Source of the DNA: Cyathus striatus
Lineage: Eukaryota > Basidiomycota > Agaricomycetes > Agaricales > Nidulariaceae
DNA length: 64,000 bases
NCBI GenBank assembly: GCA_025738555.1
Contig: JAOVFP010000022.1
Location: 2,070,448 to 2,134,447, forward strand
Reading direction: 5' to 3'
Position numbers and translations under genes: made by a program. Below, one piece after another: positions 1 to 64,000 of the stretch. Position 1 is the first letter of the stretch. Each line of letters starts with the position of its first letter. Under the pieces are notes generated by a model. The model was not told the DNA's origin. It ran no database searches and saw only the letters and a program-made list of their open reading frames with translations.

Positions 1-677
1 TCCCCCTCTACAGCATTATCTTCCATCATATATATCTCCCATGTTGTATATATCAAATGTTACATCCCAAAAATTACCTATAACACTCAGAAAATAGTTA
101 ATAATTTACTCATTATAGTGCCATTCTATCATACAGCTCAAACATTACCAAATCCACTGCAAATTACCACAACACCCATTAAATAATCAATAATTAACTC
201 ATTATAGTGCTATTGTTATCAACATATATTTAATGATATAATTGTACTATTAAATCCATAGGGGGAACAGATTACACCAAAAGCAGGACAGTTGAAACTG
301 TCACAATACACTATAAATTCCAATAATAACCTCCAAAAAATCCGAAATCTTCCACAAATAAATCTTTATAGTGCCTTTATATTATCCACACATATATACA
401 CTGCACTATCATGGTGTTTAAACTCAAGGGAGGGGGGGGGGGAAGGGAGAATGGAAGTGTGGAAGTGTCAGTAGACCTCTGATTATTCAGCCATCAATCA
501 TCCATTGTGGCGTGCACAATTCAAGAAGCTTAGTCATCTACTTTTGTTGAACATTGTTTGCATCCATCCATTTTGAGGATGCTTAAGTCATAAGCTTTTT
601 GTCCATCTGTTTTAGGCAATGGGACCCCATCAAACCCTGACCTACAAAAGTCCCATATATATCCACTTTCCACATGC
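1..677. other. AT-rich Helitron-flank region without a gene
   Basis: This stretch is AT-rich and has no credible coding region. It contains a short G-run tract (about 428-446) and a segment around 500-600 (GTGGCGTGCAC, AAGCTTAGTCAT, TTGAACAT) that recurs in diverged form near 8701-8760 and 10040-10120. These shared blocks suggest that the DNA on both sides of the Helitron coding region derives from related element ends. Confidence 0.5.
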
Positions 678-884
678 CTTGTCTCATTATATATAAGACA
701 AGCCTTACACCCGTGCTCCGCTACGGGAACGGAGCCTGTCGGCTCCCTCCTCCGCTCCACACGAATGACAGCTTGCTGTGGGGCTGCGCCCCCCAGACCC
801 CCCGCTTCTTAATCCTAGTTCTGAACACTGAGGGGCTGCGCCCCCAGACCCCTGCTTTTTTCTTCTTGGGGGGTTGCACCCCCC
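678..884. repeat. Multi-hairpin GC module, copy 1
   Basis: Consecutive inverted repeats lie in about 200 bp: CTTGTCT/AGACAAG (678-702), CCCGT/ACGGG (710-727), GGAGCC-tgtc-GGCTCC (731-746), ACAGC-tt-GCTGT (768-779), GGGGC-tgc-GCCCC (780-792 and again 832-844) and GGGGGGT-tgc-ACCCCCC (868-884). A second copy in the same orientation lies at 9012-9168. The module sits just 3' of the minus-strand Helitron coding region. GC-rich hairpins near the 3' terminus are a hallmark of Helitrons, so this may be (part of) the terminator of the element, but the exact CTRR end was not fixed. Confidence 0.75.
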
Positions 885-1020
885 AAACCCCCTGCTCAAA
901 ATTATAACTCATTCATTCTTTTTCCAACTTATCACTTATTTTCAAAATATATACATATCAATATAAATATAATACACTACTAAACACTACTAAAATCCTA
1001 TTTACAACTCAAATCATAAA

Positions 1021-4000
1021 CTAAAGTAACACTTCAGGGTACACTATATTCTTCATTACAGCTTCTTCACTTCTAGCATCCCAAATCACTTTCATCTTGT
1101 GCACTGATCGTACTCGAGACACTCCAACATAAAACTGCCCATGTGTAAACACTCCATTCCGAAGATCCAATCCAACATGTGAAACTGACTGTCCTTGTGC
1201 CTTGTTGATCGTCATCGCAAATGCAAGTCTAACAGGGAACTGGTGTCGACAAAACCGGAAAGGAACTTGAGAAGATGATGGTTCAAGCTTCATCCGTGGT
1301 ATAAACACCCGACTTCCTCTCCTGTCCCCAGTTAACAGTCGAACTTCCAACACTCGGTTCCGTATCCCTGTAATCACTCCACGGCTTCCATTGCACACTC
1401 CATCAGAAACACTCAGGTTTCGAAGCACCATCACAGGACATCCAATCTTCAACTCCAAGTGTGCCAGTGGTAATCCAGAGCAGTTGATTGTGTTCAGGTA
1501 CTCCACAGGGTAAAGAAGTTCCCCATTATACCCATGATCATCTGGAAGTGTATCTGCACTGTGCAGTGAAGTTGCCTCCCCTGGGAATGAAGCCAGAATC
1601 TGAGAGTTCAGACCATCCACATCATCATTCCGACTTGACAGAATTGTTCGCTCAGCATAGTACTCATCTACATTTCCTTCAGCTGAATCAAGTCCAGGAT
1701 AGATTGCTGAGATAAGGGACTCCACAGTATTTGAAGTGCACTTGAAGTGATTTGGTATTTGGATATCTTCATTAATAGTGTGCTCCCCATGGCCCACAGC
1801 CAGCTGCCATGCAGCAAAATCTCGTTCATCTGCATCCTCCACATTCAATCGCATGTTACATCGCAAGTGAATCACTGTAACATCTGCCCAAAGATCAGAT
1901 CTCTGAAGGCATGCTGACACAATCTGAGCTCGGTTTCCTCGTACCACCACAGGAAGGATTTGTTGCCAGTCTCCACCATACACTACAGTGCATCCTCCAA
2001 ATGGTTGATCAGAACAACGAAGATCTTTGAAAGTACGGCTCACTGCCTCATGGATATGTCGGTGCTGCATTGGTGCCTCATCCCAAAACACTGCATCAGC
2101 CTTCTCAATCAGCCCAGCAAGATCAGACCCCCGTGCAATATTGCACATTGATGTCTCATTGATGTCAATTGGTATCTTGAACACAGAGTGAGCTGTTCGC
2201 CCTCCAATAATCAGAAGAGCAGCAATCCCTGATGATGCAACAACAATCACTATCTTTCCCTCCCCCCGAAGGTAATAGCATAGTGTGTTGTACACATAGG
2301 TCTTTCCTGTTCCTCCTGGGCCATGCAAGAAGAAGAGCTCCCCAGATTTAGATTCAATGGCCCTCACTATCTGATCAAATGCTGCACACTGCTCCTCATT
2401 CAAAGTTGCCAGTCACTCCTGACCCAAAGCATGCTGTTCCACTAAATTGTATGCAGTGTATACTGCAATTAATGGATTGTTTGATTGGTCTTCCCTCCTG
2501 TTGTTGGCTCGCTGCTCCCGTTCATGCCAGTTTTCTGTTGGCAGTGGTAGTGGCATATCCTTCCATTCTGACAGAGACTTGCCAGAACTGATTAGAAATT
2601 TATCAATCAGATACAGCCCATAATCATAGATTTGTTCCTCTGTAGGATCTGCAAGATCAAGGTGTGTTCGAATGATGTGTCCCAGATCATCGCAGATGTG
2701 TTCCTTAAATTCATTCCAGAGTCCCACATAGTCCACAGGTCCACAGTCTCGAAGAATTGTCCCAAACAGGCTGCGCAGCTGATAACCTGTCTTCATAGTA
2801 GCAGCATCTCGCAAACACTCTCTCCATTCACCATCATCCTGCAGAAGTCCTAAAGCCAGACATGCCTGTCTGAATGTCTGATGCACAACTCCATCAACTG
2901 TTTGCAAGTCTGCAAAGGATTTTGCACCCTTGACCACTGTCAGCAATGTTCGCAGGTAGAATCGCTCCCCAGCATTTGGATGAACAAAGTATGTCCGTCC
3001 AATGGCAAATCCTCGCTGACGAAGTGTCCATGTGCACTCAGTTTTATTCCACACAAAGGTATTGGGCATGTCCTGGTACAGAACCTCCCGTGCTGCTGGG
3101 TATTGAATATTGGCCTTAAAGTAAGCAGTAAGAGTTGTATCTTGTGTTGATGCACACTCCACTGCCTCCTGCAGATCATCAGCATTCTGATCATATATAA
3201 CAGACTGCTCATTTGGAAGATGAAGTGCCAGCCGAACTACATTTGGAACCTCTTCATGCAATTTAAATGCAAACAGTCGCCACAGAGCCTCACAGGGAGA
3301 GACATACCGAGCATCCAAGAATGTCTTCATCTCATCCAGTTCTCTTGAAAACTCCACTGTAGCACGATCATGGCCTTTGAAAATGTACTTGTAAATGTAC
3401 TTGATGGCCTTGATTGATCCAATGCATTCAACATTAATGTGGCACCTGTACTTCCATGACAGATATCAGTTGTATGGCACAACCCAGCAGTTATTCACTG
3501 GAGTCCCATCCCTGGTTATGGGCTGAAATCTTGTGATCTCCCTTCTTCTCAGAACAGAATATGAATCATCTGTGATGATGGTCTCATCCCGATAAGCCTT
3601 TGGAAATCCCTTTGAGCACTTGCCACCCTCCATGCATGACTGATTGCTGCCAGGACCACAGGGTTTGTGAATCATGGTTCTCAGAATTAAATCATACAGC
3701 TCAGGTTCGGTGTCAGGATCAGGAAGTTCAGCAGTGATCATGCTGTCAATGTCCTCTGGAGTGCGCAACTTGTCCTCAGGAGCAACAAACACAATTAAAT
3801 GCATGTGTGGCAGTCCACGCTTCTGGTATTCAATGGTGTGGATATGTGCAACACATTGTCCAAAGATGCCCTCCTGGTAGATATCTCGGATGATCTGCTG
3901 CTGGATTTGACGAAACACCCGAACCACAATGTCTGGCCGATCATGAGCTTCCACTCCATCAGGCAAGGCACTCTTCACATCTGGGTGATGGGGATCCATG

Positions 4001-7000
4001 GTGACTGTGAGGAAATAGTCTGGAAATTTAAAGTGGCGATAGATAGCCAGTGCATCCTGACAGTTCTGCTGCATGAATCGAGTGCTTCCTGCAAAACTTG
4101 ATGGAATGATCACCCTTTTCCCAAGTTCCTCCCCTTGCACATCTGGATTAACTGCAATGGCATCCACTATTCCCTGATAGGTTTCAGCGCGTATCTCTGG
4201 CTGATGACCATCAATCCAATGCAATCGACCCTGCTCAGTGCATGCCCATGTATCCACACCATACTCCTGAAAGAGCTTCTTTGTCCTGAATTGATGAAGA
4301 TTCTCACCAATATGTGGATGGATGTAGTAGCGAAAGTGCTCAATTTGTGAGACATGCTTGCACTTCCTTGTTGTGGGTGGATCCTCCTCCTCTCCTGGTG
4401 CCCTGTTGGGTACATGATCCACATTATCCACCTCCTGCACACCATGATATAGAATGCCAGGCTGCCATCCAAGTTGACCTCGTGGAAACAGGATTGGATA
4501 GTGAAATGACCAATACATAGCATTCACCTCACTGATTCTCTCCAGTGCACCATCAAGGCGATGCATGATAACCTCGCGAGGTCCCTGAACCTGATCACCA
4601 TCACCAAGCAAAAGAACTGCAATCTCATTTGCTGTTGGAATGTTGTATTGCCGTCGGTCTGTGCCTACAGGACGACAAATGGCAAGGCGAAAATTGTGAG
4701 CAGGGTTATTGTTACGTATTTCCTGATAGGCCTTCCGATAGACTGATGCACCTGGATGATGATGATAGAGAACATCTTCCAATATTCTCATGACATTAAC
4801 ATCCATGTTAAGACCATGATTTGCAGGATGACCATTAATTCGATCCTGAGCTGAAGGTGCCTCAGCTGGATCATGAATGTAGAGCTGAACATATTTTTTT
4901 GGAAGACCTTGGCGAGGTAGGAGTGATCCAGCAAAATGTGTGACACGACCTCCAATTTTGAAAACATATGGACCTCCAGCCTGGATGGAAGCATTTTTCT
5001 CCACTGCCATGGATGTCATGGCAAAGGCACAGTTGTATTGACGAATGTTGTCCTGGAAATTCTTGTTTCCATCCTTTGCAAGCAGCTCTGTCAACTCTCT
5101 TGGAGATTGGCCCCATCCTGGAAGATTAACCTTTCCAGTCAGACAGCAACTTCCAAATTGAAGCCGCTCTCTGGTAGAAGAGGTCAAACGTTCAGCCTTC
5201 CAATGTAATGCATCACAGTCAGGGCAGACATCAGTGAATGGTCCAAGTGTGAATTTTGGCCAATTGTGATCAAATGGCTGGTGAGCAATAGGAATGTGCT
5301 GAGGAGGTGCAGGTGGAGGAGATGGTGGAGGAGTTGGAGGAATATCTGGCACATCAATAACCATCATGTTTTGTGGATTGAACTGAAGAGGTGGAGCCAG
5401 CACTGCTGCCATTGGATTAGGATGAGCAATTACAGGTTCAACAAAGACAGGAGGCTGCAATAAGAATTAACATAATGAATATAAGGTAGGAGTAAAGCTG
5501 TATACGTACTGCAAGATTTTGTTGAATAAATCGAAATTGTTGAAATTGAGGGGGAGCAGGGGGAGCAGGGGGAGCAGGAGGAGCAGGAGGAGCATGAATT
5601 TCTGGAAATAGATGATATTGTGGAGCAGGAGCAGGAGCAGGGGCAGGAGGATTCCATTGTATATTAATATGATTTTCTGGATTATTATTCTGAATTGGAG
5701 GATTGGGAGCAAGAACTGGAGGATTCCATTGAATATCTGGAGTATTTTGAATATTCAGACGAAATGGGGGAATTGGAATGGGAGCAGGAGCTGGAGCTGG
5801 AGCATTTATATGAATATCCAGAGGATTTTGTGGATTCACTTGAAAAGTGGGAGCAGGAGCAAGAACAGGAGCATTCCATTGAATGTTTTGAGGAGCAGGA
5901 GCAATAACAGAGGCATTCATCTTTGGACAATATTTAGAATAGTTAACTGAAACACATGTAAAGAATCACATACCGGCAGGGGATTGGGATGAGGATGTGC
6001 AATAACAGGGGGATGCCATTGTATTTCTGGAGCAATCTGAATATGAATGGGAGCAGGAGCAGGAGTAGGAGCATTCAACCCAATATTTGGAGGAATCTGT
6101 TGATTCACTCGAAAAGTGGGAACAGAAGCAGGGACAGGAGCATTCCATTGAATATTTTGAGGAGCAGGAGCAACATTGGGAGTATTCACCTTTTAACAAT
6201 ATTTAAAATAGTTAACTGAAACATTTGAAAAATGACATACTGGCAAGGGATTGGGATGTAGAACAGGAGGCACCCTCTGCATACCATGATTATTATGCAG
6301 AGCTACTGGAGGATTCCTGTATATCTGAGGAGCAGCCAGAGGGGGAGGTGTATTTATGTGAGAAATATTAACAGCTGGGGGAGGTGTACCAATGCGAGGA
6401 ATGTTATGTGGAGGAACAACAGGTTGGACAACCTGGAGAATAGCAATGGGAGGGGGAATAACAGGTTGTTGAATATTTGCAGCCCATCGTACATTTAGAG
6501 GTCGAATATTAAGAGGAGGAAGCGGATTGACAATGATTGGATGATTCCATTCCACATTTTGAACAGCTGGGGGAGGAGGTGTATTGATGTGAGGAATGTC
6601 TTGTGGAGGAATAACAGGTGGGGGTGGGGGTGGAGGAACATCTGCATCCTGTTGCAAATTTAGTGGCAGGTTATTGTGCTGAGGAATATCTTCTGCAATT
6701 ACAGGATCATTCCAGTGTATTGGACCTGGTGTATTTGTTTCACCATCTCCCCCACCCTGACCTCCTCCCCTTCCTCTTCTCCTTCCCCTTCCCCTTCCAA
6801 TGGGTGGAAGAAGGGGAGGAAGATCAGCATGCATTGCTTGCAATTCAGCAGGAAGGTAATGATGTGCAGGTGGGACTGGTGAATTTATGGGAGGAATATT
6901 TTGTAGTGCAAAGTCATTCTGAGAAGCAGCTGCTGGCAGGGGTGCATTTATGTGAGGATTAGGTTGTGGTGGAATGTTACCAACCCATTGAATATTTTCA

Positions 7001-7524
7001 AGGTGATAGAGTGGCTGAATTGCCTGTGCAACCATGGAAGGATTCCATTGTATGATTGGCTGATTTTGAGGAGCCAGATTATGCTCCACAGGGGGTGGAG
7101 GATTAGTACCTCCCCTCCCCTGAGCTGTAGCTGTACCCCTTCCTCTTCCTCGATGGCCACCTACACCACCCCATGTACTTGATTCACCATTTCCACCACC
7201 CTGACCTTGTCCCCTTCCCCTTCCCCTCCCCCTCCCTCTCCCCCTTCCCCTCCCAATAGGTGGCAGAAGGGGAGGAAGATTCAGACATCTTGCTTCCAAA
7301 TCAGCAGGAAGGTGGGGATAAGCAGGCTGGGCAGAAGCATCCACAGCAGGCAGGGGCACCTGCCTATTTTCAGGAGTGTTCAATGCACGTGCATCACGCT
7401 CAGCCTGGCATGCATTCATGCGTGCCTGCTCTGCAGCATCAATTGGGGTTGACCTTTAAAAAAACAATTATTAACTATATTAGCATGCATTCCACTCAAT
7501 CATGGAGAAGTGAGTTAACTTACA
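1021..7524 (-). pseudogene. Helitron Rep/PIF1-type helicase (two in-frame TGA)
   Basis: This is the transposition protein of a Helitron: an HUH endonuclease that nicks and joins single-stranded DNA, fused to a 5'-3' SF1B helicase. Exons read from consensus junctions are one ending at 7524 (start not found), 7453-6241, 6189-5974, 5920-5510 and 5454-1021. The N-terminus is proline-rich with two RGG-like blocks and repeated IQWNxP units. The Rep part has the HUH motif HMH (3807-3799) and the two-tyrosine motif KYIYKYIFKG (Tyr codons at 3399-3397 and 3387-3385). The helicase has Walker A GPGGTGKT, Walker B FWDEAP, GGDWQQILPVV and a C-terminal TINKAQGQS and YVGVSR. TGA stops at 3468-3466 (just before the Y2 region) and 2415-2413 (at the Rep/helicase linker) interrupt one otherwise continuous frame. 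Both could be CGA (Arg) codons mutated by one C-to-T change. The element is probably non-autonomous now, unless read through. Confidence 0.9.
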
Positions 7525-7904
7525 TGAGTCCCACTGAATTTGTTCTGTACCTTGTGAAAAAATAGAGTGGTTGTTTGGTCCAGCTGGGCTATCCCAATGA
7601 CACAGAGAAAAAAAAGGCGAAATTGGTGGGAACAGCAGTAGTTGAAAATGGAGCTACTTCCTAAAAAGGAAGGGGGGCAACTGAAAAATGTGCCACACCA
7701 ATCTCCCTACACACTGTGCACAGAGAGCGGTCCCAACTCTAATATGAATAGAGCTGCGTAGCAACTGGCAAACACTCGTAAAGAGAGGCCAGGTAGGTAG
7801 GACTTCACTGCACTTCACCTTGGTCTGCCAATTCTCCTGCCACTGTAATGCCTGAGACGGCTGCAGCAAAAAACACAATCTCTACTTAATACACAAACAA
7901 AGAA

Positions 7905-8010
7905 CACAGAGAAGCCAGAAAGCCAGAAAGCCAGAGAGCCAGAGAGCCAAAGTCCAGAGCCAAGAGCACAGAGCCTAGAGCCAAGAGCCAAGAGCCAAAA
8001 GTCCAAGGGT
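7905..8010. repeat. GAGCCAAGA-type minisatellite
   Basis: Short degenerate tandem units of 7-10 bp (AGCCAGAA, AGAGCCA, AGCCAAGA) run through this stretch upstream of the Helitron gene. Open frames across it are artefacts of the repeat. Confidence 0.75.
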
Positions 8011-8084
8011 CCAGAGGTCTAGAGTACCTGTTAAAAAAAAAAAAAAAAAACACCAAAAAACTTGCAGAAATAGGGGGAAAAACA

Positions 8085-8625
8085 CTATAGAATAGTGCAG
8101 AGGCTGCCAAAAAATGCGAAAATTCAGTCAACATGAAGCAATAATGTGCCCTAAACACATACAGTAGGATGGTGAGGTAAAAAAAAATAAAGGGTTGAAA
8201 GTGAAGGGAGCAAAAGATCTCAAAATTTGGCCAAAAAGTCGCAAAAATGGAAAGAAAACACTATAAAATAGTGCAGTGGCTGCCAAAAAAAATAAGGTGA
8301 AAACTCGGTCAATGTGAGGCAATAATGTACTTGAATACATACAGGAGGTTGGAGGGGTTAAAAAGTGAGGGGGAAAAGTGAAGGGAGGTGCAGAAGGGGT
8401 CCAGAAATCACCAAAAAATAGCCAAAAAAGTCGCAAAAATACAACAAAAACACTATATAATAGTGCAGTGGCTGCCAAAAAATGCGAGAATTGAGTCAGC
8501 ATGAAGGAGTGTTGTGTCCAAACACATACTATACGATAGGGGGGCCAAAAATAAAGGGGGGGAAGTGGGGGGAGGAGGGGAAAGGGCAGCAGCACAGCAT
8601 CAGTGCAGCATGCAGCAATGCGGCA
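8085..8625. repeat. Three-copy tandem repeat, period about 175-190 bp
   Basis: Three diverged copies begin near 8085, 8259 and 8450. Each starts with CACTATA(G/A/T)AATAGTGCAG, followed by GGCTGCCAAAAAA, a CAACATGAAG-like stretch, an ACATACA(G)TA-like stretch, an A/G-rich tract and GTCGCAAAAA. The third copy is partial. The repeat lies in the 5' region of the Helitron and encodes nothing convincing. Confidence 0.75.
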
Positions 8626-9011
8626 CAGCACATTTCCAAATGCTTATGCTTAATAATGCACTTAATAATGCGCCAGGGCATGCAGCTCAAACCCCCCAAG
8701 ATGATTAGTCATTTACTTTATTGAACATCGTTTGGATCCATCCGTTTCGAGCATATTAGCTCATTATGCCCATCCCAAATCGTGAGCACACACATCAATC
8801 TTGACCGAAAAAGGCAAGACCCTTGCGCGTGCATCAATTTCCCTCCCAAAGCGGTAACACTTCCATTTTGTGATGCAAAATCTCTTGAAACAGCCCCATT
8901 TCTATATATGGTAGGTCCCACGCCTCAGTTTATCGACAAATCTAAATACTGCTAAATTCCCACCCGTTTTCGGCCATTCCCACGCACCATTTAAACCCAA
9001 ATTTCCCAGGT

Positions 9012-9168
9012 CTTGTCTCATTATATATAGACAAGCTTTACACCCGTGCTCCGCTACGGGTACGGGAGCCTGTCGGCTCCCTCCTCCACTCCACACAGAT
9101 GACAGCTTGCTGTGGGGCTGCGCCCCCAGACCCCCGCTTTTTTTTCTTCTTGGGGGGTTGCACCCCCC
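9012..9168. repeat. Multi-hairpin GC module, copy 2
   Basis: Second copy of the module at 678-884, in the same orientation: CTTGTCT/AGACAAG (9012-9035), CCCGT/ACGGG, GGGAGCC-tgtc-GGCTCCC (9064-9081), ACAGC-tt-GCTGT (9102-9113), GGGGC-tgc-GCCCC (9114-9126) and GGGGGGT-tgc-ACCCCCC (9152-9168). It has only one GGGGC hairpin where copy 1 has two. The stems are kept although the flanks have diverged. One stem (GGGAGCC/GGCTCCC) is a base pair longer than in copy 1. Confidence 0.75.
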
Positions 9169-9275
9169 AAACCCCCTGCTAACCCATGACAAATATATCT
9201 ACCTGTGCTGTTTATATCCACACCCAATCCACATAGCCAAACCCCCTGCTTACCCATGACAAATATATCCACAAA
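9169..9275. repeat. Tandem duplication of about 70 bp
   Basis: A block starting CCAAACCCCCTGCT and continuing ACCCATGACAAATATATC occurs at 9168 and again at 9238. The duplication directly follows hairpin module copy 2. No coding function is visible. Confidence 0.7.
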
Positions 9276-10995
9276 ACAGGTGTGCAATAACACCTACTGT
9301 CTATCAATTACTCATCAATGGTCTCTAGACTCTAAGTATACTGTAGATTCAGAAACTGTCCCTCCTCAGAATATCCTATCTGATATACAGATTCTTTCTT
9401 TTCATGAAGCCTTAGTCTTCACTATTTTTATTCATTACACTCAAGATATACACAAAGAACATTTGTATATCCACCATACATTACTACAGTGCCCATCAAA
9501 TTATTTATTATTTATGAATTATAATCCTATTGTGATCTTCATATATCATATATATCACCCATGTGGTATATCTCAATATTCCTCAATCCCCAAATATCAA
9601 CTGGTATTTATATACCTGTCTGATATATATTATATATGTCACCCATGTCATATATATCAATATTCCTCAATCCCCAAATATAAACCTATCCACCAAAATC
9701 AGAAACTATACACATATCCTGAATCTATATATCATCCCTCCTAGTATTTCTATCAATTACACACTTATTATACATCCAAATAAATATCCTTATTTAATTG
9801 TGGTACCAAACTCAAGGGGGGAACACATTCCAACACAATATAATTACAGTAAACAGCACATCACAATACCTCAAAATATAACAAATACACTATAAATCAC
9901 TACAGCAGTCACAATAATTTTCATAATACTTAAATATTTATAGTCCCAGTATATATCTACAAATATATCCTGTATTATTGTCCTGTTACAACTCAAGGGG
10001 GGAGGGGGGAAAGGGAAAGGAAGTCCCAGCAGCATAACTCCAGCCATTGTGGCGTGCACATGGAAAGAAGCTTAGTCATTTATCTATTGTGGCGCACACA
10101 TTTCAAGAAGCTTAGTCATTTCCCTGCCAAATCGCTACAGATCCATCAATATTCCCACCCAAAGTGGCAGGTCGTCGCAAATACAGCCACACACTACATT
10201 AAAGGTAACATTTCCCCAAATATCCAAATTTCATCCCATTTTATCGAAATGCCCCAAATTCAGTAATTCCCACACATTTTCGGACAAATTCCCAGGCCTC
10301 TTCTCATTATATATAGATCATTATATATAGATAGATCCAGATTTTGTCATGAAACCATCAAACATGAAATCGACATACCAAAGACTATTCTCAAAAGACA
10401 AGGCTAAGTTCCTTCAAATTATTGACGACTTCCATTTGATGTCTGTCACCGAAAGTCCACATTATGCCTGGACCTTATGCCTATTGATTTCACAACTTCG
10501 ACAGCAGTGGCTAGGATGAATATAATTTTTTCTAAAACGACATAAAAAGAAGGTGACAATATATTTGTCTGTTTTGCACTCGCAGCTCTACTAACTTAAT
10601 TGCATGATAAGTAGGTGACAGCTCTGATGGAAGAAAGTTTACATTGATTTGAAGCCAATGCTCTTCAAGTACTGTATCAAAGGAACTGCAGCATATTCAT
10701 CAGCTGCCTGTATCTTTTTGTTTCAAGGAGTTTTGATCATTCTGTAGATGATTATCACCATCAGTAGTATGCAAGGGGAATAGGATACTCACTTTGACTT
10801 CTAGCATCTCAAACTGACATTCTTCTGATGATAGCAGCAGCTTGGATTTCTGCTGAGATTAGGATACAATATATCGCTGGTCACCAAATTAGTAATTTTA
10901 CGAAAACATGGCTGCATAAAAACTGGCATATTGCACAGTATCTTATACCAGCCAACCCTGATGTTCAGCTAGCTGTTCAATTCTTGCATCTTGAA
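9276..10995. other. AT-rich non-genic stretch with internal duplication
   Basis: No credible gene. A block of about 46 bp (CACCCATGT, then CAATATTCCTCAATCCCCAA) occurs near 9553-9598 and 9638-9682. A G-run and GTGGCGTGCAC segment near 9980-10100 resembles 430-530. The putative Helitron 5' terminus lies at 10317. From 10320 to 10995 I see nothing recognisable apart from the upstream region of the secreted-protein remnant. Confidence 0.5.
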
Positions 10996-12670
10996 ATGAA
11001 GTTCTCCATGTTTTCTACCATTGCTCTTGCCATCTCACTTGGCCAAATTGTCGCCAGTAGCCCAGCTTTATCTGCTGCTACCACCAAGACCTCTGAAGAT
11101 TCCGAAGATTTGTTGAAGGTTGTGAATGCAGCTCGTGCTGTCAACATTATCAACTCCATTTCTCTCGATTATCATAATACCAAGTTTGTACCCACAGCGG
11201 CAGTGACTCTCCTTAGAGAGTTCTGGGCTGTGGTCTCCACTACAGGTCGAGCAGCCGCCAAAAATCCCATTGTTCAAAGTATAGTTGGCTCTGCTATCTA
11301 CAATGCCATCAAAAGTGGGTACAATAAACTTGTTGACTTTTTTAGTACCTCCAGTGGGCAAAGTCAGAATAATCAAGCATTCAACATCGATGGTGATGTG
11401 GTAAGGATTCCTGTACAATATATAATGGAAAGTGTTAATAATGAACATTTGTAGGACCCTTGAGAAATTCTTCAATCATATGTCAATGGAGTTGCATCGT
11501 ATCTCCCCAGTGATACTCAATGCATTATGGTTGAAAAAGATATGACTACAGGTTATGACAGTAATTTGATTTGGGTCGCAGTCCATATTTCTCCCTCTGT
11601 ATCCGGGTATAGAGTTCAGGAGTAAGCTCGATGAAACAACGTACTGGCAATTTTAAAAAAATGACACCCATTGTTTGATGTTTAGCTTTGACCAGTTTTG
11701 CACTAATGGTGGGGTGCTTACCATTCTCTTGAACTCTGCAGCTACTGGAAGTGCCCCCCTGGTTAGCCATTTTTCTCATACACAACAAATAACAATGAGA
11801 ACTGAAATATATTTGCAGATCTGTTACGTACCGATTCTCTTCCTGCTTAGAAGTGGTTGCGAAGACACCCGGAGGGTGTGGGAGAACTATAACGGAAACC
11901 CGAAGTGAGTACGGGTGCGGAAATGTAGAGCGGGAGTGCGGAAAGAACCGTGGCTTCAGCTTGTGTGCTGCGCCGCCTGGATATCCCCAGGGAATGGTTC
12001 GTATTTCGAGTAAGATGATATGTAACAAAGGAAGACGTTCTAGAGTATAAGAGAAGGCTTCGCCACTACACTAGGTAGCGGGAGAGAAACCCGAAGGAAA
12101 ACCCGGAGCGGGTTTTTGAACTTAGAGTAGGAAGAAAGTGTACAGAGTTGATACGAATACTAAAGACTACCTATTACATCTGGAAGACTACTTATACTAA
12201 GTAGGAACCTGTAGATACGAATGTAGAAGTATTATACAAAGGACAAGTCAAAGGAGTAAGTAGGAAATGAAGTCTTGGCAAAGCGGAGTAGGGGCGCAAA
12301 TGACGCGCTCAGAATGAAGAATAAGGAACTAATCTACAAAGGCCATAATGAAACGTATAAGTAGGAATGGAAGGGAGGAGTAATAGAATGATGACGCGGT
12401 GAGGCCGTCATAAGAGAAAGTACGTATCCGGGATACCCGATAGAAAACCCGACGGGTTCCGGGTACGTTCCCGGGCGGGAACGTCGGGAAGTGTAAACCC
12501 GAAGCGGGTACGTTCCGGGAACGGACCGGGTATGTTGGAAGGTCACGTGGGAACGTCGGCACGATGTATCCGGACACGGATATAACAAGATCGTATATTC
12601 TGGTAATTGGAAAATCACTACAGATGCTGACAATTATCGCTTGATTTTTTGGTACAATTTTTCAATGTAA
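10996..12670 (+). pseudogene. Decayed small secreted protein gene
   Basis: The ATG at 10996 opens a frame with a good signal peptide (MKFSMFSTIALAISLGQ, likely cleavage after ASSPALS). An upstream in-frame start at 10828 would bury it, so I prefer 10996. The frame stops at 11452-11454 (TAG), but the same frame continues with protein-like sequence after TAG and a TGA at 11461-11463, up to TAA near 11622. Further protein-like sequence follows in another frame to 11821 and resumes after a solo LTR (11822-12587) as YSGNWKITTDADNYRL, ending at the TAA at 12668. I do not recognise the family. The stops could come from CAG, CGA and CAA by C-to-T change. Alternatively the first frame alone is an intact secreted protein of about 152 aa. 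Confidence 0.5.
11822..12587. mobile_element. Solo LTR, 766 bp, TSD AGATC
   Basis: The element starts TGTTACGTACC and ends GGATATAACA (TGTT...AACA), and is flanked by the perfect 5 bp duplication AGATC (11817-11821 and 12588-12592). There are no coding domains inside, so it is a solo LTR left by recombination of a retrotransposon. The interior is rich in CCCGA/TCGGG and CCCGGA inverted motifs (12080-12540). It interrupts the secreted-protein remnant. Confidence 0.9.
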
Positions 12671-15600
12671 ATCATTGACAGGAGCCTGGAGGAAATACAA
12701 GTTGGTTTACATTGGATGGAAGAATATTTAATCTCCTTCTTTGTTTAGCTCTACATTAAAACTTTGATTGAAAGTTTCTGTTGCTATATATCTATTTGCT
12801 TGCTACTGACTTCAATATATTATATATGTTATCTCCTTTGCTTGCTGAGTTTATCTATGTATTAAAGAAAACTTGTTATTATACCTCTTCATTGGTGCTA
12901 GATCATTACAAAGCATTCATTACGTCATTGCAGCTTCCTCCAGCATTTTTTCTGCTAGTCTCTCTGTTTACAGACTTTTCGTCTTGTGTAACTACATACT
13001 ATCAATGACATACTAAAGTTATACACAATGAAGTCTTTAAATACCGAAACTGGAGCTTCTCTGTGTCAGGAGGTTGCAATACCATTGGAGACTGCTAAAG
13101 CTCTTTCAATGGAGTACATTAACTTACCTATCTTGGCAGCACTGACTATTTTTTGAATTCTGATAGAGGAAACCAAGGGCTAGAGAGGAAGTTCTGCATG
13201 CCGAGCTTAAGGACAATGTAACAATTCATCTCTTTCGAAGAGATATGAAAACTGACCATATCTACTACCTCAATTTTGTTCATAGCAACAATCACTCCAG
13301 CTATAGACAAAAACCAGATGGTACCAGGGTTATCACTTGTACTGATCTGCAAAGTCCAGGATGTGAAATGTGTTCGGTAGATGGAGTGATGGAGGCTGCG
13401 GAACTCATGCATACAATTAGATCATTTCCTGGTTACAGGTCAACAGCAACTCAGCCTGATGCTGCACAGGGAAGTATTTCAATCCTGGAAGGCATGGTCA
13501 TAAACATTCTGCAAAGCAGTCACCATCCCATCACCTTGAAGGTGCAGGCAAACCCCTACAAAGATCAGTTTATTTCACCAACCTCCACTATTGTATGAAG
13601 TTATATCATACAATGTATTTACTTCAAATTGTTAAAGATAACTAGACAACTGCCACTACTATGCATGTTTATAGAATGCTTAATATCACATAGGCATAGA
13701 GAGCAAATCACATATTTCAAGAGATGGTATTATATTAACTCAAATGAATTACATTGCTTTCAGTAAATAATGAGATAAGTAAAAGAGAGTATCCATCAGA
13801 CAAACATCTAGCTCGTTGGCTAATCTCCAGAAGTACCAAAAAAGTCCTTCGTTCGAAAAGCCAAACGTCCTCGAAATTCCTCGCGAAGAGAAATTATGTT
13901 CTCGGTATAACGAGCAGATGCAGAGATCATCGATTGGATATGAAGGATGCGGCATTTGTAAAAATGCGAGACTCGGTCAGTTTCTGTAAACAGATCCTGA
14001 TTGAGTATGTTCTGAGGAAACAAAATAGCTGGCGCCAGGGTTTTATAAATTTTTGGAGTGGTCCGTGCACTTTCACACGATTGATTCCACCGCTATACTT
14101 AACATTGTCTTAAGAGACTTACGTAATTTGATGTCAAAGCGTCTGCTCTCGGTCTGCTCAGCAATGCTCAGTTCTCTCAAATTCCATGGTACTTGTTGTA
14201 CTTTCATAATCTTACACCGACAGTCTCTGCATATGGTGGCACAGAACTTTTAACTGTGTATCTTCCTGGAATCGCCCGAGATGAGCTGAACATTTTGAAC
14301 TGAACCGCCGCGGACGTTACATGGGATAGACTTGGTCACCGGGTGTTCTGGTCGGTATAGCGTATTGATAAGGTGAGTCCTCTTCCCTTTTTCTTTTAAG
14401 TTACTACTCCGACCGACTAATAGTGCTCTGCTGCAAGCTACCTCGCAGTTATCAACATTGTAATACGATTTCACGGAAGTTCTTCGTGGATCCTAGCGAA
14501 CGCCTTTTCTCCCTATGCTACCAGACGGAGCTCGAATATATGGAAATGTGGTATAACTTGCGAACAGTGCATATGCATGTGCGAGTACGAAGTGTCGTCT
14601 TCTGCCACGAGAACAACTAGCGCGGATACCGTAATCGTGCTTCATCCGCCTCCTGTTTCTAGGAGGTGTCTAAACATTACTTATTATCCAATACTGCAAA
14701 CATGGTTAGCTGTGATCGGAAGCCGACATAGGCTATAGCAGCGGATTTCAAGTCTGCATTGTTGCTGCATCGAGTCAGCAAGGAGTCCTCGAACACGAGT
14801 TCTTCGTGTGGTTCCGAGAAAAGGAATTTCATTTTCACCTCGCCTACTCCTGCCTAGCGTGATGATGCCAATGATTCACGTTTGATTACGTGGGCCACTT
14901 GTCCACACTCTAATTGTCTTTCGAGGAAGGCTATCCGCTCAAGATTAGATTTAATTTGTCCTGTGAGCTCCCATCACAAATGCTTACAGCACGCCTGTCA
15001 CTGTCATATGTTCTCTCAGTCACAAGAGTTGACCCCCTTACAGGAGGATTCTTCATTTCAATTACGGCTTGCTTCTACGCCAACACGGATGTCGTAACGT
15101 AATGTGTGGACACCCGTCGCAGAAAAGCAGAGGCCCCAAGTCGTCCATCACGGAATCAGAATTTCACCCCCTCCCCAACTAAACTTTCCTTCTTCCAACA
15201 CGTATTCTCAACTTCCTTAATAAACCTTCACCGCGGAGCTGTTCCTCAAGGCTATTGAAATATCGCATTCCTTTGATTTTTATCGACTCTTCCTTTCGCC
15301 ACCATCGACTCGCTCTAGCAGGACAGAGTAGTTCGTACTGCATTCCGATTTTATCCGCTCCAGTGTGAAGGCTCTACTTTCTTTCCTCTCAACTTTTTCT
15401 AGTACTCTGTTCTGCAGGTCAGAATACTAACAGGATGACGGCGGACCTCCTGTACTGCCGCGCCGTGCTCACGCGCATCAAGAGCCAGCGCAGTCTCGTA
15501 AAAGGCGGCCAGAACCGAAAGCCCAGCATGGTAGCTCTCCAGGGGTTCATCTCGTATAGCCTGGGTTCCGGCATTGACGGAAAGACCCTCAATGAATTGA

Positions 15601-16002
15601 CATGCTGTAACACGTCGCTGCGGGGAGGTGGAACTGGTGGAGTGTGTACAAACGAGGGTGTTTTGGCATGTTCGAAGGTGAGTTGATACCCTCACCGTCC
15701 ATTTTGCAGCTTCAGAATGCTGATCGGTACTCTCGTCTCCGACAAATAGTGTGGGCTGGCCAAAGTACGTACCCTTTTTACACATGGAATGCAAGGAACG
15801 GATGCTTATAAGAGTGTCGTCTCACTGAAAGTATTGCTCAGGACGGTGTCAACGGCAACACTGGACAAAACACAAGCTTGACTGCGAGCACGCGTATTTC
15901 GACGACAACTGGAAACCAAGTTGGGTAATTGAAGGTCGCAAACCTTCATTCTTCCTCCCGGCCGCCACTGTAACGCCAACGCCAACTTCAGCCCCAGTGT
16001 CG
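12671..16002. other. Unassigned stretch
   Basis: Several open frames of 60-130 codons lie here on both strands (for example 13245-13598 plus, 13754-14113 plus, 15399-15794 minus), but none has a family motif I recognise and none joins to another through clear splice sites. A GTGAGT...TTGCAG pair at about 15679-15712 and GC-richer sequence at 15420-15790 hint at a gene 5' of the DUF4470 gene, possibly its missing upstream exons. I make no call. Confidence 0.3.
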
Positions 16003-17828
16003 ATGACTTGCCACACACGCTTATGGGGGGATGTCCCTGCCTATGATATACTCCAGTTAAACCATAATGAAGGTCTCAACAGTGAACGGTCCGACTTCAA
16101 AGTGTGTTTCGCAGGTCCGTGCTTCTAGCTTTGCTTTTCTTCTTTGTGAAACTGACGGTGGCGTACAGAGGCCGCCGACATCCGCAATCTAATCGAGACA
16201 GTCAACAATCTCCCCAAAGACTACCGCGGAAAATGTGATATACTACTGAACCACCCCGACGCGACTGTTGTTAACCGCAACTTGGTTATCCTGTCCGTGC
16301 TTCTTGGCCCTGGCCCGACGATTGAAGAATCCGCAGAACTAGCAGTACATCTTATGTACTCTGCGTCGCTTACTGGGGCTGGCGAATCCTACGTCCGGCG
16401 GTGCGTGCAGCGGATATACGGGGAGGGATCAAGCGATAGCGGCGACATGACGTTCCACTGTACGCTACGCACTAGAGGGAGAGGCAAGCTAGCCTCTGTG
16501 CAGCCTATGATGGCGGTGAAGAAACCTCGGGAGATGTTTCTTTCCACATTCGGACTGGATAAAGCCATAAAGAGCTTCCATGGCACGCTTCTAGATCCCG
16601 CGAGGGAAGATGATAGGGACCTTCTATTGGACGGGCTTAAACCGCCTCATCGACTCGCGTTGTCACATTTTTGGCATACGGGCGTGTTGCTCCCGTTTTC
16701 GGCGCGCACGACGTCGTTTACCCAACCCAATCGGTCCGTTCTCGGCTCCACTTCTACTTCTAACGTTCGTACTAACTCCCCGCAGGCTCCAATTCACTTC
16801 CCAAGGAACTTGGTTGGGCACTCCGACGGATATATCCCCACTCCCTGGGTGGAACCTCGCCCTCCTTGCTCCGACCATCCGAAGATACTCGCTGGATGCG
16901 AATGACACCTTCGGTGCTTTATTCTTCCACATCCGCGACTCCCTCATTCAATTTGCAACGCGGCTAAGAGACTTTGCAGTCGACGTCCACCTCACATCGT
17001 ATGACCCACGGATCTTAAGCAAAGGGATGTACTTCCTCCCTGCGCCATTCCACGGCGCCTGCTTCGATCGAATCGATTTGGGTGACGTTGGGGATAGAGT
17101 GAGCATGCGGGGGTGCATTGAGGATTGGGGGAAGCTGCTTGCAAAGAAGAATGTGAATGCGGGGATTGTGATGCATTCGAGAAGGTGGCATGTAGGGTCG
17201 CCTGGTGCGACAGCGAGGTATAACCCGGATATTGTGGATGTGCTACGAAGAAGGTGTTTAGGGAGGCCTGTGCTTGTGTGTTCTCTCTTTTCTTTACCGG
17301 AATTGTCGTGCTAACGCGTTTATAGGAAGAGCAACTTGGTAAATTGCTCTCGAGAGGACAGCATAGTCCACGGGTTTACAGGCTCGTAGAGAGCATGGAC
17401 GCATTCGTGGACCATGGGGAGGCGTTTGGAAAATACGTGGAGGCGCAGGATGTGGTTTCTGTTGCGGGGGAGTTGGGGTTGAGAATTCGAGAGGTCAATA
17501 AGATACATCCTAAGGTTTGCACTCGAGTTCCTGTCTGGTAGTACTCCACTAATGTCTGAGTTAGAGATTCGGTGTCCCGCTGAACAGCACCCAATCCCTC
17601 CCAGACTTATCCAAGGCGGAGTTTTATGACCTCTGTTAGCCTCTCCCTTTCTTCTTACTGTAAGTAGCTGACAGCAGTACTACGATAGTTACACTAGGCG
17701 GCCTTGACCTGACGATCCGGTTCATCGAGTTCGAAGCTGCGCCTGAGGGGATGGACTGGGCAGAGGATGAGGAGGGAGGGATAGATGCTGTTCGTGATTA
17801 TGCTGCGTTTGTGGTGTTGGTCGACTGA
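16003..17828 (+). CDS. DUF4470-domain protein
   Basis: A spliced gene whose start matches the conserved opening of the fungal DUF4470 domain (LWGDVPAYDILQL, then the core LNHPDATVVNRNLVILSVLL and ELAVHLMYSASLT). Function of the family is unknown. Introns visible include about 16115-16167 (GTCCGT...TACAG, in phase, giving FAEAADIRNL) and about 16733-16787 (GTCCGT...CGCAG). More introns lie near 17270-17325 and 17515-17565, and one near 17645-17690. The protein ends RDYAAFVVLVD with TGA. The ATG at 16003 is the first in frame before the domain, but upstream exons are possible because many family members have an N-terminal extension. The C-terminal exon order is approximate. Confidence 0.7.
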
Positions 17829-18095
17829 TTGCTTTGGTTTGGTCGCTCTTTCCTTCCTCCTCATTCCTCATCCGTTGCCCTTCCCTCTGGGCTTTCTTTT
17901 CCGACTTGGTGCTGTTCTCTTTCCTCTTTCCTTCTTTTCCCGCCCATCTCTTGGTTCTTGTTATCACGCTGGTCTTGGATTAATTCTTGTTGGATAACCA
18001 CTTCCTGATTCTCGCTCCTTACTCCTTGCTCGTTATTTTTCATTGCCCACGCCCCATATCGACATATAAAAGACAGCAAGCAGAAGCGGCTCCCG

Positions 18096-18315
18096 AACAC
18101 CCCTTCTATCTCACCCTTCTTCCCCTCTCGCCTCGTCTACAAGTCAAGTACATGGATCCCTGCTCTCACTCCCGTTCATCCCGCGGTCTACGAGCCCGCT
18201 GCTTCCAAGGTCGATAAGCCCTTTCCTAACACGTTCCGTGAAGCCAGGCGTTTTGAGGAGTACGAGCACTACTGGCGGTGGAGGGTGGATCGGAGGGGGA
18301 GACAAGGATAAAGAG
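18096..18315 (+). other. Coding-like stretch, possibly an orphan exon
   Basis: One plus frame reads as protein-like sequence (YKSSTWIPALTPVHPAVYEP, later FPNTFREARRFEEYEHYW) and ends at a TAA near 18315. I see no start codon or partner exon. It could be a terminal exon of a gene lost or mis-spliced, or an alternative 3' end of the DUF4470 gene. Confidence 0.3.
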
Positions 18316-18677
18316 AAAGACGGAATGGGAGGTAGAAGGAAGGAGGGAGAGGGAGAGGGGTGTACGAGGCGCGATATTGTGGAACTTCGACATGCGCTGT
18401 TGACTGATCCGTTTCTTGGAGGGGGTGGGAGTTTTGGTATTCGGTAGTTTTGACTCTCCCCTGGTGAGGGGGTGGACTTTAGGTAGTTTAGTTCAGACTT
18501 TTTAGATGGACTTATATTGTACAATGACTTGCATATACATAGCGCAAGGAAGCACTACGGTGATATTGGAGATACTTTAATCACTGGTATAAATCACCAT
18601 GTACAATATGTGGTACTACTTACAAGCCGCACGCCTACCGAAAGGCATCCGCATACCACGTATAAACTATATCCTAC

Positions 18678-20649
18678 TCAATGTTCGCACATCGAAAATG
18701 TCACAGACGAAAACATAAACTGATTATACTTCGCAGATAACTTCCGTTCTTCCATAAGCTCCAACCTCAACTCCTTCGCCTTCTCCATCCCATACGGGAA
18801 CTCCACATCCTGAACTACATGGTTCCTCAGCTCTGCAGGGAGCTTCGCTAACGCGGCTCCAGCCTCCAACTGCTCCTGCCACCAGTCCCTCCTCTGGCAC
18901 GACACATTTGCTGTGCTTATAACCTTGAGCCTAGGGTCCACAAGAAAGAGTGCAACGATCTTCCTGTGCCCTGGTTTTGTTGGGTCAGCAAGTTTGAAAG
19001 GTTGAACTTGATGTTGAAGGATGTTAGGGAAGGCGAGGAGACGGCCTTCGAACGTTTCTACACTGCCCAGGATTTGTACAGCGGATTCACGATTTTTTAG
19101 TCCATAGACGTCCTCGAGCCATTGGTAATCGTCTTGCTCAGGGCTGACATCATCCAGTGCCCCGGTATCGCATTTTTGACGGAAAGCGAGCTTTGATGTA
19201 GTTATATTCTCTGTGGAATAGTAGTACAAGGCGGTCGAAACAATGTGCTCGTTCTATTATACCCATTCATCAGAAACTATGCAACCAATACAAAAGTGAA
19301 ACTCACTACTTGCCCTTCAACATGCCACGAGCCACCTGCATACTCAGGTTTATCAGGCGTCAGATGGATATTTGCCAGTTTAACAATAACTTGTAGCCCA
19401 TATTCCTTATACTCCTCTCTAAGACAAGCCGGAGTCGTAGGTTCAACTGGGTTGAAATCGTCAGGTTCAGGCTGTTTAACGACCCGAACAGTCCTAAACC
19501 GCTCACGCTTGCCCCATTCGTAGTCGTTACCGTCTTCATCATCAAGTTGTCGAAGGCCCTCTTCCTCAACGAGGGCGTTGATCCCGCGTTCATAATCCAC
19601 CGAGTCATAATATATACGGGGCTTTACTGAACTTCGATCCTGGAGAGGAGTAAGGACTCTGTCCCAGAGTGGGATAGAGTAGTCGATCAGCTGTTCGTGA
19701 GGCCGTAGAGTTCTTTATGGTGCTTGGGATGGAGATTGTTAATGCAACTTGTGATCCCGCGAACGCCCCTGATCAGCCAGGTCTTGGGATAACACTATCT
19801 GAACCGCATACTTCGCCTTCTCGCCACGAATATTAACCTCGCAGGGCAACCACTGGAATTTCTCACTAAATGACTTGTCGCCCAGAGTTGTCTCTCCAGT
19901 AGGAACAGGAACGACAACCCCGGCTCCACATCTCTGTAATCCCTCTTCGATACTAGTCATACGTCCTTGCGGAAGAATGCGAGTTAGTCCGTATACTAAG
20001 GGGAACAGCGATGGATGCACAAGGTCGAGTACTTTCTCATCCGAGCCAGGATGCCAATCTTTCTTCCTGTCGGGAACATCTTCCAGAGGCTTCACAGCTT
20101 CGACAAGAGCTGCTTTAAGTTCCACGGGGACGATGATGTCAGACTTTACAACGCCTTGATCGAAAACAGTAATAACACCTGTATTCGTGAGTACCTCGGC
20201 CTTGTGTTTTAACTCGTCGAAGATGCAGTCAATCATCCTTGAGGACACGCCTTCACCGCTACTTAAGATTTTTTCCCTCCACTTCGCGGTAATGTGCTCA
20301 TCGAAAACCTATGAAAGATGCGTGAAGAATAACGCAAAAGATATGAAAGAAAAGGCTACACTTTTATCTCCCAATTAGGCTTATCCGTCACCTTGTCCAT
20401 AATGCGTAGCATCCTGAGTTCTCTGAGAATCATAGTTGGTCCTCTGCCGAGTATTAGCTACGAACAAATCCACTGTTAGTTGATAGAATATCCTCACGAG
20501 GCTGGTCCACCGTCGAAATCTTCGAAATCCAGCGAATTGGTGAACAACTTGTAACCTTCATAGTAAGACGTATCATCTTTCAGCGGCCGCCCATACCCAG
20601 GAAGGAATGTGTTCCCAGCTTCGTCGTAGTACATCGGTTGACGCGACAT
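18678..20649 (-). CDS. DUF4246-domain protein (apparent 1-nt frameshift)
   Basis: The start ATG at 20649 opens MSRQPMYYDEAGNTFLPGYG, and the end is the TGA at 18680-18678. Conserved DUF4246 landmarks are INNLHPKHH, SIPLWDRVLTPL, YAGGSWHVEGQ followed after an intron by NEHIVSTALYYYSTENIT, and DPTKPGHRKIVALFLVDP. The His-Glu pair in WHVEG and the second His in NEHI resemble metal ligands, and the family has been linked to 2OG-Fe(II) oxygenase folds, but no function is established. An intron GTTATC...ACAAG near 19790-19750 joins VQIV to CINNLHP. Near 19694-19702, between ELYGL and EQLID, one nucleotide appears to be missing, so the frame breaks. That is either a sequence error or a recent loss of function. 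Confidence 0.75.
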
Positions 20650-21770
20650 GATGCCAGTAGAGAAGCAGAGTGCTGCAGAGAAGTATGTGTGGTAGAGGGA
20701 TGGTACAGCGCCATGTAATGTTCAGCTTACCTTTTATACACAGGCTTCCATGTGTAAATGTTTCGAAATATAAACATGTTTCTCATGTACGTCGCATGAA
20801 TGGGTCGACTCTCCGCCAAATCTCCGCATCAGGCGTCCAAGTCCCGCCGCCCGACGTTAAGTACACGGTGAGCTTGAGATTGCAGCGCTGACTCTGACTC
20901 GACATTCAATATTGTCAAGCCCTGTGTAGGCATTTGTGGCCGAGGTGATAGTTTTGTATGTCCACTCAGGCTGTAAGATTGACGAGAATAAGTACTGGAG
21001 ACAGATAAGTTTTAGCAGTGCACACCCTAGGGCAACCCTGGAGGAGGTGACAGGTCTGGGGCGATGCGCTCGCAAGTCAACTACATAGTCACACCAGAGT
21101 CACACTGTCACCCAACTCTCGTCTTACTTCCCCTTTCGTTGTTCTCCTTCCCCCTCTCCCAGCTGCCACTCCCATACTTTTATAGACCCTCCATTTCTCC
21201 GGTCTCCAGCACCATTGTTCTCACACAAGGGGTAAAACGTACATCGAGGACATCGACATAAGGAGGGCGGGAGGAATAGCGATAAGACCAAAGCGGAGCA
21301 CCCCACATACAGGCTGCCCCCTCCCCTTTGATATTCAATTGCGGTAAAGACATTCCTCCCCCCCTATTGCTGTCATTCCCCCTGATATCATTTCTAATTT
21401 ATTATATACGGTATGTCTTTTTTTTTGTTTTGACATATGCATATAGATCAATACTTGCTAACTCTTTCTTAGGGTGATATCATAATATGAAGAGCTATAC
21501 AGTGCCTCTATAGTAATAGGGACTAAAATCTGTGCTTTGTGATGTGTGAACTGTACTTAAGTGCATTCTGTTGCATTTAGTCCCACCTGTGGAGTATAAG
21601 GCTCTAATATTTATGTAACCCCCTGTTTAAGACACTATGCACATAGAAATTCAATGCTGATGGTAGGATCATGGCCTTCAATGTTTAGGACTTATACTTT
21701 CAAGTAAAGCATTGCTAAAAAGGCTTGCATGGTGGACCATCAACAATTCTGGGAGGTACACAGCAATAGT
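20650..21770. other. Intergenic region, CT-rich segment
   Basis: Holds the 5' flank of the DUF4246 gene and a pyrimidine-rich stretch at about 21110-21360. No gene, RNA or element end is recognisable. From 21590 to 21770 is the 3' flank of the broken pseudo-NACHT copy A. Confidence 0.45.
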
Positions 21771-22189
21771 TCATTGAACATCTCCAAAATACCTTTCTTT
21801 GCTGCTTCTTCTCAACCATGAACATCCCAAGGTTTCAAAGTTCAATACAGCAGAAAAAAGAGCATTATCCAAAATCCCTCCAGCACAACTCCCAATCCTA
21901 TGAATCCTGCACAAACATACAACATTACCAGACTTGCAGTTGCTAAGGAAATGACAACTCCAGTTATGATAATCTCTGCTCCAAGTAATATTTCTGTGCA
22001 ATATTTCTTCTGCAAAATGGATAACATGCTCCATTTTTCATAAATACTGTGGGGAGGCAGGGCATTTTGAACCTGAGGTTTGGCAACTCACCTTGGCCAG
22101 TGCAAGTCAAAAATTTGAATTGGTACTGTGGAGAACATAGAAAGAACTTGGTAATCTGGTAATCCAGTAATCAGTAGCTTTAATGGTTG

Positions 22190-22670
22190 TGTTATGATAA
22201 AGTTCTGGTTGGGACGTTTATCATACAAGTCTGATATCATGTGATTTACAAGTTCAAGGAACAAGTTAATCAGTATCAAGTTTGAGTCTCTATTCATGAG
22301 CTCTTAAGTTGTTTAGACTTAAGTACGAACAAAGTGAATGATTTGAAGTAAAGCTAGTTCGATTTAAGCTGAAGCTTGAGCTCTACAGCCCAAGCTACTA
22401 CTGTTTAAATACAAACAAGTTCATACTATAAATAAGTAGAAATGTAACTAAATAAGTCAAGATGCTGCACATTGACTGTGCATTACTGCAGTGCAGTAAG
22501 AAGAAAGAAAAGTATACTAAGTAAAGTAAATGACTCAAGATGAGTTAGAAATAGATGACAATTGTGTAAGTAAAGAAGTCACGTGTTTGGTATCAAAGGT
22601 GATACCAAACAAGCCAACAGAATGTAAAGAAAACATCTGTAAATAGAAGAAAGTAAAGAAAATCATAACA
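22190..22670 (-). repeat. 3' LTR of the gypsy element
   Basis: 481 bp, termini TGTTATGAT / ATCATAACA, identical in length to the other LTR at 29969-30449. It carries the AAGCTGAAGCTTG box (22366-22378) that mirrors the primer-binding site. Confidence 0.95.
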
Positions 22671-22684
22671 TTATCCCCAAATTA
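22671..22684 (-). promoter_or_regulatory. Candidate polypurine tract
   Basis: Read on the minus strand, the bases next to the 3' LTR are TTTGGGGATAA, a short purine-rich run at the position where plus-strand priming occurs. It is interrupted by one T, so the call is tentative. Confidence 0.4.
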
Positions 22685-23945
22685 AAGCGTGAAGTTCACC
22701 GTAACTTCACTAATATCAGTTGCCTGGATAGAAGTCCCTGAGGACGTTGTAGTCGTTTGGATCCTCCATCTCGACGAGGTGTTCCTGCCATGCCTGTTCC
22801 CCTGACTTACCATTGGGTTGAATTCTGCAGAAGTAGAACTTCTCTGGTTTGACCTTTCTGCCTCTCTCTCTCTCCTGTCATTCCTCCCTGTGGGAATGGA
22901 ACCCCTTCCCATCCTTCAACTCCCCCTGCCCCATGATCATGCTCTGTCGTTCTGTGTAGCAAAACCCCTTGTAGTGTGAGGCACAGCCATCCCTTCTGCA
23001 GGGATCTGGGCTGATGGACCTAGAATCTGTCTCCACGCACTCCTTCGTTCTGGAGTATATGGTGGTAAGGGTGTGTCTCTTCGAGGTGGGGTATGGTTGT
23101 CATGGAGTGAAGTGATTGGGACAAGAAGGGGCGGTGTGCCCAGGGGTGTTTCGATAACAGCGGTTGCACTGATAGTCTGGGCAGTTCTTCTTAACATGTG
23201 TTGTGCTGCCGCAGAGGAAACAATGTTGATTGGGGTTGGAGATGGACTTCGTGATGGGAGGGCACTCATCGGGTAGAGTGTCGCTGGTGGTGGTGAGATA
23301 GGGTGCCAAGGAGTTGCTGGTCGAGATGGAGCTTCGGGTTTGAATGTCCTGGTACTGTTCGGAAGTGGTACATTTTCAGAGCGAGTAAGATTGTGGATGG
23401 AGGTAGAAACTGCCTCCAATATGACGGACTCCAAGTTCGCTATCTGGCTGATCATTCTTGGTTCCCTTACTGCTGCTATTATTAGAGGGGTTGCTTCAAA
23501 GGATTAGTGTGAGTCGTTGGTGTGCAAGGGAGGGACTAGAGATACCCAGTGCATCTAAGAATTGTGCTACTTCAGTGGCATGGTGTAGCCCTGCATTGAA
23601 CATCCCCTGAATAGCATTGACTTGATTCCTTCTACAGGCATTCTCCATCTCCAGTGCTTCTCTGGAGATATCGAATTGGGTAACTAGAGCATTCCCATTT
23701 GGCAAATCAGAGAGGAAGTTTTGAGTTGAAGTTAGCTGATGGTCAGGTATGTTTTGCAAGGTGTCGCGGTATTCGTTAATGAGTTCAAGGGGTGCAGTGG
23801 GTTGTTCAAGTTGAGAGTGTCAATAGTTGATGTTTGCAATGATAGGAGGAAGAATGAGGGGTTTGGCAGAGTGAATAAAGGTAGGGCGAGCATTTTCAGT
23901 AGAAGGAAGTGAACCAGTGGAAGAAGAGACATTGTTGGAAGACAT
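22682..23945 (-). pseudogene. Third ORF of the gypsy element, two zinc knuckles
   Basis: An ORF downstream of the integrase, where simple gypsy elements have none. ATG at 23945-23943 (MSSNNVSSSTGSLPSTENAR), an in-frame TGA near 23820 and then helix-forming sequence (DIPDHQL-like to LHHATEVAQFLDALGISS). A proline/serine-rich part and two zinc knuckles follow at about 23220-23115: CX2CX4HX4C (CFLCGSTTHVKKNC) and CX2CX6HX4C (CNRCYRNTPGHTAPSC). The tail is in a third frame and ends at 22682. The knuckles suggest a nucleic-acid binding, Gag-like accessory protein. The frame changes show it is decayed. Confidence 0.6.
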
Positions 23946-24001
23946 TGTGAAAGGTTTGGTATGACTGGTGAATCATTGGTAGTTTGTGGTAAACTGTCAA
24001 T

Positions 24002-27000
24002 TCAATTTAGACCAGCTTTCTTCTTATAGTCTTCCAGTAGCTCTTGAGCATTGCTCAAGTATTCTTCATGTACCCACTCATCTTTAGCTGATGAGTATCC
24101 CTTCCATTGTATTCTGTATCGCATGACTGGTTCTGTACATTGATTCTTCTGTTTTTTTGGCATCTTGTGTCCCACGATTGCTTCAATTTCCCATTCAGGT
24201 TCAGCTTCAATCAAGTCAGGGGGTGGTTCTAAGAAGTTTTTCCCATGGACAGAGGTTTCAATGTATGGCATGAGAAGGACAGTGTTAAAGACAGGATGAA
24301 TGGTCCATTGTTCTGGGAGTTCTAATTTGTATGTATAAGGTGCCAGTTTCTTGATGATCTTGAAAGGTCCTTCACGTCGTGGTGCCATTTTCCTGGATGG
24401 GTAAGCTATGGATAGATTTTTTGTGTCAAGCCACACCATATCTCCAACTTCATATTTTGTGAATCCTCATCTCTGTGCTTCATGAGTTCTTTGTTGAGCA
24501 ATTTGGATAAGAGCTTGTGCTTCTTTCCTTGCTTCTGCCATGTCATCTATCCTGATTTCTGCTTCTTTGATGTAAGTGGTGTCTCTCACAGTGGGAGTGA
24601 TGATTGGTTCATATTCATGTAATAAATAGAAAGGGGATCTTTGTGTGACTGAGTTGACCTGAACATTTCGTGCCATCTCTGCTTCTGGAATGTGATTTGC
24701 CCATTCATGTTGTCTAGAGCTGCAGAAACATCAAAGATAAGTCTCGATTTCTTGGTTCATCCTTTCTGTTTGTCTGTCTGTTTGAGGGTGATAGGCAGTG
24801 GAGCCTTTCCATTTGATTTTATGAAAGTGAAGTATTGCTTGGAATACTTCTGCTATGAATCTTGTATCTCAATTGGAAATGATTGCATTGGGGAGGCTGT
24901 ACCGTCTGTAGAGTGTTTTCCGGATTAAGGTTGCTGTTCTCTCCGCATTGAGTCCCTTCATGATGCAAGGTTCGAAAATTACCCCCTTAGTAGACCCATG
25001 GTCAACCACGACCATGATTGCATCAAATCCCTCAGATTTAGGCAGATCAGTAATGAAGTCCATATGTCATATCTGTGACAATCCCTGTACCATTGGAGTC
25101 AACTCCGGGTTTACTCCGCTTTTAGTACGTTTCCTCCGGACTATGTATACTTGTTATATATCGAACTCTTCCTTACTAATGTTTACTTGTAACTGTTTAC
25201 TTGTTCCTTCCCTTTAATATTACTACCTCGTTCTCCGGCCACGGCCATTTCTCCTATGACTATAATCTAGAGGCGTACTACTAGTTTACCATGTTCTACA
25301 TTTCATGGAGTTTACTTAACCCTAGGATGCCACATACCCATGGGCATTACTCCGTACACATTCGGACAAAGTAGTTTACTATATAAACTACTCCTGTAAT
25401 GTAGATAGACTTCAGTTTCAAATCAACTACGTTTACACCCTTCTCCCACTTGGGCCTTGAGCCAACTCCGCTAATTTGCCACTTACTCCGCTTTGTTCTA
25501 AATACGGAACTGGAAGTCCAAGGGGTGCAACACACAAGTTGAAGCCAATGTTCCACTACTCCCGTACTTGTTCACCATCTCCACACACCCTACTAACATT
25601 GTACAAGTTACTCCGCTATTAGACTATCTACTCCAAGGTTCTTGTCCCTAGTGGAATAGAACAGGACGTGACACCATAGATACTTGAGAAAATGGTCATG
25701 TAGTTTCTGGGATAGGAATGGGGTTGACTGGTGGTTTAGGTCTTTGATCATAAGCCATTTGTTGACAGGTAGCACATCCCGTGACATATTGTTTGATAAA
25801 AACTCCCATCCCAGGCCACCAGTATTCCTTTTTGACTTCCTTTTCTGTTGAGCTTGGTCCATGGTGTCCAGCAGGTAGACTATTGTGTTTGAGGGCTACA
25901 ATGCTTCATTGTAATTCTTTATCTTCAGGAACATAGACTCGATCTCTAAAAAGAATAAGCCCGCTCTCAATTCGCCAATCGTCCAAGGAGGAGCGAATAG
26001 GAGGTATGTCTTTGGCTTCTATAGCAGTGACTAATTTTTGTGCTAATATATCCTTTTCGGTTTGGTTGACAACTAAGTCTCAGAGTTCAGTGGATATAAA
26101 GTTGATGTGTAATTCCACTTCTAGAACCTTAGCAAACCAGTTATCTTGTTCCATATCTAAAGTATTGATGAACCAATGGTCAGGTAGAACTATTAGACCG
26201 TTGTTTTCATGTTCCCTGTCAGGGGTTAGATCGGGTCATTGTGAAATTATGTCAGCTTCGAGGTTCCTTTTCCCTTGTATGTGTTGCATGTTAATGTCAA
26301 AATCTGAAAGGAAAAGGGACCATCGTGCTTGTCATCTAGTAACCTTTTGAGGTTCTCGATAATATTTCAGGTTTTCATGGTCTGAAAATACAACTATTTT
26401 GTTCAGGTGTCCTTCAAGTAAGTGTCGCCATGCTTTGAAACCATGAATGATTGCATATAGTTCCTTGTCATAAATTTGGTAATTTCGTTCAGTTGCTGTG
26501 AACATGTGGGATATGTATCCACATGGTTTCCAGAACCTGTTCTCATCTTCTTGTTTTAGGACAGCTCCTGTGGCATAATCTGATGCATCAACTAGCATGG
26601 TGAAAGGTTTCTCAGGGTCCGGTATCCTGAGAATTGGTTCCTTTAAGAAAGCTCCTTTTAAGTCATCAAAGGCTAGTTGTTGTTCTTTTCCCCAATTCCA
26701 CAGTGTGGTGTTCCTGGTTAGCTTGAGAATAGGTTCTATTCATTTGCTGTAACAGGGAATGAATTGTTGGTAGAAGTTACAGAATCCTGCGAATGATTGG
26801 ACTTCTTTTATTTTGGTGGGAGCAGGCCAATCGGCGATTCCAGCGAGTTTCTTAGGATCCATAGTGATATTATTTGGTCGGATGATCATCCCTAGATAGT
26901 CAACTTCTGTTACTTCAAAAGAACATTTTTCAGGTTTTGCGAATAAACCATTATCACGTAATATTTGAAGAATTTCCTGTGTAATACGTCAATGAAGTTC

Positions 27001-28500
27001 AAGGTCATTTTTTGTGAAAATAAGGATGTCATCCAGGTATACTTGGACCAGTCCTTGTGCGATGTAGTCTTCAAGTAGGTGATTAATCATTCGCATAAAG
27101 GTTGCCAGTGAGTTGCATAGTCCAAAGAACATAACTGTAGGTCTAAAGATGCCTCTTTTAGTGACAAAAGCAGCTTTTGATCTGTCTTCTGGGACGATTT
27201 GGACTTTGTTGTATGCTCCGTGGAGGTCCATTTTGGTGAAGAGGTTGGCACCCTTAAGATCCTCTATTAATTGTTTGATATGAGGTAAAGGGTAGCGATC
27301 TTTTATGGTTCCATTGTTCAAATAGCAGTAGTCCTGGCATGGTCTCATGTCATTAGTGTCTTTTTTCCCTACAAAGAAGAATCCTGCAGTATTTTCGGCA
27401 TCTGTTGAATCTGGCAGAACTTCTTCGATGTATCCTTTTCAGAGATTGTCATCAACAAATTCATTCATTGCCTTTTCTTCTTGTATGCTAAGAGGATATA
27501 CCCTACTTTTCTGAGGTAAGAAGTCTTTCTTCATTCGAATGTGATGGTTCCATGGTCGTGAAGGTGGGAATTCTTCTGAGGTGTCCTTATCAAATACATC
27601 CTTGTAATCCCAGAGATGTTTTGGTACCATCTGTTCAAAAGTTTTCTTGACCTTTTCAGGTTCATAGGATAGCCATTGTGAAATTGTCTGTTTTACTCTG
27701 ATAGGAATTCCATATTTTTTAAATAGTGGTTCCTCCATTTCATAAGACATGCCTAGTTTGTGTTCCATGAGAAGAGGATCTTAAATTCCTGTCAGGAAGG
27801 TTCGTAAATGAATACTTTCAGTAGTCATTTCTTCGAGATCTTCATCTTCGGCATCGTTTATTTGCATCCAATATATTTCAATTGGATTCCAGTTGTCCTG
27901 TAATGGTAAGTTCAGGATTTCAATCATCTTATCAGGGATTCTTGTGTCCTCGAGAGAATACCTATAATTTTGAGGGAGCATTTCCATTTGCTCATCTCCA
28001 GATTCATCAGGTATTTCTTCTATTGATGCTGGGAGTCCTGATTGTTGGGTTTCCATAGTTGATTTTATCATTTTCATTTGAGCAATTGACATAGATTGTG
28101 CGAATCTTTGGTTGAATTGCCTGTCTAGTCGCATTTGATCAATTTTCAAGGTTCCTTCTTTCCAGTTTATTTGAAGATTTGTTTGTTCTAGGAAGGGGTA
28201 GCCCATGATAATTGATTTGTTCCCTAGTCCAGAAAGGTAAAATCGAGTGGGAATAGTAGCTGTCCCTACTTTCACTTTGTTGTTGACATAGTGTGAAATG
28301 TATCCCTTTTTGTTGAGGGTTCCATCTGCGTTGTATACTGGTGTTAATTTTTCCAAAGGTTGTGGAGTAAGGTTAAACTTCTTCGCAGTTGCTTGACTCA
28401 TAAAATTTCCTCCAGCCCCTGAGTCGATCAAGGCTTGGACCGATCCCACATTTCCTAATGTAACAGGAACTCACATGGTATTTCATTCAATATCAGCTAT
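24002..28500 (-). pseudogene. gypsy Pol: protease-RT-RNase H-integrase-chromodomain
   Basis: Replication polyprotein of the chromovirus. In order: protease (ALIDSGAGGNF near 28430), reverse transcriptase (DYCYLNNGTIKDRYPLPHI, MDLHGAYNKVQI, YLDDIL near 27030), RNase H (LVDASDYATGAVL, YDKELYAI, SDHENLKYY), integrase core ([32 protein letters not shown]) and a C-terminal chromodomain (WEIEAIVGHK, RYRIQWKGYSSAKDEW, EYLSNAQELLEDY). In-frame TGA codons lie at 28483, 28471, 27439, about 26740, 26989, 26332, 24869, 24731 and 24467 (low coordinate of each), plus TAA at 27781. Most sit where Arg is expected. A solo LTR (25065-25673) splits the integrase just before MDFITDLPK. The element cannot make Pol. 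Confidence 0.92.
25065..25673. mobile_element. Solo LTR nested in integrase, 609 bp, TSD CCATA
   Basis: Begins TGTCATATCTGTGACA and ends GGACGTGACA, flanked by CCATA on both sides (25060-25064 and 25674-25678). Removing it restores a continuous integrase reading across the S-M-D-F junction, which confirms the boundaries. It is younger than the gypsy insertion. Confidence 0.92.
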
Positions 28501-28553
28501 AATTACATTGGAAAGTAGAATAGGAGGTCCTACTGTGGGATAAATAGCCCTCC

Positions 28554-29936
28554 TTATTGAAAACCCATCTTGTTAATACTTTCAAAATATTCAACTTGTT
28601 TGGCTCCTGGGAGTTCTGCAACTCGGAGCCTCATTTCTTCAGCAAGTTCTTTTCTGGTCATTTTTTTGATGAAGGGATTATTATTCTTGTTGGTGCAAGG
28701 AATAGTCTCTCCTTTGTTTCGGTTTGGGCATTGTTGAGCCATGTGTCCTTTGGTTCTGCAAATGAAACATTTCCCAGCTTGCAAATATTCCCCTTGTGTT
28801 TTTGCATCTAGTCAGTTTATTTCCATGTGATCTACGTCCATGGTGTTCGGGTCTCAGGTAGTTGTTTTGGGTCTGGGGGCAAAATATCCCCTTCATCCCA
28901 TTTTGTTATATTGTTGTATCTGTCTGTAGTTTCAATTGAATTTTCTGGCATCTTCTTGCCATTTTGCTATTGTATCAGGGATATCTTTCTGGGTATGAAT
29001 ACTTTGAAGAAGTGGTTGGTTAAGTCCTGCTTTAAAAAGATCCATCTTGGTATAGTCGTCAAGGCCTTCTACATGGCTAACGAGTATTTTGAATTCTGTA
29101 ATGTATTCGTCTGCTGTTCCCTTTCCTTGGGTTAAATTTTGGAGTTTGTGGAAGGCTTCGTCTTTTTCGTCAACAGGATCAAAGTTTTTCTTAAAGTCTT
29201 CTTTGAAGTCTTTCCAAGTTCCTGGTTTGGGTGTGTCAGTTTTAAACATTTCGTTCTGCTTCTTCTCCTTCCAATTTCCAGCAATTCCTCCTCCAATGTA
29301 TGACATAGCATATATTATCTTCTTTGCATCTGTGTCATAAATCTTGTCATTTATAAGAAAGTAAGATTCGACATCTCGGAGCCATTTCTTGGATTTCTTT
29401 TTGTCTCCTTCGAAGATAGTAGGAGGGTTCAACCTCAATTCCTTGTTGTTTGTCTTGGGTGTTTCTTTGCTAGACATGCTGGTGTCTGATTCATGTTCTG
29501 AGGTGTTGGAAGGTGTAGTTGATTTGGGAAGTGGAGGATATCCTTCATCTGCTGTGATGTATTTATCATTATCAGGTAGTTGGTTCTTCTTCAAGTGTTC
29601 AACTAGCTCCTGAGCTAGTGAGGTTTCAGGGATCTGTTGGGTAGGGTTCTGTTGCATCAGGGTTGGTTCTTTCGAAAAGAATTGTCTGGGTGTGGGAATT
29701 CGTGATAGTGTGGGTTTCAAAGTTGTGGTATCGACTACTCATTTCCCAATGGGTTTGCTCGAGCTAGTGATAGACACAAATGGGTTTAAGCTTCCTCCCT
29801 CTTGTGGCAAGGTCCATATAAGTCCTTCTGGTGGGGGCTTCAGCTTCTCTTTGCCTTCTGAGTCAGAACTCTCTGGAGCTTTGAATCTCCAGGGGGTTGT
29901 TGTTGTTTCGATTCGATGTGTTGGGGTGCTGCACTA
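28554..29936 (-). pseudogene. gypsy Gag with CCHC knuckle
   Basis: Capsid protein of the element. The retrotransposon-gag core lies at about 29400-28935 (KKWLRDVESYF, GTWKDFKEDFKKNFD, GTADEYITEFKILV). A zinc knuckle CX2CX4HX4C (CFICRTKGHMAQQC) lies near 28770-28730. The frame is interrupted by TGA at 28934-28932 and one near 29740, and ends with TAA at 28556-28554, in a different frame from protease. A clean start codon was not found near 29936, where a TAG precedes the first protein-like residues. Confidence 0.85.
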
Positions 29937-29954
29937 GGAAGTGTGAGCAGTCAG

Positions 29955-29967
29955 CAAGCTTCAGCTT
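29955..29967 (-). promoter_or_regulatory. Self-priming primer-binding site
   Basis: One nucleotide inside the 5' LTR the transcript reads AAGCTGAAGCTTG. This is the exact 13 nt complement of CAAGCTTCAGCTT inside the same LTR (30157-30145 on the minus strand). There is no tRNA 3'-end complement such as TGG at this place. The arrangement matches Tf1/sushi-type self-priming, in which the 5' end of the mRNA folds back as primer. Confidence 0.65.
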
Positions 29968-29968
29968 T

Positions 29969-30449
29969 TGTTATGATAAAGCTCTGGCTGGGATGTTTAT
30001 CATACAAGTCTGATATTACATGATTTACAAGTTCAAGGAATGAGTTAATCAGTATTGAGTTTGAGTCTCTATTCATGAGCTCTTAAGTTGTTTAGACTTA
30101 AGTATGAGCAAAGTGAATGATTTGAAGTAAAGCTAGTTCGATTTAAGCTGAAGCTTGAGCTCTACAGCCCAAGCTACTACTGTTTAAATACAAACAAGTT
30201 CGTACTATAAATAAGTAGAAATGTAACTAAATAAGTCAAGATGCTGTGCATTGACTGTGCATTACTGCAGCGCAGTAAGAAGAAAGAAAAGTATACTAAG
30301 TAAAGTAAATGACTCAAGATGAGTTAGAAATAGATGACAATTGTGTAAGTAAAGAAGTCACGTGTTTGGTATCAAAGGTGATACCAAACAAGCCAACAGA
30401 ATGTAAAGAAAACATCTGTAAATAGAAGAAAGTAAAGAAAATCATAACA
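29969..30449 (-). repeat. 5' LTR of the gypsy element
   Basis: 481 bp, same termini as the 3' LTR. It contains the minus-strand TATTTAAA box and the predicted transcript start. Confidence 0.95.
30157..30190 (-). promoter_or_regulatory. LTR TATA box and predicted transcript start
   Basis: Minus-strand TATTTAAA at 30190-30183 lies 26-33 nt upstream of position 30157, the first base of the 13-mer complementary to the primer-binding site. The normal TATA-to-start distance supports 30157 as the mRNA 5' end, as self-priming requires. Confidence 0.6.
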
Positions 30450-30569
30450 GGTTGCCTGTTTAAAGCTTCTAGTTGTTCAATGAAGTAGGCAATATCATTT
30501 GCCATAGATGGAGCATCTGTACTGCAGTCAATACAATCCAGGAGTATGATTTTGACTTCATCATTCAAT

Positions 30570-30957
30570 TGTTAGGATCTCGTCCCTTTATCTTATCTAA
30601 TCACCCTTTATCATATCTTATCATCACATGATTAGTCATATGACACACAATGCAGACACCATGTGTATTAACATGCATTATTCATCAAGACTGCAGGCAC
30701 AGTACACAGTTCAGCCAGGCCTTTTACATACATTGTACATAAGTTTGCACAGTAGAAGCACAGTAGACATGCATTATAGTGTAGGCAATAGTTACATGTG
30801 ATTCCCTCATGGATAGTATTATAAATATGGTCATTTTAATTAGTTATTCTTTACTGTTGTGCTAGTTTATTCCAGACTTGCAATAAGATTCATTACTCTT
30901 TCCTTTTCTTGAGTGTTTGATTTCAACTTCGAGTATTTTGCTCATCTGTCACTAACA
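30570..30957 (+). mobile_element. Solo LTR, 388 bp, degraded TSD
   Basis: Begins TGTTAGGATC and ends GTCACTAACA, with a plus-strand ATTATAAATA. It splits copy A between QGLLS and the Walker-B-like LLDCIDC. On the gene strand the flanks are ATCAA and ATTGA, which become one 5 bp duplication if the ancestor was ATCGA and each side lost the CpG differently. The related copy G has TCGA-like sequence at the same place. Confidence 0.85.
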
Positions 30958-31898
30958 TTGATAACAACCCCTGACTAATTACAGACTGCATGAGGTACAT
31001 GATGAGCTTCTTAATTTGCTGCTCTGTATTGTACTGTGGGATTCTAGGATCCAAATGAAGAGCCTTGAGCATAGGAGTTGTGAGCTCTGGTACATTCAGC
31101 ATCAGCTGATAAGCAAGGGTCATAACCCAGCAATGTGAGATGTTCTGATGCCAGCTGAAAAATTTCCCTTCTGCAAGTGGAATACTGTAGAAGAGGATGT
31201 GTGCAACCAGCCAAATTCCTGGTGTTTCATTGTCACAGAAAAAGTGCACAATCAGGATACCAGTAAGAGAAAGAATATCTTTATTTACAGATTTTAGGAA
31301 TAGACTTGTTTTGAAAGAAAAGTGTGGGGTTTGAATCCATTCCTGAATATTGTCAGGAATGTTGAGGCAGTCAAACTGGACACACTGTTTCCTGGATATC
31401 TCATCATAGGTTGCCTGTTGAATCATGGTGTTCTTCAAATCTACCTTTACTAAACATGCAATGTTAGATAGGAAGGAAGGAAGGAATATAAGACATACAT
31501 TCTTTGAGCTTCCTAATGTTTCTGCTATTATCCACGAATGTGGAATTATTGGTATCAAAATGATGTGCATTGTAGAAGGAGCCAAGGTACGACTGGGGCT
31601 GAGGTGTATGGTAATTCCTTAGTTGCTCTGTAGTAGTAGATACTAGAGCCTGAGGGGAAGGGGTTTCAATGTAACAGAAGGTGGCTTAGTACATCATCAG
31701 TACCTAAAATCGCATGTGTCATAAGTATAATTTGTAACAAACTCAGACTAAACCATACATTTGAACTGACTATGTGTACACTTCACAGATTCAGGAATCA
31801 AAAACTAGTAGCTGGCAAAACTACTAAATTGCTAATAAACAGGCCAGCATTGTTTTACCATAGTATATATTATGTGACCAATAGATAGGTAACGCGAA

Positions 31899-33333
31899 TT
31901 ATACCTTATGAAACGATAAGCTACTATACTGAGTGCTCAGATGTTTCTCCATAGTGAAGTGCAGGCGGGAAATCAATATCGAGCCCATGGCCCAGAGAGC
32001 GCTTGAGAAAGCTGTGAGTAGGCTTGTATTAAATCAAAGGCCCATCGAGGACTCACAACAGAAGAATAAAGAGGTTTGCCATCTATATGAACAAGTTAGT
32101 ATATTCTCGTTCTAGCATAGTGATATAGAAGTACTTACTGAACTGCGTGCAGCCATTACCAAATTCACAAAATGGATGACTGGCCAATTTAATTATTTAG
32201 ACTTTATCTTTTATTAAAGTAAGTGACGTACCAGCCCCTGGCTGAGAAAATGTAATTGAGTTTGAAAGGCCTCGAGAATGAAAACAAACATACAAGAAAT
32301 ATTTTTGCTCCATCCTTATACAAATTCGTGACAAACTCCGAATTGCTTCGATGAGGACGCTCGAGTGCATTGTAAACCGCAAGTAAAACGATAAGCAGAG
32401 TGTAGAAAAACTGAATTTTTCTGTATTTAGCGAGAGTTATATCTTGTACATAAATGAGAACTACGTACCAGAGGCGCGACAATACCGAGAATGTACTGCG
32501 GTTTTTGAAACATAACGCAGGCATGGATCCCAGGAAGCACAATTACATCTTCTGAAATTCTTTGTTAAATGACCCGGTATGTAGGTATAGTGCAAAGTAT
32601 AAATCATACGAGTCTTCATTTGGATAATCGTCATAATTGCGAATGTTTGTGAGAGAGAAACCGCTATAACAAAGCCTGCAGTTAACCAATACAAGATAAC
32701 ACGCCGATGGTCCATTAACATATGTAATCGAAGTAACAGGACGACTTCGTTGGGAAAAAATTTAACATCTAACTGAAATGCAGCAAGAATAACGTCGCAT
32801 TCGTGGCCGCGACGCGTGACGTACAGTGTGAAATTTCGCCTGCTGCCGCTGTGCAAAATGCTACGCACATAAAATAACTCCTACACCTTTATGTATCTTT
32901 AGCGTCGCGGAAGGTATTAGTTGATAACAAAAGCCTACAGCTATATAATAAAGTATAAGTAATCTCTACAGAGAATCACCAGCAAAGGAGCTACGTACAG
33001 TCACTGATGGCGTAGTTATTCCACTTGTAACTAAGTAATGGACTGGCTTAAAATTCTTTCAAGAAACTGGAATAAATGGAACGTACCATATGCAACGAAC
33101 AAAAATATTGCCTCATTTCCGTATCTGTTGAAGGCAAATGAACACTTGAGCATCCATCTTGATCTTCCATGGCTCTTCCAAATGAAATGAACTTCTCGAT
33201 CCAATGTTGTTATGTGATCCCAAATAAGAATAGCAAGGGCTCCTCCGGTAAGATACCTGAAAACCAATAGGTTGCTGGAGGCATTTACAATATCAGCCGT
33301 GACCTGATTCATGACAGTGGATTCTGATGACAT
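31899..33333 (-). CDS. DUF6533-domain multi-pass membrane protein
   Basis: The start ATG is at 33333 (MSSESTVMNQ). The first exon carries the DUF6533 signature region (LAILIWDHITTLDREVHFIW, then a tryptophan-rich helix and FAFNRYGNEAIF). Later exons give LLLRLHMLMDHRRVILYWL and FFYTLLIVLLAVYNAL, then a last exon ending WAMGSILISRLHF before TAA at 31901-31899. DUF6533 proteins are 7-TM-like membrane proteins common in Agaricomycetes, of unknown function. Introns include one starting GTACGT at about 33088 and one starting GTACGT at about 32233. Some exon junctions (32400-32560) were not resolved, so the full model is approximate. Confidence 0.7.
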
Positions 33334-34787
33334 TGAAGTCGGATTAGAGATAACCCAAGGATGCAAGTATAAGTGCAAGTATAAGTATCTTGTAAAAGAT
33401 CGGAAAAGATGAATGCTGTTAATTGATACTCTGTTATGATGTGGTCACAGTGAGATATCATTAATAAAGATACTTATCTTGATGCTTGATGAATAGAAAT
33501 CTCTCAAGTATACGATCTTTAGACATCCGGATGTTTCAAATATGCAACAGCGCAGCAACGCCATAGGTTCTAGGGGTATTCCGTGATATGCTATGTAAAG
33601 CAACCTAGCAGGAGCTCCCACGCCAGACGTAATAGATTACTAAGGCAGCGGTTTTCGAAATAGAAAGTGAGAGTCCGATTCAGCTGATGACATTCGTAGT
33701 ACGCACCAGACGAGTCAGTTGCAAACGTGCATGCTACTCTTCATCGGGTACATATGCACATATGAATGAGCGAAAATTTAAAGCTATAGGTGAACAGAAA
33801 AAAATCATATATTTGCTTTAAGTGAATCAGATAAATCATGATTACCAGAGGCACAGTCATAATATTACATAAATGAGTGGATCAACAACGAAGCTCAGGC
33901 TGTGCCACTCCATCGTGATCTGATAAAGGTCTAGGAACTTGACTTTGAAGCATCTGAGCTATTTATTTTTGCTACAGCGCTATAAAATCCCCATATCGAT
34001 ATGTAGGAATGTTAAGGCTCCTTGACCACATTACTTTACGCTCAACTCGTGCATTCGTGTTGTGCTACCAAATTGGCATACATTTGAACTGACTACATAT
34101 ACATCGGGTTAGCCTGCATGCTACCAACTGTCGAGAGAGTTTCAGAGGAGATTAGAAAATGCGTACAGTGCGTCTGGGGTAGATGTAGCTTCTACCAAGA
34201 CGATCAATGAGCAAACCAGTGCAGCATGTGGAAACGAGTCCGTGGCTTGAGTGAATAACACGGAAGGCACTGTAAAATGAACATGATCAACCTACTAATT
34301 ATAGCGAACCTTAATAGAACCTCTCTGTAGTGCCGTAATACTACTAAACCGCAAGTTAAGAATTTACTGGGAAACCTGTAGCTTGTTCAATGTTGGCTGC
34401 ATGGCGCCCAGTCGTCAAGTATTCAGCGCGAGTTATCTATCCCAATGACGTCATTACATGGAGGGTTGAATTACTTACCTGCAGCGGAGAGAACTTGTAC
34501 TCATTTTCCCTGGCAAATAAGGTTATGGACTACCCGTTCGTAGTGAGTTAATGAGGTATGTGCCCAATACGAGACCTCAGGTGGATTACCGGGACAGAAA
34601 CAATGTGGAAGTCCACATACAAAACATTGATAGCAACCCATCTCACATATTACGAAACAAGAACATTCACGAAACCCATCTTCAATCGAGGTATGTACGA
34701 GGTCCAACGGACATCTCCAGACGTCAATTGCACAGCTGAATACTGGTACAAGATCTATAACATAACAATCATCGAAGGGGGAGAGTG
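33334..34787. other. Intergenic region
   Basis: No gene. A minus frame at 34501-34965 overlaps the flavin-reductase 3' end and looks like UTR. The sequence CATACATTTGAACTGACTA occurs near 34078 and again near 31756, indicating a local duplication. Confidence 0.45.
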
Positions 34788-35750
34788 TCAGTTCGTGTTC
34801 GTTGGTTTGATAGGTAATTGTTCCGGATGACAGTATGTGAATCCTCGTTGGTGGTATATCAGCGGTACTCTCTCCCCTTCTCCACTTTGCAAGCGTACAT
34901 CCTCGACCCGTATAACTCGAGCAATGAATAACTCCGAGCTTACCCCTCCCCCTTCTCTTTCCCACCTCTTTGGCAATGTACTCCGTCCCTCGAGATACTC
35001 CAAGTCATGTAATGGGATAGGACCTCCTACAAGCTCACACGTTATCGCTGCTAGGGAGTCGTCTAACACAGGCAGACCGTCGGGAGAAAGTGTGTATGTG
35101 ACGGAGGAGAATGGTTCTGGGTGTAGGTCTGGCCGGGAGAAAAGATGCGCAGTGTGTGGTTGGTGCTGCGAGAGGAGGTTTATTGTCATTATTGGTTTAT
35201 TCCCCTCTTCTACATCGCTTTGCGTGGGACTTGTTGAGGTAGAGGAGGTGGAGGAAGAAGGGTAGGTGGATGCAGGAGAAGACGACGAAGAGAAAAACAG
35301 GGAAGAAGCATGACCTGATCCAAGACTAACAGCCATCCTCGACGGAATCCTCAGCGCAAATGACACCAGTGGGTAGGGGTCCATCGATATCGAGCTGAAT
35401 GAGGACAGCGTAGCACCGTGGTAGCGGCACTTGCTGTCCTTCGCATGGGGGAAGTGCGAGTGCGCACCGCGAGGCATGAGGGAGGTAATTACAGCCACTG
35501 GTTGTGCTGTTGCGCGTAGGAGGGCCCGGAGTTGGTCTTTGAGCGCATTTTGCGTGGGGCGGTAGGTCGTCGGGTGGGAATGCGATTGGTGTGAGTGGGT
35601 GGTGGAGGTGGGGGTAGTGGAGGAGGGGGTAGGTGTAGAGGGGCTGGAAGGGAGAGGTTGGGTCTTTGTTGATGCTGCAGTTGAGTAACGAGAGATAGAG
35701 AAGGAGTGAGTGGGTGGTCGGAGAAGTGAGCTGGGCCTTGTTCGCAACAT
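34788..35750 (-). CDS. Flavin-reductase-like FMN-binding split-barrel protein
   Basis: Single-exon protein of 320 aa, start ATG at 35750 (MLRTRPSSLLRPP), preferred because it gives a basic, serine/proline-rich presequence typical of mitochondrial import. The domain starts LKDQLRALLRATAQPVAVIT, followed by GATLSSFSSISMDPYPLVSF and ALRIPSRM, the FMN-phosphate region of the flavin reductase-like family. It then has PIMTINLLSQHQPHTAHLFS and AITCELVGGPIPLHDLEYL. A serine/threonine-rich insert separates the halves. Family members bind FMN and use NAD(P)H to reduce flavin or related substrates. Decayed copies of this gene lie at 40720-41000 and 44170-44860. Confidence 0.85.
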   Translation of the reverse strand: MLRTRPSSLLRPPTHSFSISRYSTAASTKTQPLPSSPSTPTPSSTTPTSTTHSHQSHSHPTTYRPTQNALKDQLRALLRATAQPVAVITSLMPRGAHSHFPHAKDSKCRYHGATLSSFSSISMDPYPLVSFALRIPSRMAVSLGSGHASSLFFSSSSSPASTYPSSSTSSTSTSPTQSDVEEGNKPIMTINLLSQHQPHTAHLFSRPDLHPEPFSSVTYTLSPDGLPVLDDSLAAITCELVGGPIPLHDLEYLEGRSTLPKRWEREGGGVSSELFIARVIRVEDVRLQSGEGERVPLIYHQRGFTYCHPEQLPIKPTNTN

Positions 35751-36435
35751 TTGTCGCGGTCCCCGTATGCGAACTCGAGACGCCTGGAGGTGGGACAGAA
35801 GCAGGTATTTGGTGTTGTTGATGGTACGGTGGATGGGCTTTTGGAACAAATATATGACAATGAAGAGGCGACGAGCGCCACGATAGAAGTTGAGACGTCT
35901 CCGTCTTGTCTCCGTCGCCATCTCCAGAGTCTCTTGAAGCTGATCATGCTTCGATCTCTTTCCGTTACTTGCACTTTAATCCCACCGGTTTCCTGCTCCT
36001 CTTTGAAACACACTTGACAGTGAATAACATAAATAAGTATTCAGATCTTAACACCCTCTAAGGCAACGTTACCTTAGAGATCTTTTCTTTCTTTTCCTAG
36101 TCTCTCGTAGCCATCATGTAGTCGCGGGCTGGTTGTGCTATATAGTCCCAAAAAGTGAAGGCCACCATGAGAAATTAATTCATTCCGCAACTTCTATTGC
36201 TCACACAGTGCTTGCCAGGAAGAGTCAGCGAAATTTTGCACTATCATTGTCTTGTGCGTTTCTTTCCTTCGCTCCGTAGCGTAGTCGCAGTCGCCGTGCT
36301 TAAAGTCTAATACGATCCTTACTGTTGTCAGTCCGTTGGAAGTGCAACTCTTACGCGCATATATGCCAGGAAACTGGAGTTGTGATGCAGTGTAGCCTAT
36401 GGTCTGATCAGAAGTTGACAGTAGTTAAGTACATT

Positions 36436-36565
36436 CAAGTCAACTACGCGGTAGTGCTACTATTAGGGTTCACTATAATTAGCGGCTTGATCGTGTTCAT
36501 TTTACAGCGACTTCTTTATTCACTCAAGTCACAATTTACAAACGCGTTGTTTCCGCATGCTCTCC
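36436..36565. repeat. Duplicated upstream block of the pseudo-NACHT array
   Basis: A block with GTGCTACTATTAGGGTTCAC, a GATCGTGTTCATTTTACAG-like stretch, TTATTCACTCAAGTCA and AACGCGTTGTTTCCGCATG lies 5' of copy B. Diverged copies lie at about 45110-45240 and 45710-45810 (upstream of E), 53440-53575 (upstream of G) and 55050-55125 (upstream of H). So the duplication unit includes the 5' flank and probably shared promoter elements. Open frames through it (36325-36837) are not conserved. Confidence 0.7.
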
Positions 36566-36916
36566 GAGCTATTCCGCTCTTCGTATGGTTTCGGCGCAAG
36601 CTATGTTATGTCTATCTATTTTCTACACTCTGGAGTATGCTTAACAGTGGTGACGTGCAGATTTTTATACTCAAACTACTGATGTATCCTTTTACGGGTT
36701 TGCACAGCAAGTTTATGAATCGATGCGCCGAGTACTTCTATCAGGGAACACTAAATTTAGCGGCCTTATTGTCTTCTCCGCCGCCTTTGAGGTTAGAGAC
36801 CCAAGCCACAAACACATTGTTTCCACATGCTCTATAAGAACCGCACGAACCAAATTTCCCCGCCCACAGCTCCGTCAATATTCGTCTTCGCTGAAATAAA
36901 TTCAAGAGACGGCAAC

Positions 36917-38130
36917 ATGCAGTCTCCTACTTACGGTTCTGTTTCTCATTCTCAACCCAATAGCCCCTTCTTTCAAGCAAGCAACTTTACAATTGATCAG
37001 GCCACGTTTAACGAAAATACCGCCGTGGATGTCAAGAAAGTCGCAGAATGTGTGTCTTTTCTCTCTCTTTTCCCCGGACCTGATATAATATCGTGATTGA
37101 AGTTGACTTCACAAGCCTTGTTATTCACCGAGTGACGTATCAGGAACTATCAGATGAGCGACAGGAGCACTTTGAAGACCTGGAAGTTCCCAGTGACATT
37201 CGAGGGTGGATTCAGAATCCAAACGATTCTTTCAGGTCAAGTCGTTTCTTGAACACCACAAACAAAGATATTCTTGCTCTGACTGGTGTCCCGATTGTGC
37301 GTTATTTCATTGACAACGAGACTCCAGGCATCAAGTTAGCAGCCCATATACTCTTTTATGAGATTCCGCTTACCGAACAATATGATGGCATCAGCGTGCG
37401 CCCGGATTGTTCGCACCGCTGGGTAATGACTCTTGCCTACCAGTTGATGGTCAACATAGACGAACTCAGGGATCCTATGGTTGCAGCCCTTCGTACGCAT
37501 CCTAGATTACCTCAACATAATTCCAAAACTCAGCTTCAAAGGCTTATTGTTGAGCCCCTTCGATATACAACTGCAAAAGGATTACTGCAAAGCGACACGA
37601 TCATGCTTGTGCTTCTTGATTGCATTGACTGCAGCAAGAACGCTCCGACTGTTGCGAGCGATATTGCGTATCTCGTTAAGGAGTTAGAGGGGTTAAACGA
37701 ACAGCCATTGAAACTCCTTGTAACTGGATTACCAGATCATACCGTCCTTTCTAAGTTTTACAAGGTTTCAATTCAGACTTCGGAATTACAACGGCCAACG
37801 CAAGTAGCCCAGCAGTTCCAGCATCCCGAGGCACCGCCTGCTCCATCTCTTTACGAGACATGGAATACATTAACTATATTACAAAAGGTGCATTGCATAT
37901 TATCACCAATGGCACTCGGAATCATAGCTGTGCGATCTACAGTGCTAGTAGGGATTGGGGTAGGTATGTATGCTTACGTGGGGGTATTGTTTTTTGGAAA
38001 GTACATGCGCTTGACGTATACAAGACCTTGGGATGTTCATGGTCGAGAGGAAACGGTGAAGAAGGATCTCCTGTTGGAGTTGATTCGTATCCCGGTGACT
38101 ATCTTACAAGCTATTGGCTCGAGACGGTGA
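36917..38130 (+). CDS. Pseudo-NACHT membrane protein, copy B (intact)
   Basis: Two exons, 36917-37049 and 37103-38130, joined by a 53 nt phase-1 intron (GTGTGT...TTGAAG), give 386 aa. Exon 1 has SPFFQASNFTIDQATFNEN, like the N-terminal motif of mushroom NACHT/NLR proteins. The body follows the NACHT pattern: KDILALTGVPIVRYF where a P-loop should be, AAHILFYEIPL, RWVMTLAYQLMVN, RLIVEPLR, VLLDCIDCSKNAPT (about residues 214-227, Walker B position) and LKLLVTGLPDHTVLSKF (sensor-like strand). Residues about 300-345 form two hydrophobic segments, then TRPWDVHGREE at 350-360. There is no GKS/GKT, so ATP binding is unlikely. I infer a membrane-anchored pseudo-NTPase. Function is unknown. Confidence 0.85.
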
Positions 38131-38594
38131 TTAGGCTAGTATAGCACGGAATAGCATTATGTCCACTTAGAGGTAGGTTTCCTTGCTTCTAGAACTGTTG
38201 AGAGTTAGCATTATATAGCTAGCACCTTGGGAAAAATGTGTTGGGACGGAGGTCACCGTCAGAAATAAATTCATGAATTTGGCGCTGCTGACATCTCAGA
38301 TCGTTTTATTCTTTCTGACAACATCGCAATCAAAGCGCACAGCCATGCTTAATGTCTACGACAATCCCATGATATTTTGACATGTGGTACTGAGCGCCAG
38401 GAGAGGACAACGATTAATTAATTATATTTATAGGCCCCCTACAGAAGCACTCTTCACCGCTGTTTGCAATCACGCCGCATTGCTTCCACATGCAGCTGTG
38501 TTTCGTACTTCTACTTTCACCGAAATTTTCTCCGCCCATATTTCCCATTCTCTGAATTTGACTACAATACGCTCGCGCTTTGAGAGGAGAGAAC

Positions 38595-39818
38595 ATGAAG
38601 TCTCCTTCTCCTCGCCCGACTGCAGTAGCCTATCACCAAGTACCTGGCTCCTTCTCTCATGCACATCACTTTAACATCGAAAATTCCACTTTTATTGACA
38701 ATAGCGGGAATGTTAAATCACTTGAAGACTGTATGCTTCAATTTATTCCTTCATCTCATCTCTAATAATGTAATATTGCGCTTAATCTAGTAAAAGAGGC
38801 CATGAAGAGAACTATTATTAAGGGGGCAAGCTCCAAAGAGATGCATCTCACCAATAGACGACGTGAACAACTTTCTGGCCTCGAACTTCCTAACGATATT
38901 CAAGGATGGTTCAGGAATCCGGATAATTCGTTCAAGACGAGCCGATTCTTGACCACCTCGAATAAGGATGTTCTTTCTCGGACTGGTGTCCTGATAGTGG
39001 AGTATTTTCGCCATAACCAAATCACAGGGCTTACGCTCGCCGCCCATATTTTATTCTATGAAGTTCCTTTTAAACCTGGAGACAAGCGCCCTGATGTTTC
39101 GCGTCAATGGGTAATCACCCTCGCATACCAGTTGATGCTGAGCATGCCGGAACTTACAATTCCTGTGCTCGAGGCTCTTCATTTGGACCCCCTAATCCCC
39201 CAGTATAATTCAGTAGAGCAGCTTCGGGACCTCATTATTCGTCCATTGCGTGCAGTCATTGAGGAGGGACTTTTTGAACGGAAAGAAATCTTGCTCGTTC
39301 ATCTCGATTGTATAGATTGCAGCAAGAATGCCTCAAGTTTAGCGTTGGACGTTGCATACCTCATTAGGGAACTGGCGTCTTTGCATGAACTTCGTTTTAG
39401 GTTTCTCATAACAGGAACACCTCAAGAAAATGTTATTTCTACGTTTCGCAATGTGCCAATCGAGATTTTGAATCTGCAACAGCCAAAACGAACTTCGCTA
39501 TATGTTGCTCAAAGTTTTCAGTTTCATGGAGTATTGGTCTTTATGAAGCAGATTCTCTTGTACTTGGCACCGCGAATAATAGTGCCATTCTTATTAATCG
39601 GAGGCATTTTATCTCTGGTTTCTGGAACTTGGAATATATTGACTTACTTCATTGCAATCATGTTAATCATCACTGTTCCGATAGTGGTACTTTCCGCATT
39701 AATATTTATACTAGTATATTGGTATCTTACTCTCACCAGGCCATGGGATCTCCATGGCCGAGAAGAGGAAGTGATATTCTACCTTACTAACGGAGGAAAT
39801 ATTCTAAACAAACTCTGA
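38595..39818 (+). CDS. Pseudo-NACHT membrane protein, copy C (intact)
   Basis: Exons 38595-38730 and 38791-39818 with a 60 nt phase-1 intron (GTATGC...ATCTAG) give 387 aa. Exon 1 has GSFSHAHHFNIENSTFIDNS. The body has SRTGVLIVEYF in place of a P-loop, LAAHILFYEVPF, WVITLAYQLMLSMPEL and LVHLDCIDCSKNASS, then RFLITGTPQENVISTF. The membrane part is longer and more hydrophobic than in B (PFLLIGGILSLVSG and a second long segment), followed by TRPWDLHGREEE. After the stop, GTAAGTACTTT...CTACAG at about 39838-39893 looks like a 3'-UTR intron, seen also in F. It lies 450 bp downstream of B in the same orientation. Confidence 0.85.
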
Positions 39819-40189
39819 TGGATGAACCAGCCACCTAGTAAGTACTTTAAATCCATCGTTACAATATCTGCCAATAGCTTGTTCCTCTCTACAGTTGTAA
39901 AGACTTTTTAAAAGTTTGAAGGTGGCTTGAAGGGTATTCAGGTTACATATATGTAATTCGAAATGAGCTACATACGGCAATCTTATTTTCAGCACGGCTG
40001 TGTTAGAGCTTTCTTACACATAAATCATGCTTACGAATTGGAGTAAATTAATTATTCGGTACTGTGCAGCCAATGTAAGTCGCAGTCCAGGGAATCTACA
40101 TCAGTCGGAAGCGACGGTTGGTACCATGTTCCTTAGTTAAAGTAAAAGTAAAAGTCGTACCCCATGAGCCAAGACTCCCTCAGCCATGG

Positions 40190-40545
40190 TCCATGGAACA
40201 TGTCTCCACCGTTCCTCTTGAGATGTCCAGGAACCAGCTCTCGCGCCGTACAGCAGGATGTGGGGGTTGGAGGGGGTAGGGAAAGGACTGGGAGCTGACT
40301 CATAGGGTACGAAGTATGATAGACGGTCCCCTTCCTACCCTCTCCTTCATTCTGGAACGATAGAGCAGGGAACACGAGTGGGAGCGAGAAGTTGAAAGAT
40401 CCTGAAGAGTTCGCAGGTTGACATTGAGCTTGCGAAGGATTATGGCACAATCTATGTGTCTTCAATCTTTGCCGTAGCCAAGTTGTATTCCACTGAGAGT
40501 GTCCCTTGTTGATTGATTCCCAACTGGGAATATGACGGGTTGAAA
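40190..40545 (+). pseudogene. Fragment of MFS transporter 5' exon
   Basis: Matches the first exon and first intron of the MFS gene at 57399 (shared GGAACATGTCTCC, CCAGGAACCAGCTCT, GTGGGAGCGAGAA, CTATGTGTCTTCAAT). It has no open frame and no downstream MFS exons, so it is a relic of a segmental duplication. Confidence 0.7.
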
Positions 40546-40719
40546 TAGGAGGAGGGGGAGATGGATGCGAAAGATTTTAAAGATTTCGAATACCTCAGTC
40601 CAAACGACACCAAGTCCGTTGACGAGCTGAACGAAGAAATCATAGACCCGGGTATCAGCGCTTTCTGCCCCTCGCGTAGTGAAGTGGCACGTGCGTGTGG
40701 TGGGATGACAAGATGCGCG

Positions 40720-41000
40720 ATCCCCATAGGTGGATATATCAATGGTACACTCTCCCCCTTTGAATAAAACGGGGGAGAAGCATCCTCGACTCAATACTGC
40801 AGTCATTCACCATCCTCGACGGAATCCCCAGTGCAAAGGCGGTGGGTGGAGGTGGAGGTGGAGTAGATGTATAGGGGCTGAAAGGAAGAGACTGGGTCTT
40901 TGTTGATGCTGCGGTTGAGTTACGAGAGATGGGGGAAAGAGTGGATGGGTGGTTGGAGAAGTGTGTTGGGCCTTGATCTTTGTCATCTCCAAGCTGATCA
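40720..41000 (-). pseudogene. Decayed flavin-reductase copy 1
   Basis: Three blocks in the same order as the gene at 34788-35750 remain: one like 34840-34910 (GGTGGATATATCAATGGTAC), one with CCATCCTCGACGGAATCC, and one like 35610-35740 (GGTCTTTGTTGATGCTGC, GAGTTACGAGAGATG). The central part is deleted and the frame is broken. Confidence 0.75.
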
Positions 41001-41684
41001 TGGCATACAATCTCCTCCCTATCGTCGAGTGCTTTTTGTTATTTATATATGACCTCTTGGACTGCGGGAATACACCTTTGTGGCTCAATTTCCTCAGTCT
41101 ATCAATTTTATCACAATACATTCGCCCTTTCAGAGATGAAATATACAGCATTCCTCTTCTCTTTCTACTGCTGTAAACTATCATCAACTCTTGTGACCAT
41201 CTCTTGCTGTCAATCGTTATAAATGTCGCAGTCGAATCCCAATGCTGTTATTAAAGTCTATCATGAATGCATGACTCCTTACTTTTTCTCATACGTTCAA
41301 TTTACAGTTTTTCCAGTTACTACTGGGTTAACGTGATTTTGCTTGTTGAAGCAACTAACAATGTGTGCGCTGAAGAATTGCTATTGTGATGAATGCATGA
41401 CATCGCACAGCGCATATCTTAAAGCTGTTTGATACTAATCTTCCATTAGGTTTCACGATATAAGCTGATCATCATTCCAAGCTTAGTACCTCATGCTAGA
41501 ATAATATTAATAGCATTTGGGACTAGCAACCAGATAAGAAACTATATTTACGACGCCAATAAATTCACACTCTGGCACTGCCATCGGCATTTACTAGCAA
41601 TCACACTGCAGTACTCATATAAAAACTCCCCATAGTTCCTCAATTTCAGGGCCGCAATACGTTTACACTTTGGGAGACGACAAC

Positions 41685-43344
41685 ATGGAGTCTTATCCTT
41701 CCACTCCTGTAACCCAACAACAATCATTCGGCTCCTTCCCACATGCACATGACTTTATCGTCTCCAACTCCACTTCTATTGACAACTTCAGTGGAAATAC
41801 CAGATCAATTGAAGAGTGGGTGACTCTCCACAACGTCTGGAATGGTTTCCAGAGCCAGATTTCAATTCAGACTCGTTAAGCCGAGATGCCGTTGCTAAGG
41901 TACGTGAATAAGCGACACTTTCATACTCAGCAAGACGAAGCCACCCGGTTCCAAACTTTGTTGTAGACATCGCATTTTTGCCTCTCAGACGACTTTCAAC
42001 TCAATTTTACTGTCCGCGGCGGCTTGGAAACACTTTTTTTTCCCCTCCACTTTCAGACACGCTCTAGGAGCACTCTCAGACAACTTTCACCTCAATTTTA
42101 CTGTCCGCGGCGGCTTCTTTCCAGATGCGTTGTGGTTTATCAGACCACATTTTCAAACTCCACTCTTCGGAGTTTTCCGTCAGGAACATGTCTGCAACGG
42201 TGTCTGAAACTTCAGACCGTTGTGGAGAGTCACCCAGTGTACATTTTAAAATCTTCCCTCCTTTTCCTCCAATTTACGATGATTGTTAATCTAGTGGGAA
42301 AAGAGAGAATGAAGGACTATACTATTAAGGGTGCGACCTTCAAGGAGATAAAACTTACTCCTCGAAGAAGACACCAGCTCTCTGTCCTCGAAATTCCTAG
42401 CCATACGCAAGAATGGTTTGTGGCCCCCAATAATTCATTCAAGACGAGTCAATTCTTGACCACGTCCAATGTGGATACCCTTTCACAGACTGGTGTCCTG
42501 TTTATGCGCTACTATTATGATAACAAGAGCACGATATCAGGCATTACACTTCTATGAAATTCCTTTCACACTTGGACGTACATGCCCTGATGTTTCACAC
42601 CATTGGATAATAACTCTCGCTTACCAACTGATGGAAAGTATACCGGAATTAGAAGCTCCTGTGCTCAAAGCCTTCTATTCAGCACAGCAGTACAATTCAG
42701 AAAATCAACTTCAATCACTTATTATTGGTCCCTTGCGTGCTCTCATTGAGGAGGGACGACTACAGACAAGGACGGAGATCATGCTCATCTATCTCGATTG
42801 CATAGATTGCAGCATGAATATTCCAAACTTAGCTTTTGATATCGCCCACTTAATTAAGGAATTGGGGTCTATAGGCGAGCTTCGTTTCAGATTTATCATA
42901 ACAGGAATGCCTCATGAATATGTTCACTCCACATTTCACAATGTGCCCATCAAGATTTCAGATTTGCAGCAGCCAAGAAGAACTTCGCTATATTATGATC
43001 AAGGGATTCAGCTTCCCATCGACGTAATCATTTTCGGACGGGTGATGTTGATAGTGGTACCAAGTGGAGTAGCATGCTTAGCAGTCATACACATCCTCTT
43101 TGAGCTTCAGCGCTGGATGCGAGTAAATGAACAGGGCTGGTTTACTTTGGTCATATTTTGGTTATCCTTTGCTATCATGCTCGGGATATTCATTCCTATA
43201 GGGTTACTATTATTTTATTGGTATATTAAATTCACCAGGCCATGGGATGTTCATGGCCGAGAAGAAGAATTGAAATTCCATATTAAGTTCGCTGTACTGT
43301 TACCGACTCTTCGTGGAAATTCCACTGGAGAACTAGTCACCTAG
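41685..43344 (+). pseudogene. Pseudo-NACHT copy D, broken by TIR element and deletion
   Basis: Exon 1 begins at ATG 41685 (FGSFPHAHDFIVSNSTSIDN). A 418 bp TIR element (41818-42235) sits exactly at the exon-1 donor site. The original acceptor (GTTAATCTAG near 42290) and exon 2 remain (GKERMKDYTIKGATFKEI). In exon 2 a 17 nt deletion near 42550 removes the AAHILFYE coding stretch and shifts the frame. Downstream the family sequence continues in another frame (MLIYLDCIDCSMN, membrane segments, TRPWDVHGREEEL) to 43344. Both lesions disable it. Its closest relative is F. Confidence 0.9.
41818..42235. mobile_element. MITE-like TIR element, 418 bp, TSD AGT
   Basis: The left end is GGGTGACTCTCCACAACG and the right end is its exact complement in inverse order (18 bp perfect TIR, extended imperfectly to about 25). 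It is flanked by AGT on both sides (41815-41817 and 42236-42238). It encodes nothing. Inside, a block of about 40 bp (AACTCAATTTTACTGTCCGC) is duplicated at about 41990 and 42080. A 3 bp duplication and GGG-start TIR recall PIF/Harbinger-type elements, but AGT is not their usual TWA, so the superfamily is open. Confidence 0.85.
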
Positions 43345-43829
43345 TTAATAAATACCTTGGATTCAAACTGTTATAATTCTCTTAAGCCTTTTACCCCTTT
43401 ACAGTTTTAAAACTTTCAATGTCTAAAGTGAAGAAGCCAGTTATAAGAACTACAGCGTGTGACGATCCTATTTACCAGTAGAAGTTTGTTGATAGATACG
43501 AATCAAACTTGAGACTTTCGATTCGCAGTCACCCAAGTTGTGGTTTGCATAGGCTTTTCTGTCCAACGCAAATACTCTCTGGCCAGTCAAATTTGAGTCA
43601 TATTCATGCATCTAGCGCCTGTTACACCATAAACATTGTTTGATCTATACGCTATGTCCTCGCTCTCTCGTTTTACAGCTATATTTTCTCCAATAGTCAA
43701 TCATTAATCAATCTAGACAGGAGGACATTCAGCTATACCATTTCTGTCTCCTTCTCCACCGCATCCCTCCACTTCCTACACTTTTCCTCCTCCTGCTTCT
43801 CCTTCACCCTTGAACGATGAAACGGGGGA

Positions 43830-44165
43830 TACGAGTGGTAGCGAGAAGTAAAGAAGCTAGAGAATTCGCAGGTTGGGGTTGAGCTCCCAGGGGATTATGG
43901 CATACTTGATGTAGTTGTATGTCGCTAGCACCGAGGACGTCCTTTGTTAATTCATTGCCAGGTGGAAATATAACAGCGTTGAACAAGGAGACGGGGGAAA
44001 GATGGACGCGAAAAACTTTGAAGATTTTGAAGATTTTAGTGTATATAACGTCAACGGGCCTGAGTCCGTCGACGAGCTGAACTAAGGAACCATACTTCGT
44101 TGTATCAGCGCTTGCTGTGCCTCGCGCGGGTGGAGTGGCGAGTGCATGTGGTGGGATGACAAGAT
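43830..44165 (+). pseudogene. Second copy of the MFS-fragment block
   Basis: Matches 40380-40690 (GAATTCGCAGGTTG, GGATTATGGCA, ATGGACGCGAAA versus ATGGATGCGAAA, GACGAGCTGAAC). The open frame seen in the first block ends here at TAA, which argues that neither is a gene. Confidence 0.6.
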
Positions 44166-44860
44166 GCGCAATCCTCGTAGTACCCTCTCCCCTCCTTGGA
44201 GATTAGAGAAGAACCGTCCAGTACTAGCAGTCACCCGTCATCGCGTCCTCCTCTGCGCAAAGGACACTAGTGGGTAGGGATCGAGTTGAATGAGGACAGC
44301 GTTAGCTCTGAGGTAGCAGCACTTGCTTTCCTTCGCATGGGGAAAGTAGGGGTACGTGTCACGCGGCATGAGGGAGGTTACAGCCACTGACTAGTCTGTT
44401 GCACGGAGAGTCCAAAGTTATTCGTTGATCGCATGTTGAGTGGGGCTGTGGGTCGTTGGGTGGTGTGCGCTGGTGTGAGTGGGTGGTGGTAGTGGAGGGG
44501 TTAGATGTGGAGGGAGAGACTGAGTTCTTGTTGATGCTGTGGTTGAGAGAAGGAGTGACGGTGAGTGGTCGGAGAAGTGTACTAGGCTTGTTCGCAACAT
44601 TTCGTCGCGGTCCCCGAATGCGGTGAACCGTGGCGTGGCGGGGCAGCCGGGGGGCCTCAAGCGGGCGTTTGAGGTACGGTGGATGGGCTTTCGGAACAAA
44701 TAAGTGACAATGAACTACGAAGAAGCGCCGAATGCCGTGTGATTAATTGATTGTTGACGTCAAGTTGACGTTGAAACTACATAAGTTGAAACGACTTCAG
44801 AGTCCAAGTTGCTCATGGCACGTATTCTCCTTCCTGTCATCGAACACTCCTCTAAATGAT
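44166..44860 (-). pseudogene. Decayed flavin-reductase copy 2
   Basis: Longer relic than the one at 40720. It retains parts matching the 3' end, the centre (AGTGGGTAGG, GAGGACAGCG, CTTCGCATGGGG, GCGGCATGAGGGAGG) and the 5' end (GTCGCGGTCCCCG, GGTACGGTGGATGGGCTTT) of the gene at 34788-35750 and its upstream. Multiple indels abolish the frame. Confidence 0.8.
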
Positions 44861-46216
44861 CCTTTTGCATTGCTTTCTATTCGCATAAGGCCTATTAGCG
44901 TAAGACGACACCCGGGACTGCCATGGGAAAACTGAAGAACTAGGATCAGTAACACTATAGTAGCGGAGTCTCAACATGCCGATTAATTTCCATGGCTTTG
45001 CCAGGACGTTGAAAGTATAGATCTTCCAAGTTACTTTTGAATAACTTGTGCATGATGCACCATTGCCTATGATCTACATACTTATTGCTTATCTTATTGT
45101 AAGTACTCACGTTATACTGCGCAGTTAGGGTTGGCAGTGTTCACTTTGATTACCAGCTTGATCGTGTTCATTACAATGCCTTCTAAGTTTCCGTTATTCA
45201 CTGAAGTTACGGCGTACAAACACGCTCTGTCCGCGTGTTCTCAGGGATAATGCTATGCTTATCTTATTGTACCCGTGCAAGTTATATTTCCCCAGATACA
45301 GTACCAGTTTTGTGTTCATCTTTGAAACACACTTGCTAGTAAGTAACATATTCAGACACTAACATCTTCTAAGCTTTCCAACTTGCCTCGCAGTCCACAT
45401 ACGCTTACTGATTATACCCTCTTTCTAGTTCTACAAGTCGAACTGAGATCAAGGTCGCCATGATAAGTAATTTCATTTCCGCGATTATTGATCACTTGAG
45501 GCTTGGGAATCAGCGAAATATGGCGCTGTTGATGGCTCAGATCGTCTCTGTTTGACTTCGTTCTGTGCAACATCACAATCGTTGCGCTTAATGTCTACGA
45601 CGGTCCCTTTGAAGTACGACTCTTACATGCGCATATTCCAGGAAGTTAGAGGTGTGATGTAGTAGGTCTATGGCCAAAAGTTAAATTGTTATTGTAAGCA
45701 GTTAGATTCAACTGCGTAGTGCTACTATTAAGGTTCACTATAATTAAGTAGCAACTTGATTAAGTTTACAGCGGCTAAGCCATTTACAAACACGTTGTTT
45801 CCACATATATTGTCTCGGAGCCTTCTTGTACGAGACAGACAAGTTTTGCTGTACGGAGCACACCTCATTCTTTTGCGGTACGTTGGTCACCACTCTCTTC
45901 TAACGTGGCGCGCCAATGACACGTCTAATATCTGCCCAGAACAAAAATCATCTCCTAACTTTTGACTATAAGTTTCTCAGCAAGGCCGAGCATGCTTAAA
46001 ATTAGGAACATTGTAATATAGATTCGATCAATTAGCAGTGTCCACTGTCCCCTAATAGAAGGAAGCACTCTCCACTGCTGTTGGCAATCACACCACATTG
46101 TTTCCACCCTGCACGACTCGGCGTTTCTTATTTGTACGAACACCCTAACTTTCCCCGCTCATATCCTCAGTCCCTCAATTTGACCGCAATACGCTTGCCC
46201 TTTGGTAGATGACAAC
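44861..46216. other. Duplicated non-coding flank of copy E
   Basis: No gene. Contains at least two diverged copies of the upstream block described at 36436, and a segment at about 45440-45660 (TCAGCGAAATATGGCGCTG, TTAATGTCTACGAC) that matches 38260-38370 and 36170-36330. Confidence 0.6.
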
Positions 46217-47441
46217 ATGCAGTCTTCCTCTTCCCGTTCTACCGAATATCAGCTACCTAACTTCTCTCATTCACATCACTTTAACACTGAAAACTCTACT
46301 TTCATCGACAACAGCGGAAATGTCAAATCACTTGAAGACCGTATGCTTTAAATTCTTTCTTCCTTATCGTTACTAGTGTAATCTTATGTCTAATTTAGTA
46401 AAAGAGGACCTGAAAGAAACTGTTATTAAGGGTGCGAGTGCCAATGAGATGCAACTCACCGATCGACGACGTGAAAAGCTCGCTGGCCTCGAACTTCCTA
46501 GTGATATTCAACAATGGTTTGAGGACCCGGATAATTCATTCAAGACGAGCCGATTCTTGACCACCTTCAATATGGATGTTCTTTCACAGACTGGTGTCCT
46601 GGTGGTGCAATATTTCGGCCAAAGCCAGATCCAAGGAATTACGTTAGCAGCTCATATTTTATTCTACGAAATTCCTTTTCTGCCTGGAGAGAGCCGCCCT
46701 GATGTTTCAGGCCATTGGGTAACCACTCTTGCTTACCAGCTAATGCTGAGCATGCCAGAACTCACTATTCCGGTGCTCGAAGCTCTTCATTTGGATCCTC
46801 TAATCACCCAGCATAATTCAGTAGAGCAACTTCAGGCCCTCGTTATTCGACCCTTACGCGCAATCATTGAGGAGGGACATTTTAAACGGAAGGAGATCTT
46901 GCTCATTCATCTTGATTGCATAGACTGCAGCATGAATGCTTTGAGCTTAGCGGCCGATATCGCCTACCTCGTTAGGGAACTGCAGTCTTTACACGAACTT
47001 CGTTTCAGGTTTCTTATAACAGGAACACCTCAAGAAAATGTTCGTTCTACATTTCGCAATGTGCCAATCGAGATTTCAGATTTGCAACAGCCGAAACGAA
47101 CTCCATTATATGTTGCTGAAAGAATTCAATTCCGGGGAGAATTAATCATTATGAAGCATGTGCTCTTTTCTGCGGGAAAATTCACAGTATCATACTTCTT
47201 TTTCGTAATCTTCTTCTTTCTGGTATTTGGTTGGAATGTATTGGGTTACCTCATAGCATACATATTACTCATGACTGTCCTGTTGGCGGTATTCATCACA
47301 CCAATATTTGTGTCAGCATATTGGTATGTTAAATTGACCAGACCATGGGATGTCCATGGCCGAGAACATGAAGCGATGTTCTATATTGCTATAGCTGTGG
47401 AGTGTTCAGAACGTCCGCAACGAGAGCGAGTACTTACGTAG
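46217..47441 (+). CDS. Pseudo-NACHT membrane protein, copy E (intact)
   Basis: Exons 46217-46340 and 46399-47441 with a 58 nt phase-1 intron (GTATGC...ATTTAG) give 388 aa. Exon 1 has LPNFSHSHHFNTENSTFIDN. The body has SQTGVLVVQYFGQ at the P-loop position, LAAHILFYEIPF, WVTTLAYQLMLSMPEL and LLIHLDCIDCSMNALS, then RFLITGTPQENVRSTF. Two strong membrane segments follow (SYFFFVIFFFLVFG and a second hydrophobic stretch ending IFVSAYWYV), then TRPWDVHGREHE. Copy E is closest to C across the body but differs in the membrane part. Confidence 0.85.
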
Positions 47442-47649
47442 TACATAGTATTAGGTTGGCCTATTTACACTGGCTCCACTTCCAGTTACTAGTCTGGAAG
47501 TCGAACCGTCTAGTATCATGATTTTTGATGCCTGCATTAGTATTCAGTATGACCTCACTTGTAATACATATAATTCTCTCAGCATGCTAATAAAACCATG
47601 TATTCGCCTTGGAAAGTAGCAAGATACACTCAACAAAATGTATTATACG

Positions 47650-47990
47650 GTAACCCAGCCCGCACACTCCCCCAACGCCTTTGATTCTTCCTTCAGACAT
47701 AAATAATAGTCATGTTTCCCCTCCGATGAGACAAAATCACTCTCGTCATCTTCGTGAACAATTCCTTCACGACGTCCGATTGACAAGATTAAGGTTCGAA
47801 GGACCCGTCTTCGCATGTTGCACTGGAACAAAGTTCATATACACTACATAAACTTCACGGGCCGAACACACCCCTTGCATGCCTGTATCACCTCTTCCTT
47901 CATCTCACTCACCAACATTTCGCATCCTGGAATATCCTACTTAGGATTTCCAGCATATTTTGGACCATGCTGTTCGTGGCTGATTCCAAG
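47650..47990 (-). pseudogene. Fragment of SET-gene 3' end
   Basis: Matches the last exon of the SET gene at 50663-51260 (CCGATGAGACAAAA, AGACGAC-like block, CCGATTG, AACTTCA-GGCC, ACGCACC-like block, CATCCTG). It lacks the SET core and has frameshifts. It lies upstream of copy F, as a neighbour fragment within the array. Confidence 0.7.
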
Positions 47991-48096
47991 TTACCTTAGT
48001 CCCGAATGCGGTCATGTCAAAAGCAGTGTCGACATGGCACCACACCCCAATTCCTCAATTTACCGCAATACGTTTACACTTTGGGAGACGACAAAC

Positions 48097-49338
48097 ATGG
48101 AGTCTTCTTCTTATCCTTCCACTCAGCCTGTAACCCAACAGTAAGCATGTGGCTCCTTCCCACATGCACATGACTTTATCGTCTCCAATTCCACTTTTAT
48201 CGACAACAGCGGGAATACTAGATCAATTGAAGACTGTATGTTTAATGTCCTCCTTCCTTCTTCTCCAATTTAGAACGATTGTTAATCTAGTGGGGAAAGA
48301 GAGAATGAAAGACTATATCATTAAGGGTGTGACCTTCAAGGAGATTCTACTCACTCGTCGAAGAAGAGATCAGCTCTCTGTCCTTGATTCCTACCCATAT
48401 GCAAGAATGGTTTACGGACCCCGATAACTCATTCAAGACGAGTCTATTCTTGACCACATTTAATATGGATATCCTTTCACAAACTGGTGTCCTGTTTATA
48501 CACTATTATTATGCTAAAAAGAACACGATCTCAGGTATTACACTCGCTGCCCATATATTATTCTATGAAATTCCTTTTACACTTGGTTCTAAACGCCCTG
48601 ATGTTTCAAACCATTGGATAATAACTCTCGCTTACCAACTGATGGAAAGTATACCAGAGCTAGAAGCTCATGTACTCAGAGCTCTTTATTCAGCACACCA
48701 GTACAATCCAGAAAATCAGCTTCAATCACTTATCATCAGGCCCTTGCGTGCTCTCATTGAGGAGGGACAACTCCAGACAAGGACGGAAATCATGCTTATT
48801 TAATTGCATAGATTGCAGCATGAATACTTCAAGCTTAGCTGTTGATATCGCTCATTTAATTAAGGAGTTCAAGTTTATAGGCGAGCTTCGTTTCAGGTTT
48901 ATTATAACAGGAATGCCTCATGAACATGTTCTTTCTACATTTCACAACGTGCCGATCAGGATTTCAGATTTGCAGAAGCCAATACGAACTTCGCTATATG
49001 ATGATCAAGCAATTCAGCCTCCCATCCACGGAGTCATTTTGAAACAGGTGTTCTTGTCGGTGGCACCATTTGGAGCAGCATGCTCAGCAGCTGGGAGCAT
49101 CCTTTTTCTTGTATCGAAAGATCAATATCCCCTGGTTCATCTGTTCATACTGTTCCTTTTATTGATTGTCGTCCCTTCCAAAGTGCTCGGCCCTATAGTG
49201 TTACTATTATTATATTGTCATGTTAAATTCACCAGGCCGTGGGATGTTCATGGCCGAGAAGCAGAATTGGAATTCCATGTTAAGTTCGGTGAACGTCCGA
49301 CTCTTCGTGGAAATTCTATTGGAGTCTTGGAGAACTAG
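48097..49338 (+). pseudogene. Pseudo-NACHT copy F, stop plus two frameshifts
   Basis: Exon 1 starts at ATG 48097 but carries a TAA after TQPVTQQ (D has CAA at the equivalent site, a single C-to-T). The motif GSFPHAHDFIVSNSTFIDNS follows. Exon 2 shows a 2 nt deletion near 48390 (after LSVL) and a deletion of about 5 nt near 48803 at the Walker-B region (MLI then NCIDCSMNTSS in the next frame). The rest is family-like: RFIITGMPHEHVLSTF, two membrane segments, TRPWDVHGREAEL. The 3' flank has GTAAGTACCTT...TTTACAG, a probable 3'-UTR intron. Confidence 0.88.
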
Positions 49339-49758
49339 TCACCTAGTTGGTAAGTACCTTGCACACAGAGTGTCATGGTTTACTTATGCCGTTTCTCCCT
49401 TTACAGCTTTAAAGCCATTCAAAGTCTACTGTTGTCTAATGGTCAAGATGCCTTTGGACTCTAATTATAATAATTACGGCATGCGACGACTCATCCTGTT
49501 TACCAGCAGTTTTGTTGTTAGATGTGAATCAAATTTGAGAAATGGAAAGAATACCTCTGTGAAATCGTTTTTGAGCTGCGGGTGAATACCTTTCGGCTCG
49601 CAGTCACCCAAGCTATGGTTTGCATATGGGCCATCAAAATTATTTAGTATATATACTATGGTGCTCGCTTTTTCGCATTTTACGACTTTTGGATAATGAT
49701 CACGCCTTCTATATTCAATCACACCCGTTACTAGTCACTTTTGATATACCTAGGTTAG

Positions 49759-50464
49759 TGTTAGGGATACGGTATATTTAACTATCTATAGAGTCCTTAC
49801 GTGAATACTCGCCCTCTTTTCTTCTATTTTTTCTATTTTTCACTTTGTATTTCATTTCGCAGCTGCGCTGCTCAATGCCACGTGACGTTTTATTATGTAG
49901 GCCGAGACCGTTAAAGAACTGGAAGTGAGTAGAAGGCTCTCGAGGTAACTAAATAGATAACATAAGACTTGAAGAATATTATACAGACTACGTGAACATT
50001 CTAGTTAAATTAGCAAGTATATGTATAAAAGAATGTGTAGACAGACTGAATTTACAATCTCTTTTCGCACAATTATTACTCTGTCAGATTTGACAACCGT
50101 AAGAACCAGGAACTCGACTTAAGGCTTCGCGCTAAGTCTCGTGGTGTTGCTAAAAAGGGTATCATAGTATAGTACTATCTACTCGCTACTTCATACTATT
50201 ACTGTATTGTCGATTACTGAATACAACTGCTATTCTAATCGGCGGTAGCTCGTGACGCTCGTGACTAAATTGGTTGACCTACGCTTCGAAAACCCGACTC
50301 TTTACTATTTGGTACGCTTATTCTTACTCTTTCGCCCGTACACGCCTCAAGACCAAGTGATACAAGGGTACGTTTCTATTTTATATAAGTGTACTTACAT
50401 TACGTGTATTCACAGGAATACACCAACGCTTGTAGTTCACAGGAACCACAATGTGCCAACAACA
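49759..50464 (+). mobile_element. Solo LTR, 706 bp, TSD GTTAG
   Basis: Begins TGTTAGGGATAC and ends TGCCAACAACA, flanked by GTTAG at 49754-49758 and 50465-50469. A TATAAAAG at about 50034 gives a plus orientation. No coding domains. Confidence 0.9.
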
Positions 50465-50662
50465 GTTAGTGAAATTCTACATCACTATCCAGGCTTGTTC
50501 GCGTGCCTCAGTCATATTTGTTGAATGTTCACTCCTCTTTCGCTATGTCGCCCTGTGATCCCGACCCCTTGGAAAACAGCAAGAAACTTTACTATAACAG
50601 CAATTACACTGAAAAAAGTCACCAAGTCGAACAAGCGTATTACAATTACAACCCCAGCCCGC

Positions 50663-52139
50663 TCACAACCACGGTGCGTTCAATTCTTCCTCCAGACGCA
50701 CATAATCATCATGTTCCTCCCCCCGATGAGACAAAACCACTCTCTTCGTCTTGGCCAACAATTGTTTCATAACGTCCCGATTGTCAAAATCAAAGTTTGA
50801 AGGAACCGTCTTCACATGGCGCACCGGAATAAAACTCATGTACATAAACTTCATGGCCCGAACGTACCCTTCGCACGCCTGCATCCCCTCTTTCTCCATC
50901 TCACGCACCAAGCATCTCGCATCCTGAAATATCCCACTTATTTCTAGCATTCCTCGGGCCATGTCTGTGGTTGATGTAGGAGTGTCAGCATGAAAGTGGT
51001 TGAAGAGCCGTTGCTCAATCGAGGTGACGCGGCTGGCCATTGTTGTGCGGGATGTGTCTGATGCGAGTGTTGGCGAGAGACAGGGGGGGCAACGGCAAGT
51101 AATACCATAGGGCTTCAGCATGGCGCTGCGGTTCACATAGGCTCGTTCGACGCCTGCATATGCATAAGTGATTTCTTCGCCTTCGGAGATGGGGCGTGCT
51201 GCGCGGAATTGAAGGGAGAAAGAGGGAATGTCGAATATCGTGATGACGTTCGGACAACAACTAAAAGGTTGGAAATTCAGTCTCATAGTAAAATAGTACT
51301 GTGGAATAATTCACCTATGATTTATCCTAGAGCAATCTTTCATGATAACACTATACGATTCCTCGTTGTCTCTCACAATTCCCGGGACGTTGAAATTCTC
51401 ACTATAGGCATTAGTCGACATGATACCCATCAAACGCCACTTCTCCTCCTCACCCTCCAAACGAGAATTATGCAGCGCATAGAAATGAGCTTGATTCTCT
51501 TTCGTCAACTGATTGACGACGAGCTGAAAGATGGCTTCGGCTATATCATTATGGGCTTCTTTATCATTCTGAACCTCACGAAGCTCTCGAATATGAGAAT
51601 CATTAATACATACGAGGAGAGGTCTCTCGGCGATGATCAGGTCACCAGTATTCAGAGCGCGGGTCGCAAACATTCCAAGTCCCATACAATTCGTTTCGGA
51701 GATGTGGTAAGCAGGGGTGGAATTGTGTTTTATCGGAGCGGGGAACCCTGGCGTCTTGAGGATTTTGGAAACAACACGGGGTGTGAGTAAGCATTCAGTT
51801 ATTCCATCTGTGCTCTGGAGACGACATTGAATGAGGCTGTCAGAGGAAAGGGTGCCAATGGTTGGTTGAATTAGCAAGAGTTCCGGTAAGACTTTTCGAT
51901 TGGTGAGAGATGTCGATTCTGAAGTGCTATGAGATGGAAATTACAGATTGATAAGGTAGGAACGCACTGAACGACAACACAAAAGCATCTGGATGAAACG
52001 CTGAGGAAGGTGATGAAGCAGTCGGAGGAGCTTGGTCTGGCAGAAGAAAAGTTGAACAGCGAATCGGTAAACAATTGTCATCCTCACCGCCTCCTCCGGG
52101 CTTCTTTTGGTTCTTGTGAAGCAAAAATCCGCGTCTCAT
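50663..52139 (-). CDS. SET-domain protein
   Basis: Four exons fit as 52139-52088, 52036-51968, 51918-51315 and 51260-50663, total 440 aa in frame. The catalytic SET landmarks are GLGMFATRALNTGDLIIAER at the domain start, and DCSRINHSCCPNV formed exactly across the 54 nt intron 51314-51261, then GEEITYAY. A cysteine-containing post-SET part follows (YGITCRCPPC). SET proteins of this fungal type are putative lysine methyltransferases; the target is unknown. The start ATG at 52139 gives MRRGFLLHKNQKKPGGG and needs two short introns (52087-52037 and 51967-51919). A fragment of its last exon lies at 47650-47990. Confidence 0.88.
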
Positions 52140-53679
52140 GATTGGAGTAGGACAGGAACGCAGTAGAACTAGAGGAGAGAGACAAAGAGCACGAAGAGCT
52201 CTCTACAGATACCTTTGCCATAAGTATAACATCCTGAGTCAAAAGTTTAGCACGTTGAGCGAAGTCTTGCTATAATAGAAGGTGTCATCGGTGGACAGGG
52301 GCTGCGAAGCAGCAACAGCTTCAAACAATCTTGGGTTCCTGATGATCGTTGTCATTAGTATATAGACTTCCGCTCGCCGCGTGTCCCCAGAAGTCACGGA
52401 TAAGAATGCCAGTCGAAGGGAAGAGAGTGTGAACGGCTGGAACGGAATATAGACAACGACGAGTGCGAACTCGAATGTCTCAACTCGACATATAATCCCA
52501 GTATCCAAATCGGCTATGCCAGCAAGAACCCTTATCTGCAGTGACCAGACTTAGTTCGGAAAACGTTTGAACGCGGTAGATGCTGCTAAAGACTGAACTT
52601 GCTCCTGAGACACCGAAAGGCTTTCCTACTACTGAACAAGGGTCAAAGGACGAAACATTAGCAAAAGATTCGACAAGTGAAGAGGCCAGACGTGTTTTGC
52701 TCTTTCGAAATGTTTCTCACTCACTCCCTGTCATGCCCATTTCCGTCAACGACCTCATCTACTCCGCTAGCTCCTGACACAGCAGCCAGTAGGCCATGGA
52801 TCTCGCTGCCCTTCAAGCTTCAAGCTTCAAGTCTCCAAAGCACTCTTCAGTCCATTTCACCCCAATTCCCATCCCCAGACACTCCATACATACGTAGCCC
52901 TGAAACACTCAACCCCCTCTGCCACTGCCAGGACCCGGCTACCTTGCTCAGCTGCTCAGCTTCGGGGAGATGAAGTGTTCTTGGAATATACGTGTTTACA
53001 TTAACTATTTTTCATTCTAAAACATGTTGGAATCAAGCAGGAACAAGGAGGAAGAGCTGAACTTTGTTGAAAATGTTGCGAGCGATGATCGATCCGTCCG
53101 CGTCAGGGACCGTCACTAGCTCTGAGACGATTTGCTGTTGTTGATACTTCAGGGAGTGTTCATCTCATACAAACATAATCTTCTGACGCCTTGTGTTTCC
53201 CATTTCCATAGCAATCGACAACAATCGATTGAACTATAGCTCTTCTGCTCGGTTTACACTGTAACATTCCAGTTGAAGCAACCTGGAAAGTGACATCCAG
53301 TGGACACTGGATGCAGATATGACAACGATATGATACCCAAATCATGTAGCGAATTGGTAAACCGCATTGAATCCTAGTACTAAGTAATACTAATAGTAAG
53401 TATTATGGTCTAAAGAGTTCTACTAGTTTCTAACTGCGCAGTGCTGTAAGTTCTATTACTAATACTAGGGTTCGCTATACATAATTAGTAGGTTGATCTT
53501 AATCATTTTAATTTTTACAGCACCTGCTGTATTATTCACTCAAGTCAGACTCATTGTTCCCACATGCTGCACTGGTTCGCTCTTTTAATTGTCTTCGTAC
53601 TAGTTCGTAGAAGCTACATCTACCCAGACGCAGTATCCATTTTCTAACCTCCTCTGAAACACTCTCGACAGCTGGTAGC
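52140..53679. other. Intergenic region
   Basis: Open frames at 52239-52508 (minus), 52580-52777 and 52677-52973 (plus) have no recognisable motif. From about 53440 the sequence is the duplicated upstream block of the pseudo-NACHT array. Confidence 0.45.
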
Positions 53680-54925
53680 ATGCAAGCTCATTCTTCTAAT
53701 CCGACACCTCAACCCCAGTCTTATCTCGGCTCCTTCTACAATGCACACCATTTCGATATCCATAATTCCACATTCGTCGATAATAGCGGAAATGTTAGGA
53801 AGCTCGAAGAATGTGTGTCTTATATTCATTCCTTCCTACCTACCTACCTAACGTTGCATGTTTAGTAAAGGTAGATTTGAAGAATACTGTGATCCAACAA
53901 GCGACCTACGACGAGCTATCCAGGAAGCGGCGTGACCAGTTCGACAGCCTCGATATTCCGGAGGATATTCAGGAATGGATTCAAAACCCGCACTTTTCTT
54001 TCAAAACAAGTCTATTCCTAAAATCCGTAAATAAAGATATTCTTTCTCTTACTGGTATCCCGATCGTGCGCTTTTTCCGTAACAATGTGACACCAGGAAT
54101 TCGGCTAGCTGCACATATCCTCTTCTACGATATTCCAATTACAGAAGAAGGGAAAATTATCAATTCGCGTCGGAACGTCTCGCACCGCTGGGTTACGACC
54201 CTCGCTTATCAGCTGATGCTGAACGTACCGGAGCTCACAATTCCTATGCTCGAGGCTCTTCATTTGGATCCTAGAATCCCGCAATACAATTCAGAGCAAC
54301 AAATTCAGAAGCTCATCATATACCCTATGCAGTCTGTAATTAGCCAGGGGTTGTTGTCGAGTGATGAAACCAAACTCATTCTTCTGGATTGTATTGATTG
54401 CAGTACGGATGCTCCGTCTATAGCAAATGATATTGCCTACCTTATTGAACAACTGGAAGCTTTAGACAGGCAACCGTTAAAACTAATAATTACTGGATTA
54501 CCAGATCACCAGGTACTTTCTACGTTCTTCAAAGTACCGATTCAAATTTTGGCTTGCGCTGGCCAAAACGAGTTACCAGACCTCAGGCTCAAAGCGCCCC
54601 GCCTCCCCGCAGTATTTATGAAAAGTGGAGCACGTTATCCATTTTACAGAAGAAATATTGCACAGAAATCGCAATTGGAGCAGGGACCATTGCAACTGGA
54701 GGTGTCATTTCTTTAGCAGCCGCAAGTCCGGTAATGTTATATGTCTGTGCAGGATTGGTAGGATTGGGAGTTACGGTGGAGGGATTCATGACGGCTTCAT
54801 TTTTCCTGACATATTGGAGTTTGAAGTTCTTTAGACCTTGGGATGTTCATGGCCGAGAAGAGGCAGTGAAGAGGGATATTCTGGAGATGATGGATAAGCT
54901 ATCGGTGGCCTCCTTGAATCGTTGA
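53680..54925 (+). pseudogene. Pseudo-NACHT copy G, single-base frameshift
   Basis: Exons 53680-53812 and 53866 onward (53 nt intron GTGTGT...GTTTAG) give the family protein up to KVPIQI. One T is missing in the T-run at 54546-54550 compared with A, so the frame leaves before FGLRWPKR. The downstream half (SILQKKYCTEIAIGAG, membrane segments, FRPWDVHGREEAV) is intact in the next frame and ends at 54925. Exon 1 has GSFYNAHHFDIHNSTFVDNS. The single lesion could be a sequencing error in a homopolymer. If real, it removes the membrane anchor and gives a soluble form of about 320 aa. Confidence 0.8.
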
Positions 54926-55218
54926 TGGTCTGTATATTACATAGCCTCTCCAGGAACCTGTCCGCTGTGAAGCTAGCTTCTTTGATTCAGCGTTTCTAAA
55001 TCCCACATCTACTGGTGTTTGCACAGCAAATACTGTACATGAATTAATTCGATCGGTGCTTCTATTAGGGGACGCTGTAATTCGTGGCCTTATTGTCTTG
55101 TCAACAAACACATTGTTTTCGCATGTTTATGAGTTAAAATTCACGGTACTACTAGTACGAGACAAAAACCAGCTCATGTGGTATTCCACTGGCGAAGACA
55201 TACGTTCCAGGCAGCGAT

Positions 55219-56451
55219 ATGCAAGCATCATCTTTTTCCTCTGCTACTCCCAATACTCAGCCCGCTGGAACTTTCTTTCAAGCGCATAATTTTGACATCC
55301 ATAATTCGACGTTTATTGACAACAATGAAAATATTAAAAAAGTCGCGGAATGTGTGTGAAATTGACATTTCGTCCTTCTTCAGACCTGATATACTAAAAT
55401 CACAATTGAAGTTGATTTCACAAACATTGTCATTAGCCATGCAACGTATGAAGAGTTGTACTACAAGCGAGTTGATCATTTTGATGGCCTAGAAGTTCCC
55501 AATGACATTCAAGAGTGGATTCAGAATCCTGCCGATTTTTTCCAGAGGAGTCATTTCTTGAAAACCACAAACAAAGATATCCTCTCTCTGACTGGTATTC
55601 CAATCATAAACCATTTCCTTCGCAATGTCACCCCGGGGATCAAGCTAGTCGCTCATATTCTCTTCTATGAGATACCATTTACTGCGACATATTATGGCAT
55701 CAGTACACGTCCTAATGTTTTTCCCCGTTGGGTAATGACAGTTGCCTACCAGCTGATGGTGAGCAGAAAAGAGCTTACGGATCCTATGCTCGAAGCTCTT
55801 CGTTCGGATCCTAGAATTCCCCACTATAATCCCAGAAGCCAGCTTCAAAGACTTATTGTTGAACCCTTGCGATTTGCAGTTCAACAGGGGTTACTACCGA
55901 GCGACGAAATATGGGCTGTTCTCCTTGATTGTATCGACTGCAGCACAGACGCTCCGACCATGGCGGGTGATATAGCATACCTCATTGAAGAGCTAAATGC
56001 CATAACTGGACAGCCCTTGAGGTTCCTTATAACAGGATTTCCTGATAACGAGGTACTTTTCAGGTTTCGAGAAGTCCCAATTGAAATTACGGATTTGCAT
56101 TGGCCAAAACGAACATCCCATTACAAGGCTCAAGCAGTAAAACCGCCTTCCGGAGGTTTCTCCGAGAAATGGAATTGGTTAACCGGCCCGCACAAGGTAC
56201 TCGTGCTGGTTGGGATATGCATCGTAGCGTTTGGAGGCATCAGTGCTCTTGACAATGGAGAATTGAAGCTCAAACGATTGTTTGTCGCGACAGTGCTAGC
56301 ACTCGTGATTAATTGGCCTGCAATATTACATTTTTTCAATTATCGACATCTGAAGTTATATCGACCATGGGATGTTCATGGCCGAGAAGAGGCAGTGAAG
56401 GCGGAGATCTCGTCGCGTGTTGATAGAATCATATTGGGAGATTTCTCTTAA
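55219..56451 (+). CDS. Pseudo-NACHT membrane protein, copy H (intact)
   Basis: Exons 55219-55351 and 55412-56451 with a 60 nt phase-1 intron (GTGTGT...TTGAAG, branch-like CTAAAAT) give 390 aa. Exon 1 has GTFFQAHNFDIHNSTFIDNN. The body has LSLTGIPIINHFLRN at the P-loop site, LVAHILFYEIPF, RWVMTVAYQLMVS, RLIVEPLRFAV and AVLLDCIDCSTDAPT, then LRFLITGFPDNEVLFRF. Two membrane segments follow (VLVLVGICIVAFGGI and LFVATVLALVINWPAI), then YRPWDVHGREEAV. It is closest to B in the body. Confidence 0.85.
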
Positions 56452-57398
56452 CACACCTATACATATACATACCTGGAGAATATTGAGAAAATATACCTAC
56501 AATGCAATACAATGCGTAGGCAGAGTGTGAGGCTGATTCCTCGATTCTAGATAGTATACAACTTTGATAATCATCAGCGTCATAAAAATGGAGTGCAGAT
56601 AGATATCGTATAAATCCTTACGGTTGGTTTGAGATGAAAGTAATGAGTAAGAAGGTTGGAACTTAGAGGTTAGTAAAAATGGAATGGCCCCATGACGAGG
56701 CCTCTGTCGGAGTACAAAGTGGTTTAAATTTTTCCATGTTACATGTTTATGTCACAATGTTTCTCACCATGCCTTAAATTTATCACGATTCACGCGGCTT
56801 CCGTCAGTGGTCACAATACTTACCTTGACAATTCCGAGTCTCTACTCCTTTTCTACTAATAGCAAACTAATAGGGATATGCATCAACTGTAACGACGTGA
56901 CGCAGTGAAGCCTTCTAAGTCTTCTGTATGCGTTATATCCACGTTGAATGCTCCGTAATCGATCGGTAATCGACGCTCTCATCCCAAAATACGTCCGACC
57001 TGTTCGTATGAGACGACTTGGGAGAAGTTCCCGGCAGTGACTCGAGTCTACTGTCTGTATTATTCATCGACATTTTATCTTCAAATTGCGTTAGTTTTCG
57101 TTTCTATCTCCACTTTGCCGTCGGCTCCACGGATCATATGCCTTTAGTAGGCGGCAAGTCAAAAGCAAAAAGTGCGTACCATATGATGGACTATCATCTC
57201 CTCCTAACTTAACTCACCGCAAGCGTGTGACTCACTCGCGTACTAAGCAGATCAGGGAAATAAATATATCTCTTTCCGCCTGATTCCCGTGGTGCGTTAG
57301 GTCTGCAGGAAACCCATTCGAGAAGAGCATCTTGATCTCCTATAGTCTATCATCTCGCTCCCCTCGAACCTACAACGACGTGCATTTCACTTAAAGCA
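56452..57398. other. Intergenic region
   Basis: No gene or element was recognised. This is the boundary between the pseudo-NACHT array and the MFS pair. Confidence 0.5.
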
Positions 57399-60067
57399 AT
57401 GTCCAAGTCTAATGTACACGGTCGTCCCTCCCCAACCATGACACTCTCTTCCTTGGAACATGTCTCCGTCGTTCCTCTCGAAGATGTCCAGGAACCAGCT
57501 CTTGATCCACGACCTAGTCTCAACTCTCATGAGTTGCACCAGAAGCCAAGCCATCTTACACACCAGCCTTCCACTGGTACGATAGTTGACCATGGAGCGG
57601 GGAATAGTAGTGGGAGCGAGAAAGAAAAGGACCTAGAGAAGTCACAGGTTGAAGTCCAGGTCATGAAGAATAGTAGCCCACTCTATGTGTGTCCTCGATT
57701 TTCCAGTTTGGTCTGTATGCGATTGATGGCGTCCCTTGTAGATTGACTGGGAACACGGCGACCCTCGAAACCCTGCCAACTTCCCTAGAAGTAAAAAGTG
57801 GGTAATCACTGCGGTAGCTTGTTTCTCAACTCTAATAGCATGTATGTTTCTCCCCTTCGCCCTTCGCCCTTCGCCCATTACCTCCTAAACTCACAATCAC
57901 ATTATAGCATGCACTTCATCCGCATATGCAATAGGTTATGGCTCCATGACGCGTGATCTCCAATGTTCCGTCTTCCAAGCCACAATTGGACTGGCTGTGT
58001 ATTGTCTCGGGTTTGGAGTTGTTCCTCTGGTGTCAGCAAGTTTCAGTGAAGAATTTGGACGACAGCCGCTGTACGTTTGCAGTGGGATAGGTTTTATCCT
58101 GATGTATTTGATGATAGCCTTGTGAGTGCTTTCTATTCATTGCTGCGGCATCATGATGGGCGGGGAACCACTTCGTGGGTTCCGTCCCTACTGCGAGCCG
58201 ACGAAGTGGAGCGCCGTCGGCGCAGAATGTGGGATTTCACATTCGTACCCATCGCGTCCGCACTCGGATGTTGAGTCAGCTTTTAAAGTCTGATTCAGCA
58301 AGCGATCCGTCTTGAGCTCTGTCAGAGTTGTCGGTATAACTTATTCTCCTCTTGCTTCTATCGCTAAGGGCCAGCCGCCAGGGTGACGGACTGTGACTGA
58401 TTGCCGATCTACTTTAGAGCTAAAAATATACAGACTGTTATTGTTGCGCGATTCCTGCAAGGCGCGTTTGGATCAACGGCAGCCACGATGGTGGGAGGTA
58501 CCGTAGCAGATCTATGGTCTGCTAAGGAGTAAGTGGCTAAAGAAAGATTTTGGGGGACATGTAACTATGGATGCTGATGTTGATGGCAGACGTGGGCTGC
58601 CAATGTCACTGTTTGCTATTGCGGGCGTGGGAGGGAATGGTCTTGGTCCATTCATTGCTGGTCTAATAGAAGGCAACCCAAAGCTCGAGTGGAAATGGAT
58701 AGAATGGATTCTGATGATGTTCGTATTTTTGCTTTTAACACATCGATTAATCTTAACCTTATTAAAATACAGAATAACTGGTTTGTACCTCGTCCTGTTG
58801 GTTGCCTTCCTCCGCGAAACACGCGCCAGCGTAATTTTAACGCGTATAGCAAAAAATATAAGGAAGGAAACTGGTGATTCCAGGTATCGTGCACGTGTAG
58901 AGGATGAAAGGGCAAGTTTGAGGACCTTAATTTGGATATCATGCACAAGGCCTGTTTGTGAGTCGACTATGAGCTCGTTTTTCTGATGCGGACTTGAAGG
59001 GGACTGACGGATTCAACTTTAGATTTAATGTTTACTGAGCCTGTGGTTGCTAGTTTCAGCGTAAGTTCTTTCAATTTGTTGGTTATTCGTGTGAATGCTA
59101 ATGTTCCTAGTTGTGGATTGGTTTTGCTTGGGGTGTGACTTATGTATTCGTCCAGTAAGATTCTTATTTTGATGTTATATTTCTTTTTTAACTTTGTAAT
59201 AGATCCATTTCCGGAGTTTTCAGAAATCTTCACCACTTCAGCGTCAGCGAAATAGGCTGTGTTTTCCTCAGTGTATTTATTGGAACGACTATAGGATTCA
59301 TTTTAAATTATTATCAGGAATATCTGTACCGGTAACTTCAACCATTTTTATGATGTTTTAACTGTTCTAACGTTAGGTATTCGATCTCAGAGAAAACGTG
59401 CCTGAACGTGGACCCGAAGCCCGTCTCTATTCTGCATGCGCTGCAGCAATTGTGTTTCCTGTTAGCATGTTTGTTTATGCGTGGTGCTCATTTAGTCATG
59501 TTCATTGGATTGCATTGGCGATTTCTATCACCGTAAGGTTTTTCATACTGAAACCCTTACATGTACATTTCAAACTAAACAACCTTTGAAGGTCTTCATG
59601 GTCGCAGTCTTTACCATGTATTTAGCCGTATTCTCGTATTTGGCGGATTGGTATGTTCAATTCTCTTAATTGGACTCCATACGACTTATAAGCGAACAGT
59701 TACGGTCCCTTTGCTTCGTCGGCCCTGGCCGGTCAAAGTCTTGCTCGTTCGTCTATTTTTATCCCTCCAGTTTGATCCGCAATTGACGTCGCGGGTGTTG
59801 TAGGAAACATTACAGCAACAACTTTCCCCCTGTTCACAAACCATATGTACGCGCAATTAGATTATAAATGGGCAAATACCCTTTTTGGCTGTATAGCCGC
59901 TCTTATGATACCTATACCATATGTGAGCTCCTTTCCTATTGTTTGGTATTATTGATAAATTGACATCGTTGCAGGTATTGTTCTTCTACGGGCCACAAAT
60001 TCGCATGAAGAGTAGGTTCTCGCGAATGGTAATAGAAGCGGAACAGAAAGCTGCCGAAAAGAAATAA
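57399..60067 (+). CDS. MFS transporter 1 (DHA1-like)
   Basis: Multi-exon proton antiporter-type transporter, 12 predicted membrane helices. The N-terminal cytosolic part starts MSKSNVHGRPS. After an intron come DWEHGDPRNPANFPRSKKW, AVACFSTLIA, QATIGLAVYCLGFGVVPLVS, SFSEEFGRQPLYV (MFS motif A) and KNIQTVIVARFLQGAFGS. The loop LRETRASVILTRIAKNIRKE and the RGPEARLYSACAAAIVFP block are typical of basidiomycete DHA1-family drug or polyamine transporters. An intron of 57 nt (GTTCGT...TTGTAG) splits SLAR and NITATTFPLF. The end is EKK-TAA at 60067. The intron at 58122-58417 is 296 nt against 67 nt in the paralog. Substrate unknown. Confidence 0.85.
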
Positions 60068-61437
60068 TAATATATCTATTTTATACTGTAAAGTTTATCA
60101 TCTCTCCTCACGCCAACCAATTATCTGTACTGACTTGTGGATGCCGGTAAACAGGTAGTTTTTAGACCTTGTGGATACACATAAGTAAATGGTGATATAT
60201 TGATAACTTAGTATGTATATATGTACTATTGTACCTGCATCCTGTAAGTAAAGAAATGAATGCGGTGGATATATGCTCGTATAATTCTCTATTCCGATAA
60301 ATGCCAGCACCGAATAAAGTGATGCCTCAACATAGTATTGTATATCGGAATATGGAAGCCAAAAGAAATCAAGAGTCGGAGGGTGGGATGGGTTTGTTTG
60401 TTGTTGTGGATTATGGTCGGGCATTAATTCCGTCTCAGTTAACTTCCCGTCGCTAGAATCCGTCTCGAGGGCCCACATTTGGCCCACATCGTCATTGCGT
60501 CGACTCTAACCCTAACTCTGTTCTTGAAAGCTTGAAGTCTGAAGCTCAATTAATTGCTGTGCCGTTGGAATGACACTGAACACATAAGAGTGCAAGAACG
60601 AGGTAAAAATCTAATAATAGCTCCGGCTTACTGACGTTATTCAGTCAATACGCTCCTACAGGCTCCTACACTCTCGCAATGCGTATACGTGCCAGGCATG
60701 CCGCATCCGTTTCTTCGACAGTACGTATTGCTATCACTAGTGCGTTCCTCGCGGACGCACGTGGCGCCCAAGATGCTTTTGCCCATTGGATCATTTTCCG
60801 AAATTTGAATCTTATCGAACGAAATGCCGTATTCCATGGAATGCATTCAAAACACTCACTCAGGCTACCATTCGTCAGAAATTCAGTATCCTTCATACAT
60901 ACCATGCAAGGTTAGGCAATTGCTGAGTAAAATCAAAGTGGAACCAAAGTGGAACTGAGCAAAGGCGAGCCGCAGTTCCTTGGATGGCTCTTCAACGGGG
61001 AATCACGTGGGTGGGTGCGTATTGTTCTTCCCTGTCCCACATGAAATTGCTGAAACAACAGATAGGCCTACTCCATTTGGCTCGGAAACCCACCTCGGGG
61101 AGTCAATCCATTCCACCCATTCCTTCCGTCTCCTGGATATCATCGTTACCCTGATATTTTTGTCTTGGCTCGGTATTGTCAGCCTAGTGGATTGAGTCAT
61201 ATCTCCCCGATGCTCTAAACATATCCTTGCGGTGTTCTGCGTTTAATCCAATGTACCGCACCTTTCGTCAAGCGAGCCGAGCGTAAATTGTGTGTTAGTA
61301 TTGGCGACTCGATTTATAAAGCACCATTTCCAGACCTTGGAGTTTTCTTATCCCCCACTGACCGTAGCTTCTTCTCCTCTCATTCGCCCGTATAAAGATC
61401 ACCACAGATTCAACGATAGCAACAGGCCTTTGAGGAC
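60068..61437. other. Intergenic region
   Basis: No convincing gene. Open frames at 60098-60487 and 60666-60915 have no motif. The 3' end holds the promoter of MFS2. Confidence 0.5.
61391..61397 (+). promoter_or_regulatory. TATA box of MFS2
   Basis: TATAAAG lies 41-47 nt upstream of the ATG at 61438, preceded by a C-rich stretch. The distance allows a short 5' UTR. Confidence 0.5.
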
Positions 61438-63861
61438 ATGGATCCGAAAGCACTAGAAGCTGGCGAGATATCTGCCACCGCGACCATTGTGGACAACGAG
61501 CTTGAAGGTCTTACAACACGATCTCTGAATGAAATCCTAGAGCCTGTAGATCCAAGAATTGGCCCCGATGATGTCCCTCATGCTGAAGAACTCGACGAAG
61601 GATTATACAGGCAGATGAGCAATCTTGTACGCGCGCCGACACAAAACTCTTCGCGGACTGCATCTGTCTCGGGCCATCGTGAGAAATCTGCGACTTCCTC
61701 AGTGACCGGAAAGAAGAATGATGTCATCTATGTATGGTGGTTTTCGTGACTTTCACAATCAACTGCACACTAACGTGCCTTGCACAACAGGTTGAATTTG
61801 AGGAAGGGGACCGGCGTAATCCAATCAACTTTTCCAATCGGAAAAAATGGGCCATAACAGCCCTAGCCTGTTTCTCCACCTTACTTGCTTGTACGTGCCG
61901 TTTTCCGAGCACAAGGGATTATTATATCTAACTTTAGCTATTTGGTGCTTCCAGCATCCACATCATCTACATATAGCATGGGGTACGCTAGTATGACCCG
62001 CGATCTCAACTGTACAGAGTTTCAAGCGACTATCGGGCTGTCTACCTATGTTCTTGGATTCGCAGTCGTCCCATTGGTCACTGCGTCGCTTAGTGAAGAA
62101 TTCGGACGAATGCCACTCTACGTCATTTCTGGCATCGGTTTCCTCATAATGTATCTCATGGTTGCTTTGTACGTTATAGTTTCGTTGTCGGAGGAGTGCT
62201 GCGATGTACTAATCTTCTATTTCTCGCCCGTAAAGATCAAAGAATATTCAGACAGTGATCATTGCTCGATTCCTTCAGGGCGGTTTTGGATCTACGGGAT
62301 CTACGATGGTGGGAGGTACCGTGGCTGACATATGGTCAGCAAGCGAGTACGTTGTCTAGTGATATTTTGTGTACTTTCGGATGATAACCGTGATTGTTTA
62401 AGACGTGGACTCCCAATGGCACTCTTTGCGTTGATGGCCGTAGGAGGAAATGGTATCGGACCATTTGTTGGTGGGTGGATAGAAGCAAACCCAAAACTGG
62501 AATGGCGGTGGATACAATGGATACAGATGATGTAAGCTTATTTATAATTTCGTTTAGAACGCGCTTGACATATCGACGAAAATTTAGCATTTGTGGATTA
62601 TACATTGTCCTCATTCCCGTCGTTTTACGTGAAACACGGGCCTCGGTCATGCTCGCTAAAATGGCAAAGAAAATTAGAAAGCGGACGGGAGATAACAGGT
62701 ATCGCGCTAGGGTGGAAGATGAACGTGCAAGCTTGAAGTCTCTGATCTTAATTTCATGCACACGCCCTGTTTGTATGTTTTCATGCCTCGTTTACTTTAA
62801 CAAAGGTGCTGACCGCGTTACTAATAGATCTGATGGTCACAGAGATGGTTGTTTTAAGCTTCAGTGTGCGTCTTTCATTGTTATATAGGGCAACTAGTTT
62901 TTCTAATTTCTTATTCAGTTATGGATTGGATTTGCCTGGGGAGTGCTATATGTCATGGTGGAGTACGTGTCTATCGTTTCTTGTTCGTAAAGCTTTCACT
63001 TATGCCTCAATAGATCTATTTCCGGAATTTTCCATGACTTGCATAATTTTACCATTAGCCAAATCGGTTGTGCGTTCATTACAATGTCGTACGTACATTT
63101 CTTGTGAGATTCGGTATCTTTCTGACGAGATACCGTAGAATCGGAGCTCTCATTGGGTTCGCCTCAAACTTTTACCAAGAGCATCTTTACCGGTATGTTC
63201 AGTCTGAAATTTTACACTGAAACTCCCTTACCGATCGGCAACAGCAAACATTTCCCGACACGAGGGCCTGAAGCGCGGTTATATTCCGCATGTTTTGTGG
63301 CCATTTTGTTGCCTATTAGCATGTTTATCTACGCATGGTGCTCTTACTCACACGTGCATTGGATCTCCCTTTGTATCGCGATAACTGTGAGTCCCCCTGA
63401 AATAATCTGTAATGATTTCAACTGATAGTCATGATTCGCAGATATTCGTCGCATGCGTATTCCATATCTACCTGGCAGTCTTCTCTTATCTTGCTGACTG
63501 GTGAGTGATGCTTTGTTCTCCCGCTCGTGATCATGACGCTAATCTATGGAGTATTAGTTACGGTCCCTTTGCGTCGTCCGCATTGGCAGGACAAAGTCTT
63601 GCACGAAACATCTCGGGCACCGTATTCCCTCTATTCACCCATCAGATGTACGCAAGATTAACGTACAAGTGGGCCAACACCTTATTCGGTTTTCTTGCGT
63701 GCCTTATGGCTCCTATTCCATTCGTAAGTTTATCTCACAAGAGATTTACTCGTGAACTGAATGACTGATAAATATCATAGGTTCTGTTCTTCTACGGACC
63801 AAAAATCCGCTCGAAGAGCAAGTTCTCTAGAATGGTAATGGAGGCCGGCCAAAAGAAGTAA
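61438..63861 (+). CDS. MFS transporter 2 (DHA1-like)
   Basis: Tandem paralog of MFS1 in the same orientation, 1.4 kb downstream. It starts MDPKALEAGEISATATIVDN and, after an intron ending CAACAG near 61792, continues VEFEEGDRRNPINFSNRKKW, ALACFSTLLA, YSMGYASMTRDLNC, SLSEEFGRMPLYV (motif A) and KNIQTVIIARFLQGGFGS. It then has RGLPMALFALMAVGGNGIG, LRETRASVMLAKMAKKIRKR, RGPEARLYSACFVAILLP and YGPFASSALAGQSLARNISG, ending RMVMEAGQKK-TAA. Introns fall at the same places as in MFS1, except the intron that splits SLAR/NIT there, which is absent here. Predicted plasma-membrane exporter; substrate unknown. Confidence 0.87.
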
Positions 63862-64000
63862 TTCAAAAACTTTAGGGGAATTTAGACATACATAGATCTC
63901 GCCTCGTGGGGACATGAAGCATTTACACTTTCATTAATACTTATACGGCTGAACTTCGGACATTAATCACATTGCATATAGAGCACCTACCATCATTAGA

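Follow-up and report, generated by a model that had tools for sequence, protein, structure and literature searches.

NLR-derived proteins without a P-loop and with a predicted membrane hairpin form an eight-copy family in a fungal genome

The window (the whole stretch of DNA analysed, 64,000 nucleotides, part of contig C22 of a 107-Mb fungal assembly) contains a family of genes which almost certainly descend from NLR genes and have lost the ATP-binding loop. As the earlier note had claimed, the family has eight copies (A-H), all of which were detected, and follows a two-exon design with a short exon 1, a phase-1 intron and a long exon 2. Four copies (B, C, E and H) are open, with spliced models of 386-390 aa and phase-1 introns of 53-60 nt, and A, D, F and G (4 of 8) are broken (Table 1). 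The nearest public proteins are unannotated proteins of Cyathus striatus. The most likely role of the family would be that of ATP-dead, membrane-anchored partners, decoy or relay, of the NLRs which share its N-terminal motif.

Table 1. Family copies and inserted elements, in positions of the window
Feature	Position	Strand	Structure and state
Copy A, 3' part	21761..22190	-	end of body, hairpin, decayed tail; broken
LTR retroelement splitting copy A	22187..30265	-	repeats 22187-22486 and 29966-30265; gag and protease frames 27781-29738
Copy A, 5' part	30450..31607	-	exon 1 and first part of exon 2, interrupted ~30567 to 30959; broken
Copy B	36917..38130	+	exon 1 36917-37049, intron 37050-37102, exon 2 37103-38130; 386 aa, open; tail 38023-38049
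Copy C	38595..39818	+	exon 1 38595-38730, intron 38731-38790, exon 2 38791-39818; 387 aa, open; tail RPWDLHGRE 39738-39764
Copy D	41685..43344	+	broken: inverted-repeat element at exon-1/intron border and frame change in exon 2; tail 43237-43263
Inverted-repeat element inside copy D	41819-42234	.	416 bp, 17-bp terminal inverted repeats; absent at C16 counterpart
Copy E	46217..47441	+	exon 1 46217-46340, intron 46341-46398, exon 2 46399-47441; 388 aa, open; tail 47340-47366
Copy F	48097..49338	+	broken: exon-1 stop (read by eye), frame changes in exon 2; tail 49234-49260
Copy G	53680..54925	+	exon 1 53680-53812, intron 53813-53865, exon 2 from 53866; one frame change near 54550; tail 54833-54859
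Copy H	55219..56451	+	exon 1 55219-55351, intron 55352-55411, exon 2 55412-56451; 390 aa, open; tail 56362-56388

The origin from a STAND/NLR protein, which had been proposed earlier, is supported by the sequence, the intron phase and two fold predictions. With hhalign, the body of the family was aligned to eight NLRs (seven from the same genome) with a probability of 98.5% over 123 columns behind strand 2, and the score far exceeds those of 50 shuffles. The family shares the exon-1 motif, the phase-1 intron and the second half of the NACHT core with fungal NACHT NLRs with short N-termini (NPHP3_N, PF24883, type), and strand 2 and the Walker-B and sensor-1 segments are in register with such NLRs in a MAFFT alignment. 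In one scan with E up to 1, the Pfam profile NPHP3_N matches 5 of 9 members, the best at E 0.046; in another, the scores are 12.1-13.7 bits and the matches cover profile positions 66/72-162 of 164. The curated cut-off of 24.8 bits is thus not reached. Further Pfam matches, among them Asp_protease, NCD3G and DUF7442, were rejected, as they are weak and concern single copies per scan. Surveys of fungal NLRs, in the parts of their text available to us, start from NACHT and NB-ARC matches, and the family, which stays below the Pfam cut-off, may therefore be missed by them. Among the matches listed in the open-access literature, as far as its text was available, we saw neither a fungal NLR that has transmembrane segments nor a membrane NACHT protein that is ATP-dead.

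Motifs were examined in ten family proteins, namely B, C, E and H of the window, four from contig C16 and two of C. striatus. It turned out that the P-loop pattern GxxxxGK[ST] is in none of the ten, in agreement with the loss described before. The Walker B signature hhhhD[GA]xDE (searched as D[GA]xDE) was also found in 0 of 10, and LDCIDC stands there in all of them. The fold prediction suggested earlier was run, and two AlphaFold models show an NTPase core, both with a three-residue turn between strand 1 and helix 1. This turn may replace the P-loop, a reading taken from the two models because the confident profile alignment begins behind strand 2. The models were matched to MalT, Avs3 and CED-4, so that the expected similarity to NLR structures was found in part; most neighbours are AAA+ ORC/Cdc6 chains and not NLRs. 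We take the ORC/Cdc6 matches, which make up most of the structure lists, to reflect the shared AAA+/STAND fold, because the sequence points to NACHT. Foldseek alone gave no PDB match of the models below E 0.001, and neither copy E nor the family alignment had a match in searches of the PDB sequences.

Behind the core, both models have 18 residues between the end of strand 5 and the start of the hairpin helix, so that the winged-helix/HETHS region is absent, and no C-terminal repeat family was found in the Pfam scans of the family. Copy J has a longer repeat linker between strand 5 and the hairpin. The sequence shows that the family has kept the exon with the N-terminal motif as well as the first half of a NACHT domain, and that the ATP-binding loop is lost together with what follows the core. 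It thus differs from fungal NACHT NLRs in being without P-loop, Walker-B signature, winged helix and repeats, and a hairpin and an RPWDVHGRE tail take the place of everything after the NACHT core. A catalytically inactive STAND domain as a component is also known from the iSTAND of vWA-MoxR systems (PMC7159879), but these are bacterial and have other partners, and a comparable membrane hairpin or tail is not described in the part of that paper available to us.

The description of exon 1 as NLR-like also holds, with an N-terminal NLR motif followed by the phase-1 intron. It is closest to NLRs of the same genome with C-terminal membrane segments (L027 and L056-L060, membrane NLRs below), for which we know of no published name. 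The P-loop is intact in 5 of these 6, with frames of 705-750 aa in those five, and the intron phase and split Leu codon of the family are found in 5 of 6. Each has 2-4 separate hydrophobic stretches, and the length of some would allow more than one helix. They differ from the family by the NACHT plus following region and by the absence of the tail, no convincing RPWDVHGRE being seen by eye at their ends. The tree built on the NACHT part, with 21 rows, does not unite the family with these membrane NLRs, nor does it indicate which NLRs are nearest to the family; with exon 1 added, the family and the membrane NLRs group weakly (88.1/59), together with a Coprinellus NLR. The short NACHT gene L061, whose exon 1 is very similar, was considered as an intermediate and rejected, as it is not nearer than others in the NACHT part. 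No splice from L061 to the hydrophobic frame behind it was found by eye.

Compared by description only, and with the part of PMC9815663 available, the exon-1 motif fits the Agaricomycete NLR05/08/22/29/44 motifs: it lies at the extreme N-terminus and has three leading hydrophobic residues and a G[DN] pair. The GN of this pair is present in C, E, G and D, and B, H, I and J vary. In that part of the paper, Agaricomycete NLR N-termini of this sort are treated as amyloid-like signalling motifs with few candidate partners, and Table 1 gives the group 0 neighbour and 0 effector matches. The family and the membrane NLRs of the same genome would be further concrete candidates for pairs of this motif group.

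A hydrophobic stretch lies before the tail in all ten proteins. The two membrane segments described earlier are separate in 8 of 10; in B and C. striatus P0005 there is one longer stretch with overlapping segments. The hairpin has moderate confidence in the AlphaFold models. A membrane hairpin is thus present as the earlier note held, and its gain by the family is uncertain, because C-terminal membrane segments are already present in those NLRs of the genome whose exon 1 is most similar; it may perhaps be older than the family. The conserved tail is confirmed, RPWDVHGRE being the best-kept block of the family: pairwise identity is 0.91 in these nine residues, 0.21 in the hairpin (the least conserved part) and 0.27 in the variable end. 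The tail pattern occurs at 14 places of the assembly, all in the C22 cluster or its counterpart on C16, and the reversed pattern at 0. A hairpin-plus-tail search of a 5.8-billion set, which covers similar-length proteins sharing short words, gave 1 candidate and 0 scored matches.

We tentatively regard the family as NLR-derived, membrane-sited pseudo-NTPases acting as partners of ATP-competent NLRs, which we hold at a little under an even chance; as inferred before, they could be a decoy, an inhibitor or a membrane arm of NLR immunity. The body and the tail would face the cytosol, since the hairpin ends share one side and basic residues flank the hairpin, and the hairpin would serve as an anchor only, because it is conserved in hydrophobicity but not in sequence. 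The tail may dock one conserved partner, on which these nine residues would be a single handle, and the exon-1 motif would pair with the same motif on NLRs, above all the membrane NLRs. The body should not bind ATP and therefore could not itself drive assembly, so it would hold or tune NLRs at the membrane. A passive partner or decoy that does so is the more likely variant, and reception of an NLR signal at the membrane the less likely one. Against a partner role count the broken state of half of the window copies, the location of the membrane NLRs on C11 and C17, and the lack of an NLR beside the cluster in the window, none being found among 150 scored of 617 candidates or in a further search. 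If the family does pair with NLRs, it would represent overlooked regulators or receivers.

It is rather unlikely that the family acts as a membrane executor or relay, in which activated NLRs template the exon-1 motif and clustering of the hairpins disturbs the membrane and kills the cell. The N-terminal motif common to NLRs and the membrane hairpin fit this, and the 0 neighbour and 0 effector matches given for the motif group leave room for new partners. The precedent is NWD2, which templates HET-S in Podospora (PMC12881547, in the part available), and the likeness to HET-S/NWD2 (also PMC10197012, in part) is a short motif common to an NLR and a membrane-acting protein. However, the family has no HeLo match (Pfam, E up to 1) or other effector domain, its motif is N-terminal before a NACHT remnant while that of HET-S is C-terminal, and its hairpin is the least conserved part, unlike a pore-lining helix. 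The available part of PMC9815663 itself proposes different candidates for partners, namely BaMLKL or HeLo proteins in four species. That the family is the missing membrane-side receiver of mushroom NLR signalling, with exon 1 templated by the NLR motif and the signal relayed by the RPWDVHGRE tail, is equally doubtful; if true, it would be an NLR-built pseudo-receptor arm of fungal immunity, with a logic comparable to the pseudokinase MLKL.

The cluster on C16 is the counterpart of that on C22 and also holds two further copies, I and J. The counterparts of D and G are open there (400 aa and 397 aa), and that of F is also broken, in exon 2. The two sides differ by 5-18% in 17 of 21 comparable 500-nt bins between 18.5 and 43.0 kb (around copies A-D), versus 0-1.6% in all 35 bins of 500 nt from 46.5 kb on; dS is 0.157 for B and 0.147 for C, versus 0.009 for H and 0.013 for G, and copy A is present on one side only. 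Such differences would suit an allorecognition determinant, a polymorphic membrane-linked NLR relative by which inter-nuclear differences are read at hyphal fusion, but this seems improbable to us. We initially took C16 and C22 as two haplotypes, which was made uncertain by six DNA probes taken elsewhere in the assembly, none of which (0 of 6; three are repeat-rich) has a full-length near-identical second copy; we therefore speak of counterpart clusters, which may be a segmental duplication rather than alleles. Besides, amino-acid change is not in excess, with dN/dS below 1 in 13 of 13 pairs.

It is no more probable that the copies are functionless, decaying NLR fragments which tandem duplication has spread in the neighbourhood of transposons. 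Broken copies make up half of those in the window and 4 of 9 on C16, and a retroelement and an inverted-repeat element sit inside copies, but dN/dS ranges from 0.12 to 0.52, the tail is strongly conserved between two variable segments, and D and B have open relatives (P0002 and P0005) in a C. striatus record.

KAP NTPases likewise have two membrane helices together with a P-loop domain, and the P-loop is lost in some animal members, but their helices lie inside the NTPase domain. A KAP-like membrane NTPase without kinship to fungal NLRs is therefore highly improbable, since the NACHT homology, exon-1 motif and intron phase are all common to NLRs and, in both models, the hairpin follows strand 5 after the core, an anatomy on which we rejected KAP membership.

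As for the split copy, the LTR repeats of the element in copy A are 95% identical (over 300 nt reported), and copy A contains 4 CpG in 1692 nt, versus 57 in the 1281-nt G region.

We searched the genome with exon 2 of copy E, and it turned out that 83 places matched, 24 of them inside the two clusters (the one in the window, on contig C22, and its counterpart on contig C16) and 59 outside. The latter (best E 1.7e-10) are mainly long NLR-type frames, with query residues 100-232 mostly aligned. Pfam NPHP3_N gave sub-cut-off matches in five of nine members (best E 0.046), confined in one of two scans to the second half of the profile. The family profile was also compared with that of eight P-loop NLRs, seven from the same genome and one from Coprinellus, which matched with P 98.5%, E 3.9e-15 and a score of 111.8 over 123 columns starting behind strand 2, against 29.1 for the best of 50 column-shuffled controls. 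The NACHT/NLR origin of the body, proposed in the earlier note, is well supported. At least 150 NACHT places in the genome lie over the family cut-off (the best 150 of 617 candidates).

The nearest public proteins are six unannotated proteins of Cyathus striatus (E 5.8e-53 or better), two of which match over their full length: P0002, related to copy D, and P0005, related to copy B; identity in four pairs with a matching copy ranges from 80.6% (D', the C16 counterpart of D, and P0002) to 92.5% (E and P0001). When 5.8 billion proteins were searched with a profile, four of these six C. striatus proteins, followed by a Coprinellus micaceus NLR (E 3.7e-5), stood first among the matches listed from 7996 candidates. 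The parts of papers covered by our literature search record altered P-loops in fungal NLRs (PMC4986451) and inactive STAND components in bacteria (PMC7159879), and contain no fungal NACHT proteins in which deletion of the P-loop goes together with a membrane hairpin and an invariant tail. The family is NLR-derived, yet it fails the tests that define an NLR.

All eight copies announced earlier, A-H, are present in the window, whose end is the contig end. B, C, E and H are open two-exon genes (386-390 aa; phase-1 intron of 53-60 nt), and A, D, F and G are broken. An LTR retroelement interrupts copy A, whose CpG sites have almost all been lost (4 in 1692 nt vs 57 in the 1281-nt G region), CpG transitions making up 48 of its 177 differences from G. 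Other features of the neighbourhood are collected in the table.

Features of the two clusters and of one further exon-1 carrier (plain positions are those of the window)
Feature	Position	Strand	Remarks
Window	G000:C22:2070448-2134447		
Helitron-type helicase frames	1021-5466	minus	Helitron_like_N, PIF1
Flavin-reductase-like gene	34788-35975	minus	between copies
Element at exon-1 border of copy D	41819-42234		416 bp; 17-bp terminal inverted repeats; missing on C16
SET-domain gene	50663-51310	minus	between copies
Partial duplicates of pieces of the flavin-reductase-like and SET-domain genes	40.8 kb, 44.3 kb, 47.7 kb		
Counterpart cluster	C16, about 3,391-3,436 kb	minus	collinear with C22 cluster
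Copy J	C16:3390985-3392691		549 aa, open
L061	C2:201.1-202.3 kb		short NACHT gene

On C16, the spliced models of the counterparts D', G' and H' have open frames, as do both exons of B' on translation. C', E' and F' are broken, and nothing there corresponds to copy A. Past the point where C22 stops, C16 has a further two divergent copies: I, judged broken by eye, and J. In copy J, a glutamine/glutamate-rich repeat linker separates body from hairpin, and a long additional part follows the tail. Six DNA probes from other genome places, three of them in repeat-rich sequence, found no full-length near-identical second copy (0 of 6), so the relation of C16 to C22 may be that of a retained haplotype, or it may go back to a segmental duplication. 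The two diverge most around copies A-D (window 18500-43000), by 5-18% in 17 of 21 bins, and by 0-1.6% in all 35 bins from 46.5 kb on; dS is 0.157 for B and 0.147 for C, and 0.009 for H and 0.013 for G.

For ten proteins (B, C, E, H, four from C16 and two public ones), a hydrophobic stretch directly precedes the tail in every case, and no 17-residue Kyte-Doolittle window upstream of residue 270 exceeds 1.5. The two membrane segments proposed for each protein are separate in eight of the ten, and both AlphaFold models place two long helices there with moderate confidence; in the other two proteins the segments are not separate. The RPWDVHGRE tail is the best-conserved block (mean pairwise identity 0.91), ahead of strand 2 (0.82), the Walker-B-like segment (0.72), the region behind the hairpin (0.27) and the hairpin (0.21), and all 14 occurrences of its pattern in the genome fall within the C22 and C16 clusters. 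A membrane anchor fits the hairpin, because its sequence varies while its hydrophobicity persists; the tail fits a putative docking site, because it is fixed and sits at the hairpin's end.

Exon 1 carries, roughly, the motif G-[ST]-F-x-x-A-H-x-F-x-I-x-x-[SA]-x-F-x-D, and a similar motif stands at the N-terminus of same-genome NLRs and of the Coprinellus NLR. The nearest motifs are those of a set of membrane NLRs on contigs C11 and C17 (L027, L056-L060), discovered via L027, which was listed among the copy E matches. These NLRs have two to four separate C-terminal hydrophobic stretches, and the P-loop is intact in five of the six read. With the 324-aa C-terminal part of L027 as query, 11 of 36 matches extend beyond residue 140, representing nine gene places (eight on C11, one on C17). 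In exon-1 motif comparisons the family scores on average 44.4 against membrane NLRs vs 22.7 against other NLRs. By eye, five of the six membrane NLRs have the exon border T|GTGAG with a split Leu codon (T|TA); in the family, the codon interrupted by the intron encodes Leu in C, E, G and D', Phe in B and H and Val in J. Family and membrane NLRs were not grouped in a tree of the NACHT part alone, and with exon 1 added their grouping is weakly supported.

All 13 pairs compared have dN/dS below 1 (0.12-0.52, with dS saturated in some), and the open copies therefore seem to encode functional proteins, although loss is frequent. As for their role, the parts of PMC9815663 consulted describe amyloid-like motifs, short and N-terminal, in NLRs of Agaricomycetes; there, motif group 05/08/22/29/44, suggested to be a variety of the HRAM motif, has no effector-side and no neighbour hits, and BaMLKL or HeLo proteins of four species are put forward as candidate motif partners. 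Should exon 1 belong to this kind of motif, the family would be a membrane-fixed, ATP-dead protein bearing an NLR's own pairing motif. In our preferred reading it would serve the membrane NLRs as a passive partner or as a decoy, the partner role being tentative, at somewhat under an even chance; the boldest role, a relay or executor, seems improbable.

A composite exon-1 probe, written by hand and biased toward such motifs, found 27 places in the genome: 15 in the clusters, seven by membrane NLRs (two assigned from coordinates only), one by L061 and four by other frames. L061, found once genome-wide, has an intact P-loop, an altered Walker B and an exon 1 very similar to the family's, and a frame with hydrophobic segments comes next. 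A similar exon-1 motif also precedes non-NACHT frames at L062 and L063 (C2), L064 (C14) and L065 (C18). Pieces of L062-L064 had no match in a Pfam scan; by eye, the downstream frames of L064 and L065 are alike, as are those of L062 and L063.
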